This document shows, piece by piece, positions 1 to 64,000 of a stretch of DNA of 64,000 nucleotides (position 1 is the first letter of the stretch; each line of letters begins with the position of its first letter). A model generated the notes under the pieces. The model did not search any database and was not told where the DNA came from. It was given only the letters and a program-made list of their open reading frames with translations. The position numbers were made by a program, and so were the translations under genes. Origin of the DNA: an uncultured Parabacteroides sp. GTDB lineage: Bacteria > Bacteroidota > Bacteroidia > Bacteroidales > Tannerellaceae. The stretch spans positions 1-64,000 of the forward strand of contig CALUZR010000008.1 of assembly GCA_944325335.1 (NCBI GenBank). The letters are read 5' to 3'.

Positions 1-47
1 ATTGTGGACGAAAAATTCTTCCTCTACAGGCTTTCTATGATTTATGC

Positions 48-932
48 CTACCCACATTGATTTTCCGCTGACCCAATTTCTTCCCGTAGTGAAACCGGTT
101 TCAATACTTCTACATTTTCCCGATTTCATAAAATTTGTTGAATAAAATCATACGATGGGCGGAAATAATATTGGAAAATAGCATAATCTTTCCCTGTTTC
201 AATTTCTTTTTGTGAATCATGGAGCGGCAGGGAACGGATGTAATCTACTTGCTTATTGTACACTTTTAACCAAATGGTTTGCGGTTGCTTATCATCTCGA
301 ATAATGCCATAACACCCTTCGTAAAAGGCTTGGGGCGTAAGGTTAGATGAAGGTTGAAGTTCCTTTTCACCCAGCGTAAGATGTTGCATCCGTTCTAAGG
401 CTAAGACGCGCGTCTGGCTCCGGTCGGTAAACTCGCCAATCAAATACCAGCGTTGTTCGAACAGGCGGACAAAGGCCGGAATCAATTCAAAATGAAACGT
501 GCGGTCTTTCGTATAATAAGAAACGTAATCAAAACAAAGCGTGCGCCCTTGGTCGATGGCATTCAATACAGTATGAAGTAGTTCCACACCGGTGGGCGGG
601 TTTTGGAGCATGATTTTATCCTTATGCTTAATCGCCATCGTCGATAAATTATTAATATGGAAGCTACTCAATAGATACCGGTAAATTGGATTCTCTTCAA
701 TTACTTCCTTATTCTGAAGTACATACTTCCGGATGCGCGCGTCATATTCAATGTCGATTTGAAACGACGAGGCAATAAATTCCCGGTCGCGGTTAAATGT
801 CCGTTCCGAAATCTCCTCGCCATCGTAATTCAATGAATACTGTTTGAAGCGTGCGTTCAACTCTTTCAACGAGAAATTCCCATACTCATTGAACTCATTC
901 ACAATCCAAAGACAACGTTCCCACTTTTGCAT
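48..932 (-). pseudogene. WYL-domain transcriptional regulator, interrupted by an in-frame TGA
   Basis: The open part runs from the ATG at 932 to a TGA at 126-128 (268 residues). It has an N-terminal DNA-binding region and a WYL domain (WYL at residues 162-164). WYL proteins are ligand-sensing regulators often found beside defence loci. Reading on in the same frame past the TGA gives 25 more codons to a TAG at 48-50. They include VEVLKP and SLREEI, the usual end of this family. The gene therefore seems to have lost its last ~25 residues to a point nonsense mutation. It could still be partly functional, or the TGA could be a sequence error. It points away from the cassette that starts at 1367. 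A -7-like TATCTTTG lies at 956-963 on the minus strand, just ahead of the start. Confidence 0.8.
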
Positions 933-955
933 ATCCTTCTTTTTTATTCTTTTTG

Positions 956-963
956 CAAAGATA
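956..963 (-). promoter_or_regulatory. Bacteroidetes-type -7 box for the WYL gene
   Basis: TATCTTTG matches the TAnnTTTG -7 consensus and lies 24 bases ahead of the WYL start codon. No convincing TTG -33 element is seen at the usual spacing. Confidence 0.5.
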
Positions 964-1060
964 CATGCTTAGGTCGGACACTTTCTGGCAGAGACAGGAA
1001 ATAATTTTGCAGTGTTGGAAAAAAATAAGGACAAAAGCAGCTTTTTATACCGCTTTTCAC

Positions 1061-1342
1061 TACCTTTGTACCAATTCCGACCGAAAGCCGCGCGTGGCTT
1101 CGATGGAAGGACATAATGAAAAGCGAAAAAGCGTTTACGATATTATTCCCAACACTGGAAATCGCCAATTTTCACCTTATAGGGGAATAATGACACAAAT
1201 GCTTGCGCTCTACTGTATAACTCCGTGAAAGGATTTCTTACAGCATAGAGTGCGGGCTGTTGTCTTTATTATCTCTATAAAAGGTGTTTGGCGATACCTC
1301 AGTGTTGGATAGTAGAGTAACAGTTCCCGCGCTTTTTTTATT
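1061..1342 (+). ncRNA. Leader element C: promoter, ~265-nt leader and intrinsic terminator
   Basis: Seen: TACCTTTG at 1061-1068 (-7 box), then about 260 nt without a convincing gene, then a terminator. The terminator arms are at 1250-1261 and 1319-1332, followed by seven T at 1333-1339. The next gene starts 27 nt later. The 5' part (GTGGC, a purine run, ACATAATG, then GCGTTTAC) resembles leaders A and B at 22.6 and 24.6 kb. The 3' end (ACAGT, TTCCCGCGC, T-run, ATTGTT) does too. Inferred: a divergent third member of that family, acting as an attenuator-like leader or free small RNA. Short hypothetical frames inside it look like noise. Confidence 0.4.
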
Positions 1343-1366
1343 GTTGAATTTGATAACTTGATTGAT

Positions 1367-2911
1367 ATGGAAACAAAAAAAATGAAAATTGAATTGAATC
1401 AAGAAGAGGCTCAACTTCTTGATGAATTGAATGTATTACAGAAAAAAATTGGAGAATATGATCCTGAAGAAATGAATCGAAAGATGTTTGATGAATTACA
1501 AAAGGCAGCTATTGATTCTTTAGCTGTCGCATTGAATATTTCGGATGTATTAGAAACATCTTCTACAATCTCTTCGAATATTGATGATTTTAAAAAAAGG
1601 AAAGACCTAAGTACTGGGGAATTGAAAGGAAAAACTTTTGGAGATACCAAAAAAAGTATGTGTGAAAAAGCGGGAAAAGACGGAAGTGGAGCGCGAGAAC
1701 ATTTTGTTGATTATATGACTGGCGAAGAGTTGATAGGCGAAGATCCTGAAAAAGGAAATTATGATTTTGATCATGTGATTTCTGCAGAAGAAATGAAATA
1801 TGATATATTAGCCGGAATTTTTATGTCAGATGATGAATTTAGAAAATTTCTAAACTCAGAGGAAAATATAGCGCCTCTTAATAGGGATATAAATCAAAAA
1901 TTGAAGAAGGTTAAAACGTGGAAAGAGTTTGAAAAATGTTTAGATGAACCATGTAAACAAGATGCAACAAAAACTAATGCAGAATATTATGGAATAGATA
2001 AAAAACGTGCGTTTGATAGATATAAAGAGAGTCGTAAAGCATATTATAAAGTAATAGGTGGAAATGCTGTTAAAGCTATAGGTGGTTATGCTATAAAAAT
2101 GACTGTTTTTAAGTTTGTGAAAATTGTTGTTGTTGAAATTATTCATGAATGTAAGTTGAGGTCAGAAGATAGTATTACAAAAAGGATGAAACAAGTTGGG
2201 AAAAGGATAATTTCTCGAATATCTGAATTAGTAGATACATTTAAGGAGTCTGCATTGGCTAATTTGGTATCGACACTTATGGATATTACTATTAATTTCT
2301 TTTTAAATACAACAAAACGTGCATTTAAAATTATTCGACAAATATTTTCTTCAATATTGAGCGTCTTTAAAACTTTATTTGACACTTCTAAATCTTCAGA
2401 AGAAAGAATAAAAGCCGCATTAAATATTTTGGGTGTAGCCTTAATTGGTATTTTAGGTATTCTGTTAGAGGAAACAATTAATAAAGCATTATTAACTATT
2501 CCTTTTCTTATTCCATTTGCTGATTATATTTCACCTGTCCTTGCTGCTTTAATTACAGGAATTGGAGGAGTTCTTATATTACAGTTGTTTGCAAGGCATC
2601 AGGCTGATATGGAGTATTGTAAATTGACGCAAAATGCTTCTGCAGTTCAAAAAAAATTGAATGAATTGAAGATAATAGATAGTGGTATAAGTAATATGGA
2701 GGTAGTAGAAGCTGTACATACGTCTATTTCTATATTTGGTAATACCTGTTATATTGCATCAGCTTGTGAAAAAGAGATAGCAAATACATTATCCAATATA
2801 CATGCTGGGAACTCAGAGAGAAAAATGATTTTGAATGAAACAAATAATAATCTAAATGATATTGATAATTTATTAAATCAAATGAATAATAAAAATTTTA
2901 GTCATGAGTGA
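1367..2911 (+). CDS. HNH-nuclease-like protein with membrane segments
   Basis: No named family is recognised. After an N-terminal helical region, residues 115-180 resemble an HNH/McrA-type fold: FVDYMTGEEL, then DFDHV (133-137), then NIAPLNRDIN with conserved-looking asparagines. DH...N...N is the usual metal-binding/catalytic pattern, but the assignment is by eye. Residues ~240-260 and ~345-410 are hydrophobic and likely span the membrane. The C-terminus is helical. The ATG at 1367 was chosen over an upstream TTG in frame. The gene is very AT-rich compared with flanking core genes, which suggests transfer. It is first in the cassette behind leader C and overlaps the next gene by 8 bases. A nuclease tied to the membrane would fit a phage-defence effector; that role is inference. 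Confidence 0.6.
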   Translation: METKKMKIELNQEEAQLLDELNVLQKKIGEYDPEEMNRKMFDELQKAAIDSLAVALNISDVLETSSTISSNIDDFKKRKDLSTGELKGKTFGDTKKSMCEKAGKDGSGAREHFVDYMTGEELIGEDPEKGNYDFDHVISAEEMKYDILAGIFMSDDEFRKFLNSEENIAPLNRDINQKLKKVKTWKEFEKCLDEPCKQDATKTNAEYYGIDKKRAFDRYKESRKAYYKVIGGNAVKAIGGYAIKMTVFKFVKIVVVEIIHECKLRSEDSITKRMKQVGKRIISRISELVDTFKESALANLVSTLMDITINFFLNTTKRAFKIIRQIFSSILSVFKTLFDTSKSSEERIKAALNILGVALIGILGILLEETINKALLTIPFLIPFADYISPVLAALITGIGGVLILQLFARHQADMEYCKLTQNASAVQKKLNELKIIDSGISNMEVVEAVHTSISIFGNTCYIASACEKEIANTLSNIHAGNSERKMILNETNNNLNDIDNLLNQMNNKNFSHE

Positions 2912-3653
2912 GATAATTCAACAATATAATAATTCTATAGATCCTGTAAAACTTGCAGGAACTTTATTGAAATTGCAAAATGAACTTGAGAATACAGAAA
3001 AGGATATACAACTGGTGTATAAAAAAATAATATCAGCAAATAGTCCGATAGAACAAGCTCTACAAAAATATGCAGAAACATTTAAAATATTCAACTTTGA
3101 TACTAAGGTAAAAGTTAAGTATCTAATTGAAAGAATGAATATCGAAGATGTTGTGAATTTAATTTCAGAGGTAGAGAGTGTTGATACAGAAAAAATGGCT
3201 TCAATTGCTCATATAATAAGAGCAAGTAATGAAAATATGAAAAAAATGTCTCAACTAATATCTGGACTTTCTATTTTGACTGGTATGAATTATCAGAGAG
3301 TGAGAAATATTTACACGGTATTAGCTGATTTAGATAAAGAGATGGAATCGAATATTTATGCTTCTAATAGGACCTCTGCTCAGTTGAAAGAGTTTATTTA
3401 TGGACAGTTCAATAGAATGTATGAAGATAAAATTAATCATGATAATTTATCTTCTAAATTAGATTTATTAGAAAAAACGATGAATTCTAATACAAAAGGA
3501 ATTATTAATGCTAATGATAATCTCAAACTAAAAGCTGAGGAATTAGAAAAACGTACAGAACGTAATTCCGTAGAATTGAAAAAGTGGAAAGTAGTTTCTT
3601 ATCTGTCATTAGCTGTAGCTTTTGTTAGTATTTTATTATCTTGCTTTCTTTGA
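2904..3653 (+). CDS. Coiled-coil protein with C-terminal membrane anchor
   Basis: Unrecognised protein of 249 residues. It is almost entirely helical and charged, with likely coiled coils at ~25-50 and ~190-225. One hydrophobic segment at the extreme C-terminus (~229-248) suggests a tail-anchored protein facing the cytoplasm. It overlaps the HNH/membrane gene by 8 bases, so the two are probably translationally coupled and may form a complex. Like its neighbours it is AT-rich. A structural or sensor partner of the upstream protein is the simplest reading, with no direct evidence. Confidence 0.6.
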   Translation: MSEIIQQYNNSIDPVKLAGTLLKLQNELENTEKDIQLVYKKIISANSPIEQALQKYAETFKIFNFDTKVKVKYLIERMNIEDVVNLISEVESVDTEKMASIAHIIRASNENMKKMSQLISGLSILTGMNYQRVRNIYTVLADLDKEMESNIYASNRTSAQLKEFIYGQFNRMYEDKINHDNLSSKLDLLEKTMNSNTKGIINANDNLKLKAEELEKRTERNSVELKKWKVVSYLSLAVAFVSILLSCFL

Positions 3654-3783
3654 TTTATTTTATGGGTTAGGTCATATTTGTCTGACTTATTCATTCTTTT
3701 GAATATGATATAACTTCCGATGAGAATCATAAAAAAGATAATAATGAAGAAAATACAGATTTTAATAGTAAAGTGCTTAGATT

Positions 3784-4518
3784 ATGTTTCAGAAAAAGTA
3801 TTTAGAAGATCCTGATTTGGTATTTTTGCCAGAATGTTCAAATGAAGATTTGAAAACATTCGCTGATTTATTGGTTTATGATAAAGATGATAAACCAAGA
3901 ATCACTGAAGAGTTATCAAAAACTCGTACTTACAAAGAGTTTTATCCGAGAGAGATGAAGCAAATTTGTAAGGAAATTGTCCATGAATTTCAATTGTTTG
4001 GAGGTGATACGGTTGCTAATGCAATTCGTGGTCATGGAATTCTTTATCGTAATATATTGATGGATGTATGCGATAGGAAAAAAGTGAATTACAATAAAAA
4101 CTCTTCTACAGAACGTATTGAAATGTGTTTTGTTCAACGAGTTTTAGATGATGCTTTGGATCAAATGGGAGATGATGAAATCAAGGAAATTGCAAAAGAT
4201 TTGCGTATAGACGCAACCAAGTATGATAACCAGAATGCATTGAAAGATGCAATTGTCATGGTTGGTTTATCTCCTCAATTTGTAGGAAAGATTGTATCTA
4301 TTTGTGCAAAAGCAATTGTCCCTCGGATTGGCCTTGCATTAGGCGGTATTGCTGTAGGACAGGCTTTAGCTAAATTAGTTCCTATTATTAATATAATTTC
4401 ATGGGGACTTTTGGCAAAGGAATTAACAGGTCCAGCTTATCGAGTAACAATGCCTGGGGTAATGATGATTATTTATATGCGCCGTAAATGGCAGGATGCA
4501 CAGAATGGGAATAATTGA
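3784..4518 (+). CDS. UPF0174 / YaaW-like protein (DUF3944)
   Basis: The N-terminus has the DUF3944 pattern: DPDLVFLPECSNEDL, then FADLLVYDKDDK. It is followed by the UPF0174 core FGGDTVANAIRGHG and YRNILMDVC. Near the C-terminus is the family's GPAYRVTMPGV. E. coli YaaW shows the same blocks in the same order and a similar length (about 240 residues). The region 175-215 is hydrophobic and could insert in a membrane. The family's biochemical role is not established. The 130-base gap upstream holds no clear gene. A hairpin follows the stop codon. Its place between membrane proteins of an AT-rich cassette suggests a role in the same system. Confidence 0.75.
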   Translation: MFQKKYLEDPDLVFLPECSNEDLKTFADLLVYDKDDKPRITEELSKTRTYKEFYPREMKQICKEIVHEFQLFGGDTVANAIRGHGILYRNILMDVCDRKKVNYNKNSSTERIEMCFVQRVLDDALDQMGDDEIKEIAKDLRIDATKYDNQNALKDAIVMVGLSPQFVGKIVSICAKAIVPRIGLALGGIAVGQALAKLVPIINIISWGLLAKELTGPAYRVTMPGVMMIIYMRRKWQDAQNGNN

Positions 4519-4531
4519 AAATAGTTAGATG

Positions 4532-4554
4532 GGTCGGACTACATCTATCCGACC
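4532..4554 (+). terminator. Hairpin after the UPF0174 gene
   Basis: The arms GGTCGGA and TCCGACC enclose a short loop. No T-run follows, so this may be a weak terminator or an mRNA-stabilising hairpin that separates the upstream and downstream parts of the cassette. Confidence 0.4.
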
Positions 4555-4601
4555 TATCTCTTTCCTTTGCATCATAAACAAACATACAAAGGAAAAGGAA
4601 T

Positions 4602-5501
4602 ATGGATACACAATTAATGCAACAACAGGTTGAGGCAATAGCTCAACGAGATGATTTGCCAGAAAGTTTGACTTGTTCTTGTGAGTTATTTCTTTCGATG
4701 CTGGAGAATCTGAAAGGGAATTTATCGGATGCTTCCTTTTTGGAAATATTGAATACGGTATGCAATAAACTGGAACCGAATCCGGATAAATTAAAAGCGG
4801 CTACTGTAATTGATGTGTTATTGACGGCATCGCTCTATTACCAGAAAGCACGTCTTTATATTTGGCAATGGGCTACCTATCATGTGGATTTTAGTTTGTT
4901 GTTATGGGAAGCTTATAATCACTTGATGGATTGGTATGAAGAAGAAACAGATGATTCGTTTGATCGTGTTTTTTATTCGGATAATTTCTTTAAACAATTT
5001 ACTTTGGAGACGAGAAAACGTACTTATTCCCGTTTCAACCTATGGCGGAATGCAATCAAACAGTATCGTATATTATTGAAGCATGATTTGACGCGTTTAG
5101 ATAGCCAAATGAAAAATGCGTTTGACAGACATCGAAGAGAAATGTTTATTTGCAGCCATCCATTAATAGGAAGTACATTTTCTATAATTAGCGGATTAGT
5201 GACTATATCAGGAATTTTTCTGTTTATTTCTATACTGCATTTCTTTTACCAGTTTTACGTCATAAAACCTTATAATTTATTATTAGCGAGTGCTGGATTG
5301 AAAGACTACAGAATGCCTTTAGGAGAATTATCTATTGCGCAACAAGCATTTTGGGAAAGAGGATTATTTGTATTAGGAGAACCCATCTACATTTTTCTTT
5401 CCGGAATCCTGGTACTTCTGCTTATAAATATCGTACAAGATAACTGGGGATGGAAGATCCTGTTTTCAATGAAATCCGAAAAATGTTCAACTAAAAAATA
5501 A
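4602..5501 (+). CDS. Hypothetical membrane protein
   Basis: Unrecognised 299-residue protein. Residues 1-180 look soluble and helical and contain a tryptophan- and tyrosine-rich stretch around 85-125. Two hydrophobic segments lie at ~190-215 and ~262-280, with a basic C-terminal tail. An A/G-rich ribosome-binding region (AAAGGAAAAGG) lies just ahead of the ATG. It is 6 bases from the Sel1 gene that follows, so the two are probably co-transcribed. Confidence 0.55.
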   Translation: MDTQLMQQQVEAIAQRDDLPESLTCSCELFLSMLENLKGNLSDASFLEILNTVCNKLEPNPDKLKAATVIDVLLTASLYYQKARLYIWQWATYHVDFSLLLWEAYNHLMDWYEEETDDSFDRVFYSDNFFKQFTLETRKRTYSRFNLWRNAIKQYRILLKHDLTRLDSQMKNAFDRHRREMFICSHPLIGSTFSIISGLVTISGIFLFISILHFFYQFYVIKPYNLLLASAGLKDYRMPLGELSIAQQAFWERGLFVLGEPIYIFLSGILVLLLINIVQDNWGWKILFSMKSEKCSTKK

Positions 5502-5507
5502 CGCAAT

Positions 5508-6560
5508 ATGAAAAAGAAAGTATTGATAGGTAGTTTATCTGTCTTGGTAATTGTATTGGGTATTTATTTTCTGTCCCCTTCAGCGGCAGATTATAATGAA
5601 AAGGCGGATGTTTTGTTCGATCAGATGTCGTATGCGGAGGCGTTCGATTATTATCGGAAAGCGGCAGAAAAGGAGGACGGACATGCCTATTATCGCTTGG
5701 GTGTTTTGTATCAGAAAGGTTTGGGCGTGCTGGCTTCCGAAAAGAAAGCGGTGGAATATTTTCAAAAGGCGGCAGATAAGCAGAATCCAGACGGACAATT
5801 TGAATTAGCTTACCATTATTTTAGCCAACATGATTATGAAAAAGCAAGGATGTATGCTGAGAAATCGGCAGCACAAAATTCTGCGGATGCGGCTTATCTT
5901 TTGGGACATCTTTATGAACAGGGAAAAGGCGTAGAAGTGGATTTGAAAAAGGCATTGGAATGGTATGAAAAAGCAGCTCCACAAAATGATGAAGCTAAGT
6001 TGAACGTAGCTATTTTCTATCTTCATGCGAAGGGAACAGATCCTGATTACGATAGAGCATTCCCCTTATTTGAGGAGTTGGCTCGAAAAGAAATGACGGA
6101 TAGCTATAATTACTTAGGTTATATGTATAATAATGGATTGGGTACTGCAAAAGATTTGGAAAAAGCCTACTTTTGGTATCAGAAAGGCGCGGAAGCAAAC
6201 GACCGGATAGCACAATACAATTTAGGTACCTTATTATGGTCTGGACAAGGTATCGGACAAAACCAAAAAGAGGCATTAAATTGGTTCCGCCAATCCGCAG
6301 CGCAAGGCTATAATCATGCGATTGAATTTGTTAAACAATATGAAGCGTGGGTGCGGCAAGAGCAAGCTCGGCAGGCCGAGGAACGTAAACGGAAATCCTA
6401 CGATGAGCCGCGTATTTGTCCGGGCTGTCAAGGTACAGGCCGTGTATTGGCTGGAACAGGTAAATGGGAAAATTGCGGGCTCTGCGGAGGCTCTGGCATT
6501 TTCCAATCTTTCTCCGGAAGATGGAAAGATATTATTGATGCGATGGATAATATGTGGTAA
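5508..6560 (+). CDS. Membrane-anchored Sel1-repeat protein with DnaJ-type zinc knuckle
   Basis: The N-terminal hydrophobic segment (~4-24) is a signal anchor. It is followed by about seven Sel1/TPR-like repeats (for example AYYRLGVLYQKGLG and AAYLLGHLYEQGKG) up to about residue 275. A basic helix then leads to CPGCQGTG and CGLCGGSG near 303-333, two CxxCxGxG zinc-knuckle halves like those of DnaJ. Sel1 repeats mediate protein contacts. The added zinc knuckle suggests binding of unfolded or partner protein. Several residues in the repeats are canonical, so the fold call is firm. The function within the cassette is unknown. Confidence 0.75.
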   Translation: MKKKVLIGSLSVLVIVLGIYFLSPSAADYNEKADVLFDQMSYAEAFDYYRKAAEKEDGHAYYRLGVLYQKGLGVLASEKKAVEYFQKAADKQNPDGQFELAYHYFSQHDYEKARMYAEKSAAQNSADAAYLLGHLYEQGKGVEVDLKKALEWYEKAAPQNDEAKLNVAIFYLHAKGTDPDYDRAFPLFEELARKEMTDSYNYLGYMYNNGLGTAKDLEKAYFWYQKGAEANDRIAQYNLGTLLWSGQGIGQNQKEALNWFRQSAAQGYNHAIEFVKQYEAWVRQEQARQAEERKRKSYDEPRICPGCQGTGRVLAGTGKWENCGLCGGSGIFQSFSGRWKDIIDAMDNMW

Positions 6561-6564
6561 CAAG

Positions 6565-7248
6565 ATGGAATTCAATACATATGAAGAATTAGTTGATTAT
6601 TGTTATCCATACAACAAGAATTTAGCTACAAAAGGGATTGATTGCAATCGCTTTAAATTCCTTTTAAATATAGAAAAAATATATCAACAAGTAGTAGATA
6701 AGATTTCGTTGTTATTGGGTATCAGAAGGAAGACGAAAGTGATTATATCTCGAAATTCAAAATATTGGGGACGTTGTTTTTGTTCATTTAATGTAATAGA
6801 ATTAGATGTAAGTCTTATCTGTTATCATCCTTTAGTTTTGACAGAGGTAGTTATTCATGAATTAACGCATTATAAATATCATAATCATAAACCGGAGTTT
6901 TATTTAGGTATGGAAAAGTATGTACAAATCTTAGGACTACAAGATAGACTGTATGGTTTCACAAATAGAGGAAAATTTCCTACTTCTATAGATGCTTATT
7001 GCAATGATTATTTATCTCCAACACCACCTATATTCTTATTTAAAAGAATACCATCTTTAGAGATGATTCGTTCTTTTGTATTAAAAAATAAGATCAAAAT
7101 AAAGAAAGATGATATTTGGAATATTTTAGATTGTAGTCATTTGTATGATTCTCGGCAAAGAGTCCGTAACCCAGATGATGCATGGTTTGAAAAGATTATA
7201 GGAAAAGAAATAAAGTCGAATTACCAACAACTTTTATTATTTGAATAG
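6565..7248 (+). CDS. YgjP/DUF45-type metallopeptidase-like protein
   Basis: The core is VVIHELTHYKYHNHKPEFY. HELTH at 98-102 gives the HExxH zinc site, and His108 the likely third ligand. A YWGRCF block at ~68-73 matches the YgjP/WLM family. The usual family length is about 230 residues, as here (227). A longer frame running back into the Sel1 gene is unlikely; the ATG at 6565, 4 bases after the Sel1 stop, gives a family-like N-terminus. The remaining ~90 C-terminal residues are not recognised. It is followed 3 bases later by the FtsZ-like gene. A protease acting on a partner in this cassette is a plausible role, not a demonstrated one. Confidence 0.7.
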   Translation: MEFNTYEELVDYCYPYNKNLATKGIDCNRFKFLLNIEKIYQQVVDKISLLLGIRRKTKVIISRNSKYWGRCFCSFNVIELDVSLICYHPLVLTEVVIHELTHYKYHNHKPEFYLGMEKYVQILGLQDRLYGFTNRGKFPTSIDAYCNDYLSPTPPIFLFKRIPSLEMIRSFVLKNKIKIKKDDIWNILDCSHLYDSRQRVRNPDDAWFEKIIGKEIKSNYQQLLLFE

Positions 7249-7251
7249 ATT

Positions 7252-7716
7252 ATGTCTACATTAATATCTATCGGAACAGGAGCTTGCAATATGACCATGT
7301 ATCATTTGCAAGATAATTTAAATGCAGAAGTTGAGTATGTTTTTATCGATCCTCTCAATGGAAGAGACTATGATGAAAGTATATTAGACAAACTCGAAAA
7401 GACTGGCGAAAAGGCTGTATTATTTGCTACCTTGGGTGGCAATACAGGTTCTTCTTTTGCTACGAGAATTTCTTCTGATTTGAAAAGCAGAGGAATTAAA
7501 TTTCGGGCAATTCTTACTTTGCCTTTTGTTTACGAGGGTAGAGAAATGATTACAAGGGCATTGTCGGCACATCAGGCTATTTCGGGAAATGCTTCTTCCT
7601 TGAGTGTATTCAACATGGAAAAATATCGAATGGAGTATGGCCATCTGCCTACACGTGAATTCTTTCAAGTTGTTGATACGCAGATTTTAAACACAATCTC
7701 ATTGTATTTCTATTGA
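7252..7716 (+). CDS. Miniature FtsZ/tubulin-like protein (GTPase half only)
   Basis: The protein is 154 residues; FtsZ is usually ~320-400. The pattern follows the FtsZ nucleotide-binding domain. ISIGTGACN (5-13) matches the glycine-rich first loop. VEYVFID follows in the place of the FtsZ strand 2. LGGNTGSS (61-68) replaces the tubulin signature GGGTGTG, and LTLPFVYEG follows, like the PF-FEG strand of FtsZ. The T7 loop and C-terminal activation domain are absent, so polymerisation-driven GTP hydrolysis in the usual way is unlikely. It could bind nucleotide or interact with cellular FtsZ. The fold call is by motif order only. It is the last gene of the AT-rich cassette. Confidence 0.6.
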   Translation: MSTLISIGTGACNMTMYHLQDNLNAEVEYVFIDPLNGRDYDESILDKLEKTGEKAVLFATLGGNTGSSFATRISSDLKSRGIKFRAILTLPFVYEGREMITRALSAHQAISGNASSLSVFNMEKYRMEYGHLPTREFFQVVDTQILNTISLYFY

Positions 7717-7835
7717 AACGCCTAATTAAAATATGTGTAAAGCAAGAATCATTGATTCCAGCATGCCTCCGCGTAGTGTGAAGGAAGAAACAATGTTTCT
7801 GGCTTTTTCACATGTTTATTATCAAAAAATATACG

Positions 7836-7843
7836 TATCTTTG
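7836..7843 (+). promoter_or_regulatory. -7 box ahead of the DUF3791-Fic pair
   Basis: TATCTTTG matches TAnnTTTG and lies 25 bases upstream of the ATG at 7869. It suggests that the pair is transcribed separately from the cassette before it. A -33 TTG is not obvious. Confidence 0.5.
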
Positions 7844-7868
7844 AGTCGTAATCAAATTATTGGTAAAA

Positions 7869-8078
7869 ATGATAGCAGATAAAGCCATATTGCAGATGAA
7901 ATATGCCCGCATTGTCCGTTTGTTTGCCGAGGCGGCGAAATTGTCTTACGAAGATGCGTTGGGCTTTTTCTATTCATCAGACACGTATCGGTTGATGAGC
8001 CAAGGCATAGCCGATATGCATTGTTTGAGCGATGAATATTTGGCGGATGAAGTGGCGATGGAATGGCGGAAGAGGTAA
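7869..8078 (+). CDS. Small DUF3791-like protein, probable Fic partner
   Basis: Protein of 69 residues from the ATG (an in-frame TTG lies three codons earlier). It contains KYARIVRLFAEAAKLS, then ALGFFYSSDTYRLM, and an acidic end (DEYLADEVAMEW). This resembles the short DUF3791-type proteins that sit just upstream of Fic genes in Bacteroidales. The Fic gene begins 13 bases after its stop. The small size and pairing suggest an antitoxin or regulatory subunit; the family name is given with moderate confidence. Confidence 0.55.
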   Translation: MIADKAILQMKYARIVRLFAEAAKLSYEDALGFFYSSDTYRLMSQGIADMHCLSDEYLADEVAMEWRKR

Positions 8079-8091
8079 TTAAAGGATTGAT

Positions 8092-8853
8092 ATGGAACAA
8101 ACAATACAGCAATCGGGAAAGGAGCGCACATTACTCAACGTCCTCCGCGAGGAAAAGCAGATGGGGCTGAAGGGCGGGATTTACCACCGGACGCAAATCG
8201 ACTTGACGTATAATTCGAACCATATCGAGGGGAGCCGGCTGACGCACGACCAGACCCGGTATATCTTCGAGACGAATACGTTGGGCGTGACGGACGAGGC
8301 AGTCAACGTAGACGATATTGTGGAAACGGTGAACCATTTCCGCTGCATCGACTTCATTATAGAGCGGGTGGAACAGCCGTTGACGGAGGATTTCGTGAAA
8401 CATCTGCATGGCATGCTGAAGGCGGGGACGTCGGATAGCCGAAGGGATTGGTTTGCTGTGGGGGATTACAAACGGTTTCCGAACGAGGTGGGCGGCTGCG
8501 AGACTTGTCCGCCGGAAGAAGTACACGAAGCGATGGAGACGTTGCTTTCGTCTTATCATGGCAAAAAGCAGAAGTCGCTGGACGACCTGCTTGATTTCCA
8601 CGTCCGTTTCGAGCGTATCCATCCGTTTCAGGACGGGAACGGGCGCGTGGGCCGGTTGATTTTGTTCAAGGAATGTTTGGCGAACGGGCAGGTGCCATTT
8701 ATCATTACAGACGAGTTGAAATTCTTTTATTACAGGGGGCTGAGCCAATGGGGGCATACGAACGGCTACCTGACCGATACTTGCCTGGCGGCGCAAGACC
8801 ATTACAAAGCTTTGCTGGATTATTTTCGGATTTCTTCGCATTATTCCGAGTAA
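8092..8853 (+). CDS. Fic-family protein (probable AMP-transferase toxin)
   Basis: The core motif HPFQDGNGRVGR (about 178-189) matches HxFxxGNGRxxR. The histidine is the catalytic base and the GNGR loop binds the phosphates of ATP. Near the N-terminus, NSNHIEGS (~41-48) is the S/TxxxE(G/N) inhibitory helix that blocks ATP binding, so this enzyme carries its own brake. Fic proteins transfer AMP to hydroxyl side chains of target proteins. It is paired with the small DUF3791-like gene upstream, forming a toxin-antitoxin-like unit. Its GC content is clearly higher than that of the cassette before it. Confidence 0.85.
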   Translation: MEQTIQQSGKERTLLNVLREEKQMGLKGGIYHRTQIDLTYNSNHIEGSRLTHDQTRYIFETNTLGVTDEAVNVDDIVETVNHFRCIDFIIERVEQPLTEDFVKHLHGMLKAGTSDSRRDWFAVGDYKRFPNEVGGCETCPPEEVHEAMETLLSSYHGKKQKSLDDLLDFHVRFERIHPFQDGNGRVGRLILFKECLANGQVPFIITDELKFFYYRGLSQWGHTNGYLTDTCLAAQDHYKALLDYFRISSHYSE

Positions 8854-8880
8854 CTATGATTTCTCTCGCCAATCACTATT

Positions 8881-8963
8881 CTACGTCATTCCGACCGAAG
8901 TGGAGGAATCTCGATGAGACAAACAGAGACTTCTCCACTTCGGTTTCGGTCAGAATGACGTAG
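8881..8963. repeat. REP-like inverted repeat
   Basis: The arms at 8881-8905 and 8933-8963 are near-perfect inverted copies; one arm has a 6-base insertion. They can form a long hairpin in the fic-xre gap. The arm core CGTCATTCCGACCGAAG looks like dispersed hairpin repeats known in many bacterial genomes. Confidence 0.7.
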
Positions 8964-9000
8964 GATTGTTTTTAGTTCTAAAAATAAAGATAGATGATAT

Positions 9001-9315
9001 ATGGAAACGAAAGAATTCTATACCGGTGAAGAAATTGTGGATAAATATATCGGTCCGAAAGGTACGCCTAAGCGGGAGAAGTTTGAGGCTGATTTGCAGG
9101 CGTTTCTGGTAGGGGATGCCGTCAAAAGGGCCAGGGAATCCAAACAGCTGACGCAAGAGGAGTTGGGACGGTTGATTGGCGTTCCGCGTACTCGGATATC
9201 CCGCATCGAAAATGGAAAGGATTTGAACTTCTCGACCCTTAGCAAAGTATTCAAGGCAATGGGGATAAGGGCTAAACTGGAAATGGGGGATTTAGGAAAA
9301 GTCTCTTTATGGTAA
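9001..9315 (+). CDS. Xre-family HTH protein, orphan HigA-like antitoxin
   Basis: Protein of 104 residues with an Xre helix-turn-helix at ~44-95: ARESKQLTQEELGRLIGVP, then RISRIENGKD. A 40-residue N-terminal arm precedes it (YTGEEIVDKYIGPKGTP), typical of the antitoxin of RelE/HigB-type pairs. The ~150 bases upstream hold only the hairpin repeat and no toxin gene, so the partner is missing or was lost. It should bind DNA and repress its own promoter. Confidence 0.75.
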   Translation: METKEFYTGEEIVDKYIGPKGTPKREKFEADLQAFLVGDAVKRARESKQLTQEELGRLIGVPRTRISRIENGKDLNFSTLSKVFKAMGIRAKLEMGDLGKVSLW

Positions 9316-9349
9316 AGCTGAAAATCGTAGTAGTAAAAACGGTTATTCG

Positions 9350-9380
9350 TTGCCCCGTATCCAATTAATCCGTATCTTTG
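9350..9380 (+). promoter_or_regulatory. Promoter of the aminotransferase gene
   Basis: A -33 TTG at 9350-9352 and a -7 TATCTTTG at 9373-9380 are separated by 20 bases, the standard Bacteroidetes arrangement. The start codon is 34 bases downstream. Confidence 0.7.
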
Positions 9381-9414
9381 CGCCCATTAATAAAAACAAT
9401 AAAGGTAAGAAAGA

Positions 9415-10611
9415 ATGCCGAATATATCACAACGGGGAATTGACATGCCGGAGTCTCCCATCCGGAAATTGGTCCCGCTTGCCGAACGGGCAAAGGCGAG
9501 GGGCGTGAAAGTCTATCATTTAAATATCGGGCAGCCGGATTTGCCTACGCCGGAATGCGGGTTGGAGGCGATGCGGCAGATCGACCGCAAGGTGCTGGAA
9601 TACTCGCCGAGCGAAGGGATTCGGAGTTTCCGCGAGAAGCTGGTGAAGTATTACGCGAAGTTCAATATCCAGGTGACGGCGGACGATATCATCATCACGG
9701 CGGGCGGCTCGGAGGCGGTGTTCTTTTCCTTCATGGCTTGCCTCGACCCGGGCGACGAGATCATCGTGCCCGAACCGGCGTATGCGAACTACATGGCGTT
9801 TGCGATTTCGTGCGGGGCGGTCATCAAGACGGTGCCTTCGACGATTGAAGAGGGATTCGCCCTGCCTTCGGTCGAGAAGTTTGAAGCGCTCATTACGCCG
9901 CGCACGAAGGCCATCCTGATTTGCAACCCGAACAACCCGACGGGCTATCTTTACACCCAAAAAGAGATGAACCAGTTGCGGGACTTGGTGAAGAAATACG
10001 ACCTGTTCCTTTTCTCCGACGAAGTCTATCGCGAATTTTGCTATACGGGCGCGCCCTACATCTCGGCGTTCCATTTGGAAGGCATCGAGAAGAACGTGGT
10101 GCTGGTCGATTCCGTCTCGAAGCGTTATAGCGAATGCGGTATCCGTATCGGGGCGTTGATTACGAAGAACGAACAGGTGAAGAGCAGCGTCATGAAATGG
10201 TGCCAAGCGCGGTTGAGCCCGCCACTGATTGGACAGATCATTGCCGAAGCCTCGCTCGACACGCCCGAATCCTATATGCTGGAAGTATATAATGAATATG
10301 TGGAGCGGAGAAAGTTCCTGATCGACGGGCTGAACCGCATCCCCGGCTGCTATTCGCCGATACCGATGGGCGCGTTCTATACGGTGGCCAAGCTCCCGGT
10401 AGACGATGCCGAGAAGTTCTGCGCCTGGTGCCTGAACGAGTTTGAATACGAAGGGCAGACCGTCATGATGGCGCCGGCCTCCGGATTCTATACGACACCT
10501 GGTTTGGGACGGGATGAAGTCCGCATGGCCTATGTCTTGAAGAAAGAGGATTTGGCGAAGGCGCTCGTTGTACTCCGCAAAGCTTTGGAAGCCTATCCGA
10601 ACAGAGTTTAA
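9415..10611 (+). CDS. Pyridoxal-phosphate aminotransferase, class I/II
   Basis: The 398-residue protein is full length for fold-type I aminotransferases. Visible landmarks are YSPSEGIRSFREK (substrate/phosphate region), CNPNNPTGY (conserved Asn and Pro for the ring), FSDEVYREF (the Asp that holds the pyridine nitrogen) and DSVSKRYSECGIRIG, whose lysine forms the Schiff base. It probably moves amino groups between an amino acid and 2-oxoglutarate. The exact substrate (aspartate, aromatic or other) cannot be told from sequence alone. It stands alone with its own promoter and a following inverted repeat. Confidence 0.9.
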   Translation: MPNISQRGIDMPESPIRKLVPLAERAKARGVKVYHLNIGQPDLPTPECGLEAMRQIDRKVLEYSPSEGIRSFREKLVKYYAKFNIQVTADDIIITAGGSEAVFFSFMACLDPGDEIIVPEPAYANYMAFAISCGAVIKTVPSTIEEGFALPSVEKFEALITPRTKAILICNPNNPTGYLYTQKEMNQLRDLVKKYDLFLFSDEVYREFCYTGAPYISAFHLEGIEKNVVLVDSVSKRYSECGIRIGALITKNEQVKSSVMKWCQARLSPPLIGQIIAEASLDTPESYMLEVYNEYVERRKFLIDGLNRIPGCYSPIPMGAFYTVAKLPVDDAEKFCAWCLNEFEYEGQTVMMAPASGFYTTPGLGRDEVRMAYVLKKEDLAKALVVLRKALEAYPNRV

Positions 10612-10613
10612 AT

Positions 10614-10694
10614 AAATGAAGAATGAAGAATTAAGAATGAAGAATTTTTTCTTCCGGATGGCATTCTTAATTCTTCATTCTTAATTCTTCATTT
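10614..10694. repeat. Long A/T-rich inverted repeat between genes
   Basis: The arms at 10614-10644 and 10662-10694 are made of repeated GAAGAATTAAGAAT words and pair over about 30 bases. This could serve as a bidirectional transcription barrier between the aminotransferase and the permease. It looks like a dispersed intergenic repeat. Confidence 0.65.
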
Positions 10695-10701
10695 AATTAT
10701 T

Positions 10702-11946
10702 ATGAACCTCGAACTTTTCATCGCGCGTAAGATTCACTTCGGACCGAAAGCGGAGCGGCAAGCTACGCCGCCAGCTATCCGCATCGCGACGATTGGCATT
10801 GCGCTTGGCTTGGCGGTGATGATTCTTTCGGTCGCCATCGTGATTGGTTTTAAGAAAGAGGTGCGCAACAAGGTGATTGGGTTCGGTTCGCATATCCAAA
10901 TCACCAACTTCGACAATAATTCCTCCTACGAAACGGTCCCGATAGCGGTGGGCGATTCGTTGCTGGACAACCTGCAGGCGCATCCGGGCGTGCGGCACGT
11001 CGAACGATTTGCCACGAAGCCGGGCATCCTCAAGACCGATACCGATTTCCAAGGCATTGTCCTGAAGGGCGTGGGCTCGGATTACGACTGGTCGTTCTTC
11101 CGCCAGAACTTGAAAGAGGGGGAAATCATCCAACTGGACGAGAAGAAACGGTCGACCGACGTGCTCATCTCGCGCTATCTGTCCGATTTGCTGGGCCTGA
11201 AGGTAGGCGATTCATTCCTGACCTACTTTGTGGAGCAAGAGGTGCGCGCCCGCAAATTCCATATTACCGGTATTTACGAGACTGGTTTCTCGGATTACGA
11301 CAAGCTCTTTGTCGTGGCCGACATCCGGCAAGTGCAGCGATTGAATGGATGGGCGGATGACCAAGTGAGCGGCCTCGAGCTTTTGGTGGACGATTACGAC
11401 CAAGTGGACCAGACCGCCGAAACCCTTTACTTCGCGCTGGCCGATCAGCAAGACCGCGAAGGGAATACGTTCTTTGTCCGTTCCATCAAAGAGTTGAACC
11501 CGATGATATTTAGTTGGCTGGACGTGTTGGATATTAACGTGGTCGTGATCTTAGTGCTGATGCTCGCGGTGGCAGGCTTCACAATGATTTCCGGCCTTTT
11601 GATTATTATCTTGGAGCGCACGCAGATGATTGGCATCCTGAAGGCATTGGGCGAAAGCAATGCCAGCATCCGGAAGATATTCCTTTACGTCTCGTTTTTC
11701 TTGATTGGGAAAGGCATGGTGTGGGGAAATATGATCGGATTGGCGATCTGCTTCTTGCAATCGACCACGCACCTGTTCAAGCTCGATGCTTCGGTCTATT
11801 ACCTGGACGCGGTGCCGATAGACCTCCGCTTTTCGGCTTGGCTTTTGCTAAACATCGGGACGTTGGTCCTCTCGATGGCCATGATGCTGGGTCCTTCGTA
11901 TCTGATTACGAAGATCCATCCGGCGCGCAGCATCCGTTTTGAGTGA
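10702..11946 (+). CDS. ABC transporter permease, LolC/LolE (FtsX) type
   Basis: The 414-residue protein has the MacB/LolC layout. One N-terminal membrane helix (~28-52, IATIGIALGLAVMILSVAI) is followed by a ~200-residue periplasmic domain. Three C-terminal helices (~277-300, ~325-350, ~375-400) form the FtsX domain, with ILKALGESNASIRKIF as the coupling region. LolC/E permeases release lipoproteins from the inner membrane for transfer to the outer membrane. The partner ATPase (LolD) is not in this window. Assignment to the lipoprotein-release subfamily rests on layout and length. Confidence 0.8.
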   Translation: MNLELFIARKIHFGPKAERQATPPAIRIATIGIALGLAVMILSVAIVIGFKKEVRNKVIGFGSHIQITNFDNNSSYETVPIAVGDSLLDNLQAHPGVRHVERFATKPGILKTDTDFQGIVLKGVGSDYDWSFFRQNLKEGEIIQLDEKKRSTDVLISRYLSDLLGLKVGDSFLTYFVEQEVRARKFHITGIYETGFSDYDKLFVVADIRQVQRLNGWADDQVSGLELLVDDYDQVDQTAETLYFALADQQDREGNTFFVRSIKELNPMIFSWLDVLDINVVVILVLMLAVAGFTMISGLLIIILERTQMIGILKALGESNASIRKIFLYVSFFLIGKGMVWGNMIGLAICFLQSTTHLFKLDASVYYLDAVPIDLRFSAWLLLNIGTLVLSMAMMLGPSYLITKIHPARSIRFE

Positions 11947-11976
11947 GTTGAATACGTTATTAAATTATATTTTATC

Positions 11977-13902
11977 ATGAAAAAAGTAATCGTATGGTTA
12001 TCCTTGTTCCTGGTAGGATGTACGGGAAAAGGAGTAGTGGAAAATCCGGCCTTCGACGTGCGAAATACGAACACGCTTGAGGTGGAGAGAGTCACATTGA
12101 CAGACACGGCAACCGTCGTGGACATGAAGGCGTACTACACGCCTAACTTCTGGATTCAAATTGCCCGCGAGGCGCATCTCGAAGCGGACGGGCAATCGTA
12201 TGCAATCCGTTCGGCCGATGGCATTACGCTGAGCGAGAAATTCTGGATGCCTGAATCGGGCGAGGCGACGTTCCGTCTCATCTTCGAACCGCTTCCGAAA
12301 GGCACGAAGCGCATGGACTTCATCGAAGGCGAACCGGATGATTATTTCAAAATTTGGGGTATTCGTTTGGACGATTCACGCCCTAAACCTGCACTTCCAC
12401 CGGCGCAAATCCCGGAAATGACAACCCTCGAAGAACCTGTTCTAAAGGCTGGAATCGCGACATTGAAAGGACGATTCTTGGGCTATCGGGTGGGGATGGC
12501 GAAAGAAATACTGATATATGCGTATAATTTCTTGACTGGAGGTGCTGATGAATATCATGTGCAGATTCAAAACGATGGGACATTTCAACAAGAGATACCG
12601 CTGTTACACAATTCGGGTATCTTTTTTTCTGCAGGTGCTATTCGGACACGTATTTACTTGAAGCCAGGTGAAACAACTTCAATGGAGATAAACTTACCAG
12701 AAATATACCGTGAAGCGTCTAAAACGCAACAAAATGCTCCATCATTGGGTGCCAAATTCCGTTTTACTGGCGCATTGGCTGATTTGAATAATAGTACGCA
12801 CAATGACGAAAAGGTAGAAATGTTTGTGGGACCTAATTCACGTGAGGAAAATAGGAAAATGATAGGGGATATTTATGATATGACGCTTACAGAGTATAAA
12901 GCTTATTGGACAGAGAATTACCACAAAGCGATTGCTAAATTGGATAGCTTAGATAATGTCAGTGCAATTCATAAACAACTTATTAGAATGCAATTTGATC
13001 ATGAAATGATTGGTTATTTACTCAGTTATGGTATGATTGACTATGCATACAAGCAGATGAATAATATGCCTGCAGATACTATTATTCCGAATCGACCGGC
13101 ACTGTTGCCTACGAAAGAATATTTTGATTTTTTGCCAAAGTATTTGCCTAATAATAGCTATTTGCTTTATGATGGGAGTTTTAGCTATGATTTCATTCGT
13201 CTGCATTATATAAATATGAGTGGTAAGCCGAAAACTTGGAAAGCTGGTATGGAATTGCCCGATAATACTGCCGACCTGGCTGCACTTTACGGCACCGACC
13301 AAGGCATCCTGTTCGACCTCCTCGCCGCCCAACGATTGGCAAAACCCATTTCCGAGTTCCGCCTTTTGACGCCCCAGCAATTGAAGGAGGCCGAAAAGCT
13401 CCAACCCGTCTTGCGCGAGGCTGTCTTGGATATGAACGAACAATTAAAAGCGAAAATCGAAGCAAACAAGAAGAAATCGGGCTATAAGGTAGACCGCGTC
13501 CATATCTCGAATATTCCGGCCGACGAGGTGTTTAATGCCATTACTTCGGCCTATCGGGGCAAAGTGCTCTTTATCGATATTTGGGCGACTTGGTGCGGAC
13601 CGTGCAAAGATGCGATGAAGCAGACCGAGCCGGTGAAAAAGGAGTATGCCGGGAAAGACGTCGTGTTTATCTACCTGGCAGGCGAGAATTCCCCGGAGGC
13701 GACTTGGAAACAAATGATTCCGGACATCAAGGGCGAGCACTACCGCCTCACGCAAGAGCAGTGGGACGTCGTAGGTAAACAGCTTGGCGTGAATGGTGTC
13801 CCTTCCTATGTCCTGGTGGATAAGGAAGGCGTGATCAAGCATTTCAGCGTCGGTTTCCCGGGCGTTGAAACTATGAAAGAGTGGATTAATGCAGGTTTGT
13901 AA
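11977..13902 (+). CDS. TlpA-like thioredoxin-domain lipoprotein
   Basis: MKKVIVWLSLFLVGCTGKG is a lipoprotein signal with Cys15 as the lipidated residue. The C-terminal ~140 residues are a TlpA/ResA-like thioredoxin domain: LFIDIWATWCGPCKDAM with the redox pair WCGPC at 539-543, and the cis-proline loop GVPSYVL. The long N-terminal part resembles the accessory region of Bacteroidetes TlpA-family lipoproteins. It probably handles disulfides in periplasmic or surface proteins. Bases ~12480-13250 are much more AT-rich than both ends, suggesting recombination within the gene. An inverted repeat follows the stop. Confidence 0.85.
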   Translation: MKKVIVWLSLFLVGCTGKGVVENPAFDVRNTNTLEVERVTLTDTATVVDMKAYYTPNFWIQIAREAHLEADGQSYAIRSADGITLSEKFWMPESGEATFRLIFEPLPKGTKRMDFIEGEPDDYFKIWGIRLDDSRPKPALPPAQIPEMTTLEEPVLKAGIATLKGRFLGYRVGMAKEILIYAYNFLTGGADEYHVQIQNDGTFQQEIPLLHNSGIFFSAGAIRTRIYLKPGETTSMEINLPEIYREASKTQQNAPSLGAKFRFTGALADLNNSTHNDEKVEMFVGPNSREENRKMIGDIYDMTLTEYKAYWTENYHKAIAKLDSLDNVSAIHKQLIRMQFDHEMIGYLLSYGMIDYAYKQMNNMPADTIIPNRPALLPTKEYFDFLPKYLPNNSYLLYDGSFSYDFIRLHYINMSGKPKTWKAGMELPDNTADLAALYGTDQGILFDLLAAQRLAKPISEFRLLTPQQLKEAEKLQPVLREAVLDMNEQLKAKIEANKKKSGYKVDRVHISNIPADEVFNAITSAYRGKVLFIDIWATWCGPCKDAMKQTEPVKKEYAGKDVVFIYLAGENSPEATWKQMIPDIKGEHYRLTQEQWDVVGKQLGVNGVPSYVLVDKEGVIKHFSVGFPGVETMKEWINAGL

Positions 13903-13910
13903 TTAAATAC

Positions 13911-13975
13911 AGAGGCACAGATTCACAGCGAATTTATTTTGAGAATTAATAAAAAACGCTGTGTTTCTGTGCCTT
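13911..13975. terminator. Bidirectional hairpin between convergent genes
   Basis: The arms AGAGGCACAGATTCACAGCG and CGCTGTGTTTCTGTGCCT pair with few mismatches around an A/T-rich loop. The hairpin sits between the stop codons of the TlpA-like and HU-like genes, which face each other. Confidence 0.55.
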
Positions 13976-13986
13976 TGTTCAATTCT

Positions 13987-14412
13987 TTACACCGTCTCCT
14001 CTTCCTCATCCGTAGCCTTTGCTACTTCGATGCGTTCAAACTTAGGTGAAGCCGCCATCGTTTTCAATTTGGAACCGGGTGCAAAGATAATCTTTCCCTT
14101 CTTGAAGAGCGAGGTACTAAAATCCTCCTTATTAATGACACCTTTCGAACCGCAACTCATCCGGAAATTACCTAAATCTCCGATTTGAACTGAGTTCCCA
14201 TTTTGAAGATGTTGCTTCATGACGTGGATAAGCCCGTCCAGAACAACTTGCACGTCGCCCTTCGAAGCCGTCGAGCGGTCGGCAATCGTCTCGCACAACG
14301 AATCGAAATCAATCTGTTGCCTTACGCGGATCTGTCCGTAATACAACTTAGCGTCTGGTCCTGCCCCTTCCGACTTGTCCGGGCGTTGGACTAAATGATA
14401 CATCAGTGACAT
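13987..14412 (-). CDS. HU-like DNA-binding protein (large Bacteroidales type)
   Basis: Protein of 141 residues from the ATG at 14412, chosen because an AGGAGG ribosome-binding site lies just upstream. It has the extended HU-related architecture of Bacteroidales: YHLVQRPDK at the start, then ADRSTASKGDVQVVLDGL and IGDLGNFRMSCGSKG, and an acidic tail. It probably bends or coats DNA in the nucleoid. Such proteins are commonly neighbours of DUF4248 and VirE_N/DUF3987 genes, which here lie 12-15 kb away. A nearly identical copy of its first 11 codons, leader and promoter is found at 25217-25354. Confidence 0.85.
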   Translation of the reverse strand: MSLMYHLVQRPDKSEGAGPDAKLYYGQIRVRQQIDFDSLCETIADRSTASKGDVQVVLDGLIHVMKQHLQNGNSVQIGDLGNFRMSCGSKGVINKEDFSTSLFKKGKIIFAPGSKLKTMAASPKFERIEVAKATDEEEETV

Positions 14413-14519
14413 TTTAATTCCTCCTATAAAATTAATTACACCACAAAGGTACAATACGCCCTCCCGCTCCTTTTCGGATACGGGAAGATAGGGGAGGATA
14501 CTATCTATTATTTGCTAAT
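14381..14519. repeat. Left copy of 139-bp direct repeat
   Basis: Contains the first 11 codons of the HU-like gene, its ribosome-binding site and -7 box, a G/C-rich hairpin region and the last codons of the gene at 14501. It matches 25217-25354 except for about one substitution and one single-base gap. The high identity points to a recent duplication. Confidence 0.9.
14444..14451 (-). promoter_or_regulatory. -7 box of the HU-like gene
   Basis: TACCTTTG on the minus strand lies 32 bases ahead of the start codon. It is also present in the duplicated copy near 25.3 kb. Confidence 0.55.
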
Positions 14520-15235
14520 TCCCGTATTTCTTTTGTCGTCAAATCATAAAGCCAATATCGTTTATCATGATCCTTTTGCGCATAAAATAGCAATTGATTC
14601 CCTACAATGGAAAAAGAAGGGACTGTTTTATGGACCAAATAAGTATCTGGAGTCTTTGTTTCCTTCGTTTTGGCTGGTTGCTCTTCTTCATGATTCAATT
14701 CCTCTACGCCTTCTATTTCAAAGGTAGAGGGATAAACAAAAGAATAGCCCGAAGGATATGTGGATTTTACTAAATCCATGTTGCTGCTATCATATAAATA
14801 GAATGTATCTTTTGTTTCCATAAACCAGAAAAGATGATCCTTTGCTTGGATCAACTTGGACTGGATTATTTCTTGATTAACCGGAAACAAATTCGATTCT
14901 GTTTTAGTATTCGTACTGCAAATCTTGAAATTAAGTATCCGATTCTGTTCTCCCGCCGAATCCACTTTTATTTCTACCAAGGGAATGACCAACATATCCT
15001 TGAATGGAAACATCGTGCCATAAACCGTGTCTGCAAAAAACGAGACCTCTTCTTTCTCGGCAGAAACCAGTTTATCAAACTCTTTCGCCCGGTTTGTCCA
15101 TCGCGTCCTACCATAATCCGAAAAGAATCCACTTTCAATAATAAATAGGGTAAATAAAATTGCCCAAATACAAATGCAAGTGCCGACAATCACCCACATG
15201 GTACGCCATGAAAAGATTTTCTTTAAGATGCTCAT
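14501..15235 (-). CDS. Hypothetical membrane-anchored protein
   Basis: Unrecognised 244-residue protein from the ATG at 15235 (MSILKKIF), which gives a normal basic start before a single hydrophobic helix (~15-33). The rest is a soluble, probably periplasmic domain without recognised motifs, rich in charged and aromatic residues. The gene is AT-rich. It shares N-terminal membrane anchoring with the next gene upstream and may be co-transcribed with it (50-base gap). Its last codons lie inside the 139-bp repeat. Confidence 0.5.
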   Translation of the reverse strand: MSILKKIFSWRTMWVIVGTCICIWAILFTLFIIESGFFSDYGRTRWTNRAKEFDKLVSAEKEEVSFFADTVYGTMFPFKDMLVIPLVEIKVDSAGEQNRILNFKICSTNTKTESNLFPVNQEIIQSKLIQAKDHLFWFMETKDTFYLYDSSNMDLVKSTYPSGYSFVYPSTFEIEGVEELNHEEEQPAKTKETKTPDTYLVHKTVPSFSIVGNQLLFYAQKDHDKRYWLYDLTTKEIRELANNR

Positions 15236-15285
15236 ATTTTTTCTGTTGATATATAATTTAATAATTTGCAATCTAAAAATCGATT

Positions 15286-16521
15286 TTATTCATGCTTCAT
15301 TTTTCTTGACTTAACTAATTTCATTTCTTTTCCAAAACGCTTGTATTCCCAAACAGAATCCATGTCATAATCAGAATAAGGATCATAAATTTCATCCCTT
15401 TCATAAATAGAATCCAAAACAAACACTTTATTATTCTTTGAGAAATCAGATTCATCCCATAACCATTTTGCATGAGATGTTTTAAAATCAGGTTTCTTCT
15501 GTATGGATATAGGCTTATCTGTTTTTGTTAAAAAGAAATAAGCATATGACCAAACATCGGAACTTGATAATAATATTCTTTTCTTATCTGGATCGAATTT
15601 TGTATCAAAACTGCTCACATAAGTAAAAGGTAAATCATCTACAGGAACTATTCGCCCTCCTTTTATGTGATAAATAGATTGCGTACATCCTGCTCTACTA
15701 AAATAACCATCACTTACCAATAATTCTTTTTTCCCATCAAAATCGACATCAAATAATTGAAAAGGCGCATCATTATTAATTACGTAGGGATCTTCCGGAC
15801 ATTCATAATTAAAATAATGTACATCTCCATCTCTCTCTATGTCTCTAAAACTTGGGCTTGGTAGATTCCCACTTGACTTTGTGAAACCCCAATATGTATC
15901 TTTATACAAATAATTCTTGCCTGTACGGTGATCATACAAACTGGCTACCAGTGTATTCTTAACTCCGCCTTCAATATTTCTCCAACTCTTACGCCAAATA
16001 TAACGAACCACAATATCAATGCCCTCAGGCAACTGCATTCGAAAATACAAATTATATTTTATGTCAGATGGATCAATATCTACCGGAATCTGATTCAAAA
16101 CCTTAATCCAAACCGAATCTTTGGCTGAAACATAAGGAATAACTGTATCCAAACGATTTCTATTACCCTTATCTATGTCCCCAAAGGTATAAATGAAAGT
16201 TCCAGGTCCTTCCCATTTTCTCATATGTGGTATAATCGTTTCTTGATGAGAAGGCATACCATCCTTTTCATTTTCTCTTACTGGTTCAACCTTCGTAGTA
16301 TGAGAAACTTTCTCATTATCTGAATGCATAAAACCATGATCTGTATCTCCTTTAATACACCAAATTATAAAGTATATTGATAAAAACAAAGGAGAAACTA
16401 CCAACAAAATAATCCTCACCGGCTTGCTCCCTATTCCCCAGCGTTTAGATAGGTCGTAGAACAGTGGAGATAGAGTAAGCCAGCTGAAAACAAGAGGTAT
16501 ATACCGAAATATTTTTTTCAT
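15286..16521 (-). CDS. Hypothetical membrane-anchored protein
   Basis: Unrecognised 411-residue protein. Two hydrophobic N-terminal segments (~5-22 and ~34-54) precede a large exported or cytoplasmic domain. That domain contains DVDFDGKKELLVSDGYF, which resembles the DxDxDG calcium-type loop of FG-GAP/VCBS repeats, a plausible beta-propeller feature. The C-terminus is rich in acidic and tyrosine residues. AT-rich like its neighbour. Its start lies 5 bases downstream of the res stop, so it could be read through from the restriction operon. Confidence 0.5.
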   Translation of the reverse strand: MKKIFRYIPLVFSWLTLSPLFYDLSKRWGIGSKPVRIILLVVSPLFLSIYFIIWCIKGDTDHGFMHSDNEKVSHTTKVEPVRENEKDGMPSHQETIIPHMRKWEGPGTFIYTFGDIDKGNRNRLDTVIPYVSAKDSVWIKVLNQIPVDIDPSDIKYNLYFRMQLPEGIDIVVRYIWRKSWRNIEGGVKNTLVASLYDHRTGKNYLYKDTYWGFTKSSGNLPSPSFRDIERDGDVHYFNYECPEDPYVINNDAPFQLFDVDFDGKKELLVSDGYFSRAGCTQSIYHIKGGRIVPVDDLPFTYVSSFDTKFDPDKKRILLSSSDVWSYAYFFLTKTDKPISIQKKPDFKTSHAKWLWDESDFSKNNKVFVLDSIYERDEIYDPYSDYDMDSVWEYKRFGKEMKLVKSRKMKHE

Positions 16522-16526
16522 TGCAT

Positions 16527-19412
16527 TTAAAATAAAGTTCCTTTAACTGCGTTTTCTGAGACTTTATATAGCTCACAAATTTCCGTAATAGTAGCACTAT
16601 TACGTTTCAAACTATCAAAATCTATCTCACCCAAGAGTATATACTCCCACGTCCGGTTCATCCGGTCGCCGGGACGGAGTTGGTTGATCTTCTTGCACCA
16701 CTCGACCGTAGCCAATTGTTTTTGCCTAACGTTCTTGTTATGCACTTGCTCTTGTCCCTTCGTCTCGATGATATAGATATGTGTATCCGTGCAAACCAGG
16801 AAGTCTGGGTGATAAGTCGCCAGCAAGCCATCCACGCGGATATAGTAGATCGAGGCGAACCGATGCTGGCTCTCGTTAATCTTGATGAAGCTGTTGACCT
16901 CAGCGTCCATATCCAGGTATTCCATGAAAGCTTTCTCGAACCCGCCTTTGTTGGAAGGATAGCCCACTCGCTCGTAGATGGTTTTCTCCAGCTCCAACGA
17001 GAAACTCTCCCGTACTTTCAGCGTGGGGACGGAAGAGAAATAAATCTTCTCCACGACCGCTTCCGTTACGTTCACCTGATCCTGCATATAATAGATGGCT
17101 CTCGTGATCTCACGCACGATGTGTTGCGTGGCGACCCCGTTATAATGCAACAGGATTTTCCAGTTGAAGTTCTCGAACGGGTTGAACGGGCAGGAGAACA
17201 ACCGGGTACGAATGTACATGTCGATTGTCCGGATAATCTCGTGCTGATTGATTTGTATCGTGGGCAGTTGCTTATCTTTGGTATTGCCTCCGCCCATCTT
17301 GTCGAAGCGGGTCGTGACGATGCGCAGCAATTTTTGCAAGTACTCGTTATAACTCTCCGCGGTGAACAAGTCCGCCTGCACCTTGTATTTCCCGAATTGG
17401 GTTTTAACTGGGATAGCCTCGGAGATGAAGGTCTCGCCCGGCTTCACCAAAAACTTTTTCAATTCGTCCAGTGAGTAAAGGGTAAACGACTCTAATGTTT
17501 CTATGTCGATGACGGAAGGCTTCAGCTCCTCTTCTTGCTCTTTGATAATCAGTGGCCAGAATAGGTCGTAATCCTTGTAATTCTCTTTCAGGCCTACTTT
17601 TATCAAGTCGCCTACCACGTTGGTACCGTTCGACAGCTCGCTCTCGTCAATGCCCGCCAGGCCACCTTCCATCAAGTCCTCGTAAAATTGGAGGAACGCG
17701 GGGTGCTCAATGATGGACAACATATCCAGATACGATTTCGGGGCTTTTCGCTCTTTCAGCACCAACCGGCGGTTCATTTCTTTCTCCTCTTGATATTCCG
17801 GTTCCCGCCACATCAAGCGCAAGCCTCGCCCGATGGTTTGCTCTAACAGGATGGCGGATTGCGTGGAACGTAGGGGCACGATAACACAGATGTTATTCAC
17901 GTCGAAACCCTCGCGCAGCATCAATACGGAGACAATCACTTTCGGTGACTCGTAGCGGTCGATGTTGAACAATCGTTCCTTGATGGGCAACCAGTCTTTC
18001 TCCTTCACCTCTCCCTTGGCGTTGCTGTCGATACGCAATACGTCGTCCGCCGCCAAGCCCTCCTCTTTCAGGAACGATTCCACGAAGGGTGTCACGTTCG
18101 TGTCCTCGCAAATGACCATCATCTTGGGATGCTTCTTGGCCTCCAGCTTCGTAAAACCTTCCTCTAAGATTTGCAGTTTGCGCAACCCGGCACGAAGCAT
18201 CAATCGTTGTCCCTCGCTCAAGCCGATTACCTTGCGCCCGTCGCGCACGGCGTTATAGTCCAAGTTGCCCAACTCGGTCAGCTCTTGCCGGCGGTCCAGC
18301 AATAATGTCTTAACCAATCCCATCCGCATAGCGACTTTCAGGTCGAAATCGGTGACGATATGCGGGAAGAATACCTTCGTTCGCTTCTTGCCCGAGCCGA
18401 CCGTGTCGTACGGCGTGGCGGAGAAGTCGATTTGGAAGAACCGCTCGCCTTTGTTTTGTGCGATTTTGTTCAATCCCTTCTGCCATTCCACCTCCTCGAT
18501 CTCGCCTTGTACCTTGTTCTCGTGGATATGGTGCGCCTCGTCGTTGATAACCATCAGGTCGGGCAGGTCTGCCAAGTATTCCAACTCGCTGCCCCGCAGG
18601 TAATGGCGGTCTAAAGCGTCCAGCATATTTCCGCCACTCGTACCGGGTCGGATGGGCAGGATGTCTTTGATAATGGCAGGTGCTCCTTCCGGATTCGCCT
18701 CTTCCTCATCCTCGTCGGAAAGGAACAGGTGCCAGTTGGTGAGGGCTATCAGTCCGTTGCCTGTCACTTTCCGCCCGATGCCTTCCTCTTTCGTCACCAC
18801 GTTGTTTTGTACGAAAGAGAACACCTCGTCTTGGTAGGCGGGCGGGACAAAGAGGTCTTTGTGTTGGTAGAGGTCGTTCGTGAACAAATCCCGCTCGCCG
18901 CCGTTCTCCTTCATCCGTCCGCAGTAAGCGTCTTTCAGGCGGTCGTAGACAATCAAGCCGGGGGCTACGATCAGGAAGTTTTGCGTATAGCGTCCGCTCG
19001 GCTCCTCCTCGTGGCGGGCATTCAGCAACTGCCAGAGGAGCAGGGCGTGCATGACCCACGTCTTGCCCGTACCGGTCGCCATCTTAACGGCATATTTCGG
19101 TATCCGGTATTTCGCTTTTGCCAAGTCCGTCAGGTTGCATTCTGCCAATAAGTCCTCGTTTACCTTCTCGTAAATCTCTTGCACGCTGCGGATGCCTAAG
19201 ACCTCGTGCAGATAGATGATGTTCAGGATGCTTTGTTTCTGTCCGATATGGAAATTCTTGCCGCGCTCCTCTGTATAGGGCTCCATGAACCAGTATTTCA
19301 ATAGGTCTTGCGTGACGGGTGTCACAACATCCAGCATGCTACCGTCCTCAAACGCTTCCTGTACTTGTTCCGTCAGTTGTTTCGCCAACTCTAAGGATAT
19401 ATCGTTTCGCAT
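16527..19412 (-). CDS. res: Type III restriction enzyme, Res subunit
   Basis: The 961-residue protein has the usual length and motif order. The superfamily 2 ATPase has Walker A ATGTGKTW (~112-119), motif II INDEAHH (~290), motif III FSATP and motif VI IGRGLRL. A C-terminal PD-(D/E)xK nuclease is seen in HPDFLVCTDTHIYIIETKG. With Mod it recognises an asymmetric site and cuts ~25 bases away when two unmethylated sites oppose each other. It begins 13 bases after mod, in the same operon. The GC content is high over the ATPase region, unlike the flanking hypothetical genes. Confidence 0.92.
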   Translation of the reverse strand: MRNDISLELAKQLTEQVQEAFEDGSMLDVVTPVTQDLLKYWFMEPYTEERGKNFHIGQKQSILNIIYLHEVLGIRSVQEIYEKVNEDLLAECNLTDLAKAKYRIPKYAVKMATGTGKTWVMHALLLWQLLNARHEEEPSGRYTQNFLIVAPGLIVYDRLKDAYCGRMKENGGERDLFTNDLYQHKDLFVPPAYQDEVFSFVQNNVVTKEEGIGRKVTGNGLIALTNWHLFLSDEDEEEANPEGAPAIIKDILPIRPGTSGGNMLDALDRHYLRGSELEYLADLPDLMVINDEAHHIHENKVQGEIEEVEWQKGLNKIAQNKGERFFQIDFSATPYDTVGSGKKRTKVFFPHIVTDFDLKVAMRMGLVKTLLLDRRQELTELGNLDYNAVRDGRKVIGLSEGQRLMLRAGLRKLQILEEGFTKLEAKKHPKMMVICEDTNVTPFVESFLKEEGLAADDVLRIDSNAKGEVKEKDWLPIKERLFNIDRYESPKVIVSVLMLREGFDVNNICVIVPLRSTQSAILLEQTIGRGLRLMWREPEYQEEKEMNRRLVLKERKAPKSYLDMLSIIEHPAFLQFYEDLMEGGLAGIDESELSNGTNVVGDLIKVGLKENYKDYDLFWPLIIKEQEEELKPSVIDIETLESFTLYSLDELKKFLVKPGETFISEAIPVKTQFGKYKVQADLFTAESYNEYLQKLLRIVTTRFDKMGGGNTKDKQLPTIQINQHEIIRTIDMYIRTRLFSCPFNPFENFNWKILLHYNGVATQHIVREITRAIYYMQDQVNVTEAVVEKIYFSSVPTLKVRESFSLELEKTIYERVGYPSNKGGFEKAFMEYLDMDAEVNSFIKINESQHRFASIYYIRVDGLLATYHPDFLVCTDTHIYIIETKGQEQVHNKNVRQKQLATVEWCKKINQLRPGDRMNRTWEYILLGEIDFDSLKRNSATITEICELYKVSENAVKGTLF

Positions 19413-19425
19413 GGTCTTCCGTTTT

Positions 19426-21471
19426 TTAAGATTGAACCGTTTCTGTTACCACACTCTCGAAACCGAACACATCGACCGCCTTCACGCAGACCGTCCGCCG
19501 CGCCTTGCAGGGAACAATCAACGAAGCTTGGTAGACGCAATGCAGTGGGTCACTGTCGTTCGCCGTGTTCTCGCGGTAGTCCTGCCACTGGCTGCGGAAG
19601 GTCTCGCCATCATAGTCGGGGTCTACGCTCCAATACTCAATCAACGCAAGTGGGTCCCGCTCCATGATTTGCTGTAGCTTCGGTTTGTCTTTGTCGTCTA
19701 ATGGGATATTGTCGGGCGAGAGCAGAACGTAATTGTCTAATCGCACCGTGATCTCCTCTTGGTCGTTGTAGGGCCTGACCGTTATCGGGCGAATCATCAG
19801 GTATTGCAGCGTGCTGAAGCGCACCGAACCTTCGCGTATCAACTTGTCGTACCCCTTTTTCGAGAGTTTGTCCAGCAGGTCGGGCGGGATGACCAGCACC
19901 TCCACATCCTCCTTGTATTGCTGGATGGCGGCGGAGATGTCGAACGCGAAGTTCCACGCCAGCACGACCACCTTGCTCCAGCCTCCGCCTAATAGCGAGC
20001 CCTTCGCCTCCTTCGCCTTGCGGATGGTCGCCGCGCCGGTCATCTTGTTCGGGCTGTCCACATAGACCAGCGTGCGGCTGCTCTTGACGTAGCCCCAGTT
20101 CCGGTCGTTCAGCTGCTCGGCGGAGAAAGGGATGGCACCATAGAGCTGCATCACGATTTGGCTCAAGTCGCCCACCCGCCGGTATTGCTTATTGCCGCTG
20201 AACGCCTCTTTCTGGTAATCGCCGATACACTGGTAAAGGAACGGCTTCACCTCTTGGTCGATAAACCGCTTGCGCATCACCAAAATAGCCGGTTTCCCGA
20301 TATCTGTCGTAATCCACCGCCGTCCCAACCGCTCGGCAACGGCTGCCGTCGTTCCGCTTCCGCCAAAGAAGTCGCAAACGAGGTCGCCTTCGTTGGAGGA
20401 GGCTTTGATAATGCGTTCGAGAAGGGCTTCGGGCTTTTGAGTTGAATAACCTGTAATTGCATCATTGTTATTTCCCATACCTAAAATATCAGTCCATATA
20501 TTGTCTGGCGTTTTTAATTCCACGATTTTTCCATTTCTTGTTTCTCTATAGGCTTTGATTCTGATATTTCCTGCAGTTGTTTTTACAGAACTTCCATTAA
20601 TAACCAACTTGCCTCCATTAGTAACAAATATTCTATTCTGTTTAGCTAATTCTATTATACTTTCATCAGTATAATCATTTCGTGCACTTGTAACAAAATA
20701 TCCATAAGAATCTTTTTGATATCCGTATTGTTTATAATCTTTTTCTAGTATGAACTCCTCATATTTTATGTCGTTCCCATTCCAAACAGCCAAATCTGAT
20801 TTTGAGTATAAAAACAAATAATCAGAATTAAATGGATAATAAGTTGCATGAACTTTCATTCCCCTTATTACACCACGCTTCCACGTTATTTGATTTTTAA
20901 AATACTCCTTTCCAAATACATCATCCATTATCACTTTCACATAAGCTCCCACATGCCAATCAATATGCACATAAATACTTCCCTTATCCGAAAGCAACTC
21001 CCGCATCAACACCAATCGAGGATACAACATCTTCAAATAAGAAACCGTTCCATCTTGCCATGTATCCGAATAAGCAAATTGCTCAATAACGGTCGGTTTC
21101 TGCTCGATGTCGATGCCCGGCAGATTAATCTTTGTCCGATAATCCGCTTTGCTATCGAAAGGCGGGTCGATATAAATCAAATCCACCTTGCCACGCAACG
21201 AAGGCAAACCCGTCGCCTCGTCCCCGGCTAACAGGGCTTGCATGGCAAGGAGGTTATCGCCATAAATCAGGCGGTTCATCCATTCCTTATTGATTACCTG
21301 CTCGTTCCGTCCCTTCCACAAACCGGAAGTATCTTTCGACGGTAACACCAATTCATTCGTCTGTAACCCGATACGGGTACTGCTGCTCAAACGCTCCATA
21401 ATGCGTTGTGCTTCTTCTTTTCCCTGCTTGACGATTTTAGGGAGTTCTTCTATAAGGGATTTTGTAGGCAT
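19426..21471 (-). CDS. mod: Type III DNA adenine methyltransferase, Mod subunit
   Basis: The 681-residue protein has motif IV DPPF at 102-105 (IYIDPPFDSKAD) before motif I, DFFGGSGTTAAVAERLG, near residue 365. This is the order of beta-class N6-adenine methyltransferases of type III systems. The segment between them (target recognition domain, bases ~20460-21060) is much more AT-rich than the rest, which suggests that the specificity region was exchanged by recombination. Mod alone protects host sites by methylation. With Res it forms the restriction complex. Confidence 0.92.
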   Translation of the reverse strand: MPTKSLIEELPKIVKQGKEEAQRIMERLSSSTRIGLQTNELVLPSKDTSGLWKGRNEQVINKEWMNRLIYGDNLLAMQALLAGDEATGLPSLRGKVDLIYIDPPFDSKADYRTKINLPGIDIEQKPTVIEQFAYSDTWQDGTVSYLKMLYPRLVLMRELLSDKGSIYVHIDWHVGAYVKVIMDDVFGKEYFKNQITWKRGVIRGMKVHATYYPFNSDYLFLYSKSDLAVWNGNDIKYEEFILEKDYKQYGYQKDSYGYFVTSARNDYTDESIIELAKQNRIFVTNGGKLVINGSSVKTTAGNIRIKAYRETRNGKIVELKTPDNIWTDILGMGNNNDAITGYSTQKPEALLERIIKASSNEGDLVCDFFGGSGTTAAVAERLGRRWITTDIGKPAILVMRKRFIDQEVKPFLYQCIGDYQKEAFSGNKQYRRVGDLSQIVMQLYGAIPFSAEQLNDRNWGYVKSSRTLVYVDSPNKMTGAATIRKAKEAKGSLLGGGWSKVVVLAWNFAFDISAAIQQYKEDVEVLVIPPDLLDKLSKKGYDKLIREGSVRFSTLQYLMIRPITVRPYNDQEEITVRLDNYVLLSPDNIPLDDKDKPKLQQIMERDPLALIEYWSVDPDYDGETFRSQWQDYRENTANDSDPLHCVYQASLIVPCKARRTVCVKAVDVFGFESVVTETVQS

Positions 21472-21479
21472 CGTCTTTT

Positions 21480-22580
21480 CTATTTTAATTGTTTATTATT
21501 TATATACCATAATTCCTCAATGATGCGTTGACATAAACTTACTTTGTTTATATCTAATATGTCCTCTATACTATCCACGTGTATGGTACTTATGCGTTGT
21601 TGGATCATCGATAATAACCGAGTAGGTGGAATTCCAAACATAAAAGCTATATCCTTTATGCTTTTATCACAAAATAATGTAGAATTGTATTCTTTCATTT
21701 TCTGCAATTTTATTTGATTGATTTGTTTGTTGTTTTTCTTCTTCCTTTTTGCGACTTTGTTACTTTCTATCTTTTCTATAACATTATTACTTTCTATTTC
21801 TTTTTTTATACTTGTGGCTAATTGATATGGATTTTGCAAATAGAAATAATTCATAGAATATTGAGATAAGTTATACATACAAAACGGTACATCTATCTCA
21901 TCTTCTTTATTATAATAAATCTCGTATTGAGGTGTTTCTTTTTTATATTTTCCTGCCACATATTCTGAAATCATATTTTCTAAATCTATACTCCACTTAT
22001 CTATTCCTCTATGCGCAATTTCTCCTATAAAATAATCTCGATATTTTATAGGCGTATAACATACAATATCATGTGTACATTCTAATTCTTCTTCTATTAA
22101 TTCTATATTTTCATCTTGATCATCGATTGAAATATCATCTATTCTACTACTGTGATTGTTTATTAAAGCTTGCCGAAACAATGCAATTTCGTCTTCTGTC
22201 AAATTTCTATCTTCTTTATGAGCTTCTTTCAAGAATAATTGTACTTTCAACAAAAGATTTATACATTCTATTCGACTTATATAAAAAGCATCCGGCTCTC
22301 TAAAAATAGCAGGATCTGCAAAATCAGTCTTATAAATGTAACTATATAAAAGAATATTTTCATCGGGAAAATCATATAGATAAGTAGCACTATTAGGTCG
22401 TAATGGTTCAACAACCCCCAAATATTTTCCATTATATTCCAAAATAACAAAAAAAGCATCACACTCCGTAATTTGCCTATTCAGAGTATATTGCCTATCA
22501 ACGTATTGTCTGTCTTTCCAAAATTGTATTTTCTTTCGAGCAAAATGCTTGATTAAATAATCAATATATTCATTTACCAT
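21480..22580 (-). CDS. Unknown third gene of the type III R-M operon
   Basis: Unrecognised 366-residue protein. The ATG at 22580 is used because everything upstream in the same frame is repeat leader A. The N-terminal half contains a possible nuclease- or WYL-like mixed fold (FWKDRQYVDRQYTLNRQITE, FFVILEYNGKYLGVVEP). The C-terminal third is basic and ends in a helix-turn-helix-like stretch (DKSIKDIAFMFGIPPTRLLS). AT-rich. It lies 8 bases before mod, so it is probably co-transcribed and could modulate the restriction system. Confidence 0.5.
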   Translation of the reverse strand: MVNEYIDYLIKHFARKKIQFWKDRQYVDRQYTLNRQITECDAFFVILEYNGKYLGVVEPLRPNSATYLYDFPDENILLYSYIYKTDFADPAIFREPDAFYISRIECINLLLKVQLFLKEAHKEDRNLTEDEIALFRQALINNHSSRIDDISIDDQDENIELIEEELECTHDIVCYTPIKYRDYFIGEIAHRGIDKWSIDLENMISEYVAGKYKKETPQYEIYYNKEDEIDVPFCMYNLSQYSMNYFYLQNPYQLATSIKKEIESNNVIEKIESNKVAKRKKKNNKQINQIKLQKMKEYNSTLFCDKSIKDIAFMFGIPPTRLLSMIQQRISTIHVDSIEDILDINKVSLCQRIIEELWYINNKQLK

Positions 22581-22632
22581 TTCGAACTTCTTAGTGGCCT
22601 TCCCCTGCTCCCCTCCGGAAAAGATTAACAAT

Positions 22633-22950
22633 AAAAAGCGTGGGAACCGTACTGTCGCCCGTTCCACTGTGTAAAGGCTCTCGCATTGCCCCTGTCCGTC
22701 GAAACGAGCAACGCGAAAGCCCCACGCCGATGTAGTATATAATACGCCTAATACCCTGTTTGCCGGGCGGCAACAAGATATACTTATGGCTGTACATAAT
22801 ATACACCTCGAGGGCATCCACCGTTGCCTTGTTTTTGACAGACAGTTTGAATTTGCGAGATTCTTACACAGTCAAAACCAAAGCGTTAGTAAACGCCTTC
22901 ATCCATATGTTTGTTCCCTCGCCACACCCGATTAGCGTGGTCTCGAAAGA
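22633..22950 (-). ncRNA. Leader element A: ~318-nt leader or small RNA
   Basis: On the minus strand a -7 box TACATTTG (22957-22964) is followed by about 318 nt ending in a terminator. The terminator arms GTGGAACG and CGGTTCCCAC are followed by T residues at 22633-22637. About 50 bases later comes the start of the gene at 22580. The whole unit is repeated at about 90% identity as leader B, including the promoter and terminator. Internal hairpins are visible, such as GCGTTTACTAACGC. Spurious open frames cross it. Rfam identity is unknown; a search with the Bacteroidales-1 model would be a first test. Confidence 0.6.
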
Positions 22951-22956
22951 ACGTTA

Positions 22957-22964
22957 CAAATGTA
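22957..22964 (-). promoter_or_regulatory. -7 box of leader A
   Basis: TACATTTG on the minus strand, identical to the box of leader B and the same type as the TACCTTTG of leader C. Confidence 0.6.
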
Positions 22965-23063
22965 CGAAGATTTAGGTAGGGAATAGATTAAATATAGTTT
23001 AATGATGTGAATAAAATGGTTGTTTCCTCTGAATAAGCCGCATTAAAAAACAACAGCTTTGTC

Positions 23064-23361
23064 TGAGAAATTGGCCTTAAAAGTACGTTATTTGCTCCGT
23101 ATGAAAAGAATCTCGCCCGCTGAGTTTGCTTCCAGAATGGGCGTGTCGTTTGCACAGGTCAGCAAGATTCTTAGCGGCAAAGAGAATCTGGGATTTGAGA
23201 CTATCTGTAAAATGGAGAGAGTACTCGGAAATAGGCTTGTGGATATTGATACGACAGAAAAGACGGAAGGATATTCCATTAGTCAGAAAACGTATGACAG
23301 ATGGCTGCATAGTTATTCTTTCGGAAGAGAGAAAGCATTCGCCTCACTTTCTTTCATATAG
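23064..23361 (+). pseudogene. Xre-family antitoxin lacking its N-terminus
   Basis: The frame encodes KVRYLLRMKRISPAEFASRM, then VSKILSGKENLGFET, a clear Xre helix-turn-helix. The first ~50 residues expected in this antitoxin group are missing: the frame joins the repeat sequence directly at 23063. No usual start codon precedes the HTH except a TTG at 23059 or an ATG at 23101. The missing N-terminal part of a similar gene is found at 25159-25230. Confidence 0.7.
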
Positions 23362-23411
23362 GCGGTACGCCTTATCTTAAATAAAAAGAAGTACCGCCTT
23401 TATTTTAAACC

Positions 23412-24563
23412 CTAAGAGCGTTCTTTCCAATAAGCCGCTTTTTGGGGATCGGGCGTTACGGCTTCCCCATCTGAATAGAACTGATACAAATTATACGCGG
23501 CTTCTTTGATGCCTTTCGCATAGGCTTGCTCATAACATTCTATTGCTTTCTCTGGATTTTTCTCCGTACCGATTCCTTTCTTATAACAAACGCCTATATT
23601 GTTAAGAGATTTTTCATCTCCCAATTCAAAAGCCTTTTGATATAACTGGAAAGCTCTTTCTTTGTCGGCAGCTTCTATTGATTTTTGCAAAATCGCAGCC
23701 AGGTTCGTCATCGATTGCGCATCATTCTTCTCAATCGCTTTTTCATACCAATAAATCGCCTTGTCTATATCGACGTCCAAACCATACCTTCCTCGGTGAT
23801 AAATCACCCCTAAGTTATAGAGAGAATCAACGTCTCCCATTTCGGCAGCTTTTTGCATCAATTTGAGCCCTTTGGGTATATTTTTACCCGTAAGCCTTCC
23901 TTCCATATAACATTCAGCTAACAAGCCCGTTGATTCTACATCATTAAGCTGTGCCGCTTTTTGGATATACAGGAATGCCGCCTCGTCCGCTTTCTCGTCT
24001 TTTAGATGCAAGTAGAACTTTATCAAGAATTTAATAGCCCGCATACATCCATAATCTGCAGATTGGCGGATCAAACGCAATCCTTCGTCCATATTCTGAG
24101 GCATTCGCCTACCTTGCATATATTGTGCCCCTAATGTAAATAAAGCTTCCGGATGTCCTAATTCGGCAGCCAGCCGGATATATCTAAGTCCTATTTCATA
24201 TTGAAGTTGGGTTGAACTTTCATCTTCAACCTTTCCTACACCCCAGAAAAACAGAGCCTCCCGATCCCCTTTTTTCTCAGCCATAATTCGTGCCTCTTTA
24301 AGCTTGGGGAAAATATTAGAAAAGTTTTTCGACAATTCGACTTGTCCATTTTCAATTTGGAACTCGGTATCAATTGCCATTTGAGCTTCTTTTAGTCCCT
24401 GACTTTTTGCTTTTTCTAATAGCGAATAGGCTTTTTGATGATCTTCCCGTACAAAAATACCAAACAAATAAAAGCTGCTTAATTCATACATGGACACGGG
24501 GTCTCCTTTTTTAGCATTCAAATACACCTGCAAAAAGTGCAACACATTTTTTAGTCGTACCAT
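23412..24563 (-). CDS. Sel1-repeat protein
   Basis: The ATG at 24563 gives a 383-residue protein; a longer frame upstream is leader B. It consists of about ten Sel1 repeats (for example SMYELSSFYLFGIF, ALFTLGAQYMQGRR and SLNNIGVCYKKGIG) and lacks a signal peptide, so it is probably cytoplasmic. Sel1 solenoids serve as docking surfaces. It is the only gene directly behind leader B. Its 3' end faces the truncated Xre gene. Confidence 0.75.
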   Translation of the reverse strand: MVRLKNVLHFLQVYLNAKKGDPVSMYELSSFYLFGIFVREDHQKAYSLLEKAKSQGLKEAQMAIDTEFQIENGQVELSKNFSNIFPKLKEARIMAEKKGDREALFFWGVGKVEDESSTQLQYEIGLRYIRLAAELGHPEALFTLGAQYMQGRRMPQNMDEGLRLIRQSADYGCMRAIKFLIKFYLHLKDEKADEAAFLYIQKAAQLNDVESTGLLAECYMEGRLTGKNIPKGLKLMQKAAEMGDVDSLYNLGVIYHRGRYGLDVDIDKAIYWYEKAIEKNDAQSMTNLAAILQKSIEAADKERAFQLYQKAFELGDEKSLNNIGVCYKKGIGTEKNPEKAIECYEQAYAKGIKEAAYNLYQFYSDGEAVTPDPQKAAYWKERS

Positions 24564-24614
24564 AAACTTTTTAGTTTTCGTTTTCCCTGCTCCCCTCCGG
24601 AAAAGATTAACAAT

Positions 24615-24930
24615 AAAAAAGCGTGGGAACCGTACTGTCGCTCGTTCCACGCTAAGAGGCTCTGGCATTGCCCATCCAGTCGAAACGAGCAACGCGAAAG
24701 CCCCACGCCGATGTAGTATATAATACGCCTAACACCTTGACTGCTGGGTGGCAACAAGATATACGTTAGGCTGTACATAATATATACACCCCGAGGGCAT
24801 TCACCGTTGCTTTGTTTTTGACTGGATTAGAAACTGCCAGATTTCTTAGCGTCAAAACCAAAGCGTTAGTAAACGCCTTCATCCATATGTTTGTTCCCTC
24901 GCCACACCCGATTAGCGTGATCTCGAAAGA
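24615..24930 (-). ncRNA. Leader element B: ~316-nt leader or small RNA
   Basis: The -7 box TACATTTG (24937-24944) is followed by ~316 nt without a credible gene. It ends in a strong intrinsic terminator: GCGTGGAACG, a 10-base loop, CGGTTCCCACGC, then six T at 24615-24620. The Sel1 gene starts about 50 bases after the T-run. Because the terminator precedes the gene, expression would need read-through or anti-termination, or the leader acts as a free RNA. Leader A is its near copy and leader C a distant one. Confidence 0.65.
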
Positions 24931-24936
24931 ACGTTA

Positions 24937-24944
24937 CAAATGTA
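24937..24944 (-). promoter_or_regulatory. -7 box of leader B
   Basis: TACATTTG on the minus strand, about 7 bases ahead of the inferred RNA start. Confidence 0.6.
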
Positions 24945-25084
24945 CGAAGATTTGGAGTAGGATTTGGTTAAAGAATGCTAATAGTATGTCTGGTAGGAGA
25001 GTGTAGGGCAGTTCCCTTTAAGTGAGCTGCGTTAAAAAGCACGTTAAAAAGCAACAGCTCTGTCACTTTTTTACATGGGAGGAC

Positions 25085-25115
25085 TTGGGTAGTTCCTTAA
25101 TTCATCCTATCTTTA
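25085..25115 (+). promoter_or_regulatory. Promoter of the truncated Xre gene
   Basis: A -33 TTG at 25085-25087 and TATCTTTA at 25108-25115 (one mismatch to TAnnTTTG) are separated by 20 bases. An AGGAGG ribosome-binding site lies before the ATG at 25159. Confidence 0.55.
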
Positions 25116-25158
25116 CAATGCATATTAACTTATAGATTGATAATAAAAAGGAGGTTTT

Positions 25159-25230
25159 ATGAAATTCGATATTAAAAAACTAAAACAAATAGCCAGACCG
25201 ATGTCCGACGGAGAATGGGCGTTGGACTAA
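25159..25230 (+). pseudogene. N-terminal fragment of an Xre-family antitoxin
   Basis: Only 23 codons remain: MKFDIKKLKQIARPMSDGEW and a short tail. This is the usual beginning of a Bacteroidales Xre antitoxin family (KLKxIARPMS). It has an intact promoter and a strong ribosome-binding site. The gene is cut at 25217, where the duplicated HU 5' region begins. Confidence 0.65.
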
Positions 25231-25354
25231 ATGATACATCAGTGACATTTTAATTCCTCCTATAAAATTAATTACACCACAAAGGTACAATACACCCTCC
25301 CGCTCCTTTTCGGATACGGGAAGATAGGGGAGGATACTATCATTATTTGCTAAT
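25217..25354. repeat. Right copy of 139-bp direct repeat (HU 5' fragment)
   Basis: Nearly identical to 14381-14519 and in the same orientation. It carries 11 HU codons, the ribosome-binding site and the promoter, so it is an HU gene remnant on the minus strand. It interrupts the Xre gene. Confidence 0.9.
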
Positions 25355-25383
25355 CAAAATACTTGATAGAACAAAGAGATTGG

Positions 25384-26313
25384 CTACTTTTCAATACTGA
25401 CATACTTCTGGTTTTGGCTATTGGGTTTATCAGGAATGGTCATTTGAAGTTTTGTGCCAATATACGGAGCAATATATTTCTTACGCACCCATCTTCTGTC
25501 ATTTACTCCAAGCATTGCGGCTATTTCAACGATACTCTTCGGAGATTTACAAAATTCAAACACCTTATCTTGGGGTGTAATGATATTCGACGGATTATGT
25601 ATTTCGTTATGACTTGAGGTGAAATCATCATCACTTGGGGTGTGACTTGGAGTGTAAGAATCTTCCATTTGGGGTGTAGATGTTTTCACACCCCAAGTCA
25701 GTGAGTGCTTAAACCATATTGTGAGATTTACAAATGGCGGAACAACTTTTGTTTCCGGTACAGGAAGTTCCTGTTCTCTACAGCTTTCCATAATAAGACC
25801 TATACCTCGTCCCCAAGCTTCCATCATGCCACGCCGATAGAATACATTTGCTATAGTAGGATTGGCTGGCAAAGAACCAATATGGTCATTCACAAAGTCC
25901 TGCCATGTCATACCCAGAGGGAATGCTCCCGGATTCTGGAATACAATGCGGTCATCGTAAATCGCCAGACTTGGAGTTGTATTTTCAGCATTCCAGGAAC
26001 GGTGGCATAACATATTGATTGCAGCTTCTTTTATAGCTTCATAAGGCACGGTAAGTGTATCTTGTCTGAATTTTCTATCCATTCTGCCAGATAGATTCAA
26101 ATGCTTCAAACAGAAATCCATCACAGCATCGTATTGTTCAAACAAATTTCCTTCACAAACCGTTTGGTCACGAAATACTCTTTTGTCCGTTCCTTCAAAA
26201 CGAGCCAAACGGATTTTACACTGAGGGTGTAATAAGGAAGGCTCTTTGCCGAACAATACATTCGCGGCATTCAATATCATACCATCCTTTCTTGCAACTC
26301 CGAGTTTAAGCAT
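25384..26313 (-). pseudogene. AlbA_2/AAA_4-type transcriptional regulator, N-terminus missing
   Basis: The protein begins abruptly at LGVARKDG, then ILNAANVLFGKEP, in the middle of the usual family. The N-terminal AlbA_2 DNA-binding domain (about 150 residues) is absent. Present are the ATPase-like C-terminal domain (ARFEGTDKR, NLFEQYDAVMDF, AIKEAAINMLCHRSW, GAFPLGMTW, RRGMMEAWGRGIGLI) and a C-terminal winged helix (IVEIAAMLGVNDRRWVRKKY). The ATG at 26313 is the first likely start. A longer frame upstream encodes only two copies of a tandem repeat, which marks the break point. Confidence 0.7.
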
Positions 26314-26316
26314 AAT

Positions 26317-26430
26317 TCCCAAGTCCGATAAAAAAATATTGCAAACATGCAAGATTACCTTGATGGAATAAAATCCCAAGTCCGATAAAAAAATATCGCA
26401 AATATGCAAGGTTACCTTGACGAAATAAAA
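26317..26430. repeat. Two tandem copies of a 57-bp repeat
   Basis: The units at 26317-26373 and 26374-26430 differ at a few positions and start TCCCAAGTCCGATAAAAAAA. They sit exactly at the truncated 5' end of the AlbA-type gene. Confidence 0.85.
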
Positions 26431-26485
26431 TATATGTAGCTTTAGCATAGCAAGAGGCGGCTATATCACCTATACATTAAATAAT

Positions 26486-26643
26486 TCGCATGTGTTTTTT
26501 GTGTGTTGTTTTCCCTTCGTACATTTGGGCAAGAAAAGATATTTTAATGATGACAGATTTCATTATACACGCATACGGATGGCAAGAGTTGGCTATCGAG
26601 TATGCAACGGATTTAAATTCTGAGCCGGCTGCCAAGCAGCTGG
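26486..26643. repeat. First copy of ~157-bp direct repeat (promoter plus DUF4248 start)
   Basis: Matches 26739-26895, an offset of 253 bases. It includes a -33 TTTG, a -7 TACATTTG (26520-26527 here, 26774-26781 in the second copy) and the first ~32 codons of DUF4248. Confidence 0.8.
26547..26643 (+). pseudogene. Truncated DUF4248 gene copy
   Basis: The frame starts MMTDFIIHAYGWQELAIEY, as in the intact gene 253 bases downstream, but loses similarity after AAKQLD. The frame stays open beyond this point without family likeness. It is a duplicated and decayed copy that keeps its promoter. Confidence 0.7.
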
Positions 26644-26773
26644 ACAGGGGGAGTACGTATCACGGGGGAACTCGTCCGTGCTTTAATGTACTGGAGGTCT
26701 TGCGAGATAGCTTTCGCGGCTCTCCTACATTATATACATCGCATGTGTTTTTTGTAGATTGTTTTTCCCTTCG

Positions 26774-26781
26774 TACATTTG
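26774..26781 (+). promoter_or_regulatory. -7 box of the intact DUF4248 gene
   Basis: TACATTTG lies 18 bases ahead of the ATG at 26800, so the mRNA leader must be very short. A TTTG lies about 18 bases upstream of the box. Confidence 0.6.
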
Positions 26782-26799
26782 GGCAGAAAAGATATTTTA

Positions 26800-27021
26800 A
26801 TGATGACAGATTTCATTATACGCGCATACGGATGGCAAGAGTTGGCCATCGAATATGCACCGGATTTGACTCCGGAGTCGGCTGCCAAGCGGCTGAGCGC
26901 ATGGGTCGCGTACAACAAGGCACTCGTCCGCGCATTGGAGGAGACCGGTTGGAGGAAAGGGCAACGGGTATTGACCCCGCGCCAAGTGGGTATCATCGTC
27001 GAGTATCTCGGCGAACCTTAG
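26800..27021 (+). CDS. DUF4248 family protein
   Basis: Protein of 73 residues. The family pattern is clear: FIIRAYGWQELAIEYAPDL, then AAKRLSAWV, ALVRALEETGWRKGQ and TPRQVGIIVEYLGEP. DUF4248 proteins are small, probably DNA-binding proteins. They are regularly found beside VirE_N/DUF3987 genes in Bacteroidales, as here (600 bases upstream). The start is one of two adjacent ATGs. Confidence 0.8.
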   Translation: MMTDFIIRAYGWQELAIEYAPDLTPESAAKRLSAWVAYNKALVRALEETGWRKGQRVLTPRQVGIIVEYLGEP

Positions 27022-27274
27022 CAGGAAGAATTAAGTACCTACCCGTTTCCGAATGGGTAGGGACTTATTGGAAATTACATAGGGACTTATTTCGGAATAA
27101 TAAGGGATATATTCTGAATTAAGTCCCTTTTTTGGATATATGTGAGTGAAAAATACTGAAAAATCATCCTTTCATAGGCTTTTATGGTTAAATGTGGTTA
27201 ATATTTTAGGCTTATGGAATAGCTTATAACTTGTTGTATTATAATTGATTAGCTTATTTTTAAATTGGAGGGAA

Positions 27275-27512
27275 ATATTTTTCAGAGCCATACCCTCCCT
27301 CTCTTCCCCTTGCTCCTCCAAAATGTTTTGCTATATTTTTAAATTACAATTTTATATGATATCAATAGTCTATCTATTATATATAATAATATATTATATA
27401 TAATAGATAGACTATTAATATTAGATGTAAAACTTATAGTTCAAAAATATAACAGAAGATTTTAGAAGGAGGAGCAAGGGGAAGAGAGGGAGGGTATGGC
27501 TCTGAAAAATAT
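27275..27512. repeat. 238-bp nested inverted repeat (cruciform)
   Basis: Outer arms of 45 bases (27275-27319 and 27468-27512) are perfect inverted copies and are G/C-rich (one strand is GAGAGGGAGGG-like). Inside lie imperfect arms. At the centre is a second, almost perfect A/T palindrome at 27364-27416 (AATAGTCTATCTATTATA to its complement). No gene is seen in the whole 27022-27622 gap. It precedes the promoter of the VirE_N/DUF3987 gene. An origin-like, protein-binding or structured-RNA role is possible. Confidence 0.9.
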
Positions 27513-27533
27513 CAAATGACTGATTTTTAAGAG

Positions 27534-27565
27534 TTTGTATATTCGAAACTTAGATCATACCTTTG
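27534..27565 (+). promoter_or_regulatory. Promoter of the VirE_N/DUF3987 gene
   Basis: A -33 TTTG at 27534-27537 and a -7 TACCTTTG at 27558-27565 are separated by 20 bases. The start codon is ~58 bases downstream. Confidence 0.75.
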
Positions 27566-27622
27566 CATCAAACCGTCCATGGGTTCAATAATGATCTCAG
27601 GACGCTATAAATTAATTTGTAT

Positions 27623-29779
27623 ATGAACAAAAAAGTTTTGCCCCATTTGCGGGCTTTCCAATTAACGAGCGAAGGCAATCTTCGCTCAAGTGTAGAACTC
27701 CTTGAGACGATAGTCGAAAGGGTAAAAAATGGAAAGGAGACCATCTGCATCCATGATTTGGATGGCTCCTTAGTTACAACAACCTTAACAGATTTGACGC
27801 AGAAAGTGCGTCAATATGCTGAGGGTTCAGAGGAGTACAAAGTACTTAAAAGGCAAATGCCTTCTTTTACTCCTATAGCCACCTTCCCTGAAGAATGTGC
27901 TATGAATAAGCCACATGAATATACCGGTATGACTGTGGCTGTCATTCGGGCTCAATCCAAAGAGGAGGCGGATAAACTGATTGAAAAGGCAAAAACGTGT
28001 CCATATACGCTATGGATACAAAGAGGGACCCAAGAGAACCTTGTGTTTCTATTTATGCCTGTTGAAGGATTTTCGGACAATAACTTTGAAGGGGTAAATG
28101 AGTGTATTCTCAACGCCGTGGAAAAATTCTTAGGGCATGAAGTGCTCAAAAGGATTTTTATAGATTGCAAAGTTGGTCTGAATTATGATCCGGATGTATA
28201 CGTAAATCCGAATCCGGAGGTGTTTAACGCAGTGCAGATTGAGACTTTCGGAGCTCCTGTTATTACTGCCAGGAATCCGATGCTTGAAGAAAAGGCGGAC
28301 CAGGAGCAGCAACCAGCCGAAAAGTTGGACACTAAGGAAGTAGTAACGGCTGAAGTCGAAGCTGAGGTTGGGCAAAGGTCAAAAGGTCAAAAGGTCACGA
28401 AAGTCATTATACCTTCCATCATCTCTAAAATGACGCAATACTACACGCCACAGGATGATGAATTACAACGCTTATTGACCTTATCATCGCTGGTAGCGTT
28501 TGGATCTTTTATGTCTGACGTAACACTCCAGGTAAAACCAGGGGAAACGATTTATCCTACCCTGTATTTGAATGTAGTGGCAGCTGCAGCCTCTGGCAAA
28601 GGCATTTTAAGGATTCCAGCCCGTGTGTTTAATGTAAAAGCCCGCATGGCGCAAAAAGAGTTTGCGGAAGCTAATGCCCAATACAAGGAATGGGAAAAAT
28701 GCCAGAAGAAAAAGGATTCGACGAATTGCGGGGAAGAGCCAGCCAAGCCTGTGCGCAAAACCCTTCAAATCTCGGCTTCGATTTCCCAAAGTAAGCTGGT
28801 CACTATATTGATGGATAATTCTCCGGAAATCACCTTGCTTTTTGACACTGAGCTGGACAGCGCTTCCAATACCAACAAGCAGGATTATGGAAAAATCTCT
28901 CCAGAATTGCGTAAAGCATACGAGTTTGAACCACTAGGTACGCATACCCATCTTCATGGAGACGTACAAGTAAATTATCCCAAATTGTCGGTTATTGTCA
29001 GTGGAACGGAAGAACAGGTAGGCCGGTTCTTTGTCAATAAAGACGATGGATTGGTGAGCCGTTTCTTGAATCTTTTTCTTCCCTATCGTCCCTACGAGGG
29101 AACCGCAGGCTATGATGGTTCGTCCATTACGAATGAAGAATTCTGGGAAAAAGAGATCGAGCCAGAGGTAAAATGGATTGTGGAATATTTCCAGAAGAAG
29201 AAGCTATGCCTACGCATGGACAATAAACTCCGTAGCCTTTATGACGACTACTTTGCCCAAAAAGAAAAGGAAATCGTTCCAAAGGCAAACGATCCCTACC
29301 TTTCCATCGTTCGTCGGCTTCGTGGTATTCTATTCCGCCTTTGCATGGTATTGGCTGGCATGAAGGCGTATGAAGAGGGTTTTATTGGAACAGAATACTC
29401 TATCAGCGAGGAGATTGCCAGAGAAGTGTTAAGTTGGGCGGATTCCTTTATGGAACAATCTTTTTCCATTTGCGATTTGATTCCATCCAAGGAAGATGAG
29501 AAGTCCGGTAAAGAGACCAAAGAGGACCGGTACAGAAAGGTATTCGAAGCTCTTCCTTGTCATTTTGATATGGAACAAGCCAGGAATTGTGGCCAAACGA
29601 TCAATGGACCAGATGCGAAGGGTTATTCAGAATCCACTGTTAAACGTGCCATATATTGGTATATCGACCATAAATTGCTTCAAAAGAGTGGAAAGGATAA
29701 CTACCACAAAGTAGGATGTGTGGAAAAGCCACAACCGGTTTTAGCCTCAGAGGAGAATGACGATGATTTTCCTTTCTAA
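27623..29779 (+). CDS. VirE_N (BT4734-like) / DUF3987 protein
   Basis: The 718-residue protein has two parts. Residues ~40-200 are the BT4734/BF3469-like VirE_N domain (HEYTGMTVAVIRAQSKEEAD, CPYTLWIQRGTQ). From about 260 comes DUF3987, a primase/helicase-associated ATPase-like domain, with SGKGILRIPARVF as a degenerate phosphate-binding loop and LLFDTELDS as a Walker-B-like strand. A winged-helix-like end follows. Family members sit in mobile or prophage-like regions. A role in replication of an element is inferred. The ATG at 27623 is used rather than an upstream TTG. The gene follows a large cruciform and DUF4248. Confidence 0.8.
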   Translation: MNKKVLPHLRAFQLTSEGNLRSSVELLETIVERVKNGKETICIHDLDGSLVTTTLTDLTQKVRQYAEGSEEYKVLKRQMPSFTPIATFPEECAMNKPHEYTGMTVAVIRAQSKEEADKLIEKAKTCPYTLWIQRGTQENLVFLFMPVEGFSDNNFEGVNECILNAVEKFLGHEVLKRIFIDCKVGLNYDPDVYVNPNPEVFNAVQIETFGAPVITARNPMLEEKADQEQQPAEKLDTKEVVTAEVEAEVGQRSKGQKVTKVIIPSIISKMTQYYTPQDDELQRLLTLSSLVAFGSFMSDVTLQVKPGETIYPTLYLNVVAAAASGKGILRIPARVFNVKARMAQKEFAEANAQYKEWEKCQKKKDSTNCGEEPAKPVRKTLQISASISQSKLVTILMDNSPEITLLFDTELDSASNTNKQDYGKISPELRKAYEFEPLGTHTHLHGDVQVNYPKLSVIVSGTEEQVGRFFVNKDDGLVSRFLNLFLPYRPYEGTAGYDGSSITNEEFWEKEIEPEVKWIVEYFQKKKLCLRMDNKLRSLYDDYFAQKEKEIVPKANDPYLSIVRRLRGILFRLCMVLAGMKAYEEGFIGTEYSISEEIAREVLSWADSFMEQSFSICDLIPSKEDEKSGKETKEDRYRKVFEALPCHFDMEQARNCGQTINGPDAKGYSESTVKRAIYWYIDHKLLQKSGKDNYHKVGCVEKPQPVLASEENDDDFPF

Positions 29780-29834
29780 AGGATCTTTTGACCTTTTGGA
29801 CTTTTGAACTTCCTTAGGTTCATAAGTCAGCTTG

Positions 29835-29868
29835 GAGGGCGGGACTTGTCACAGGTCTCGCCCTCTTT
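29835..29868 (+). terminator. Intrinsic-type terminator after DUF3987
   Basis: The perfect arms GAGGGCGGGAC and its G.U-tolerant complement GTCTCGCCCTC enclose a 9-base loop and are followed by a short T-run. Confidence 0.65.
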
Positions 29869-29958
29869 CGCTATGTGAAATCATGTGAACGCATTAAACT
29901 AATTCCCCTTCATTTTAGTTATCCATATACATTAGGTTGAATTTAAAAGGAGAATATC

Positions 29959-31287
29959 ATGGGAACAAAGAAGAATTTCGTACTGGATACGAACGTTATC
30001 CTACACGACTACAAATGCATCGAGAACTTCCAGGAGAACGATATTTATCTTCCCATTGTCGTTTTAGAAGAACTGGACCGGTTTAAAAAGGGAAGCGACC
30101 AGATCAATTATAACGCCCGCGAGTTTGTTCGGGAGCTGGACAACGTCACGACTAATGACCTCTTCACGAAGGGCGCGTCGCTCGGTCCGAACTTGGGTAT
30201 GCTGCACGTCGTCGTGGGCGGAGACTATCATCCTACCGTGGCAGAATCATTTGCCGAGAAGACTGCAGACCATCGCATCCTTTCCTGTACTTTCCGGGTG
30301 GCCGAAGCGCATCCCGACATGCAGACGATCTTAGTCACCAAAGACGTCAACCTGAGGATGAAGGCGCGTTCGTTAGGGCTCAAGGTGGAAGATTATATCA
30401 CAGACAAAGTGGTGAATGTAGACATCTTCGAGAAGGCCCAGGAAACCTACGAAGGCATTGACGCTGCGCTCATCGACGAGATCTATTCCGCTCCGGCAGG
30501 CATCGACATCGAGCGGCTTGAGCCCTTAGGTTCGAAGCTCGTCCCCAACGAGTGTTTCGTCTTGAAGAGTGAGCGTAACTCTGTCCTCGCGCGCTTTAAT
30601 CCCTTCAGCTCGAAAGTGAAGCGCGTAGACAAATCTACTAACTACGGCATTCAGCCGCGCAATGCAGAGCAAACTTTCGCCTTCGAGGTCCTGAACGATC
30701 CTAATGTCAAGCTCATCGGCCTCACCGGTAAGGCCGGCACCGGCAAAACGTTGCTCGCCCTGGCTTCTGCGCTCAAGCAATCCGACGAATACAAGCAAAT
30801 CCTCCTGGCCCGCCCGATCGTCGCGCTGGCTAACAAGGATCTCGGCTTCCTTCCTGGCGATGAAAAGCAGAAGGTCGCCCCATATATGCAGCCGCTCTTC
30901 GATAACCTTAATTTCATCAAACGGCAGATCTCCTACAACGGCTCCGAAGCGCGCCGCCTCGACGAGCTGCAGAAGGAAAACCGCCTTGCCATCGAAGCCC
31001 TGGCTTTCATCCGAGGCCGCAGCCTCTCCGACACGTTCTGCATAATCGACGAAGCCCAGAATCTGACGCCGCATGAGGTCAAGACCATCATCACCCGCGC
31101 AGGCGAGGGCACCAAGATGGTGTTCACCGGAGATATCCAACAGATTGATTCCCCCTACCTCGACGCACAAAGCAACGGCCTCGCCTATATGGTCGACAAG
31201 ATGAAAGGGCAGGAGCTCTTCGCCCACGTCAATCTCGTCAAAGGCGAGCGTAGCGAACTCTCCGAACTCGCGTCGAATTTGCTCTAA
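29959..31287 (+). CDS. PhoH-family ATPase with N-terminal PIN domain
   Basis: The 442-residue protein has two domains. The PIN domain (1-~150) carries acidic metal ligands in FVLDTNVILHD and VVLEELDRFK, and a later TKDVNLR. The PhoH ATPase (~225-442) has Walker A GKAGTGKTLLAL, Walker B FCIIDEAQN and FTGDIQQID. Such PIN-PhoH proteins are predicted RNA-cleaving helicases. The start follows an AAGGAG ribosome-binding site at good spacing. GC-rich and clearly core. Confidence 0.9.
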   Translation: MGTKKNFVLDTNVILHDYKCIENFQENDIYLPIVVLEELDRFKKGSDQINYNAREFVRELDNVTTNDLFTKGASLGPNLGMLHVVVGGDYHPTVAESFAEKTADHRILSCTFRVAEAHPDMQTILVTKDVNLRMKARSLGLKVEDYITDKVVNVDIFEKAQETYEGIDAALIDEIYSAPAGIDIERLEPLGSKLVPNECFVLKSERNSVLARFNPFSSKVKRVDKSTNYGIQPRNAEQTFAFEVLNDPNVKLIGLTGKAGTGKTLLALASALKQSDEYKQILLARPIVALANKDLGFLPGDEKQKVAPYMQPLFDNLNFIKRQISYNGSEARRLDELQKENRLAIEALAFIRGRSLSDTFCIIDEAQNLTPHEVKTIITRAGEGTKMVFTGDIQQIDSPYLDAQSNGLAYMVDKMKGQELFAHVNLVKGERSELSELASNLL

Positions 31288-31315
31288 TCGAGGTTCCGCA
31301 TCCTCCCATTTTTCC

Positions 31316-31323
31316 TAACTTTG
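31316..31323 (+). promoter_or_regulatory. -7 box of the CDF transporter gene
   Basis: TAACTTTG matches TAnnTTTG, 28 bases ahead of the start codon. No clear -33 TTG is seen. Confidence 0.45.
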
Positions 31324-31351
31324 CCGCCGATTAAACAATACGGTTAAAGTT

Positions 31352-32260
31352 ATGGAAACTTCATTAGATGCAAAAACACGCGAACGGAAGATCGTCCGCG
31401 TGACACTGGTCGGCTCGGTGGTCAATATCGTGCTGCTTGTCTTCAAGTTCCTGGCGGGTTTCTTGGGGAATAGTGGCGCGATGATCGCCGATGCCGTACA
31501 TTCTTTTTCTGATTTCGTGACGGACGTGATCGTCCTTGCGTTTGTCAACATCTCCTCCAAACCGAGGGACCTGGATCACGATTACGGCCACGGCAAGTAC
31601 GAAACCTTAGCGACCTGCATTGTCGGTCTGTTCCTCCTCTTCGTCGCCTTCGGTCTCTTCTGGAGCGGCGTCAGCACCATCTACCGGCATTTCTTCGAAG
31701 GGCAACCGCTCGAAAGCCCAGGTATCGTCGCGCTCGTCGCGGCCGTCATCTCGATCCTTACCAAGGAGGCGCTCTACCAATACACATGCTTCGTCGGACG
31801 GAAAGTGAACAGCCAGGTGGTGATTGCGAACGCGTGGCACCATCGCTCCGATGCCTTCTCTTCCGTCGGCACGATGCTCGGAATCGGCGGTGCTATTTTC
31901 CTGGGCGACTCCTGGCGTATCCTCGATCCGCTCGCTGCGGTCGTGGTCAGCATCTTCATCGTAAAGATTGGATTGATTCAAACCACAACGGCACTCAACG
32001 ATCTGCTGGACAAGTCGCTGCCGAAAGAGGTGGAAGACGAGATCCTTTCCTTACTCACCGAAGACCCCCTCGTGAGCAGTCCGCACAACCTTTATACGCG
32101 CCGCATCGGAAACGACGTATCCATCGAGGCGCACATCCGCATGGACGGGCATCTTTCGCTCGAAGAGGCCCACGCCGTTACCCGACAGATCGAGCAGCGT
32201 CTCCGCCTCCGCTTCGGGCCGAATACGCACATCATGCTCCACGTCGAACCTACGAAGTGA
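31352..32260 (+). CDS. Cation diffusion facilitator (metal efflux) transporter
   Basis: The 302-residue protein has the CDF signature in the first two helices (DAVHSFSDFVTDVIV) and the HDYGHGKYET loop. Later come WHHRSDAFSSVGTMLG, whose His and Asp form the second half of the metal site, and a cytoplasmic C-terminal domain with the DLLDKSLPKEVEDEI linker. It exports divalent metals such as zinc or iron in exchange for protons. The exact metal cannot be read from sequence. Confidence 0.9.
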   Translation: METSLDAKTRERKIVRVTLVGSVVNIVLLVFKFLAGFLGNSGAMIADAVHSFSDFVTDVIVLAFVNISSKPRDLDHDYGHGKYETLATCIVGLFLLFVAFGLFWSGVSTIYRHFFEGQPLESPGIVALVAAVISILTKEALYQYTCFVGRKVNSQVVIANAWHHRSDAFSSVGTMLGIGGAIFLGDSWRILDPLAAVVVSIFIVKIGLIQTTTALNDLLDKSLPKEVEDEILSLLTEDPLVSSPHNLYTRRIGNDVSIEAHIRMDGHLSLEEAHAVTRQIEQRLRLRFGPNTHIMLHVEPTK

Positions 32261-32277
32261 ACGGCCCCTCAGGTCGT

Positions 32278-33549
32278 TCACCTCGTCTCCTGCCCAGACC
32301 GCACCGTGCGCACCCCGACGAGCCTGTCGAACCGTGCGCCAATCGGGCGGTAATAAACATATATTGTATATTCATTCTCCGTCTGGTGGAAGTCGCCTTC
32401 TATCGCCGCAGTCACGCCCTCCTTCTGTTCGTCAGGCAGGTAGATATATTGATAGTTATAGTTTCCTTGTTTCAAAAGCAGCGCCTTCTCATATTGGCCC
32501 GCCTCCGGGTTATAGACCATCTCGCTGCCTTCTCCAAAGCCGTTCTGCACGAAATCCCCATTCAGGTACACCCTTCCCCCCTTCGCCTCAGGCATCGCTA
32601 AGGTGAAGTGGACGATGTAATAGTCAGCTTCCGTGTCCGGCTCCTCGCAGCGGCTGCAGGCCGGAAAGTAGCGCCCGTCCTGGTCCTCATCATACGTGTA
32701 CGGCGTCATCGAGCTCGGCTCATCGACAAATACGTCCGCGTGGTAATAAGGATTATAATAAGCAATCCGGTCGATCCGCATCCCGTTGTAGCGGTGAGTC
32801 AAGAATTCAAACCGCCGATACTCATTCCCCGCCGGAAAGATCAGGTCGCGGCAATTCTCATATACGATCCGATCCGATAGGATCGCACTGGGTTGAGCAC
32901 CAGTCGCGATATTATCTGTTCGCCGGTTTTGCACCACGCGTATTTTAAGGTCTGAAGCCGGATGCGCCACCGCAAGCTGACGCTTCCATACCTCGAAGCT
33001 CACCTGCTGATGGCTTTGATAGGTATCTACCAGCGTGTTGCCCGTAATCCCCGCCTGGATTTCCACCAGCGGCTCGACGACGGAAAAGCACGCCGTCAGG
33101 ACCGTCTCCTGAGGCGCATCCTCCCTATACACGCGCACCGCATAATTTCCTGAGCATTTAAACTGCACGTCCTCATTAGGAAGCATCAGACGATAATTGA
33201 CGTATCCAACGGTCGTATTAAACGAATTCGCATAGTCGTCTATAGTAAGCCCTTGGAATCCCTGCATGAACTCAATGGGAGATAGGGAAGAAGGCGTCCA
33301 ATCCGCATTGCAGTGCACGATTTCGTAAGCATATCGCTCGAAGTGCGTCACCAAGTCGTCGAAGCTGATTTCAATCGCCTCCGCCGCCCCGAGCTGAAGT
33401 ACCGGTTGCGAGAACAGGACGCCCGGCTGCCTTACTTGTAGCGACTTTATTCTTTTATCTTGAAAAATTTCCGTACGATACACCAGCTGGCCCCAGCCCT
33501 CAACCGAGAAAGCCACGAGCCAAAAGAGAAGAAAAATTCGTTTCATCAT
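32278..33549 (-). CDS. Type IX secretion system plug-domain protein (DUF5103)
   Basis: The 423-residue protein has a cleavable signal peptide (MKRIFLLFWLVAFSVEGWGQ). It then matches the DUF5103 layout: YRTEIFQDKRIKSLQVRQPG, ELSFDDL-like and HCNADWTPSSLSP. Members are outer-membrane-associated proteins linked to the type IX secretion translocon. The start is one of two adjacent ATGs at 33549/33546. It converges on the CDF gene, and a short gap separates it from the type I restriction operon. Confidence 0.8.
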   Translation of the reverse strand: MMKRIFLLFWLVAFSVEGWGQLVYRTEIFQDKRIKSLQVRQPGVLFSQPVLQLGAAEAIEISFDDLVTHFERYAYEIVHCNADWTPSSLSPIEFMQGFQGLTIDDYANSFNTTVGYVNYRLMLPNEDVQFKCSGNYAVRVYREDAPQETVLTACFSVVEPLVEIQAGITGNTLVDTYQSHQQVSFEVWKRQLAVAHPASDLKIRVVQNRRTDNIATGAQPSAILSDRIVYENCRDLIFPAGNEYRRFEFLTHRYNGMRIDRIAYYNPYYHADVFVDEPSSMTPYTYDEDQDGRYFPACSRCEEPDTEADYYIVHFTLAMPEAKGGRVYLNGDFVQNGFGEGSEMVYNPEAGQYEKALLLKQGNYNYQYIYLPDEQKEGVTAAIEGDFHQTENEYTIYVYYRPIGARFDRLVGVRTVRSGQETR

Positions 33550-33621
33550 AATCCAACCATTTATTACTACAAAGGAATAAATTTTTTCTTACATGTGTGT
33601 TCTTTTTGTCCTGTACAATCA

Positions 33622-36600
33622 TTACGCTACCTCCTTGTATCTTGTATAGACATACTCATAGATTTTCTGCCGATATTCCGTTATGCTGTTTTCATCATAA
33701 CATTCCGGCAATTCCGCCCATAATGTGTCGCGAATCAGATTGTCTATCGCTGCTTTGGTTTCTTGCTTGTCTGTCCAATGGTCAAACTCGGCAATCTTAT
33801 TCTTGATTTTCTTAAGCAAATTGACTGCTACCTTTTTGATGCTTTCAATGTCCTTCTTACTCAGGTTGTCAGAGAACAGCAAATCGTAAACAGAAAGCTC
33901 TTCGTCGCTTTCAAAACCTTCGCGCACATAGCGTTTTTGCTCTTGGTCGAGGCTTTGCGACAATGCCATCAGTTCCATGAATGTCTTTTCTATGCTGGCG
34001 CGGTCTTGCTCGCTGTTGTAACTGTTGATGATTTCCGTGTATTTCTCATAAAAATTGATGCGCGTGGGATTGTTATGGAGCATTTGTTCAATCTTTTGTT
34101 TGACAAGTTCTTCCAAATCATTCAATACCAATCTGGGTGTCTTGGTTTTGGCGAACTCCTTGCGCAACAAGTCGAAATCAATCTTACTGATGTCAAATTG
34201 TTTGGCTGGTTTATTCTCATCACTCGGCACCACTTGCACATAGTCGTTTACTATCTTGTTGAGTTCTACCATCAAGTCGGTGTTGTCGGCGTGTTTGATT
34301 TTCTTATTCAGTTCTCCGCTTATAGCCGTGATGGCGTTCTTCTTCCTCAGCGTGAGGTCGTCCACTTCCTCGCGGTTGACATATTTGAACATGTTGGCTA
34401 ATTCGCTTGCGTATGTTTTGAATGTCTTTCGGCTTTCATTGGTTACGCATACGGCATTGGCTGCATCGCGCACCAAAGCCAGCTTGTCAAAGCCTGTGGT
34501 ATCCACTAACTTTTGGAGCTCAAAACCACATTGGGAAAGAAACGCTGTTGCCAAATCAATGGACTTTTCGATACGCTTTATCAGTTCCTCTTTGTCTATG
34601 GTAGGCGAACCGCCACCCGTACCGTTCTTCTGCATGGTATAGTCTGCCAAGGCTTTGCGTAACGCCTTTACAACGCCTATGTAGTCGATAATCAATCCAT
34701 TGCTTTTTCCTTCCGCCTTACGGTTTGCCCGGGCTATGGTCTGCATCAGCGTGTGTGCTTTCAATGGCTTGTCGAGATACAGGCAAGACAAAGTTTTCAC
34801 ATCAAACCCCGTCAGCCACATGGCACAGACGAACACCACCCGGAATGGACTGTCCGCTTGTTTGAACTCTTTATCGAGTGGGCGTTTCTCCATTTTCCTG
34901 CGATGCGGTTCTATATCCAATCCCCATTTTCTGAATGTCTGCATCTCGTTTTGCTCTTGGCTCACTACCACGCACATTTCCGTTTCGCGCAGCCACTTCA
35001 ACTTGCGGTCAAGTTCCAATGCCTCTTGCTGGGTGGCATGCTTGCGTTTTTCTTCGGTCTCAGCAATTACTTGCGACCAATACTTTTGCGCCAGGTTGTA
35101 CATCCTCACACAGGTCACTTTGTTGATGCAGACAAACATTGCCTTGCCGCTTGTCCAAAGACCGGTATAGTGGTACACAAAATCCTTTGCCACTTTGTCA
35201 AGGCGGTCTTCTGCCGTAAGCAGGTGTATCTCTTTGGCAAATTCCTTTTCGAGTTTTGCTTCTTGGGTTGGGTCAAGGTCTGCCTTTTCTATGGCTTCGG
35301 CTATGCGTTGGTTCAGTTCGGCATTGTCCTTATCCATTATGGGTATGTTCAATCGTTCGCCCCTGTTCTCATAGAACAAAGGCACGGTTGCGCCATCGTC
35401 CACAGCCCGGTTGAAGTCGTAAATGGAGATATAGCCGCCAAATGTCCGCTCTGTAATGTTGTCGTTGGCCAGCAACGGCGTACCTGTAAAGCCTATGCGC
35501 GAACAAGTAGGCAACAAACGGTGCATGTTCTCGGCATAATACCCGTATTGGCTGCGATGGGCTTCGTCCGACATGACCAGGATGTCATAATCGGGACGGA
35601 TAGGCTCTGCATCGGGATTGTTGAATTTCTGTATCAAGGTGAATAGGAAGCTGGGATTGTCTTTCAGCATGGCTATCAGCCTCTCGCCACTTGTGGCTAT
35701 GTACTTCTCGGCCTTGGTGGAGCCAAGCAATCCGCAGCCTTCAAATGTGCCGCTGATTTGTTCGTTCAATTCATCGCGGTCGGTCAGCACCACAATGGTG
35801 GGCGAACCTGCGAATCGGCGGCGTATCTTTTGGGCAAGAAACAACATCGAATAGCTTTTACCGCTGCCCTGCGTATGCCAAAACACACCCAGCTTGCCGT
35901 TTCGGAGCTTTCGCTCAGCATAAGCCTTGACAGCCTCGTTCACGCCGAGGTACTGGTGGTTACGGGCAAGAATCTTTGCCGTCCTACCTTCGGAATGGTC
36001 GTACAGGATGAAATTTTCCAGCAAGTCTATGAAGTTTTCTTTCCGGCAGATGCCGCGCAACATGGTTTCCAGTTCCACATTGCCCTCGTCTTCCTCTTTC
36101 AGGCGTTTCCATTCGTGGAAAAACTCCCACGGACTGCCCAATGTGCCTACCTTGGCTTCCAATCCGTTTGACAGCATGACAATGGCGTTGTAGTAGAACA
36201 GTTGCGGTATGGTGTCGAGATAGTCGCGGTAGTTGTCGTTATAGGCATTCTCCACCTCCACGGTGTTCTTTTTCAATTCAACGAACAGCAGAGGCAGACC
36301 GTTGACATAGCCCACGATGTCGGTACGGCGGCGGTACAGTTCACCGTGTATCTTCATTTCCTTGACGGCGAGGAAGTGGTTTTCCGTGGGTTCACCGAAG
36401 TTGACGAGCATGGCTTTGCGCGTGTCGGGTTCACCCTTGGCGTTTTTCACGGCAATGTCTATCCCGTCGCGTATCAGCCGGTACTTCTCTTCGTTTACCT
36501 GCATGAGCGATGCCGTAGAGAGCCGTGTTTCGAGCGTGCCGATGGCTTGTTCCACCTGCGTGTCGTTCATCCACGGGTCCAGTTTTCGCAAGGCTTGGCG

Positions 36601-36765
36601 CACATGGCGTTTCAGCAAAACTTCGCGATAGCTTTTGCGCCCGAATGTGCCGTTTTCGCCCAGCACTTCCTGATTGTAGGCTGTGGCCACATCCCAGCCT
36701 AATTCATCGTGCAGCAACTGGCCTGCGCTTTCTTGCACCAATATGTTTTCAGAATACTCGTTCAT
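33622..36765 (-). CDS. hsdR: Type I restriction enzyme, HsdR subunit
   Basis: The 1047-residue protein has an N-terminal PD-(D/E)xK nuclease (RRRTDIVGYVNGLPLLFVELKK region, ~150-172). The motor has Walker A HTQGSGKSYSM (~296), motif II MSDEAHRS, motif III FTGTP and motif VI IARANRKAEG. The C-terminal helical domain binds HsdM. HsdR pulls DNA through the complex and cuts when it stalls. It begins 4 bases after hsdS and is the last gene of the operon. Confidence 0.93.
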   Translation of the reverse strand: MNEYSENILVQESAGQLLHDELGWDVATAYNQEVLGENGTFGRKSYREVLLKRHVRQALRKLDPWMNDTQVEQAIGTLETRLSTASLMQVNEEKYRLIRDGIDIAVKNAKGEPDTRKAMLVNFGEPTENHFLAVKEMKIHGELYRRRTDIVGYVNGLPLLFVELKKNTVEVENAYNDNYRDYLDTIPQLFYYNAIVMLSNGLEAKVGTLGSPWEFFHEWKRLKEEDEGNVELETMLRGICRKENFIDLLENFILYDHSEGRTAKILARNHQYLGVNEAVKAYAERKLRNGKLGVFWHTQGSGKSYSMLFLAQKIRRRFAGSPTIVVLTDRDELNEQISGTFEGCGLLGSTKAEKYIATSGERLIAMLKDNPSFLFTLIQKFNNPDAEPIRPDYDILVMSDEAHRSQYGYYAENMHRLLPTCSRIGFTGTPLLANDNITERTFGGYISIYDFNRAVDDGATVPLFYENRGERLNIPIMDKDNAELNQRIAEAIEKADLDPTQEAKLEKEFAKEIHLLTAEDRLDKVAKDFVYHYTGLWTSGKAMFVCINKVTCVRMYNLAQKYWSQVIAETEEKRKHATQQEALELDRKLKWLRETEMCVVVSQEQNEMQTFRKWGLDIEPHRRKMEKRPLDKEFKQADSPFRVVFVCAMWLTGFDVKTLSCLYLDKPLKAHTLMQTIARANRKAEGKSNGLIIDYIGVVKALRKALADYTMQKNGTGGGSPTIDKEELIKRIEKSIDLATAFLSQCGFELQKLVDTTGFDKLALVRDAANAVCVTNESRKTFKTYASELANMFKYVNREEVDDLTLRKKNAITAISGELNKKIKHADNTDLMVELNKIVNDYVQVVPSDENKPAKQFDISKIDFDLLRKEFAKTKTPRLVLNDLEELVKQKIEQMLHNNPTRINFYEKYTEIINSYNSEQDRASIEKTFMELMALSQSLDQEQKRYVREGFESDEELSVYDLLFSDNLSKKDIESIKKVAVNLLKKIKNKIAEFDHWTDKQETKAAIDNLIRDTLWAELPECYDENSITEYRQKIYEYVYTRYKEVA

Positions 36766-36769
36766 GGTT

Positions 36770-37975
36770 CTAAACTTTTATCTCGCCCGACATCAACTTG
36801 GGAAGCAAGCGGTCGCGGGCCTGTGCCAATAGATTTATTTCCTTGTTCAAAAGATTTATTTTACTTATTATTGGACGTACCATTGCTTCAAATTTCTGAA
36901 TAAAAATATCCGTTGGAAATAGTATTTGAATATTTCCAACCCTGATAGGACTTAAGTTTTGTTGTGCTGCACCATTTGCGAGATTATTCATTTCATTAAA
37001 CATAGCCTTACTTCTAAACAAGCAGTAAGTGTAAGCAGGAATATCTGACTTTACCTTTGCTACTCGTTGATTAAGTAAATAATTTTCTCCTTGGACTATA
37101 CAGACTCTACCAACATTGCCCGTAAGCGAAATGAGAATATCTCCATCTGTTAATCTGCAATATTTCGGCATTTTAGGTGGAATCTCAATAATGCGACTGA
37201 CGTTATCACCATCAAACTGTCCATCTTTCACATTTTTTATTGTCACAATTTTATATGTGCCCTTGTTGTTAAATTCTGAACTTTTGAAAGCATATCCACT
37301 CAAAAGTTCTATTGTTGAATCGATGCTATTCTTTTTCCAACCTTCCGGCACTCCATCCACAATCTTCGTATGCTCATACCCCGGAAAACGCAAATCTACA
37401 AACCATTCTTTGTAAAGCCGTTGTGCGGCTTCCTCCAAAAGTTTGATTTGGCGGCGGTAGTTGTCTATGAGGTTGTCGTAGGCGGAAAGGATGGAGGCAA
37501 TGTGTCGTTGAAGTTGTATAGAGGTAATGTTTACCTGCATACGCCGTAATGCCGACAGGGTTATTGTACGTTGAGCCGCGCCGATAGCCACAGCGTCGGC
37601 CTGCATATAGAATTTATCAGACAGCATGGCGTAATATAAGAAGCGAGGTACTACTTTGTTCTCATCGGGACGCAATAATGCTATGTGCCGTTGGAAAACC
37701 ATTTGTACGTCATTTTGAATGAACACAGCTTTTCCGAACGAGCCGACAACAGAATACAGTATGTCGTTGCGGCGTACTTTTCGCTTGTCATCAACTTTGT
37801 CATAATAGTCAAAGGGAACATACATCGTGTTTTCAAAGTCAATTTGATTGAAAGCGTCGATGTTGGAAATTGTGATGAACGGAATTCCGTCCGCCGTTTT
37901 GGGCGGTGCTTGGTGTGTTCCGTCAGTGATGCAACCACAGATTTCTTCTAACTTTACTTTCTCCCATTTGCTCAT
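36770..37975 (-). CDS. hsdS: Type I restriction enzyme, HsdS specificity subunit
   Basis: The 401-residue protein has two target-recognition halves, each followed by a conserved helix: IASILSAYDNLIDNYRRQI in the middle and INLLAQARDRLLPKLMSGEI at the end. Each half reads one part of a bipartite DNA site. The second half (~36850-37330) is more AT-rich than the first, as expected for exchangeable recognition domains. Its start overlaps the fic stop by four bases (ATGA). Confidence 0.93.
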   Translation of the reverse strand: MSKWEKVKLEEICGCITDGTHQAPPKTADGIPFITISNIDAFNQIDFENTMYVPFDYYDKVDDKRKVRRNDILYSVVGSFGKAVFIQNDVQMVFQRHIALLRPDENKVVPRFLYYAMLSDKFYMQADAVAIGAAQRTITLSALRRMQVNITSIQLQRHIASILSAYDNLIDNYRRQIKLLEEAAQRLYKEWFVDLRFPGYEHTKIVDGVPEGWKKNSIDSTIELLSGYAFKSSEFNNKGTYKIVTIKNVKDGQFDGDNVSRIIEIPPKMPKYCRLTDGDILISLTGNVGRVCIVQGENYLLNQRVAKVKSDIPAYTYCLFRSKAMFNEMNNLANGAAQQNLSPIRVGNIQILFPTDIFIQKFEAMVRPIISKINLLNKEINLLAQARDRLLPKLMSGEIKV

Positions 37976-39021
37976 ACTTCGTCTTCCTCCTTACTGCTTA
38001 TGACCTCCCAATGCCCTGTCTTGTTACTTCCTGTCCGCACAATCAGCCCGGCTTTTCTCAGTTTGCCGAGATGCCTTTTCACGGTGGCTTCCGACACGCC
38101 AAGTTCCGTAGCGTAGCCGGCGTAGTTTTTGTCATTGTCATGCAGGATGGCTTGGTATAGCTGTTGGCTTATCGGGTCAAGCAAGGAATTTATCGGGTCA
38201 TCGGCACCGCTTATCGGGTCAAACTCTAAAGATTTCTTGTACGCGGCTATTTCGCCTGCAAGATTGCGTATATGCTCGTCGAGCATGAATTGGCGGAACG
38301 GCGCGAGCGTTTCCTGCGTCCGCGAGTCAACGAGAGCCTGTATGTACTCGGCCTTATTTTCCTTGACGATTTTTGACGGCACCAGCTCAAGCTCGTATTG
38401 CAAGTGGTTCATCACGAGGCGCGCCATGCGTCCGTTGCCGTCCGCCCATGGGTGTATGGTAGCCAGTTGGTAGTGGGCATCGAAACTCAACATATACTTC
38501 TCCACCACATCATCGCTTGCGAACAACTGCCGCCTGCGGAGGTTGGTTTGACGGCAAAACTCCTCCAGGTTGGCAGGGACTTTCCGGAAATCCATGTACG
38601 AACAGCCCCCGATGCCGGCCGTCACCCCCAACAGGCGAAGTTCGCCTTTCGATGCGTCGAAGTCTCCCAAAACGGTGTGGTACACGCTGCCCGTATTCTT
38701 CATTACTTTTGCCGAAAGTCCTGTCAGCATCGGTATGGAGAAGTCTGTATGTTTGCCCGCCAGCTCCATTGAATGTTCGTATGCGGCTTTCAGGTCAAGA
38801 TTCATCATCAGTTCTTGTATGCTCCGCCCCTTGGCCGATATTCCTTCGTCAAAGAGCAGTTGGTTTTCTATCTCTGTGACTGTGCTACCTTCGATGGCTG
38901 TGGAATGGGTAATGATGGAGTAAAGGTAGAATTTCTGGTAATCTATCTGCTCTGCAATGCCCAGCTTCTTATATTCTTCGAGCAGGCTTATCAAGCGTGC
39001 GGCTTTGTCTGTCATGCTCAT
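37972..39021 (-). CDS. Fic-family protein inside the type I R-M operon
   Basis: The ATG at 39021 overlaps the hsdM stop (ATGA) and has GGAGG upstream, so it was preferred to a start five codons earlier. The 349-residue protein carries the inhibitory motif STAIEGST (~41-48), the Fic core HPWADGNGRMAR (~196-207) and a C-terminal winged helix (LGVSEATVKRHLGKLRKAG). A linker has three 7-residue repeats, DPISGAD, DPINSLL and DPISQQL. The winged helix suggests DNA binding; the Fic core suggests AMP transfer. Tight coupling with hsdM and hsdS suggests control of the restriction enzyme or a backup toxin. Confidence 0.88.
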   Translation of the reverse strand: MSMTDKAARLISLLEEYKKLGIAEQIDYQKFYLYSIITHSTAIEGSTVTEIENQLLFDEGISAKGRSIQELMMNLDLKAAYEHSMELAGKHTDFSIPMLTGLSAKVMKNTGSVYHTVLGDFDASKGELRLLGVTAGIGGCSYMDFRKVPANLEEFCRQTNLRRRQLFASDDVVEKYMLSFDAHYQLATIHPWADGNGRMARLVMNHLQYELELVPSKIVKENKAEYIQALVDSRTQETLAPFRQFMLDEHIRNLAGEIAAYKKSLEFDPISGADDPINSLLDPISQQLYQAILHDNDKNYAGYATELGVSEATVKRHLGKLRKAGLIVRTGSNKTGHWEVISSKEEDEV

Positions 39022-40901
39022 TTCAACGCCTCCCAATTCTGTTGTATTTTAGTCATCAACTGGTTTGCTTCTGTTTGCAGCTTGGCAAGTTCCGCGTGTA
39101 TTTCGTTCATGCGCTGGGTGAAATCCACACCGTCATCTTCCGTTTCTGCCACTCCCACGTAGGCTCCCGGCGTAAGGCTATAGTCCTTTTCGACTATTTG
39201 CGCGATGGTTGCTATGCGGCACAGGCCGGGTATGTCTTGGTAAACACCGTCATAGCCGAATTTTGAAGTGAGCCATACGGCTTCTTCCGCCACGGTCACA
39301 GCTTCCCTCAATTCGGCTACTTGAGCTTCTAATTCTGCCACGACAGCTTTTAATTCAGATTTTTCCTTGCGCTTCTTGGTGGCTTTCAGTGCCTCTTGCT
39401 GTTGTTTCAGGCTGTTGGCATAAGTAGCTTCGGTTAATTTGGCTACTTGAAGCACCTCCTCAAAAGTGGGATTTTCCGTATGCCAAGCCATGTTGTCATA
39501 CTTCTCTGCTATGTGTGAGAAATACCTCCAATAATCTTGTATCAGCCTTTTGTAATTTTCGGTCTCCCCCCGGTAAAGCCAAACGATGGCACCCAGATTG
39601 CGCAATTGCCATTCGCTCCATTCGTTCAGTGTGCGGTCAACCACGGTATAGTAGTTCCGCGCATCAATGAACAGCACTTTGTCTTTCAGGTTCTCGGCCT
39701 TCCCTTTGTTGAAAAACCAAAGCGAACACGGTAAGGACAGCGTGTAGAAAAAGTTATTGCCCACACTGACCATTACATCCACATGACCTGTCTCTACAAT
39801 CTTCTGCCGGATGTCTTTTTCTTTACGGGAAGAATCAGTGGCAGAAGAAGCCATGACAAAGCCTGCACGACCCTTCTCATTAAGGTAGGAATAGAAATAG
39901 GAAATCCACAGATAGTTGGCATTGCTGAACGACTTGCCCGACTTGTCGACACCAGGAATACCGAAAGGCAAGCGACCCGCGCTCACGGCATTATCTTTGT
40001 TTACCTTATCTACGTTGAAAGGTGGATTGGCCATCACGTAATCGCAGCAGCCGTCGAGGTTGTGGGCATCGTGATAAAAGGAGTTTGCCGCGTCGCCCGA
40101 CTTGATGACACCCGTCAACCCGTGTACGGCCATGTTCATCAGACAGAGCTGGGCGTTGTATTCCACTTTTTCTTGTCCGTAGAAAGTCATCTTGCTATTG
40201 GCTTCCATACCCGATTGCTCTACGAAATCACCCGTCTGCACAAACATACCGCCAGAACCGCATGCCGGGTCGAGCAATATGCCTTCCTTGGGTTCGAGTA
40301 CATTGACTATCATCTTGACCAGTGACTTGGGCGTGAAAAATACGCCGTCATCGCTTGCTACGTTCTTGGCAAACTTGTTCAAGAAATACTCATAAATACG
40401 ACCTATGACATCACCCCCGACCTCGGAGAGCGCACTGTTATTGAATATGCGGAGCAATTCGGAAAGCAGTTCATCGGCAAAAATGGTATAGTTCTTGGGT
40501 AAGACCCCATGCAACTGTTCCGATTGTTGCTCTATCAGCTCCATAGCGTTGTTGACCACTTCGCCGAGACTTCCCAGCGTGTTCCCGTTTATACCGGTCG
40601 GGTAGAAGGATGCCGCATTGGCGGGCAGGTTCACCAAATAATCATATTGCGCCTCCCTTGGCAGGAATATGGCGGATTTGGCTTTGAAATCGCTTGCTTC
40701 GACAGGCAGTTTCCGCCCGTTCCGCATGGGACGATTGGCAAGGATTTCCTGTTCGACCCGTTTGAAACGACTAAACGCATAGCGCAAAAAGATTAGCCCC
40801 AACACTGGCATACAGTATTGGTTTGATGTCAACTTCGACCCGCTTCGCAGCATGTCTGCCGATTCCCAAAGTTCCGCTTCCAGCTTCCGTATGTTTACCA
40901 T
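39018..40901 (-). CDS. hsdM: Type I DNA adenine methyltransferase, HsdM subunit
   Basis: The 627-residue protein has an N-terminal helical domain (LWESADMLRSGSKLTSNQY), then motif I DPACGSGGMFVQ and motif IV NPPF (YVMANPPFNVDK), typical of N6-adenine methyltransferases. The C-terminal coiled coil (~480-545) is longer than in E. coli HsdM and ends beyond 620. With HsdS it forms the methylating core. It is first in the operon, with a -7-like box upstream at 41027-41034. Confidence 0.93.
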   Translation of the reverse strand: MVNIRKLEAELWESADMLRSGSKLTSNQYCMPVLGLIFLRYAFSRFKRVEQEILANRPMRNGRKLPVEASDFKAKSAIFLPREAQYDYLVNLPANAASFYPTGINGNTLGSLGEVVNNAMELIEQQSEQLHGVLPKNYTIFADELLSELLRIFNNSALSEVGGDVIGRIYEYFLNKFAKNVASDDGVFFTPKSLVKMIVNVLEPKEGILLDPACGSGGMFVQTGDFVEQSGMEANSKMTFYGQEKVEYNAQLCLMNMAVHGLTGVIKSGDAANSFYHDAHNLDGCCDYVMANPPFNVDKVNKDNAVSAGRLPFGIPGVDKSGKSFSNANYLWISYFYSYLNEKGRAGFVMASSATDSSRKEKDIRQKIVETGHVDVMVSVGNNFFYTLSLPCSLWFFNKGKAENLKDKVLFIDARNYYTVVDRTLNEWSEWQLRNLGAIVWLYRGETENYKRLIQDYWRYFSHIAEKYDNMAWHTENPTFEEVLQVAKLTEATYANSLKQQQEALKATKKRKEKSELKAVVAELEAQVAELREAVTVAEEAVWLTSKFGYDGVYQDIPGLCRIATIAQIVEKDYSLTPGAYVGVAETEDDGVDFTQRMNEIHAELAKLQTEANQLMTKIQQNWEALK

Positions 40902-41026
40902 ATAACTATTGTCTTTTCTCCGTACTGTTTAATAGGTCTTTGACATCCACTTCAAGCAATCCTTTTCAACAAGAACAACCTTGATGCGATTTAAGTCTGC
41001 CTTTTCTAATAGTTTTAATTTGAACG

Positions 41027-41034
41027 CAAAGATA
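41027..41034 (-). promoter_or_regulatory. -7 box of the type I R-M operon
   Basis: TATCTTTG on the minus strand lies ~125 bases before hsdM. The 255-base gap between hsdM and the PAP2 gene holds nothing else recognised. Confidence 0.5.
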
Positions 41035-41156
41035 ACAAACTCATCAGATAAACTATATAACTAATTTGATTTTCTTCCATGTTTTCCTTTGTAAGGTTCA
41101 TGCACCCACTGCTGTGATAGGTTCGGCCAGCTTGTGCATGTTCCTATTCTGCAACC

Positions 41157-41804
41157 CTATAGTACGAACAGAGGATAGAGGAGAATCCCGCAGATAGTAA
41201 CCCAGATCCCCCCCGTGAGGAGCGCAAGCCGCCGACGCGAATACCCGAGCGACGGCCGCACAAGACCGTAAAGCCTATACACCACGAACCCGAAGAAAAC
41301 ACCGGAGATTGCGCCCGGGACAATGTCCGTAAGGAAATGAACCCCCAGGTAGATGCGCGAGTAGGAATTGACCGCTGCCCAAAAGAAGAGCGAAGCGGAC
41401 AGGAACTTGTCGCGGAGGATTAAGGTGAGGAGCATCGCCAGCCCGAAGGAGTTCGCCGCATGGCTCGAGATGAACCCGTAGAGCCCCCCGCGGTATCCGT
41501 TGACGGTCTGCACCAGGTCCTGGAAATCGGGATGGTGCGTCGGACGGAACCTTGTAAAGAGCGGCTTGCAGACGTGCGAAGCGAACTGGTCGCAGAGCGT
41601 GATGGTCAGGGCGATTGCCAAGCAGAGGAAGAGGACTTCGCGCCAAGGCTTGCGCCAAGCCAACACGGCGAGCATGAAGACCGCCAAGGGAATCCACACC
41701 GCCTTCCCAGAGTAAAGCCACATGACCTCATCGAGGTAAGGCGTGTGCAAACCGTTGAGCCAGAGGAATGCCTCCCGTTCGAGGACCAGAAGCTGTTCGA
41801 GCAT
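41157..41804 (-). CDS. PAP2-family membrane phosphatase
   Basis: The 215-residue protein has five or six membrane helices and the three phosphatase motifs: KPLFTRFRP, SSHAANSFG and SRIYLGVHFLTDI. It probably removes phosphate from lipid phosphates such as undecaprenyl pyrophosphate or phosphatidylglycerol phosphate. It starts 3 bases after batE, so it is probably the last gene of the bat operon. Confidence 0.88.
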   Translation of the reverse strand: MLEQLLVLEREAFLWLNGLHTPYLDEVMWLYSGKAVWIPLAVFMLAVLAWRKPWREVLFLCLAIALTITLCDQFASHVCKPLFTRFRPTHHPDFQDLVQTVNGYRGGLYGFISSHAANSFGLAMLLTLILRDKFLSASLFFWAAVNSYSRIYLGVHFLTDIVPGAISGVFFGFVVYRLYGLVRPSLGYSRRRLALLTGGIWVTICGILLYPLFVL

Positions 41805-41807
41805 GGC

Positions 41808-42575
41808 TTAGATGATTACAATATCCTGGCTGGGCATCCACCCAACGTTCCCGTCTTCCAACACGACCTCGCTCCAGTCTCCTAAGGTGCTGCGGACGGC
41901 GACTTTAGTGCCCTCGTGCAGGACGACCAGGTCGGTCCCGCTGGCGTCTGGCGAACTCTTCACCGTAACGGTCGGGGCGAAGATGATGGCCTCCGCATGG
42001 GAAGTCAGCGCCTCCTTCTGGCTAAACCCGAAGACGTTTGCTAAGACCGTGACCACCAGCATCAGGAGCGCCACGTAGAACCCTGCTTTCTTGAAGGTGA
42101 CGACCTTTGAGAAGAGGAAGACGACGGTCGAGACGAGGAAGAGGAGGAAAGCGGTGATACCGACCGCCCCCCACGTGTCCGTCGCGGCCAAGTCCCGTAC
42201 GGACTCGAACCATTTCGCCAGGAAGAACTGGCCGGCGGGCTCGATCTTGTCGACGGCGCGTGCCTTTGCCAGCTGGAGGTTGAAGCGGATGTCCTTGTCG
42301 CCCGGAGCGAGGAGGAGCGCGCGCTCGTAGTTAAGGATCGCCGGGGCGATCTGGCCGTCCTTGTAGTAAGCATTGCCTAAGTTGTAGTAGACTTCCGCAG
42401 ACTCGCCGTTGTTCTTCAGCAAGCCTTCGTAGAGTTGTATGGAGGTTTTATAGTCTTCCTTTGTATAAGCCACTTCGGCCTCCTTGAGGGCTGCGTCTTG
42501 GGCTGCGGCCGGACCGACCGACGCGAGCGCAAGGAGGAAGAGGCAGAACTTGATGAATAGTTGCTTGATTACCAT
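41808..42575 (-). CDS. batE: BatE: TPR and SH3 aerotolerance-operon protein
   Basis: Signal peptide (1-~25), then TPR repeats (EVAYTKEDYKTSIQLYEGLL, YYNLGNAYYKDGQ), two hydrophobic helices (~145-165 and ~172-193) and a C-terminal bacterial SH3 domain (GTKVAVRSTLGDWSEVV). This is the BatE layout. The Bat proteins form a membrane complex associated with oxygen tolerance in Bacteroides; the mechanism is unsettled. It lies 7 bases after batD. Confidence 0.85.
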   Translation of the reverse strand: MVIKQLFIKFCLFLLALASVGPAAAQDAALKEAEVAYTKEDYKTSIQLYEGLLKNNGESAEVYYNLGNAYYKDGQIAPAILNYERALLLAPGDKDIRFNLQLAKARAVDKIEPAGQFFLAKWFESVRDLAATDTWGAVGITAFLLFLVSTVVFLFSKVVTFKKAGFYVALLMLVVTVLANVFGFSQKEALTSHAEAIIFAPTVTVKSSPDASGTDLVVLHEGTKVAVRSTLGDWSEVVLEDGNVGWMPSQDIVII

Positions 42576-42582
42576 AGTTTGA

Positions 42583-44427
42583 TTACTTTTTTATTGTATT
42601 TTCCATTTTTCCAATCGCATCGATCGTCTGGGCGTACAGCTTGTCCATGGCGTCAGATGCTTGCGAAGGCGCGTATCGGGCGAATTCGCAGGTATTGAGG
42701 ATCGCCATGAAGTCGGCGGTGAGTTGCGCATCGACGCCATACTTCGACAGCTCGGCCTCGACGTTGTCTTTCGTAAGGTTCGACAGCGGGATATTGAGCT
42801 TGTCGCTGAGATAACCCCAGAGGGCGCGCGTGACTTCCTCATAGAACTCTTCCTTCTTCTGGGCCTGCAGGAGCTTTCCTGCGTTTTTCAGCCGCTTGAC
42901 AGCCGTTTTGTTTGCCTTCTTCGTGCGAACGCGGGCAAGGTCTGCATTCTCTTTGATCTGTTTCCGATACGCAAGGACGAACGCGACGAACAGGACGAGC
43001 GGGACGAGATATGACATCGCGTAGAGCACCGTCCCGAAGAAAACCTCTTCGCGCTTCGGCGAGAAGTGGATTCCCTTCGTCTTGAGGAAGCGGATGTCTT
43101 GTCCTAAGTATTTCACGGATTCCTTATTGGCAAAGTTCGAGACCATCGGGGCGGAGGTAGTACCCTCTTCCCCTTTCTCGACGTGGAGCTTGAAGACGTC
43201 TGATTTCAACGTCTTGTAGGAAGCTGACTTCGTGTCGAAATAAGAGAACTCGACGGACGGGATCTCGAAGTCGCCCGCATAGCGAGGGATCGCCATATAC
43301 TCGATAGACTTCGTGCCGGATACTCCGGAAGTAGTCGTCTTGGTTTGCGTATCGACCTTCGGGTCGTATATTTCGAAGTCGTTGGGGAATGCTACTTCGG
43401 GATTCTTCGCGAGCTTAATGTTCCCGTTGCCGGAGAGGACGACGTTGACGGTTACTGCGTCGTTCGCCTTCACGTAGTCCGCACTGATGCTTGCCTTCAT
43501 CGAATAGCTCCCGACGGCTCCCGAGAACGAGGCCGGCTTACCCGACGAGGGGAGGGGCTTGACGTGTACGGTCACGGGCGAGGAGACGAGCTGTTTGTTC
43601 ACCTCGCGGTACGAGTCGAAGAAGTCGTCGAAAATACTACGGGCCTTTTGCGGCGTCGAGACGCGGATGACGGCGTCATACGTTCCCTTGCCGATCGTCA
43701 GCTCACCCGTCCGCTGTGGATACAGGACGACCTGACGGAGGTCTACGGTGAAATAATTCCGGTCCTTATAGCGGTCCTGCACCCATTGCTTGTTGGGCAA
43801 GTCGATCTCTTGCGCCATGAAGCCCTCGAACTCCGGGAACTTCACGCCGTTGATTCCGCAAGGCCGCGCGGCGTAGAGCTTAAATGTCACCAGGAATCCC
43901 TCCTGCTCGTAGACGTCGCGCTTCGAGATGATCATCCGCACGAAGAAGTCGTCGTCGCTGATCGTAGCCGATGAACTTTGTACCCGCTCCGCAGTCGTCT
44001 TCCCGGATTTATCGGGCGGGAGGACTTTGATCGAGAGTCCATTCGATGTATAAGTCGCGTCCTTCACCTTGATGGTAGCCGGCGCGATGGTGAACGTCCC
44101 CTCTTTCTTGGGCATCAGGATATAGGTGTAGCTGACGGTCGTCTCGCTCGTGCTCTTCCCGTTCACCCAACTGGTGCTGTACGACGTCGATTGCGAAGGC
44201 CCCATGAGTACCTCGAAATCCGGCATCTCTTGCACGCGGAGGTCTTTCCCTTCCGCATTAATCACATACGTCAGACGGAACTGTTCGCCCATGACGACCG
44301 ATTGCGGTGCCGAGGCTTTAAACGAAATCTCGTTTGCCCGCGCGCTCAGTCCCGTCGTGCACAATAAGAGGAAAAGGAATATCCATTTTCCTATCGGCAT
44401 TAGTCTTTTATCATTCATTCTTACCAT
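42583..44427 (-). CDS. batD: BatD: large membrane-anchored periplasmic protein
   Basis: The 614-residue protein has a signal peptide and three or more Ig-like beta domains (QFRLTYVINAEGKDL, TIAPATIKV, VNVVLSGNGNIK). One membrane helix at ~470-490 is followed by a cytoplasmic helical domain (~530-610, FYEEVTRALWGYLSDKL). It overlaps the batC end by 7 bases. An alternative start is the ATG at 44418. The C-terminal domain resembles that of the gene at 47476. Confidence 0.88.
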   Translation of the reverse strand: MVRMNDKRLMPIGKWIFLFLLLCTTGLSARANEISFKASAPQSVVMGEQFRLTYVINAEGKDLRVQEMPDFEVLMGPSQSTSYSTSWVNGKSTSETTVSYTYILMPKKEGTFTIAPATIKVKDATYTSNGLSIKVLPPDKSGKTTAERVQSSSATISDDDFFVRMIISKRDVYEQEGFLVTFKLYAARPCGINGVKFPEFEGFMAQEIDLPNKQWVQDRYKDRNYFTVDLRQVVLYPQRTGELTIGKGTYDAVIRVSTPQKARSIFDDFFDSYREVNKQLVSSPVTVHVKPLPSSGKPASFSGAVGSYSMKASISADYVKANDAVTVNVVLSGNGNIKLAKNPEVAFPNDFEIYDPKVDTQTKTTTSGVSGTKSIEYMAIPRYAGDFEIPSVEFSYFDTKSASYKTLKSDVFKLHVEKGEEGTTSAPMVSNFANKESVKYLGQDIRFLKTKGIHFSPKREEVFFGTVLYAMSYLVPLVLFVAFVLAYRKQIKENADLARVRTKKANKTAVKRLKNAGKLLQAQKKEEFYEEVTRALWGYLSDKLNIPLSNLTKDNVEAELSKYGVDAQLTADFMAILNTCEFARYAPSQASDAMDKLYAQTIDAIGKMENTIKK

Positions 44428-45164
44428 TGTTTTTCTATTTTACGGCTTTGCTGCTTTTGCTGCTGCGCCTTCTTCACCTTTTCTTGCGTATCCTTTTCGT
44501 CCTGGAGCAGGGCGTCGAGCATTTGCTGCGCATTGTCGCGGCTCATTTGTTCTTCGGGCTGCGGCTGTTCTTGCGTCTTGTCTTGCTTTTGGTTGTCTGG
44601 CTGCTGCGGTTGTTGCTGCTGTTGCTGTTCTTGATTCTGCTCTTGCTGTTGCTCCTGGTTCTGTTGGTTCTGATTCTGGTCTTGGTTCTGCTGCTGGTCG
44701 TTCAGGAGCTTTTGCGCCAAGGCGAGGTTATAGCGTGTCTCGTCGTCGGCCGGATTGAGGCGCAGCGACTGCTTGTAGGCTTCCACGCTTTGGGCATATT
44801 CCTTCTTCTGCATGCCGATGTTACCTATATTATGGTAGACTTCAGCCAGGCGCGCGCGTCCTTCGGGCGTTTCCCGCATTTTCGCCTCTTGCCCGGCGAG
44901 GAGCTGGTATTGCTCGGCTGCCTCGTCGAACTTTTGTTGTTTATAAAGGGAGTTGCCGAGGTTGTAGGTACCTTCCGTCGAGCGCGGGTTCACGTCGAGC
45001 GCTTTGCGGTAGGCAATCTCCGCCTCGGTATATTTTTCCGTCTTATAAAGGTCGTTCCCTTCGCGCACCTGCTTCCGTTCCGCCTTCTGGGCGAAAGCAG
45101 AGGCGCCGGCGAGCAAAACCACCGCGCATAAGACCGGTTTCCGTATTGTTTTCATTCGTATCAT
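44421..45164 (-). CDS. batC: BatC: TPR protein of the aerotolerance operon
   Basis: Signal peptide, then TPR repeats (ADDETRYNLALAQ, STEGTYNLGNSLYKQQKF). A long glutamine/asparagine-rich low-complexity stretch occupies ~155-205. A charged end (QQSRKIEKQW) closes the protein. The Q-rich linker is typical of BatC in this group. The start may be the ATG at 45155 instead. The ~290-base gap upstream holds the 41-bp repeats. Confidence 0.85.
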   Translation of the reverse strand: MIRMKTIRKPVLCAVVLLAGASAFAQKAERKQVREGNDLYKTEKYTEAEIAYRKALDVNPRSTEGTYNLGNSLYKQQKFDEAAEQYQLLAGQEAKMRETPEGRARLAEVYHNIGNIGMQKKEYAQSVEAYKQSLRLNPADDETRYNLALAQKLLNDQQQNQDQNQNQQNQEQQQEQNQEQQQQQQPQQPDNQKQDKTQEQPQPEEQMSRDNAQQMLDALLQDEKDTQEKVKKAQQQKQQSRKIEKQW

Positions 45165-45222
45165 ATTCGTTTTTCGTTCATTCTAATCTGATTCTATATC
45201 TTTTTTCTTATTTCCCTTTCTT

Positions 45223-45443
45223 TCCGTCCGGGAACGGCCCAGAGACGGCGTCTTTTCTTTCTCTCCGTTCGGGAATAGGCTGGAGACGCCGTTTCTTTTA
45301 CATTCCCTAACGGGAACAAGCCGGAGACGCCGTTTCTTTTACATTCCCTAACGGGAACGGCCGAGAGACGCCGTTTCTTTCACATTCCCTAACGGAAATA
45401 ACCGAGAGACGCCGTCGCTGCTTCCTTCCCGACCGGAAAATGC
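45223..45443. repeat. 5.5 tandem copies of a 41-bp repeat between batB and batC
   Basis: Copies start at 45223, 45264, 45304, 45345, 45386 and 45427 (spacing 40-41). Each has TTCCC-TAAC-GGGAA-like and GAGACG-C-CGTTTC-like inverted arms, so each can fold into two small hairpins. The array is inside the operon and thus in the transcript. Confidence 0.85.
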
Positions 45444-45451
45444 CTGTTTTT

Positions 45452-46471
45452 TTACTTAAACAACCGAATCCGCCGGAAGACATGGTTCTTGCGGTCGAGC
45501 GTGAGGAATTCCGCCACCAAAAGGAGGAGGGCAATCCACGCGAAGACCTGAAACTGCTCGTCGTATTCGGAGTAGACCTTGCTTTCGAGGTCGGTCTTGC
45601 TCATTTTCCCGATTTCCTGTTGCAACGCCTTGAGCGCCGAGTTGGTATTGTCTGCCCGGACGTACATGCCTTGTCCCGCTGCCGCGATTTCCTGGCACAT
45701 CTGTTCGTTCATCTTCGTAATCACCACGTTGCCGGCGTTGTCTTTCATATAGTTGTTCCCACCGCCGAGGGGAATCGGCGCGCCTTTCGGGTCGCCCATC
45801 CCGACGATGTTCACGTGTATTTTCTTCTCGGCGGCCGCTTTGGCTGCCCCTACGGCGTCGTCTTCGTGGTTTTCACCGTCGGTAATGACGATGATGGCCT
45901 TTTCCGAAGCCTCATTCGGGGTGAAAGAACGGGCGGCGAGGTTGATAGCCGCTCCGATAGCCGTTCCTTGCGTCGAGACCATTTCCGGCGAGATGGAGGA
46001 AAGGAACATCTTGGCCGAGATGTAATCGGACGTGATGGGGAGCTGCGTGAAGGCATCGCCGGCAAAGACGATCATGCCCACTTTGTCGTTCGTGAAGCCG
46101 TCGGTCAGTTTGGCCAGCATTTGCTTGGCCTTCTCCAAGCGGTTCGGGCCGACGTCTTCGGCGAGCATCGAGTTCGACACGTCGAGGCAGACCATGATTT
46201 CAACGCCTTGCCGCTTGACGGTCTCCAGCTTCGTCCCAAACTGCGGGCCGGCAATCACCACAATCAATGCCGCGATGGCGCCCAGCGAAAGCCAAAACTT
46301 CAGGTGTTGGCGTTTCCAGGAGACATCGGGCATCAACGCGCCCAAAAGGACGGGATTGCCATATCGTTTCACCGCCTTCCGCTTCTGCAGGTGGGCATAG
46401 ACAAAAAACAGGATCAATGCCGGCAGGGCGAAAAGCAAATATAAAAATTCCGGATGTGCAAAACGAAACAT
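45452..46471 (-). CDS. batB: BatB: VWA-domain membrane protein
   Basis: The 339-residue protein has hydrophobic helices at ~8-25, ~58-75 and near the end (~310-328). A VWA domain between them has the MIDAS motif DVSNSMLAED and a matching TDGENHEDD. VWA domains bind metal and partner proteins. It is the direct downstream paralogue of batA. Confidence 0.9.
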   Translation of the reverse strand: MFRFAHPEFLYLLFALPALILFFVYAHLQKRKAVKRYGNPVLLGALMPDVSWKRQHLKFWLSLGAIAALIVVIAGPQFGTKLETVKRQGVEIMVCLDVSNSMLAEDVGPNRLEKAKQMLAKLTDGFTNDKVGMIVFAGDAFTQLPITSDYISAKMFLSSISPEMVSTQGTAIGAAINLAARSFTPNEASEKAIIVITDGENHEDDAVGAAKAAAEKKIHVNIVGMGDPKGAPIPLGGGNNYMKDNAGNVVITKMNEQMCQEIAAAGQGMYVRADNTNSALKALQQEIGKMSKTDLESKVYSEYDEQFQVFAWIALLLLVAEFLTLDRKNHVFRRIRLFK

Positions 46472-46487
46472 AATTCCTATCTTTTTA

Positions 46488-47474
46488 TTATGGGATATTT
46501 CTTAACACTGTATTTCTCAATAACACTTCGACCAGCAAGAGCACGAAAGCCAGGAGCGCCCAGTTCTTGTATTCTTCTTGCTTTTTGCTGAATTCCTGCA
46601 CGCTGATTTTCGTCTTTTCCATTTGGTCGATTTCCGAATAAATTTCCTTCAGGCTGGCGTTGTCCGTCGCGCGGAAGTATTGCCCGCCCGTAGTCGAGGC
46701 GATCTGCTTCAGTATTTGCTCGTCGATTTCGACGGGGATATTCTGGTATTGGACGCCAAACGCGGTCGGGATGGGATAGGGCGCTTCGCCTTGCGTCCCG
46801 ACGCCGATGGTGTAGACCCGGATACCGAATGTCTTGGCGATTTCGGCGGCTGTCACCGGGGCCACTTGCCCGGTATTGTTCACGCCGTCGGTCAGGAGGA
46901 TAATCACTTTCGACTTTGCCTGGCTGTCTTTGATGCGGCTGACGGCATTCGCCAATCCGACGCCGATAGCCGTCCCATCCTGGATAATGCCCGGTTGGAT
47001 ATCTTTAAAGAGATTGAGCAGCACGCCGTGGTCGGTCGTGAGCGGGCATTGCGTGAAACTCTCTGCCGCGAAGACGACTAAGCCGATGTTGTCGTTCGGA
47101 CGCCCATTGATGAACGAGGCCGCCACGTCTTTGGCCGCTTCCAAGCGGTTCGGCTTCAAGTCCTCGGCCAGCATACTGGTTGATATATCGATCGCCATCA
47201 CGATGTCGATTCCTTCCGTCGTCGAATTCTGCCAGCTGTTTGTCGATTGCGGGCGTGCCAATACAACGATCAGAACCGCAATGGCCACCATGCGCAATAC
47301 GAAAGGCACATGCCGCAGATAGACACGCCACGAAGTTGCGCCGGGTGCCTCGAAGGCTTCCGCCGACGAGACCTGCAGACTCGCCTGGCTCTTCCTTAAT
47401 TTATAGATGTACCAAGCGACGAGCGGTATCAACAACAGCAATAAATACAAATAGTTTGGATTCGCAAATACCAT
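46488..47474 (-). CDS. batA: BatA: VWA-domain membrane protein
   Basis: The 328-residue protein has the same design as BatB: membrane helices at both ends and a VWA domain with the MIDAS motif DISTSMLAED and a later LTDGVNNTG. BatA and BatB are thought to work with the MoxR ATPase upstream as metal-dependent scaffolds. Confidence 0.9.
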   Translation of the reverse strand: MVFANPNYLYLLLLLIPLVAWYIYKLRKSQASLQVSSAEAFEAPGATSWRVYLRHVPFVLRMVAIAVLIVVLARPQSTNSWQNSTTEGIDIVMAIDISTSMLAEDLKPNRLEAAKDVAASFINGRPNDNIGLVVFAAESFTQCPLTTDHGVLLNLFKDIQPGIIQDGTAIGVGLANAVSRIKDSQAKSKVIILLTDGVNNTGQVAPVTAAEIAKTFGIRVYTIGVGTQGEAPYPIPTAFGVQYQNIPVEIDEQILKQIASTTGGQYFRATDNASLKEIYSEIDQMEKTKISVQEFSKKQEEYKNWALLAFVLLLVEVLLRNTVLRNIP

Positions 47475-47475
47475 T

Positions 47476-48480
47476 TTATTCTTCTATTTTAGCTTCATTA
47501 TTCGATTCCTCAGCAGCCTGTTGTGCAGACGTCCCTTTCTCTGGAGTTGTTTCCTCCGGTTTCGTTTCTTCCACAAATGAATAGGCATTCGAGATACTCA
47601 AATCATTCTCGTCGGGCAGCGGATGTACTTTGGCGAATTTCACAAAGTCCGAAAGGCTCAAGATCTGCTTCAACTTGTCGAACACAGGATGAACCTCTTC
47701 TTTGCCTTGCAACGTATCCAAAATCTCGCCCGATGTCATTTCCATCGCATTGACGCCGAAGCGTTCCACGATATAGCGGCGCAACGTCTCGGTCAAGGCC
47801 GTGTAATATTCCTTGTTCAAGCCCTGTTGCCATAGCTTGCGGGTCTTAATCTCGTCCAATTCCTTGATGGCTTGCTCGTAGGGAGGCAGTTTAGGCTCTT
47901 CCGGAGCAGCAAACGGCAACAACGATTTATGGTTCCGCAAGCGTTTGAGGATATACAACAACGCGCAAAGCAGGAACAACCCCAACAGCACACCGTAAAT
48001 GATCGGATAATAATCCGCCCAGACGAAAGGAGGTTTCCATACATTTTTGATATCGTTGAACTCTTCCGGCTTGTCTGCATTCACGGGCACGGTCGACACT
48101 TTCAAGGCCACTTGGTTGGAAGCCACCGTGTCGGTCCCGTCTACCACTTTCAGAGGCGGCAACAGATACAATGCCGAGTCGAACGAAGTAATCAGCAAAT
48201 CTTGCTTAATCACCAAGCGGTCGTTTTCGATGAGCGACGAATCGGATTTCGAGGCATCCAGTATTTCCACTCCGCGCATCAACGTGTCTGCCGGAATCAG
48301 GATTTGCACCGGATGGTCCTTCGGCGTTGTCACGGTCAGGTGCAATTTCGTCTGTTCCCCAATCAAGATGGCGGCCGAATCGATCCGCACCTCAATCAGC
48401 GACTGCGCTTTTGCCCCGCTCATTCCTGCCGCCCAAGCGAGCAACAATAGTACTACAATATTTTTCTTTATCCATTTCAT
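47476..48480 (-). CDS. Bat-operon membrane protein with BatD-like C-terminus
   Basis: The 334-residue protein has a signal peptide (to ~26), an Ig-like beta domain, a membrane helix (~156-178) and a cytoplasmic domain. The latter (KEYYTALTETLRRYIVERFG, then ILSLSDFVKFAKVHPLP) resembles the C-terminus of BatD. A start at 48486 would be a TTG, so the ATG at 48480 is preferred. It probably forms part of the same membrane assembly. Confidence 0.7.
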   Translation of the reverse strand: MKWIKKNIVVLLLLAWAAGMSGAKAQSLIEVRIDSAAILIGEQTKLHLTVTTPKDHPVQILIPADTLMRGVEILDASKSDSSLIENDRLVIKQDLLITSFDSALYLLPPLKVVDGTDTVASNQVALKVSTVPVNADKPEEFNDIKNVWKPPFVWADYYPIIYGVLLGLFLLCALLYILKRLRNHKSLLPFAAPEEPKLPPYEQAIKELDEIKTRKLWQQGLNKEYYTALTETLRRYIVERFGVNAMEMTSGEILDTLQGKEEVHPVFDKLKQILSLSDFVKFAKVHPLPDENDLSISNAYSFVEETKPEETTPEKGTSAQQAAEESNNEAKIEE

Positions 48481-48482
48481 GT

Positions 48483-49352
48483 TCAATTCCGTTTATCGAA
48501 AAGCGTCATCAGCGACTTCACATAATCATCTTCGGTGCGGATGGAGACTGAATCCACCCGACATTTCTTGAACGTGTTATCCATCGCCGCTTGGCGTTCC
48601 TTCCACCAGTTCTCGTAAGCTTGGCGGACGCGTGCGGAGGAGGTGTCAATCCATTGTTCCTTTCCCGTTTCCGCATCTTTGATTTTCATCAGACCGACGG
48701 CGGGAAGTTCCGTCTCGCGATGGTCGTATACCTGGATGGCCACCATGTCGTGCTTCCGGTTCGCCACCGTAAGTGCATCCTTAAAGTTTCCTTTGTTGAT
48801 GAAGTCCGAAATCAGGAACGCCGTGCAACGCTTCTTGATCGCATTGGTCAGGTATTTTAATACTTGGCTAATATCCGTCTGGCGGTCTTCCGGTTGGAAA
48901 TCAATCAACTCACGAATCACATACAAGATGTGCTTCTTTCCCTTCTGCGGCGGAATGAATTTCTCCACTTTGTCGGAAAAGAAAATCACGCCGATCTTAT
49001 CATTATTTTGGATCGCCGAAAAGGCCAGCGTGGCTGCAATCTCGGTGATGATATCTTTCTTCATGACTTGCACGGAACCGAAATCACGGCTCCCGGACAC
49101 GTCGATCAGCAGCATGACGGTCAGTTCGCGCTCTTCTTCGAACACCTTGACATAAGGCCGGACATAGCGTGCCGTCACATTCCAATCGATGTCTCGGATA
49201 TCATCGCCATATTGGTATTCGCGCACTTCGCTAAAAGCCATACCGCGCCCTTTGAAGGCCGAGTGGTATTGCCCGGCGAAGATATTCCGCGAAAGACCGC
49301 GCGTCTTGATTTCTATCCGGCGAACTTTCTTCAGCAGTTCACTCGTTTCCAT
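48483..49352 (-). CDS. DUF58 (MoxR-associated) protein
   Basis: The 289-residue protein shows FKGRGMAFSEVREYQYGDDI, then DIDWNVTARY and a VWA-like MLLIDVSGSRDFG, the signature of DUF58 proteins paired with MoxR. It overlaps the moxR stop by one base. Probably a cytoplasmic adaptor or target of MoxR. Confidence 0.88.
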   Translation of the reverse strand: METSELLKKVRRIEIKTRGLSRNIFAGQYHSAFKGRGMAFSEVREYQYGDDIRDIDWNVTARYVRPYVKVFEEERELTVMLLIDVSGSRDFGSVQVMKKDIITEIAATLAFSAIQNNDKIGVIFFSDKVEKFIPPQKGKKHILYVIRELIDFQPEDRQTDISQVLKYLTNAIKKRCTAFLISDFINKGNFKDALTVANRKHDMVAIQVYDHRETELPAVGLMKIKDAETGKEQWIDTSSARVRQAYENWWKERQAAMDNTFKKCRVDSVSIRTEDDYVKSLMTLFDKRN

Positions 49353-50347
49353 CAGGGCACTTCTACCTTATTCAAGATTTCACTAATGACCTCTTCGGTC
49401 GTCAAATTGTTGGCTTCTGCCTCATAGCTCAAGCCGATACGGTGCCGCAAGACATCGTGGCACACCGCGCGGATATCTTCCGGAATCACATAGCCGCGGC
49501 GCTTGATAAAGGCGTATGTGCGGGCAGCCAGTGCCAAACTGATAGAGGCACGCGGAGAAGCCCCGAAGGAAATCATATTACCTAAATTCGCCAAACCATA
49601 TTCTTGCGGGAAGCGGGTAGCGAACACAATGTCTACGATATAGCGTTCGATCTTTTCGTCCAAATATACTTCACGCACGATTTTGCGGGCTTCCAGGATT
49701 TCTTCCTTGCTCAGGATAGGCTTGATGTCTGCCTTCGCGCCTGAGATGTTCTGCCGGATGATCAATTTCTCCTCTTCTTTCTTCGGATAATTGATAATGA
49801 CCTTCAGCATGAAACGGTCCACTTGCGCTTCTGGGAGCGGATAAGTTCCTTCCTGCTCGATAGGGTTTTGTGTCGCCATTACGAGGAACGGCTCCGGAAG
49901 TTTATAGGTTTGTTCGCCAATCGTCACTTGCCGCTCTTGCATGGCTTCCAACAATGCGCTCTGCACTTTGGCCGGGGCGCGGTTGATTTCATCCGCCAAC
50001 ACAAAATTAGCGAAGACAGGTCCTTGTTTTACTTGGAATTCTTCGCTTTTCTGACTATAAATCATGGTTCCGATCACGTCGGCCGGAAGCAAATCTGGGG
50101 TAAATTGGATTCGGCTGTATTTGGCATCAATCAGCGATGAAAGCGTCTTGATGGCTAAGGTCTTAGCCAATCCCGGAACTCCTTCCAACAAAATGTGCCC
50201 ATCTGAAAGCAAACCAATTAATAAAGATTCCACCAGATGTTTCTGCCCGATGATAACTTGGTCCATGCCCATGGTTATCATGTTTACGAAGGAGCTTTTG
50301 CTCTCTATCCGTTCATTCAATTCACGAATATCTACTGTCTGATTCAT
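49352..50347 (-). CDS. moxR: MoxR-family AAA+ ATPase
   Basis: The 331-residue protein has Walker A LEGVPGLAKTLAIK, Walker B FVLADEINRAP and sensor/pore region ATQNPIEQEGTYPLPEAQ. MoxR ATPases act as chaperones that insert metal or activate VWA partners. It is the first gene of the moxR-DUF58-bat operon. A -7-like TAATTTTG lies upstream at 50402-50409. Confidence 0.92.
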   Translation of the reverse strand: MNQTVDIRELNERIESKSSFVNMITMGMDQVIIGQKHLVESLLIGLLSDGHILLEGVPGLAKTLAIKTLSSLIDAKYSRIQFTPDLLPADVIGTMIYSQKSEEFQVKQGPVFANFVLADEINRAPAKVQSALLEAMQERQVTIGEQTYKLPEPFLVMATQNPIEQEGTYPLPEAQVDRFMLKVIINYPKKEEEKLIIRQNISGAKADIKPILSKEEILEARKIVREVYLDEKIERYIVDIVFATRFPQEYGLANLGNMISFGASPRASISLALAARTYAFIKRRGYVIPEDIRAVCHDVLRHRIGLSYEAEANNLTTEEVISEILNKVEVP

Positions 50348-50401
50348 AAGTGATAATTTCTATACTTGTTACTGTTTTATGCATTCTATTTTTAAGATGC
50401 G

Positions 50402-50409
50402 CAAAATTA
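50402..50409 (-). promoter_or_regulatory. -7 box of the moxR-bat operon
   Basis: TAATTTTG on the minus strand matches TAnnTTTG and lies ~55 bases before the moxR start. The -33 element is not clear. Confidence 0.4.
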
Positions 50410-50464
50410 GAAATATTAAATTCGTATCGTTTACTTTTCCAGTTAAATAATACGAAGAATCCGT

Positions 50465-51454
50465 TTAAAATTCCTGAGATAGGATTTGGGATTGCAATTG
50501 GGCTGCTTTTTCGATGGAGGCACGGTCGTGCGCGTCGATGCCATAGAGAACAGGGTTCGGAATGCGGATTTCCGTTCCGATGGGAATATTGTTAGGATCT
50601 GCAATAACTTGTTTATTATGCTGATAGATGTAAACCCAGAAGAACTTGTGGCCATAGTATTGCTGGGCAATGGAAGCCAAACGGTCTCCTGCTTTGATGG
50701 TGGTGAGGGCAATATCTTCCGAAGGTGCGGGCACGGAGTCCGTTGGTTGGATTTTCTCAGGCGTGGAATCTGGAAATGACGCCGTGATTTTTTCCATCGA
50801 CGGCGTCATTTCTTCCGATGATGGCGTCGTTTTCGACAAAGAGTCCAGCTTCTTTTCATAGTGCTGAGTTGATTTGGAATAGCCGCTCATATAACCAATG
50901 TAGCCCACGCCGGCAATTAGCAAAATGACCAGGCAGGCTGCCAAGCCGATCCATTGCTTGCAGTTGGAAGATGGGGGCGGAGCAGGAATTTCTTCGGGAA
51001 CTTGCGGTTTGTCCGGCTCTTGTGCTGGGACGGGAATCCGTGTTTCCGGCAGGATTTCCTCTACGGATTCTTCGGATGCTTCTTCTGTTTCAGGTGAATC
51101 GGGCGGAGCGTTCAAGTCGTCGAAAGAGACCGAATCGCTCAATTCCGTAGTCTCGAATAGGGAAAAGGGCTTGTTCACCAGCTCTTTCAAATCTTTATCC
51201 GGCGCAAAGGCAAACTTATAATGGGATGGAATGAGAAACCGTTCGCCCGAATTGACCGAAATGCTTTCCCGCTCTTCCACGCGGATCAGTTTGAAAGTGC
51301 CTAATCCTTTTACCTTAACGACTTTATCGGAATAAACACCTGCTGAAACTACGTGGACGAACTCGCGGAGGAAACGTTCCGTCTCTTCCGGGCTCTTCTT
51401 CGTCTGTTCCGCCAAAAGGGCTGCTATTTCTGTTAATGCCAATCGGTTATTCAT
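50465..51454 (-). CDS. HU-domain / membrane helix / LysM fusion protein
   Basis: The 329-residue protein starts with an HU/IHF-like DNA-binding domain (~1-95: LALTEIAALLAEQTKKSPEE, VKGLGTFKLIRVEERESISV). A proline- and acid-rich linker, one membrane helix (~168-188, GLAACLVILLIAGVGYIGYM) and a LysM domain at the end (TIKAGDRLASIAQQYYGH, IPIGTEIRIP) follow. The N-terminus would be cytoplasmic and LysM periplasmic, so it could link DNA to the cell wall. Its start overlaps the HU gene end by 8 bases. Confidence 0.82.
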   Translation of the reverse strand: MNNRLALTEIAALLAEQTKKSPEETERFLREFVHVVSAGVYSDKVVKVKGLGTFKLIRVEERESISVNSGERFLIPSHYKFAFAPDKDLKELVNKPFSLFETTELSDSVSFDDLNAPPDSPETEEASEESVEEILPETRIPVPAQEPDKPQVPEEIPAPPPSSNCKQWIGLAACLVILLIAGVGYIGYMSGYSKSTQHYEKKLDSLSKTTPSSEEMTPSMEKITASFPDSTPEKIQPTDSVPAPSEDIALTTIKAGDRLASIAQQYYGHKFFWVYIYQHNKQVIADPNNIPIGTEIRIPNPVLYGIDAHDRASIEKAAQLQSQILSQEF

Positions 51455-51737
51455 CGCCTTCCATTTCTTTTAAATGATTCTTGATCGTAGTACTTGGCTT
51501 AAATACAGGGACTAACTTAGGAGGCACAAGGTATCGCTTGCCGTTTGTCGGGTTCACCGAGATGCGTTCCATTTTCTTCCGCACTTCAAACTGGCCGAAA
51601 TCAGGAAGCGTAAGCGTATCGCCTTCCATCAGCTTGGTTCCGACTACCGAGCCGAGCGCCGAAAGCATCTTGGTTACTTCCTGCGTAGTCCATCCCATCT
51701 GTTGCGCCAATTCGCTAATGACCTCTTTGCTTTTCAT
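51447..51737 (-). CDS. HU-family DNA-binding protein
   Basis: Protein of 96 residues, standard HU length. It contains VISELAQQMGWTTQEVTKML, LTLPDFGQFEVRKKMERISV and a C-terminal arm region (NPTNGKRYLVPPKLVPVFK). It is a DNA-bending nucleoid protein. It is coupled to the HU-LysM fusion downstream and separated by only 18 bases from rimO upstream. Confidence 0.9.
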   Translation of the reverse strand: MKSKEVISELAQQMGWTTQEVTKMLSALGSVVGTKLMEGDTLTLPDFGQFEVRKKMERISVNPTNGKRYLVPPKLVPVFKPSTTIKNHLKEMEGDE

Positions 51738-51755
51738 GCGGAATCTCTTTTGGGG

Positions 51756-53057
51756 TTATACACTTTTCCCGTACAATTCGAAGGCTTGCGCGTCTTCGAT
51801 TTCAACTTGATAGAAATGTCCGGGTTTCAATACCTTGCCCTCTTCCTTACGTATCAGGACTTCGGGATCGACTTCCGGCGAATCGAACTCGGTGCGACCG
51901 ATATAGAAATCCTCCTCTTCGCGGTCGACCATTACCTTATACGTATGTCCGATCTTCGCTGTGTTGGCTTCCAGGGAAATGCGTTCTTGGATGGCCATAA
52001 GCGTATCCAGCCGCTCTTGTTTGACCTCTTGCGGAATATCGTCGGTGTAATGCTGGTAAGCGTAGGTGCCCTCTTCGTGGCTATAGGCAAAGGCGCCCAT
52101 CCGTTCGAAGCGAGCTTGGCGGACGAAAGCAAGCAATTCCTCGAAGTCTTCTTCAGTCTCGCCCGGATGTCCCACCATGAGTGTGGTGCGGAGGTGGATT
52201 CCCGGCACCTCTTCGCGCATCCGTTCCAAAAGCTCATAGGTCTCAGCCTTCGTAATGTTCCGTCGCATCAGCTTGAGCATCCGGTCGCTAATGTGCTGTA
52301 AGGCAATGTCCATATAGCGGCATACGTTCTCCCGTTCGCGCATCACTCGGAGCAAGTCGTAGGGGAAATGCGCTGGATAGCCATAATGAAGCCGGATCCA
52401 TTCCACGCCAGGCACGTCCGAGAGGCGCTCCACCAATTCCGGAAGCGCCATCCGCTTGTAGAGATCCAATCCGTAGAAGGTCAAATCCTGCGCAATGAGT
52501 TGGAATTCTTTCACACCCCGGTGGGTCAGGAGCTTGACTTCCTCCACCAATTCTTCCATGGGGCGGGATTGGTAAGGACCCGTAATGAGCGGAATCGAAC
52601 AATACGAGCACGTGCGGTTGCATCCTTCGCCAATCTTGAGGTAGGCATAATGCTTGGGCGTGGTAAGGACGCGGTCGTGCGCCAATTCCGGATGATACGC
52701 TTTGCCCAAATCAGAAATCAGCTCTTTCCAGTTGAACTTCCCGTAGAAATGGTCTACTTCAGGTAATTCCTGTACCAGATCGTGCATGAAACGTTCCGAA
52801 AGGCAGCCCATGACGAACAACTTACCAATCCGTCCCTGCTTCTTCGCTTCGCCCAGCTCGAGGATCATCTCGATGGATTCTGCCTGTGCGTCACCAATAA
52901 AACCACAGGTATTGACCACTACGATTTCCCCATTGATGCGATGCGGATCGTGCTCCACCTTGTAGCCATTGGCCGCAAACTGGCGCATCAATTGCTCCGA
53001 ATCCACCAAGTTCTTCGAGCAACCCAACGTGATGATGTCTACTTTATTCTTTCTCAT
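51756..53057 (-). CDS. rimO: Ribosomal protein S12 methylthiotransferase RimO
   Basis: The 433-residue protein has an N-terminal UPF0004 domain (ITLGCSKNLVDSEQL, NTCGFIGDAQAES). The radical-SAM core has the three-cysteine motif CNRTCSYCSIP. A C-terminal TRAM domain (IGHTYKVMVDRE) completes it. The TLGCSKNLVDSE start is specific to RimO rather than MiaB. It adds a methylthio group to Asp of ribosomal protein S12. Confidence 0.95.
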   Translation of the reverse strand: MRKNKVDIITLGCSKNLVDSEQLMRQFAANGYKVEHDPHRINGEIVVVNTCGFIGDAQAESIEMILELGEAKKQGRIGKLFVMGCLSERFMHDLVQELPEVDHFYGKFNWKELISDLGKAYHPELAHDRVLTTPKHYAYLKIGEGCNRTCSYCSIPLITGPYQSRPMEELVEEVKLLTHRGVKEFQLIAQDLTFYGLDLYKRMALPELVERLSDVPGVEWIRLHYGYPAHFPYDLLRVMRERENVCRYMDIALQHISDRMLKLMRRNITKAETYELLERMREEVPGIHLRTTLMVGHPGETEEDFEELLAFVRQARFERMGAFAYSHEEGTYAYQHYTDDIPQEVKQERLDTLMAIQERISLEANTAKIGHTYKVMVDREEEDFYIGRTEFDSPEVDPEVLIRKEEGKVLKPGHFYQVEIEDAQAFELYGKSV

Positions 53058-53120
53058 TTTGTCCTTTTTCCTATATTATATGTTTGATGCGCCCTTAGGT
53101 CGACCTTCGCCCTACGGTAG

Positions 53121-53258
53121 GGCAGAGGCTCTGCCTAATGCCTGGCAGGCATCCTGCCCAATACGTGGCAGACCCTCTGCCTAACGTTAGGCAGCATGTC
53201 TACCCCGAACGCGGTAGACCCTCTACCCCGAGCGTGGTAGAGGTGCTGCCGGGAATTA
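53121..53258. repeat. Six 23-bp hairpin repeats between ftsY and rimO
   Basis: Units begin at 53121, 53144, 53167, 53190, 53213 and 53236, exactly 23 bases apart. Each holds a 15-base hairpin with a 5-bp stem, GGCAG...CTGCC. In the fifth unit both arms change together (GGTAG...CTACC), which keeps pairing. Confidence 0.9.
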
Positions 53259-53264
53259 ATGGGT

Positions 53265-54218
53265 TTATTCCCCAAACAGCGAATTGACAAACTCGCGCTT
53301 GCGGAAGACTTGCAAATCCTCCATGCCTTCGCCCAGGCCGATGTATTTGACGGGGATGCGGAACTGGTCGGAAATGCCAATCACGACACCGCCTTTGGCC
53401 GTGCCATCCAGCTTCGTGACGGCAAGAGCGTTCACCTCGGTCGCGGCTGTGAATTGCTTGGCTTGTTCGAAGGCGTTTTGCCCGGTCGAGCCGTCGAGTA
53501 CGAGCAGCACTTCGTGGGGCGCGTCGGGGACTACCTTCTTCATCACGTTCTTTATCTTGGTCAATTCGTTCATCAGGTTGATCTTGTTGTGCAAACGTCC
53601 GGCAGTATCGATGATGACAACATCGGCGTCGTTCGCCTTGGCCGAGCTGAGCGTATCGAATGCCACGGACGCCGGGTCGGAACCCATCTTTTGCTTGACA
53701 ATGGGTACGCCTACGCGTTCGCTCCAAATCACCAGTTGCTCGACGGCGGCTGCGCGGAACGTATCGGCTGCTCCCAGATACACTTTCTTTCCGGCTTTCT
53801 TGAATTGGTATGCCAATTTGCCGATGGTAGTCGTTTTGCCCACGCCATTTACGCCTACGACCATAATGACGTACGGACGTTTGTCGGCCGGGAGGTCGAA
53901 GCCTTCGCCATCTTCCGTGTTGTTCTCGGTCAGGAGGTTGGCGATTTCTTCCCGCAAGATGTTTGTCAACTCGGAGGTGGTGACATACTTATCTCTTTCC
54001 ACACGTTTTTCGATGCGGTCGATGATTTTCAGCGTAGTTTCCACGCCGACGTCTGAGGTAATCAAGACCTCTTCCAGGTTGTCCAGCACGGCGTCGTCCA
54101 CCTTGCTCTTGCCGGCAATGGCACGCGTGATTTTGGTAAAGACATTTTCCTTTGTCTTGGAAAGGCCCTTATCCAAGGTCTCTTTCTTTTCTTTGCTGAA
54201 AAAACTAAATATACCCAT
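53265..54218 (-). CDS. ftsY: Signal recognition particle receptor FtsY
   Basis: The 317-residue protein is the NG-domain form without a long acidic A domain, as usual in Bacteroidetes. The GTPase shows G1 GVNGVGKTTTIGKLAY, the DTAGRLHNK block and TKLDGTAKGG. It receives the SRP-ribosome complex at the membrane. Its start context includes KEKKETLDKGLSKTKE, the membrane-targeting helix. Confidence 0.95.
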   Translation of the reverse strand: MGIFSFFSKEKKETLDKGLSKTKENVFTKITRAIAGKSKVDDAVLDNLEEVLITSDVGVETTLKIIDRIEKRVERDKYVTTSELTNILREEIANLLTENNTEDGEGFDLPADKRPYVIMVVGVNGVGKTTTIGKLAYQFKKAGKKVYLGAADTFRAAAVEQLVIWSERVGVPIVKQKMGSDPASVAFDTLSSAKANDADVVIIDTAGRLHNKINLMNELTKIKNVMKKVVPDAPHEVLLVLDGSTGQNAFEQAKQFTAATEVNALAVTKLDGTAKGGVVIGISDQFRIPVKYIGLGEGMEDLQVFRKREFVNSLFGE

Positions 54219-54279
54219 ATCTTATCAATTTAATGACTTGTCTTTTTGAATGCGCGTGTAAAATTACACAAAAACTATG

Positions 54280-56538
54280 TTACTCAATCACTTTTAGGCG
54301 GGCAAATTTCAGTAAAAGTTGTTTTTGCCCGCATTTGTCAAAATCAACTACGGCTTTGCGGTTGTTTCCCTCGCCTTCGAATGCCCGGATGACGCCTTCG
54401 CCAAAGCGTTCGTGCCATACGCGCATATCGATTTGCAGGTTGGAATAATCGGTCTGTGCCGCCGTATGCGTAGTTGGTTCGATGCGTGTCAGTCGGCGAG
54501 GCGAGGCGGCTATCTGATGAGTTGCTTCTGAGACGGTTGGCTTATCCGAAACTCGGGATGCAGGACGGTCTGTAGAAACCGCCTCTAAGAAACGGCTATC
54601 GATATCGCGCAAGAAACGGCTGGGCACACACATTGTCGTTTGCCCGTTCTTATACCGGCTTCGGGCATACGACACAAGGCAATTCCGCTCGGCACGCGTC
54701 AACGCCACGTAGAAAAGGCGGCGTTCTTCTTCCACAGCCCGCGGGTTCTCTTTCGACATGGCCGATGGGAACAAGTCCTCTTCCATCCCGACAATGAAGA
54801 CATTCGGAAATTCCAGTCCTTTCGCCGCATGGACCGTCATGAGGGTTACTTTGTCGCGTCGTTCGTCCGTCTCGTCGTCTTGGTCGGTCAGGAGCGAGAC
54901 TTCCGCCAGGAAATCAGCCAACGAAACATGCGTATTGCCCTCCTCTTTCCGTATTTCGCAGAATTCAACAATTCCTTTTAATAGTTCCTGCAGGTTTTCC
55001 AGTTTCGAGATGCCTTCCGTCGAGCGGTCTTGCGACAGCATATTGACCAGTCCGCTTTCGCGTGCGATGAACAGGGCCAGTTCGTCGGCAGGCAAAGTTG
55101 CCAGCTTTTCGATGAACGCCGCCAGCATCTCCCGGAAAGCCGCCAGTTTTCCGGCGGTCCCTTTGTTGATATTGACGCCATATTCCAAAGGAGCTTGGAG
55201 TACTTGCCAGAGACTTATATTATAGGTAGAGGCCGCGGTCGCCAACTTCTGGACCGTCGTATCGCCAATGCCCCGCGCAGGATAATTGATGACGCGCTTG
55301 AATGCCTCTTCGTCGTGCGGATTCACCACGAGGCGGAAATAGGAAATCACATCCTTCACCTCTTTCCGCTGGTAGAACGACAATCCGCCATAGATACGAT
55401 AGGGGATGTTCCGCTTGCGCAGCGCTTCTTCCAACAGGCGGGATTGCGCGTTGGTCCGGTAAAGGATGGCATAATCCTGGTATTTGTCCCGCTCGGCGAA
55501 CTTCATCTCTTGGATGCGGGCAGCCACGGTGTATGCCTCTTCGTAATCTGAGTAGGTGGCTAAGAGGCGAATCTTGTTTCCCTCTTCCTTCTCCGAATAG
55601 ACATGCTTCGGGATTTGCTCGCGGTTCTTGTCGATAAGGCTGTTGGCTGCATTGACGATGTTCTGCGTCGAACGGTAATTCCTTTCCAACTTAAAGAGTT
55701 TGCAACCCGGATAGGCGTTCCGGAATTGCAGGATATTGTCGATATTCGCCCCGCGGAAAGAGTAAATGCTCTGCGCGTCATCGCCTACGACACAAAGGTG
55801 CGGCTGCTTTTCGCACAAGCGTTTCACGATGAGGTGCTGGGCGAAGTTCGTATCCTGGTACTCGTCGACCAACACATAGCGGAAGGCATCTTGGTAGCGT
55901 GCCAATATCTCCGGATGGTCGCGAAAGAGGATATTCGTCTGGAGCAACAAATCGTCGAAATCCATGGCGCCGGCTTGGAGGCAACGGTTCTGGTACCGTT
56001 TGTAAATCTCCCGCAGTTCTGGCACCTTGCAACGGATATCGCTCTCGATAAGTTCTTTGTTCTGCTCGTAAGCCCGCCAGGTAATCAGCGCGTTTTTCGC
56101 ATTCGAGATGCGGCTTTGCACCATGCCGGGGCGATAGGTCTTGTCGTCGAGCTGCATTTCTTTGATAATCGTGCGGATGAGGTTCTTCGAGTCGGCCGCA
56201 TCGTATATCGTGAAGTTGGACGGAAACCCGATGGCCGCTGCTTCCCGGCGTAAAATGCGCGAGAAGATGGAATGGAACGTCCCCATCCACAACCATCGGG
56301 CCGTGCTTTCGCCCACTATGGCGGCGATGCGTTCTTTCATCTCGCGGGCAGCCTTGTTGGTAAACGTCAAGGCCAGGATAGACGACGGACGCAATCCCTG
56401 CTTCAACAACCAGGCGATTTTGTATGTCAGCACCCGTGTCTTGCCTGAACCTGCGCCGGCTACGACCAGCTGGGGTCCTTCGCAATATACCACCGCCTCG
56501 CGTTGGCTTTCGTTCAATTCAGCTAAATATTCTTCCAC
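54280..56538 (-). CDS. UvrD/PcrA-type DNA helicase
   Basis: The 752-residue superfamily 1A helicase has motif I VVAGAGSGKTRVLTYK, motif II VDEYQDTN, motif III GDDAQSIYSFRGA, motif IV ERNYRST and motif VI FYVALTRAERN. The C-terminal end has the tudor-like VWHERFGEGVIRAFEG of PcrA/UvrD. It unwinds DNA in repair and replication restart. The start codon is GTG at 56538. Confidence 0.92.
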   Translation of the reverse strand: MEEYLAELNESQREAVVYCEGPQLVVAGAGSGKTRVLTYKIAWLLKQGLRPSSILALTFTNKAAREMKERIAAIVGESTARWLWMGTFHSIFSRILRREAAAIGFPSNFTIYDAADSKNLIRTIIKEMQLDDKTYRPGMVQSRISNAKNALITWRAYEQNKELIESDIRCKVPELREIYKRYQNRCLQAGAMDFDDLLLQTNILFRDHPEILARYQDAFRYVLVDEYQDTNFAQHLIVKRLCEKQPHLCVVGDDAQSIYSFRGANIDNILQFRNAYPGCKLFKLERNYRSTQNIVNAANSLIDKNREQIPKHVYSEKEEGNKIRLLATYSDYEEAYTVAARIQEMKFAERDKYQDYAILYRTNAQSRLLEEALRKRNIPYRIYGGLSFYQRKEVKDVISYFRLVVNPHDEEAFKRVINYPARGIGDTTVQKLATAASTYNISLWQVLQAPLEYGVNINKGTAGKLAAFREMLAAFIEKLATLPADELALFIARESGLVNMLSQDRSTEGISKLENLQELLKGIVEFCEIRKEEGNTHVSLADFLAEVSLLTDQDDETDERRDKVTLMTVHAAKGLEFPNVFIVGMEEDLFPSAMSKENPRAVEEERRLFYVALTRAERNCLVSYARSRYKNGQTTMCVPSRFLRDIDSRFLEAVSTDRPASRVSDKPTVSEATHQIAASPRRLTRIEPTTHTAAQTDYSNLQIDMRVWHERFGEGVIRAFEGEGNNRKAVVDFDKCGQKQLLLKFARLKVIE

Positions 56539-56603
56539 AATTTATCTTATCCTTATCTTTTCGGGGTGCAAATGTACGAAAAAAGATGTTTCTGATGTGT
56601 ATT

Positions 56604-56722
56604 ATGGCACACAGATGACACGGATTCGACAGATTTACACAGATATTTTATGGGTTAAGCCGTCACTCCTAATTAAAAGGAATCTGTGGTCATCTGTTGA
56701 ATCCGTGTCATCTGTGTGCCAT
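56604..56722. repeat. Long inverted repeat between uvrD-like and marC genes
   Basis: The arms begin and end with ATGGCACACAGATGACACGG and its complement, pairing over about 31 bases with one mismatch and extending imperfectly. No gene lies in the 190-base gap. Probably a dispersed hairpin repeat that also acts as a transcription barrier. Confidence 0.8.
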
Positions 56723-56729
56723 TCTATAT

Positions 56730-57377
56730 CTAAATTCCCCCTTGCTGGATGATGTCTACCAGGATAGGCTTGGCGCCGCTCACAAAGCATTCGACGGCAA
56801 TCACCATCAGGATAAGTCCCATGAGGCGCATCATGACGTTATTCCCCGTCTCGCCCATGAAACGCACCAACCGGGTAGAGGCTTTCAATATGAAAAAGGT
56901 AAGAACAAACACGAGGGCGATGACGGCCAAAAGCACCGCTTTGTTGATCCATTCGCCCGCATCTTCCATCAGCACAATGCCGTTGGCAATCGCGCCCGGA
57001 CCGCATAGCATCGGAATGGCCAGCGGGGTGACGGATATATCGTCCGCCGTCTGCTGCATCGTCTTTTCGTCGAACTTCACATGCGTGTAGTGCGCCTGGA
57101 GCATGTCGTATCCAATCTTCATGATCACAATACCGCCCGCAATGCGGAAGCCGTTCGTCGATAGCCCGAATACCTGGAACAGGAAGGGACCGAATATCGT
57201 AAACGAAATCATGATAAAGAAAGCCACCGCCGTCGCTTTCCGCGCGATTTTCTCCCGTTCTTTCTGCGACATGCCGGTCGTCATCGAGAGGAAAACGGGC
57301 ATGGTCCCCAGCGGGTTGATCAGGGTAAAGAAGGAAGTAAAGCACAACAAGGCAAAAGGAAATACGGACTCGTTCAT
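56730..57377 (-). CDS. MarC-family integral membrane protein
   Basis: The 215-residue protein has six membrane helices and the conserved LINPLGTMPVFLSMT and LAIPMLCGPGAIANGIVLM blocks of MarC/UPF0056. The family's substrate is not established. Stands alone between inverted repeats. Confidence 0.9.
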   Translation of the reverse strand: MNESVFPFALLCFTSFFTLINPLGTMPVFLSMTTGMSQKEREKIARKATAVAFFIMISFTIFGPFLFQVFGLSTNGFRIAGGIVIMKIGYDMLQAHYTHVKFDEKTMQQTADDISVTPLAIPMLCGPGAIANGIVLMEDAGEWINKAVLLAVIALVFVLTFFILKASTRLVRFMGETGNNVMMRLMGLILMVIAVECFVSGAKPILVDIIQQGGI

Positions 57378-57401
57378 ATCGTTCTTGTTTTTAGTTATCG
57401 T

Positions 57402-57668
57402 TTATGCCATATTCTGAGGGGTGCCTAAGCCATATCGATGTTTTCCTTTCATGCGTTCGCTCATTTCGTGGGCAAAGGCAATTTTGCTTAGGTTGGAAAT
57501 GGGGTAATGCACCTCTTCCCAATCGCATACCGCATTGGCGAGGCGTGTATATTCAGCCTTGTCTTCTTCAGGAAGCAATTCCATATCGCCCAGCTTTGTC
57601 CCTTTTTCCGTAATCTGGTTAATCATTTTCATGTACTCGCGGTATTCTTTGTCTGTTTTGATAACCAT
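57402..57668 (-). CDS. Small protein resembling the N-terminus of HigA-type antitoxins
   Basis: The ATG at 57668 gives an 88-residue protein; a longer frame begins upstream of its promoter. KTDKEYREYMKMINQI, LLPEEDKAEYTRLANAVCDW and EEVHYPI match the helical start of Xre/HigA antitoxins. The DNA-binding HTH is missing and is replaced by a short basic tail. A TATCTTTG -7 box lies at 57701-57708. It could be a stand-alone regulator or a remnant; no toxin is adjacent. Confidence 0.55.
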   Translation of the reverse strand: MVIKTDKEYREYMKMINQITEKGTKLGDMELLPEEDKAEYTRLANAVCDWEEVHYPISNLSKIAFAHEMSERMKGKHRYGLGTPQNMA

Positions 57669-57700
57669 ATATGTGTTCTCCGAATATGTTTTAGACGTTG

Positions 57701-57708
57701 CAAAGATA
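57701..57708 (-). promoter_or_regulatory. -7 box of the small HigA-like gene
   Basis: TATCTTTG on the minus strand, 33 bases ahead of the start at 57668. Confidence 0.55.
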
Positions 57709-57778
57709 AGTACTATTTCCCAAAAAGGGAAGCAAAGAGCCATTTATTAAAGAATTAGCTTTCCAAAAACGTGCAAAA

Positions 57779-58114
57779 TGGTAGCGGGTCGACCCGCAAG
57801 GGGTTTGCAAGGCTTTCAAAATGGAATTTGGTCCACCAAATGGGGTTTGCACGACTTGCGAAATGGAATCTGGTCCACCAAAAAGTATTTTGCACGGCTT
57901 GTAAAATGGAATCTGGTCCACCAAATGGGCTTTGCACGGCTTGTAAAATGGAATTTGGTGCACCAAAAAGTACTTTGCAAGGCTTGCAAACTGGTTTTTG
58001 GTCTGCCGAAAGGTATTTTGCACGGTTTGCATGCTATTTTCTGGCAACCTGCAAGTATTTTACAAGCCTTGTAAACCCCTTGCGGGTCGACCTGCCACCA
58101 TTTCGCACGCCTTG
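57779..58114. repeat. Tandem-repeat element with terminal inverted repeats
   Basis: Seven copies of a 42/43-bp unit start at 57804, 57846, 57889, 57931, 57974, 58017 and 58059. Each has a palindromic TTTGCAAG-CTTGCAAA-like core and a TGGTCCACCA hairpin. The array is enclosed by inverted ends of about 34 bases near 57779 and 58101 (core GGGTCGACCCGCAAGGGGTT). Frames crossing it are long but repetitive and probably not genes. No spacers are present, so it is not CRISPR. Confidence 0.85.
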
Positions 58115-58210
58115 CAACCCCTTTTCTTTAAGGCTGCAAATAGTTTGCAACGCGTGAAAAGCCCCAAATCCTGGAGGAAATGGGGTTTTTCAATAAAACG
58201 CGGTATTGTA

Positions 58211-58789
58211 TTATTCTATTTTCCCCTCGAAAACTATATCATATGTATTTGTATCAATACTGTATGCATATTTATGAATGGTCGTATAATTTGATATTCC
58301 AGATATTTCATCATAGTCTCTCTTGTTTTCACTATATACGAATTTGATGGCATTTCCTTTTAAATAAGTAGTATCCACATCATAAAAAATATCCGGTTCA
58401 TTTGCATAGTCACCTCGAAATATTAATCCAGAATCTCGATTGAATTCATGAACTATCTCCCAGGTCTTTAGATTAACTATTGGATAAGACTTTGAAGGTG
58501 AATTATCTTCATTCCAAACAGGAGCTACGATTTCATCATCAATAAAAATAATGCCATTTCTGAAAGTAGAAGATTCTTTTATGGACAAGTAAGTTCCATC
58601 ACCATGTCCAAAATCATCAATTGTTCCATAAACACTATACAAAAACATAAATTTATCATTCAGAAAAAGCATCGAGCTACTATGGAAGTAAGAGTACTTT
58701 CAAGAATTGGTGGGAAGCATTTCATAAGAATAGATTTCATTCCCCTGTTTATCTAATTTCGAAAGAAAATGAGGATGGGCATAAAAAAA
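58211..58789 (-). pseudogene. Degraded gene fragment (possibly beta-propeller-like)
   Basis: An open frame of 153 codons starts at 58672. The same frame continues upstream through one TGA (58700-58702) into clear coding sequence (HFLSKLDKQGNEIYSYEMLP), reaching the T-run at 58789. The gene therefore lost its 5' end and has a nonsense codon. The pattern KLDKQGNEIYSYE, repeated short strands and aromatic residues resemble six-bladed propeller proteins of Bacteroidetes; this is a weak call. AT-rich. Confidence 0.5.
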
Positions 58790-58815
58790 GAGGCTCACTC
58801 TCCCGAGGAGGCCTC
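58783..58815 (-). terminator. Intrinsic terminator upstream of the degraded gene
   Basis: The minus strand has GAGGC...GCCTC arms around a 16-base loop, followed by seven T. It lies ~315 bases after the histidine kinase stop and may end a leader or that transcript. The rest of 58816-59130 is AT-rich with no gene seen; a TACATTTA lies in it. Confidence 0.65.
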
Positions 58816-59130
58816 TCATTAGCAGACTTAATCAAAAAAACACTTTAACTTACTACTCTTTTCCCTTAGAGTAAGATTTAACCTATAAAAACGGATAAAT
58901 GTAGAAACACTTATTATGTATGTCGCTTATCTTATATACGAATATCGTGCCAAACTGTGCCAAACGCGGGCGATGCCTGCAAAAAGTGGGAAAAATACCT
59001 ATAATTGGCCGGATTTATAACTATAAAAGGACGAAATGATAACTATGGATGGGGAAAAGGATGCCTATGAAGTGTGGAAGTGTGGAATATGGATGGGGAA
59101 GGTGTGGAATATTTCCCCAATCTGGATTCC

Positions 59131-61623
59131 TCACTTTACTTTCTCTTGTGCTTGGCGGACGATGTCGGTCAGGGCGTCGATGACTTCGCGGAGGAGCGTT
59201 TCCCAACCCGTATCGGTCAGTTCGGCGTCGTTCTTTTCCAAGATGCGGAGTTTTTGTACTTGGTGGTTGGCGCCCAGCATCGTGAGTAGCGGGATCAACT
59301 TATGCGAGAGGCGGGAGACTTCCGTGCGGTCTTGGGCGTCGGACGCTTGGTGCAAGAGGTCGATGCTATGCGTCGTTTCGTCGATAAACATGCGGAGAAT
59401 CGAGGCAGAGGCTTCGGCATCGTCGCCCGCAAAGGCGGTCAGGCCGGCAAAGTCGAGTTGGGCCACGGGTTCGAGGTGTGTCGTCAGGAGGCGATTCAAG
59501 AGTTCAATCAGTTGGGCGGCCGTGAAGGGTTTGTTCAAGAACCCGGTGAAGCCGCTCTCGATGTAGTGCGTATGTTCGTTGGCCACGCTGGCCGAAAGCG
59601 CGACGACCGGAAGGGTGTCGGTACCGGGAATGCCTGATTCGCGGATTTGCTTTAAGAGGTGATAGCCATCCATGCCCGGCATTTGGATATCGGTGATGAT
59701 GACATCGAAGCGGGTATTCCGAAGCACATCCACGACGGCGTGCGGATTGGAAACGCATACCACTTCGACGTGGCTCCGCTTGAGCAGCTCTTCGGTGAGC
59801 GCCAGCTGGATGGCATCATCGTCTACCAAGAGGCAATAGACCGTCCGGTCGTCTGAAAGCGAGAGGGGAGGCTCTTCGGAAGGCGTAGGTGCATTTATCT
59901 CTTTATCAGATAAAGGCAATGGAAGCGTGAGGATAAAATCGCTCCCGGTGCCGACGACGCTATGTACCGCCAACGTCCCATGCAGGAGCGTGACCAACCG
60001 GCGCGTAATGGAAAGCCCCAATCCGAACCCTTCGACCTGCGAAGTCCCTTCCAGCCGGGTAAAATCCCCAAAGATACGTTCTTGTTCTGCTTCGGGAATG
60101 CCCGGTCCGGCGTCTGAGACGGTCACATCCAGTTCATACATGCGTTCGTTTTTTTGCTCGATAGCGGCACGGAGGCGTATTTCCCCTTCTGGCGTGAACT
60201 TGATGGCATTCGACAGGAGATTGCTTACGACTTGCCGGAGGCGAATCGTATCACCCCAATAGGTTTGCTCCATGTGCTCGGGTTTGGCATCCAAGGTAAA
60301 TTCCAGTCCTTTCGCTTCGGCCAAGGGTTTGAAGCTGACGTAAATCTCTTTCAATAGAGCTGAGACGGAGAAGGGAACCGGATGTATTTCCATTTTACCC
60401 GATTCCAGCCGGTGGTAATCCAGCAGGTCGTTGACCAATGAGAGGATATGTTGCGCCGAACTGCTCATATTATCCAAATAATACCGTTGTCGTTCGTCGG
60501 GATGGCGGCGGAGGAGCAATTCGATATAGCCGATGATAGATGATAAAGGCGCACGGATATCGTGGCTGATGGTCAGGATCAAATGCTCGCGGCTCTTTAA
60601 TAAATCCTCGGCAAATTGTTTGGACTTCTCCAATTGCCGGCGATAATAATAACTTCGGGAAATATCCCGGATAATGATAATTAAGAAAATGGCAGCCACG
60701 ATGACGGCAATCAAACCGACACTGGCGATGAGGCGGGTCGTCTCGCGGAGCAAGGCTTGCTTATGTTGCGCCCTTTCCAATGTCTGCTCGACCTCTTCCT
60801 CTTCGATGTCGCGGAGCATTTGGTTGATTTTATTCGACACGATGGAGTTGTTGTAACGCAAGTTGGCGGCGCGTTGCCAAAGGACGTCGGCCAGTTGCTT
60901 GCTTTGGTCGGCCACGGTATCTTGCAGGTTGCGCAAGACTTGCACGATGGTGTCCGATGGATTGTAAGCGACGCGTATCGTATCGGTGACTAGTTGGCGT
61001 GTGGTCTTGAGCACGAAACTCGTGTCTTCTTCGTGTTTCGACGAGAAGGCTTCGGCCAACCGGCGGAAGAATCCCTTTTTCTTCTTGGGGATGATGACGG
61101 TATCCTGTTTGACTTCTACGATTTCGCGGACAGTGGGTTGGGCAATGGTGTCCCGTACTTGTTGGACGATTGAATCCTGGACGGCGATGACCCGTTCGAT
61201 GTTCTCGCGATAGAGGCGGCCGGCGTTCCATTCCGTCAATGTTTCCAAGAGGCTCAACGTGTTCCATCGCTTTTGGCGTAGAAGGTCTTGGATTGTATCT
61301 ACTTTGAGCTGTTGTACGGAATCGGATAACAATACGCGGAGCGAGTCGAGATTGGCTTGTGCCTTGCGCATCGTTCGGTTGAAGTTCCGCAGGTCGTTTT
61401 CCGGCCGTCCGACCAGTTGCCCCAAGGCTTCGCTTTCGTAGAGGAGCGAAAGGGTGTTGGTGACCAAGTACGCCTTTTGCCGGACCGTCGTGTCGGGCGC
61501 TTCTTCTACGGCTAATTGTTGGATGACATTATATATATAGGATACGGAACAGACGGCTATCAAGAGCAATAGCAAATAGCCCCATACGACTTTCCGCGTA
61601 ATATGGCTCTTTTTCTCGTCCAT
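59131..61623 (-). CDS. Hybrid sensor histidine kinase / response regulator with HPt domain
   Basis: The 830-residue protein has two membrane helices (~14-34 and ~298-318) around a ~260-residue periplasmic helical sensor. HisKA (SHDIRAPLSSIIGYIELL) and HATPase (NLLSNAIKFTPEGE, DAGPGIP, GFGLGLSI) follow. A receiver comes next (LLVDDDAIQLAL, with Asp in ITDIQMPGMDGY). The C-terminal HPt domain contains LSHKLIPLLTMLGA with its phospho-histidine. It runs a phosphorelay internally. No output regulator is adjacent. Confidence 0.92.
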   Translation of the reverse strand: MDEKKSHITRKVVWGYLLLLLIAVCSVSYIYNVIQQLAVEEAPDTTVRQKAYLVTNTLSLLYESEALGQLVGRPENDLRNFNRTMRKAQANLDSLRVLLSDSVQQLKVDTIQDLLRQKRWNTLSLLETLTEWNAGRLYRENIERVIAVQDSIVQQVRDTIAQPTVREIVEVKQDTVIIPKKKKGFFRRLAEAFSSKHEEDTSFVLKTTRQLVTDTIRVAYNPSDTIVQVLRNLQDTVADQSKQLADVLWQRAANLRYNNSIVSNKINQMLRDIEEEEVEQTLERAQHKQALLRETTRLIASVGLIAVIVAAIFLIIIIRDISRSYYYRRQLEKSKQFAEDLLKSREHLILTISHDIRAPLSSIIGYIELLLRRHPDERQRYYLDNMSSSAQHILSLVNDLLDYHRLESGKMEIHPVPFSVSALLKEIYVSFKPLAEAKGLEFTLDAKPEHMEQTYWGDTIRLRQVVSNLLSNAIKFTPEGEIRLRAAIEQKNERMYELDVTVSDAGPGIPEAEQERIFGDFTRLEGTSQVEGFGLGLSITRRLVTLLHGTLAVHSVVGTGSDFILTLPLPLSDKEINAPTPSEEPPLSLSDDRTVYCLLVDDDAIQLALTEELLKRSHVEVVCVSNPHAVVDVLRNTRFDVIITDIQMPGMDGYHLLKQIRESGIPGTDTLPVVALSASVANEHTHYIESGFTGFLNKPFTAAQLIELLNRLLTTHLEPVAQLDFAGLTAFAGDDAEASASILRMFIDETTHSIDLLHQASDAQDRTEVSRLSHKLIPLLTMLGANHQVQKLRILEKNDAELTDTGWETLLREVIDALTDIVRQAQEKVK

Positions 61624-61639
61624 TCCGTATCATCCTTAT

Positions 61640-62464
61640 TTAATATTGCTCGTTTTCGTTCGGGAAGTCTCCGCGCTTTACGTCTTCCGAATAAGCGCTG
61701 ACGGCTTGCATGATGTTTTCAGCCAAGTTGGCATATCGGCGCAGGAACTTCGGTTTGAAACCTTGGTTCATACCCAGCATGTCTTGTCCTACGAGGACTT
61801 GCCCGTCGGTAGCATGGCCAGCTCCGATACCAATCGTCGGGATTTGGAGTTCTTCGGTAACTTGCTTAGCCAAAGCCGCCGGGATCTTTTCGAGCACCAG
61901 TGCAAAGCATCCTGCTTCTTGGAGGGCGCGTGCATCGTCCAGCAACTTTTGGGCTTCCGCTTCTTCTTTAGCCCGTACCGCATACGTCCCGAACTTATGG
62001 ATGCTTTGGGGCGTTAATCCCAAATGGCCCATTACCGGAATACCGGCTTCGATGATGCGCCGTACGGTCGGGACTATCTCTATGCCACCTTCCAATTTCA
62101 AGGCATCGCATCCGCTCTTTTGTACCATACGGACTGCATTCCGTACGCCTTCGGTTGCCTCTACTTGGTAAGAACCGAAAGGCATGTCGCATACGACTAA
62201 CGCCCGGCGTACACCTCGTACGACAGAAGAGGCATGGTAAATCATCTCGTCTACAGTAATAGGCAACGTTGTATCATAACCCGCCATCACGTTCGAGGCG
62301 GAATCGCCTACCAAGATTACATCCACGCCTCCTTGGTCTATCAGGGTCGCCATCGTAAAGTCATACGCCGTCAGCATCGAAATCTTTTCGCCCTTTAACT
62401 TCATTTCTTGTAATTTCGATGCCGTTACCTTCTTTATTTCATCATCTCTTTTTGCTACAGACAT
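61640..62464 (-). CDS. panB: 3-methyl-2-oxobutanoate hydroxymethyltransferase PanB
   Basis: The 274-residue TIM-barrel enzyme is full length. Landmarks are [42 protein letters not shown] and [12 protein letters not shown], plus [14 protein letters not shown]. It makes ketopantoate from 2-oxoisovalerate and methylene-THF, the first committed step to pantothenate and CoA. panC and panD are not in the window. Confidence 0.95.
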
Positions 62465-62504
62465 AGTGTTATTTCTTTTTTAGTACGCTGCAAAAGTACG
62501 AATT

Positions 62505-63398
62505 TTATTTCACTTTGATATGGTCGAATCCTTCGCCATAGACGCCTTTCACGTTGCTTTGCGTGACAAATGCGTTGGGGTCAATGTCTTTGATAAGGCG
62601 GAAGATGTAGTTCGATTCGCGTTTCTTGGCCAAGACGAAGAGCATCTTGACATCGTTTCCCGTATAAAAGCCGGTGCCGTTGAGGATCGTCACGCCTCGG
62701 TGCATGTCTTTGGTGATATGCTGGGCAATCTCTTCATGATGTTTCGAGATAATAAAGAATTGGACCGATTGGTGATTCCCGTTGACGATCTGGTCGAGCA
62801 CAAAGCTACTTACGTAAAGCGTCACATAGCCGTAAATCACCTTCTCCCAATCTTGAAGCACAAAGTAGCTGGAGGTGATGATCACCATATCGCACATCCG
62901 GACCACGGTCCCCAGCGATACGTCGCGGTACTTGTTGATAATCGCCGCGATGATATCCGTTCCGCCCGTACTTCCATTGTAGGAAAGCGCCAAACCGATC
63001 GCACTTCCGCAGAAGGTCGCACCCAATAAGCAGGCCATGAAGGGCTGGTCTTGCAAAAGCGGCTCTTCGGGGGCGAACTTTTGGATGATGGCCAGGAATG
63101 CCGTCAGCGTAAAGACCGCAAAGATGGTCTTGATGGTAAACTTAAAGCCTAAGATCTTCAGTGCCAAAAGGAGCAAGATGGCGTTGATGGCGAAGTACGT
63201 GTACTGTACAGGCAACTTCGTGCCGAAGTAAACAATAGACGCGATACCTGGGACGCCGCCTGTCGTAATGTCGTTGGGCAGGAGGAAGAGCGTCCATCCG
63301 ATTCCATAGATAACCATGGACAAGGCAATCATGAAGTAGTCTTTCAACTCTCGCATAATGAATTGCCGGTTGGTGATTCTTGATAGCTTTACATTCAT
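62505..63398 (-). CDS. YitT-family membrane protein (DUF161 + DUF2179)
   Basis: The 297-residue protein has five or six membrane helices in the first 200 residues (ALSMVIYGIGWTLFLLPNDI, GSTGGTDIIAAIINKY). A cytoplasmic DUF2179 domain follows (HHEEIAQHITKDMHRGVTIL, FVLAKKRE). Function of the family is unknown; the DUF2179 part may bind a small ligand. An alternative start is the ATG at 63356. Confidence 0.88.
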   Translation of the reverse strand: MNVKLSRITNRQFIMRELKDYFMIALSMVIYGIGWTLFLLPNDITTGGVPGIASIVYFGTKLPVQYTYFAINAILLLLALKILGFKFTIKTIFAVFTLTAFLAIIQKFAPEEPLLQDQPFMACLLGATFCGSAIGLALSYNGSTGGTDIIAAIINKYRDVSLGTVVRMCDMVIITSSYFVLQDWEKVIYGYVTLYVSSFVLDQIVNGNHQSVQFFIISKHHEEIAQHITKDMHRGVTILNGTGFYTGNDVKMLFVLAKKRESNYIFRLIKDIDPNAFVTQSNVKGVYGEGFDHIKVK

Positions 63399-63441
63399 TT
63401 CTTTCTAACTTAAACGATGCACAAATATAATATCTTTTTTG

Positions 63442-63891
63442 TTATAAATACGATTTCACTTGATAGACAAATTCCATCCATACCCAATAGCGTATGGCTT
63501 TGCCGGCAAACATCGAAAGGGCCACAATCCATACGTTGGCCCGAAGGAAACCCAAGGCTACGGCAATAAAATCGCCTATGCCCGGGAGGAAGACAAAGAA
63601 CCCCATCCACGAACCTTTGTTCTTTATCCAATCTTGCACTTTGTACACCTTCGCCGCATCGAGCTTCAGGTATTTCTCAATCCATTCGACCTTGCCCAAC
63701 ATCCCCAGCCAATAGCAACTCATGCCGCCCAGGAAGTTACCCATTGTGGCGGCTATCATGCAAGGCCAATAGTTCGCCCCGGCCAAGAGTACGCCCGTCA
63801 ACACCACTTCGCTACTGAATGGCAATACGGTAGCAGCCAGGAAAGCCGCAATGAAGACGCCGATGTATCCATATTCTATGAGAAATTCCAT
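63442..63891 (-). CDS. YqaA/DedA-like membrane protein
   Basis: The ATG at 63891 gives a 149-residue protein starting MEFLIEYGYIGVFIAAFLAA. Four membrane helices, the LPFSSEVVLTGVLLAG block and PGIGDFIAVALGFLR match YqaA, a small member of the DedA/SNARE-associated family. A start further upstream would lie inside the preceding gene. Probably involved in membrane lipid handling; not proven. Confidence 0.85.
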   Translation of the reverse strand: MEFLIEYGYIGVFIAAFLAATVLPFSSEVVLTGVLLAGANYWPCMIAATMGNFLGGMSCYWLGMLGKVEWIEKYLKLDAAKVYKVQDWIKNKGSWMGFFVFLPGIGDFIAVALGFLRANVWIVALSMFAGKAIRYWVWMEFVYQVKSYL

Positions 63892-64000
63892 ATCCGAAAA
63901 AGAAATAAAGAGATAAATAATAGGTTTGTAAAATGAAATAACCAGTACGTCCAACGATTGCGCACCACAGTAAAGAAATGCGCGATCAGGATGGCCGCCG
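63876..64000 (-). CDS. C-terminal end of a membrane protein (runs off the window)
   Basis: The frame beginning at 63998 reads AAILIAHFFTVVRNRW, then a hydrophobic helix, to a TAG at 63876-63878. It overlaps the start of the YqaA-like gene. Only ~40 residues are visible, so the family is not identified. Confidence 0.5.
   Translation of the reverse strand, partial: AAILIAHFFTVVRNRWTYWLFHFTNLLFISLFLFRIWNFS

Follow-up and report, generated by a model that had tools for sequence, protein, structure and literature searches.

A free-standing FtsZ-like N-terminal domain protein next to a JukA-type gene cassette in Parabacteroides

The window analysed here is a stretch of 64,000 nucleotides from a contig of an uncultured Parabacteroides sp. 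Near its start lies a run of genes on the same strand (1358-7716), flanked by a gene for a WYL-domain regulator in the opposite direction. The last gene of the run, hftsZ, encodes a half-size FtsZ-like protein. The genes are as follows.

126-932, minus strand: divergent WYL-domain regulator flanking the cassette (5.7e-10)
1358-2911, plus strand: variable 5' gene with a C-terminal membrane region, PADLOC candidate PDC-M40B (1.7e-26, residues 251-505)
2904-3653, plus strand: coiled-coil-like protein with a C-terminal hydrophobic segment, also in the variable 5' part of the cassette
3784-4518, plus strand: JukA-like (DUF3944/YaaW) protein (PADLOC JukA 3.5e-49, residues 4-238; Pfam DUF3944 9.5e-13)
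4602-5501, plus strand: helical membrane protein of 299 aa, found in Parabacteroides alone among the genomes searched
5508-6560, plus strand: Sel1-repeat protein with C-terminal DnaJ-like CxxCxGxG zinc motifs (Pfam Sel1 5.9e-47)
6568-7248, plus strand: YgjP-like zinc metallopeptidase (VIHELTHYKYHNH) of 226 aa (Pfam PF01863 1.7e-12)
7252-7716, plus strand: hftsZ, free-standing FtsZ N-domain protein of 154 aa, with an ATG start and a TGA stop

The region is AT-rich, with a G+C content of 28-42% against 46% in the whole window. The metallopeptidase ORF stops at 7248 and the hftsZ start codon is at 7252, which leaves the gap of three bases reported in the preliminary description. A promoter and terminator scan gave promoters not above those in shuffled sequences, and thus the operon structure is taken from gene order only. 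The product of the 1358-2911 gene has no Pfam match; an HNH-like motif, FDHV..N..N..K, was recognised in it by eye alone.

The ORF at 7252-7716 is a real gene and not a broken full-length one, since the FtsZ C-domain is not encoded downstream in any frame: a search of all frames in the window and in the homologous loci found none (best E 5.3; positive control 1e-97). The regular ftsZ gene of the host genome (433 aa, G000:C31) is located on a contig other than that of hftsZ. With this gene elsewhere and C-domain remnants absent, the reading of hftsZ as a full ftsZ that was truncated, frameshifted or misassembled is rejected. An origin from a phage or plasmid was also dismissed: there were no matches to plasmid sequences, in three scans of IMG/VR or to PHROG, and the search against phages gave a single weak partial match (32.9% over 70 residues, E 7e-3).

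The resemblance of the protein to FtsZ exceeds chance by four routes, namely NCBIfam, PDB chains, profile-profile comparison and fold. Firstly, the NCBIfam FtsZ model TIGR00065 matches it at 5.1e-8 with 32.6 bits, below the equivalog score of 295 bits; the Pfam Tubulin match (1.3e-6) is likewise under the curated cut-off. Secondly, phmmer against PDB FtsZ chains gives 4.7e-7. Thirdly, profile-profile comparison with FtsZ gives 97% and 5.8e-11 over 142 columns; identity to the host FtsZ is about 22%. Finally, the AlphaFold (AF2) model, made from an alignment of the three half-size proteins described below with FtsZ left out, has a pLDDT of 84.4 and a pTM of 0.82, and all 50 of its 50 best Foldseek matches in PDB are FtsZ (E 1.3e-7). 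The TM-scores to FtsZ are about 0.60-0.73 by query length and the alignments are gapped, which fits the deletion of a segment. A different Rossmann fold, the alternative raised in the preliminary description, was checked for and not found. In a viral structure library the best matches are phage FtsZ/tubulins; cellular FtsZ match the protein better than phage tubulins do. Model, Foldseek and profile-profile comparison thus all point to a tubulin-type N-domain fold. By predicted fold the protein is a member of the FtsZ/tubulin superfamily, but it is not an FtsZ, as it has neither the T7 loop nor the C-domain.

Alignment with FtsZ of E. coli and of the host places the following elements, all on the plus strand.

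7273-7290: T1-like glycine loop GTGACN (residues 8-13), where N13 corresponds to E. coli FtsZ N24
7351-7377: short S2-H3 link (residues 34-42) replacing H2-S3-T3 of FtsZ, so that the T3 (gamma-phosphate) loop is missing
7432-7455: T4, a variant of the tubulin signature, LGGNTGSS (residues 61-68)
7522-7539: T5, PFVYEG (residues 91-96), where E95 aligns to E. coli E138
7651-7710: last helix (residues 134-153), corresponding to H6-H7 of FtsZ; D142 aligns to E. coli N186, and the protein ends before T7

The order of the glycine-rich loop, LGGNTGSS and PFVYEG, and the end of the 154-residue protein before T7, agree with the preliminary description. A further motif, EYVFID (residues 28-33), lies between GTGACN and LGGNTGSS, and PFVYEG is followed by a VFNMEKY stretch and then by the last helix with D142. 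The position of E. coli N186 is occupied by Asp in Bacteroidales FtsZ. The predicted order of the domain is S1-T1-H1-S2 and then, after a shortened link, H3-S4-T4-H4-S5-T5-H5-S6-H6, with the chain ending in the first part of H7.

The protein ends within H7 and has no T7 loop (NxDxxD, which serves hydrolysis in trans) and no C-terminal domain H8-H10/S7-S10 or tail. A second deletion, not mentioned in the preliminary description, removes H2-S3-T3 from the S2-H3 region (about 30 residues, E. coli FtsZ about 47-85), so that T2 joins H3 directly; the T2 Asp is replaced. In contrast, most of the guanine-nucleotide contacts are retained. All three Parabacteroides half-size proteins have equivalents of E. 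coli G19, G21, N24, G105, G106, T108, G109, P134, E138 and N/D186, that is, the contacts of T1, T4, T5 (Glu) and H7 (Asp). The T4 sequences are GGNTGSS in the window copy and GGNTGSG and GGETGNR in the homologues, against the canonical GGGTG(S/T)G. The T6 Asn is uncertain: the window copy has M122 at this position and N121 beside it, so that the residue is either displaced or lost. In FtsZ the base is contacted by T1 and the ribose by T5, and the phosphates are contacted by T1, by T4 (alpha and beta) and by T2 and T3 (beta and gamma) (PMC8456036). On these roles and the alignment, the loops for the base, the sugar and the alpha/beta phosphates are kept, and those for the gamma phosphate and catalysis are gone. 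Discrimination between GTP and GDP may be lost, because neither the T2 Asp nor the T3 loop is present.

Full-length homologues of the protein were found in two other Parabacteroides genomes, with 161 aa (G030) and 155 aa (G002). Their identity is 32-33% with the window protein and 43% between the two, and all three share the places of start and stop. Thus half-FtsZ proteins occur in three of the 125 genomes of the family, and a scan of GTDB contigs returned the same two homologues only. In the tree the three form one clade outside all FtsZ (support 97/94) with long branches; the clade is supported, and the root and branch lengths are unreliable as to the origin of the family. Sequence comparison thus indicates that the three proteins are a family of their own and not fragments of host FtsZ.

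Among 393 genomes of the order there is one distant addition, a half-FtsZ of 200 aa from another family (G180), and a phylum sample of 395 genomes contained no further ones at a cut-off of E 1e-12. The G180 protein (L054, 4185-4787) groups elsewhere in the tree and may be an independent case; it retains the S2-H3 length and has GTAGSY as T1. No half-size relatives of this type were found in 80 genomes, where the single frame of 212 aa sits at a contig end. The gene adjoins a YD-repeat-like gene and a moeB-like gene, and a recognisable defence locus is absent. In several Bacteroidales, FtsZ genes are paired side by side, one often being shorter (G057:C18, G050:C4, G114:C142, G117:C236, G137:C78).

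The cassette upstream of hftsZ was found, by its membrane protein, in 10 of 149 relatives, all within Parabacteroides. A core of WYL, JukA, membrane-protein and Sel1 genes recurs, whereas there is variation at the 3' end and among the 5' genes (PDC-M40B, PDC-M09A/B). The WYL regulator has full-length homologues at six other loci (62-91%), and the Sel1/zinc protein is conserved in four other cassettes (63-86%). Half-FtsZ is present in two of the ten genomes with the cassette and missing from the other eight, and thus it is dispensable. The part at 126-6560, with WYL, JukA, the 299-aa membrane protein, the Sel1/DnaJ-zinc protein and exchangeable 5' effector genes, is a candidate defence system in itself. 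In another Parabacteroides (G015; L045, 13907-15217) the same cassette is followed downstream by a gene for WG repeats fused to a YgjP-like peptidase, with an AAA_21/15 ATPase and a further two Sel1 proteins nearby; a YgjP peptidase thus occurs a second time at loci of this type.

The half-FtsZ of G002 lies in a sister cassette (L010) with a JukA fragment, a YbjN/Sel1 protein, JukA, an M48 peptidase and the membrane protein; G017 has a closely related cassette without half-FtsZ. The fragment, an N-terminal DUF3944 part of JukA at 129-329, is directly upstream of the half-FtsZ gene, and an intact JukA is at 2309. This arrangement is a sign of cassette shuffling. The half-FtsZ of G030 (L009) ends a different cluster, with no JukA nearby. 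That cluster (148-7314) contains genes for a membrane-linked Arf-like GTPase, a colicin-type WHH nuclease, a hydrophobic protein, an IetA-like AAA ATPase and a DUF6557 protein, and is a candidate conflict system. Thus two of the three Parabacteroides copies are in the same cassette type and the third is in a nuclease/AAA cluster. The chance of finding two of three copies in the cassette is of the order of 1e-5, a rough estimate that takes the cassette as about 10 of some 3,000 gene slots.

Divergent families of the FtsZ superfamily are already known, some in multigene systems, and those compared here are full-size or larger. With FtsZ itself (TIGR00065) the protein shares the N-domain fold and the nucleotide contacts of T1, T4, T5 and H7, but it has no T3 segment, T7 loop, C-domain or C-terminal tail. 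FtsZl1 and FtsZl2 are divergent FtsZ-superfamily proteins (Makarova and Koonin 2010, PMC2875224). FtsZl1 is similarly a member of a multigene system and can be aligned in the front part of the domain only (PMC2875224). However, the FtsZl proteins are large, carrying inserts specific to each family and C-terminal regions that are coiled-coil or of other kinds, and in FtsZl1 the FtsZ-like domain is followed by a coiled coil and a helical domain; the hftsZ product, at 154 aa, is a bare N-domain with a deletion. The tubulin-containing GTPase conflict systems (PMC7159879) also place a tubulin-superfamily protein in a predicted conflict locus, but pair it with GAP1/TRAFAC GTPases, vWA or HSP70 and not with JukA, Sel1 and a zinc peptidase as in the window. 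As in Juk (JukA/JukB), the JukA-family gene of the window adjoins a membrane protein gene. However, the 299-aa protein has no JukB match in PADLOC, JukB being a pore-forming effector. In a test of its identity as JukB, confidence of the model was low over the membrane half, and the PDB search gave no significant match. Sel1, the peptidase and half-FtsZ are not among the Juk components in the accessible part of the description of Juk (PMC13282480). A literature search, with subscription papers mostly outside its scope, found no bare T3-deleted FtsZ N-domain tied to a JukA locus.

Two functions had been suggested in the preliminary description. That the protein poisons or senses host FtsZ is not demonstrated. 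The other suggestion, a divergent nucleotide-binding sensor, is the better fit, since it is the guanine and phosphate contacts that are conserved and the locus is Juk-type and defence-like, the latter having escaped the preliminary description; binding itself is predicted from the aligned residues. We tentatively propose, at somewhat less than even confidence, that the hftsZ product is a non-polymerising, guanine-nucleotide-bound switch or sensor, an accessory of a WYL-flanked, JukA-type anti-phage locus. In this proposal nucleotide binding, non-polymerisation, switching and the role in defence are all inferred.

The protein would hold GDP or GTP through T1, T4, T5 and the H7 Asp. With T3, T7 and the C-domain absent, it is expected neither to hydrolyse GTP in trans nor to build FtsZ-type filaments. 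As it has no T7 to supply, it could not activate hydrolysis in another FtsZ, which makes a switch or sensor likelier than a polymer; its own nucleotide would be hydrolysed only when a partner provides a T7-like loop. It would then be an optional part of the Juk-type locus, carrying GDP or GTP and, via the nucleotide face, a partner. Candidate partners are a protein of the locus and a tubulin-family protein of the host or of a phage. The nucleotide state or the partner would set the activity of the membrane, peptidase or nuclease effectors of the locus. JukA is described as a sensor working with diverse effectors (PMC13282480).

A bolder version of this proposal seems doubtful to us: the FtsZ/tubulin fold would have been cut down to a domain without T3 and T7 that serves as a guanine-nucleotide-gated subunit of JukA-type defence, possibly detecting or capping a tubulin-family filament of the host or phage. 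Tubulin-superfamily proteins are known chiefly as polymers. If the proposal is true, nucleotide binding would be uncoupled from polymerisation in a natural single-domain member that keeps the pocket and has lost what filaments and hydrolysis require.

Another reading, rather unlikely, is that the nucleotide face caps host FtsZ filaments at their T7 end, thereby arresting division as abortive infection, the neighbouring peptidase perhaps releasing or restraining the half-FtsZ. Retention of the nucleotide-binding half and loss of the T7 half is the geometry expected of a one-sided cap, and the N- and C-domains of FtsZ are reported to fold independently (PMC7320174; PMC7327170). However, the docking surface for the T7 face is largely lost. 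The FtsZ residues contacting the next subunit are L68, F137, K141, R142, L172, R174 and L178 (PMC7010359); in the window copy six of these seven are missing or altered, and F137, the remaining one, is Tyr. L68 is missing with its loop, K141 and R142, which in FtsZ lie opposite the catalytic aspartates of the adjacent subunit, are replaced by E98 and M99, and L178 by T134; the T3 loop is absent as well. The half-FtsZ homologues diverge freely at these positions, and identity to the host FtsZ is about 22%. These changes weaken the capping reading only in part, as some of the positions differ in the host FtsZ too.

It is unlikely that hftsZ is a passenger, a sporadic orphan in a gene-exchange hotspot unrelated to the JukA locus. 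The patchy distribution (3/125), the eight cassettes of ten without half-FtsZ and the G180 copy outside such a locus would be natural for a passenger; against this, two of the three genus copies share the cassette type, the third is in another nuclease/AAA cluster, and hftsZ follows the peptidase gene on the same strand after three bases. Still less probable is that the protein recognises a phage tubulin/FtsZ of the PhuZ type and, as a decoy or sensor, triggers or assists a Juk-type system. A JukA-family gene is in the same gene run, phage FtsZ/tubulins head the viral structure matches, and Juk in Pseudomonas acts on nucleus-forming jumbo phages (PMC13282480). However, cellular FtsZ are the better match, PHROG gives none, and the adjoining membrane protein is not a known JukB. 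A decayed, functionless relic of a full-length FtsZ paralogue, suggested by the loss of T3, T7 and the C-domain and by the weak FtsZ match, is very improbable given that three genomes carry intact ORFs of matching extent, about 33% identical, and given conserved pocket residues, a confident predicted fold and no C-domain remnants downstream.

Downstream of the cassette the window appears defence-rich (16527-40901). Putative genes of a type III restriction-modification system at 16527-21471 and of a type I restriction system with a Fic protein at 33622-40901 were read from the ORFs, and a second Sel1 protein is encoded at 23412. The ORF at 26490-27122 consists of two halves that look like the same DNA in different frames (IWARKDILMMTDFIIHAYG and FGQKRYFNDDRFHYTRI), which suggests a local duplication.
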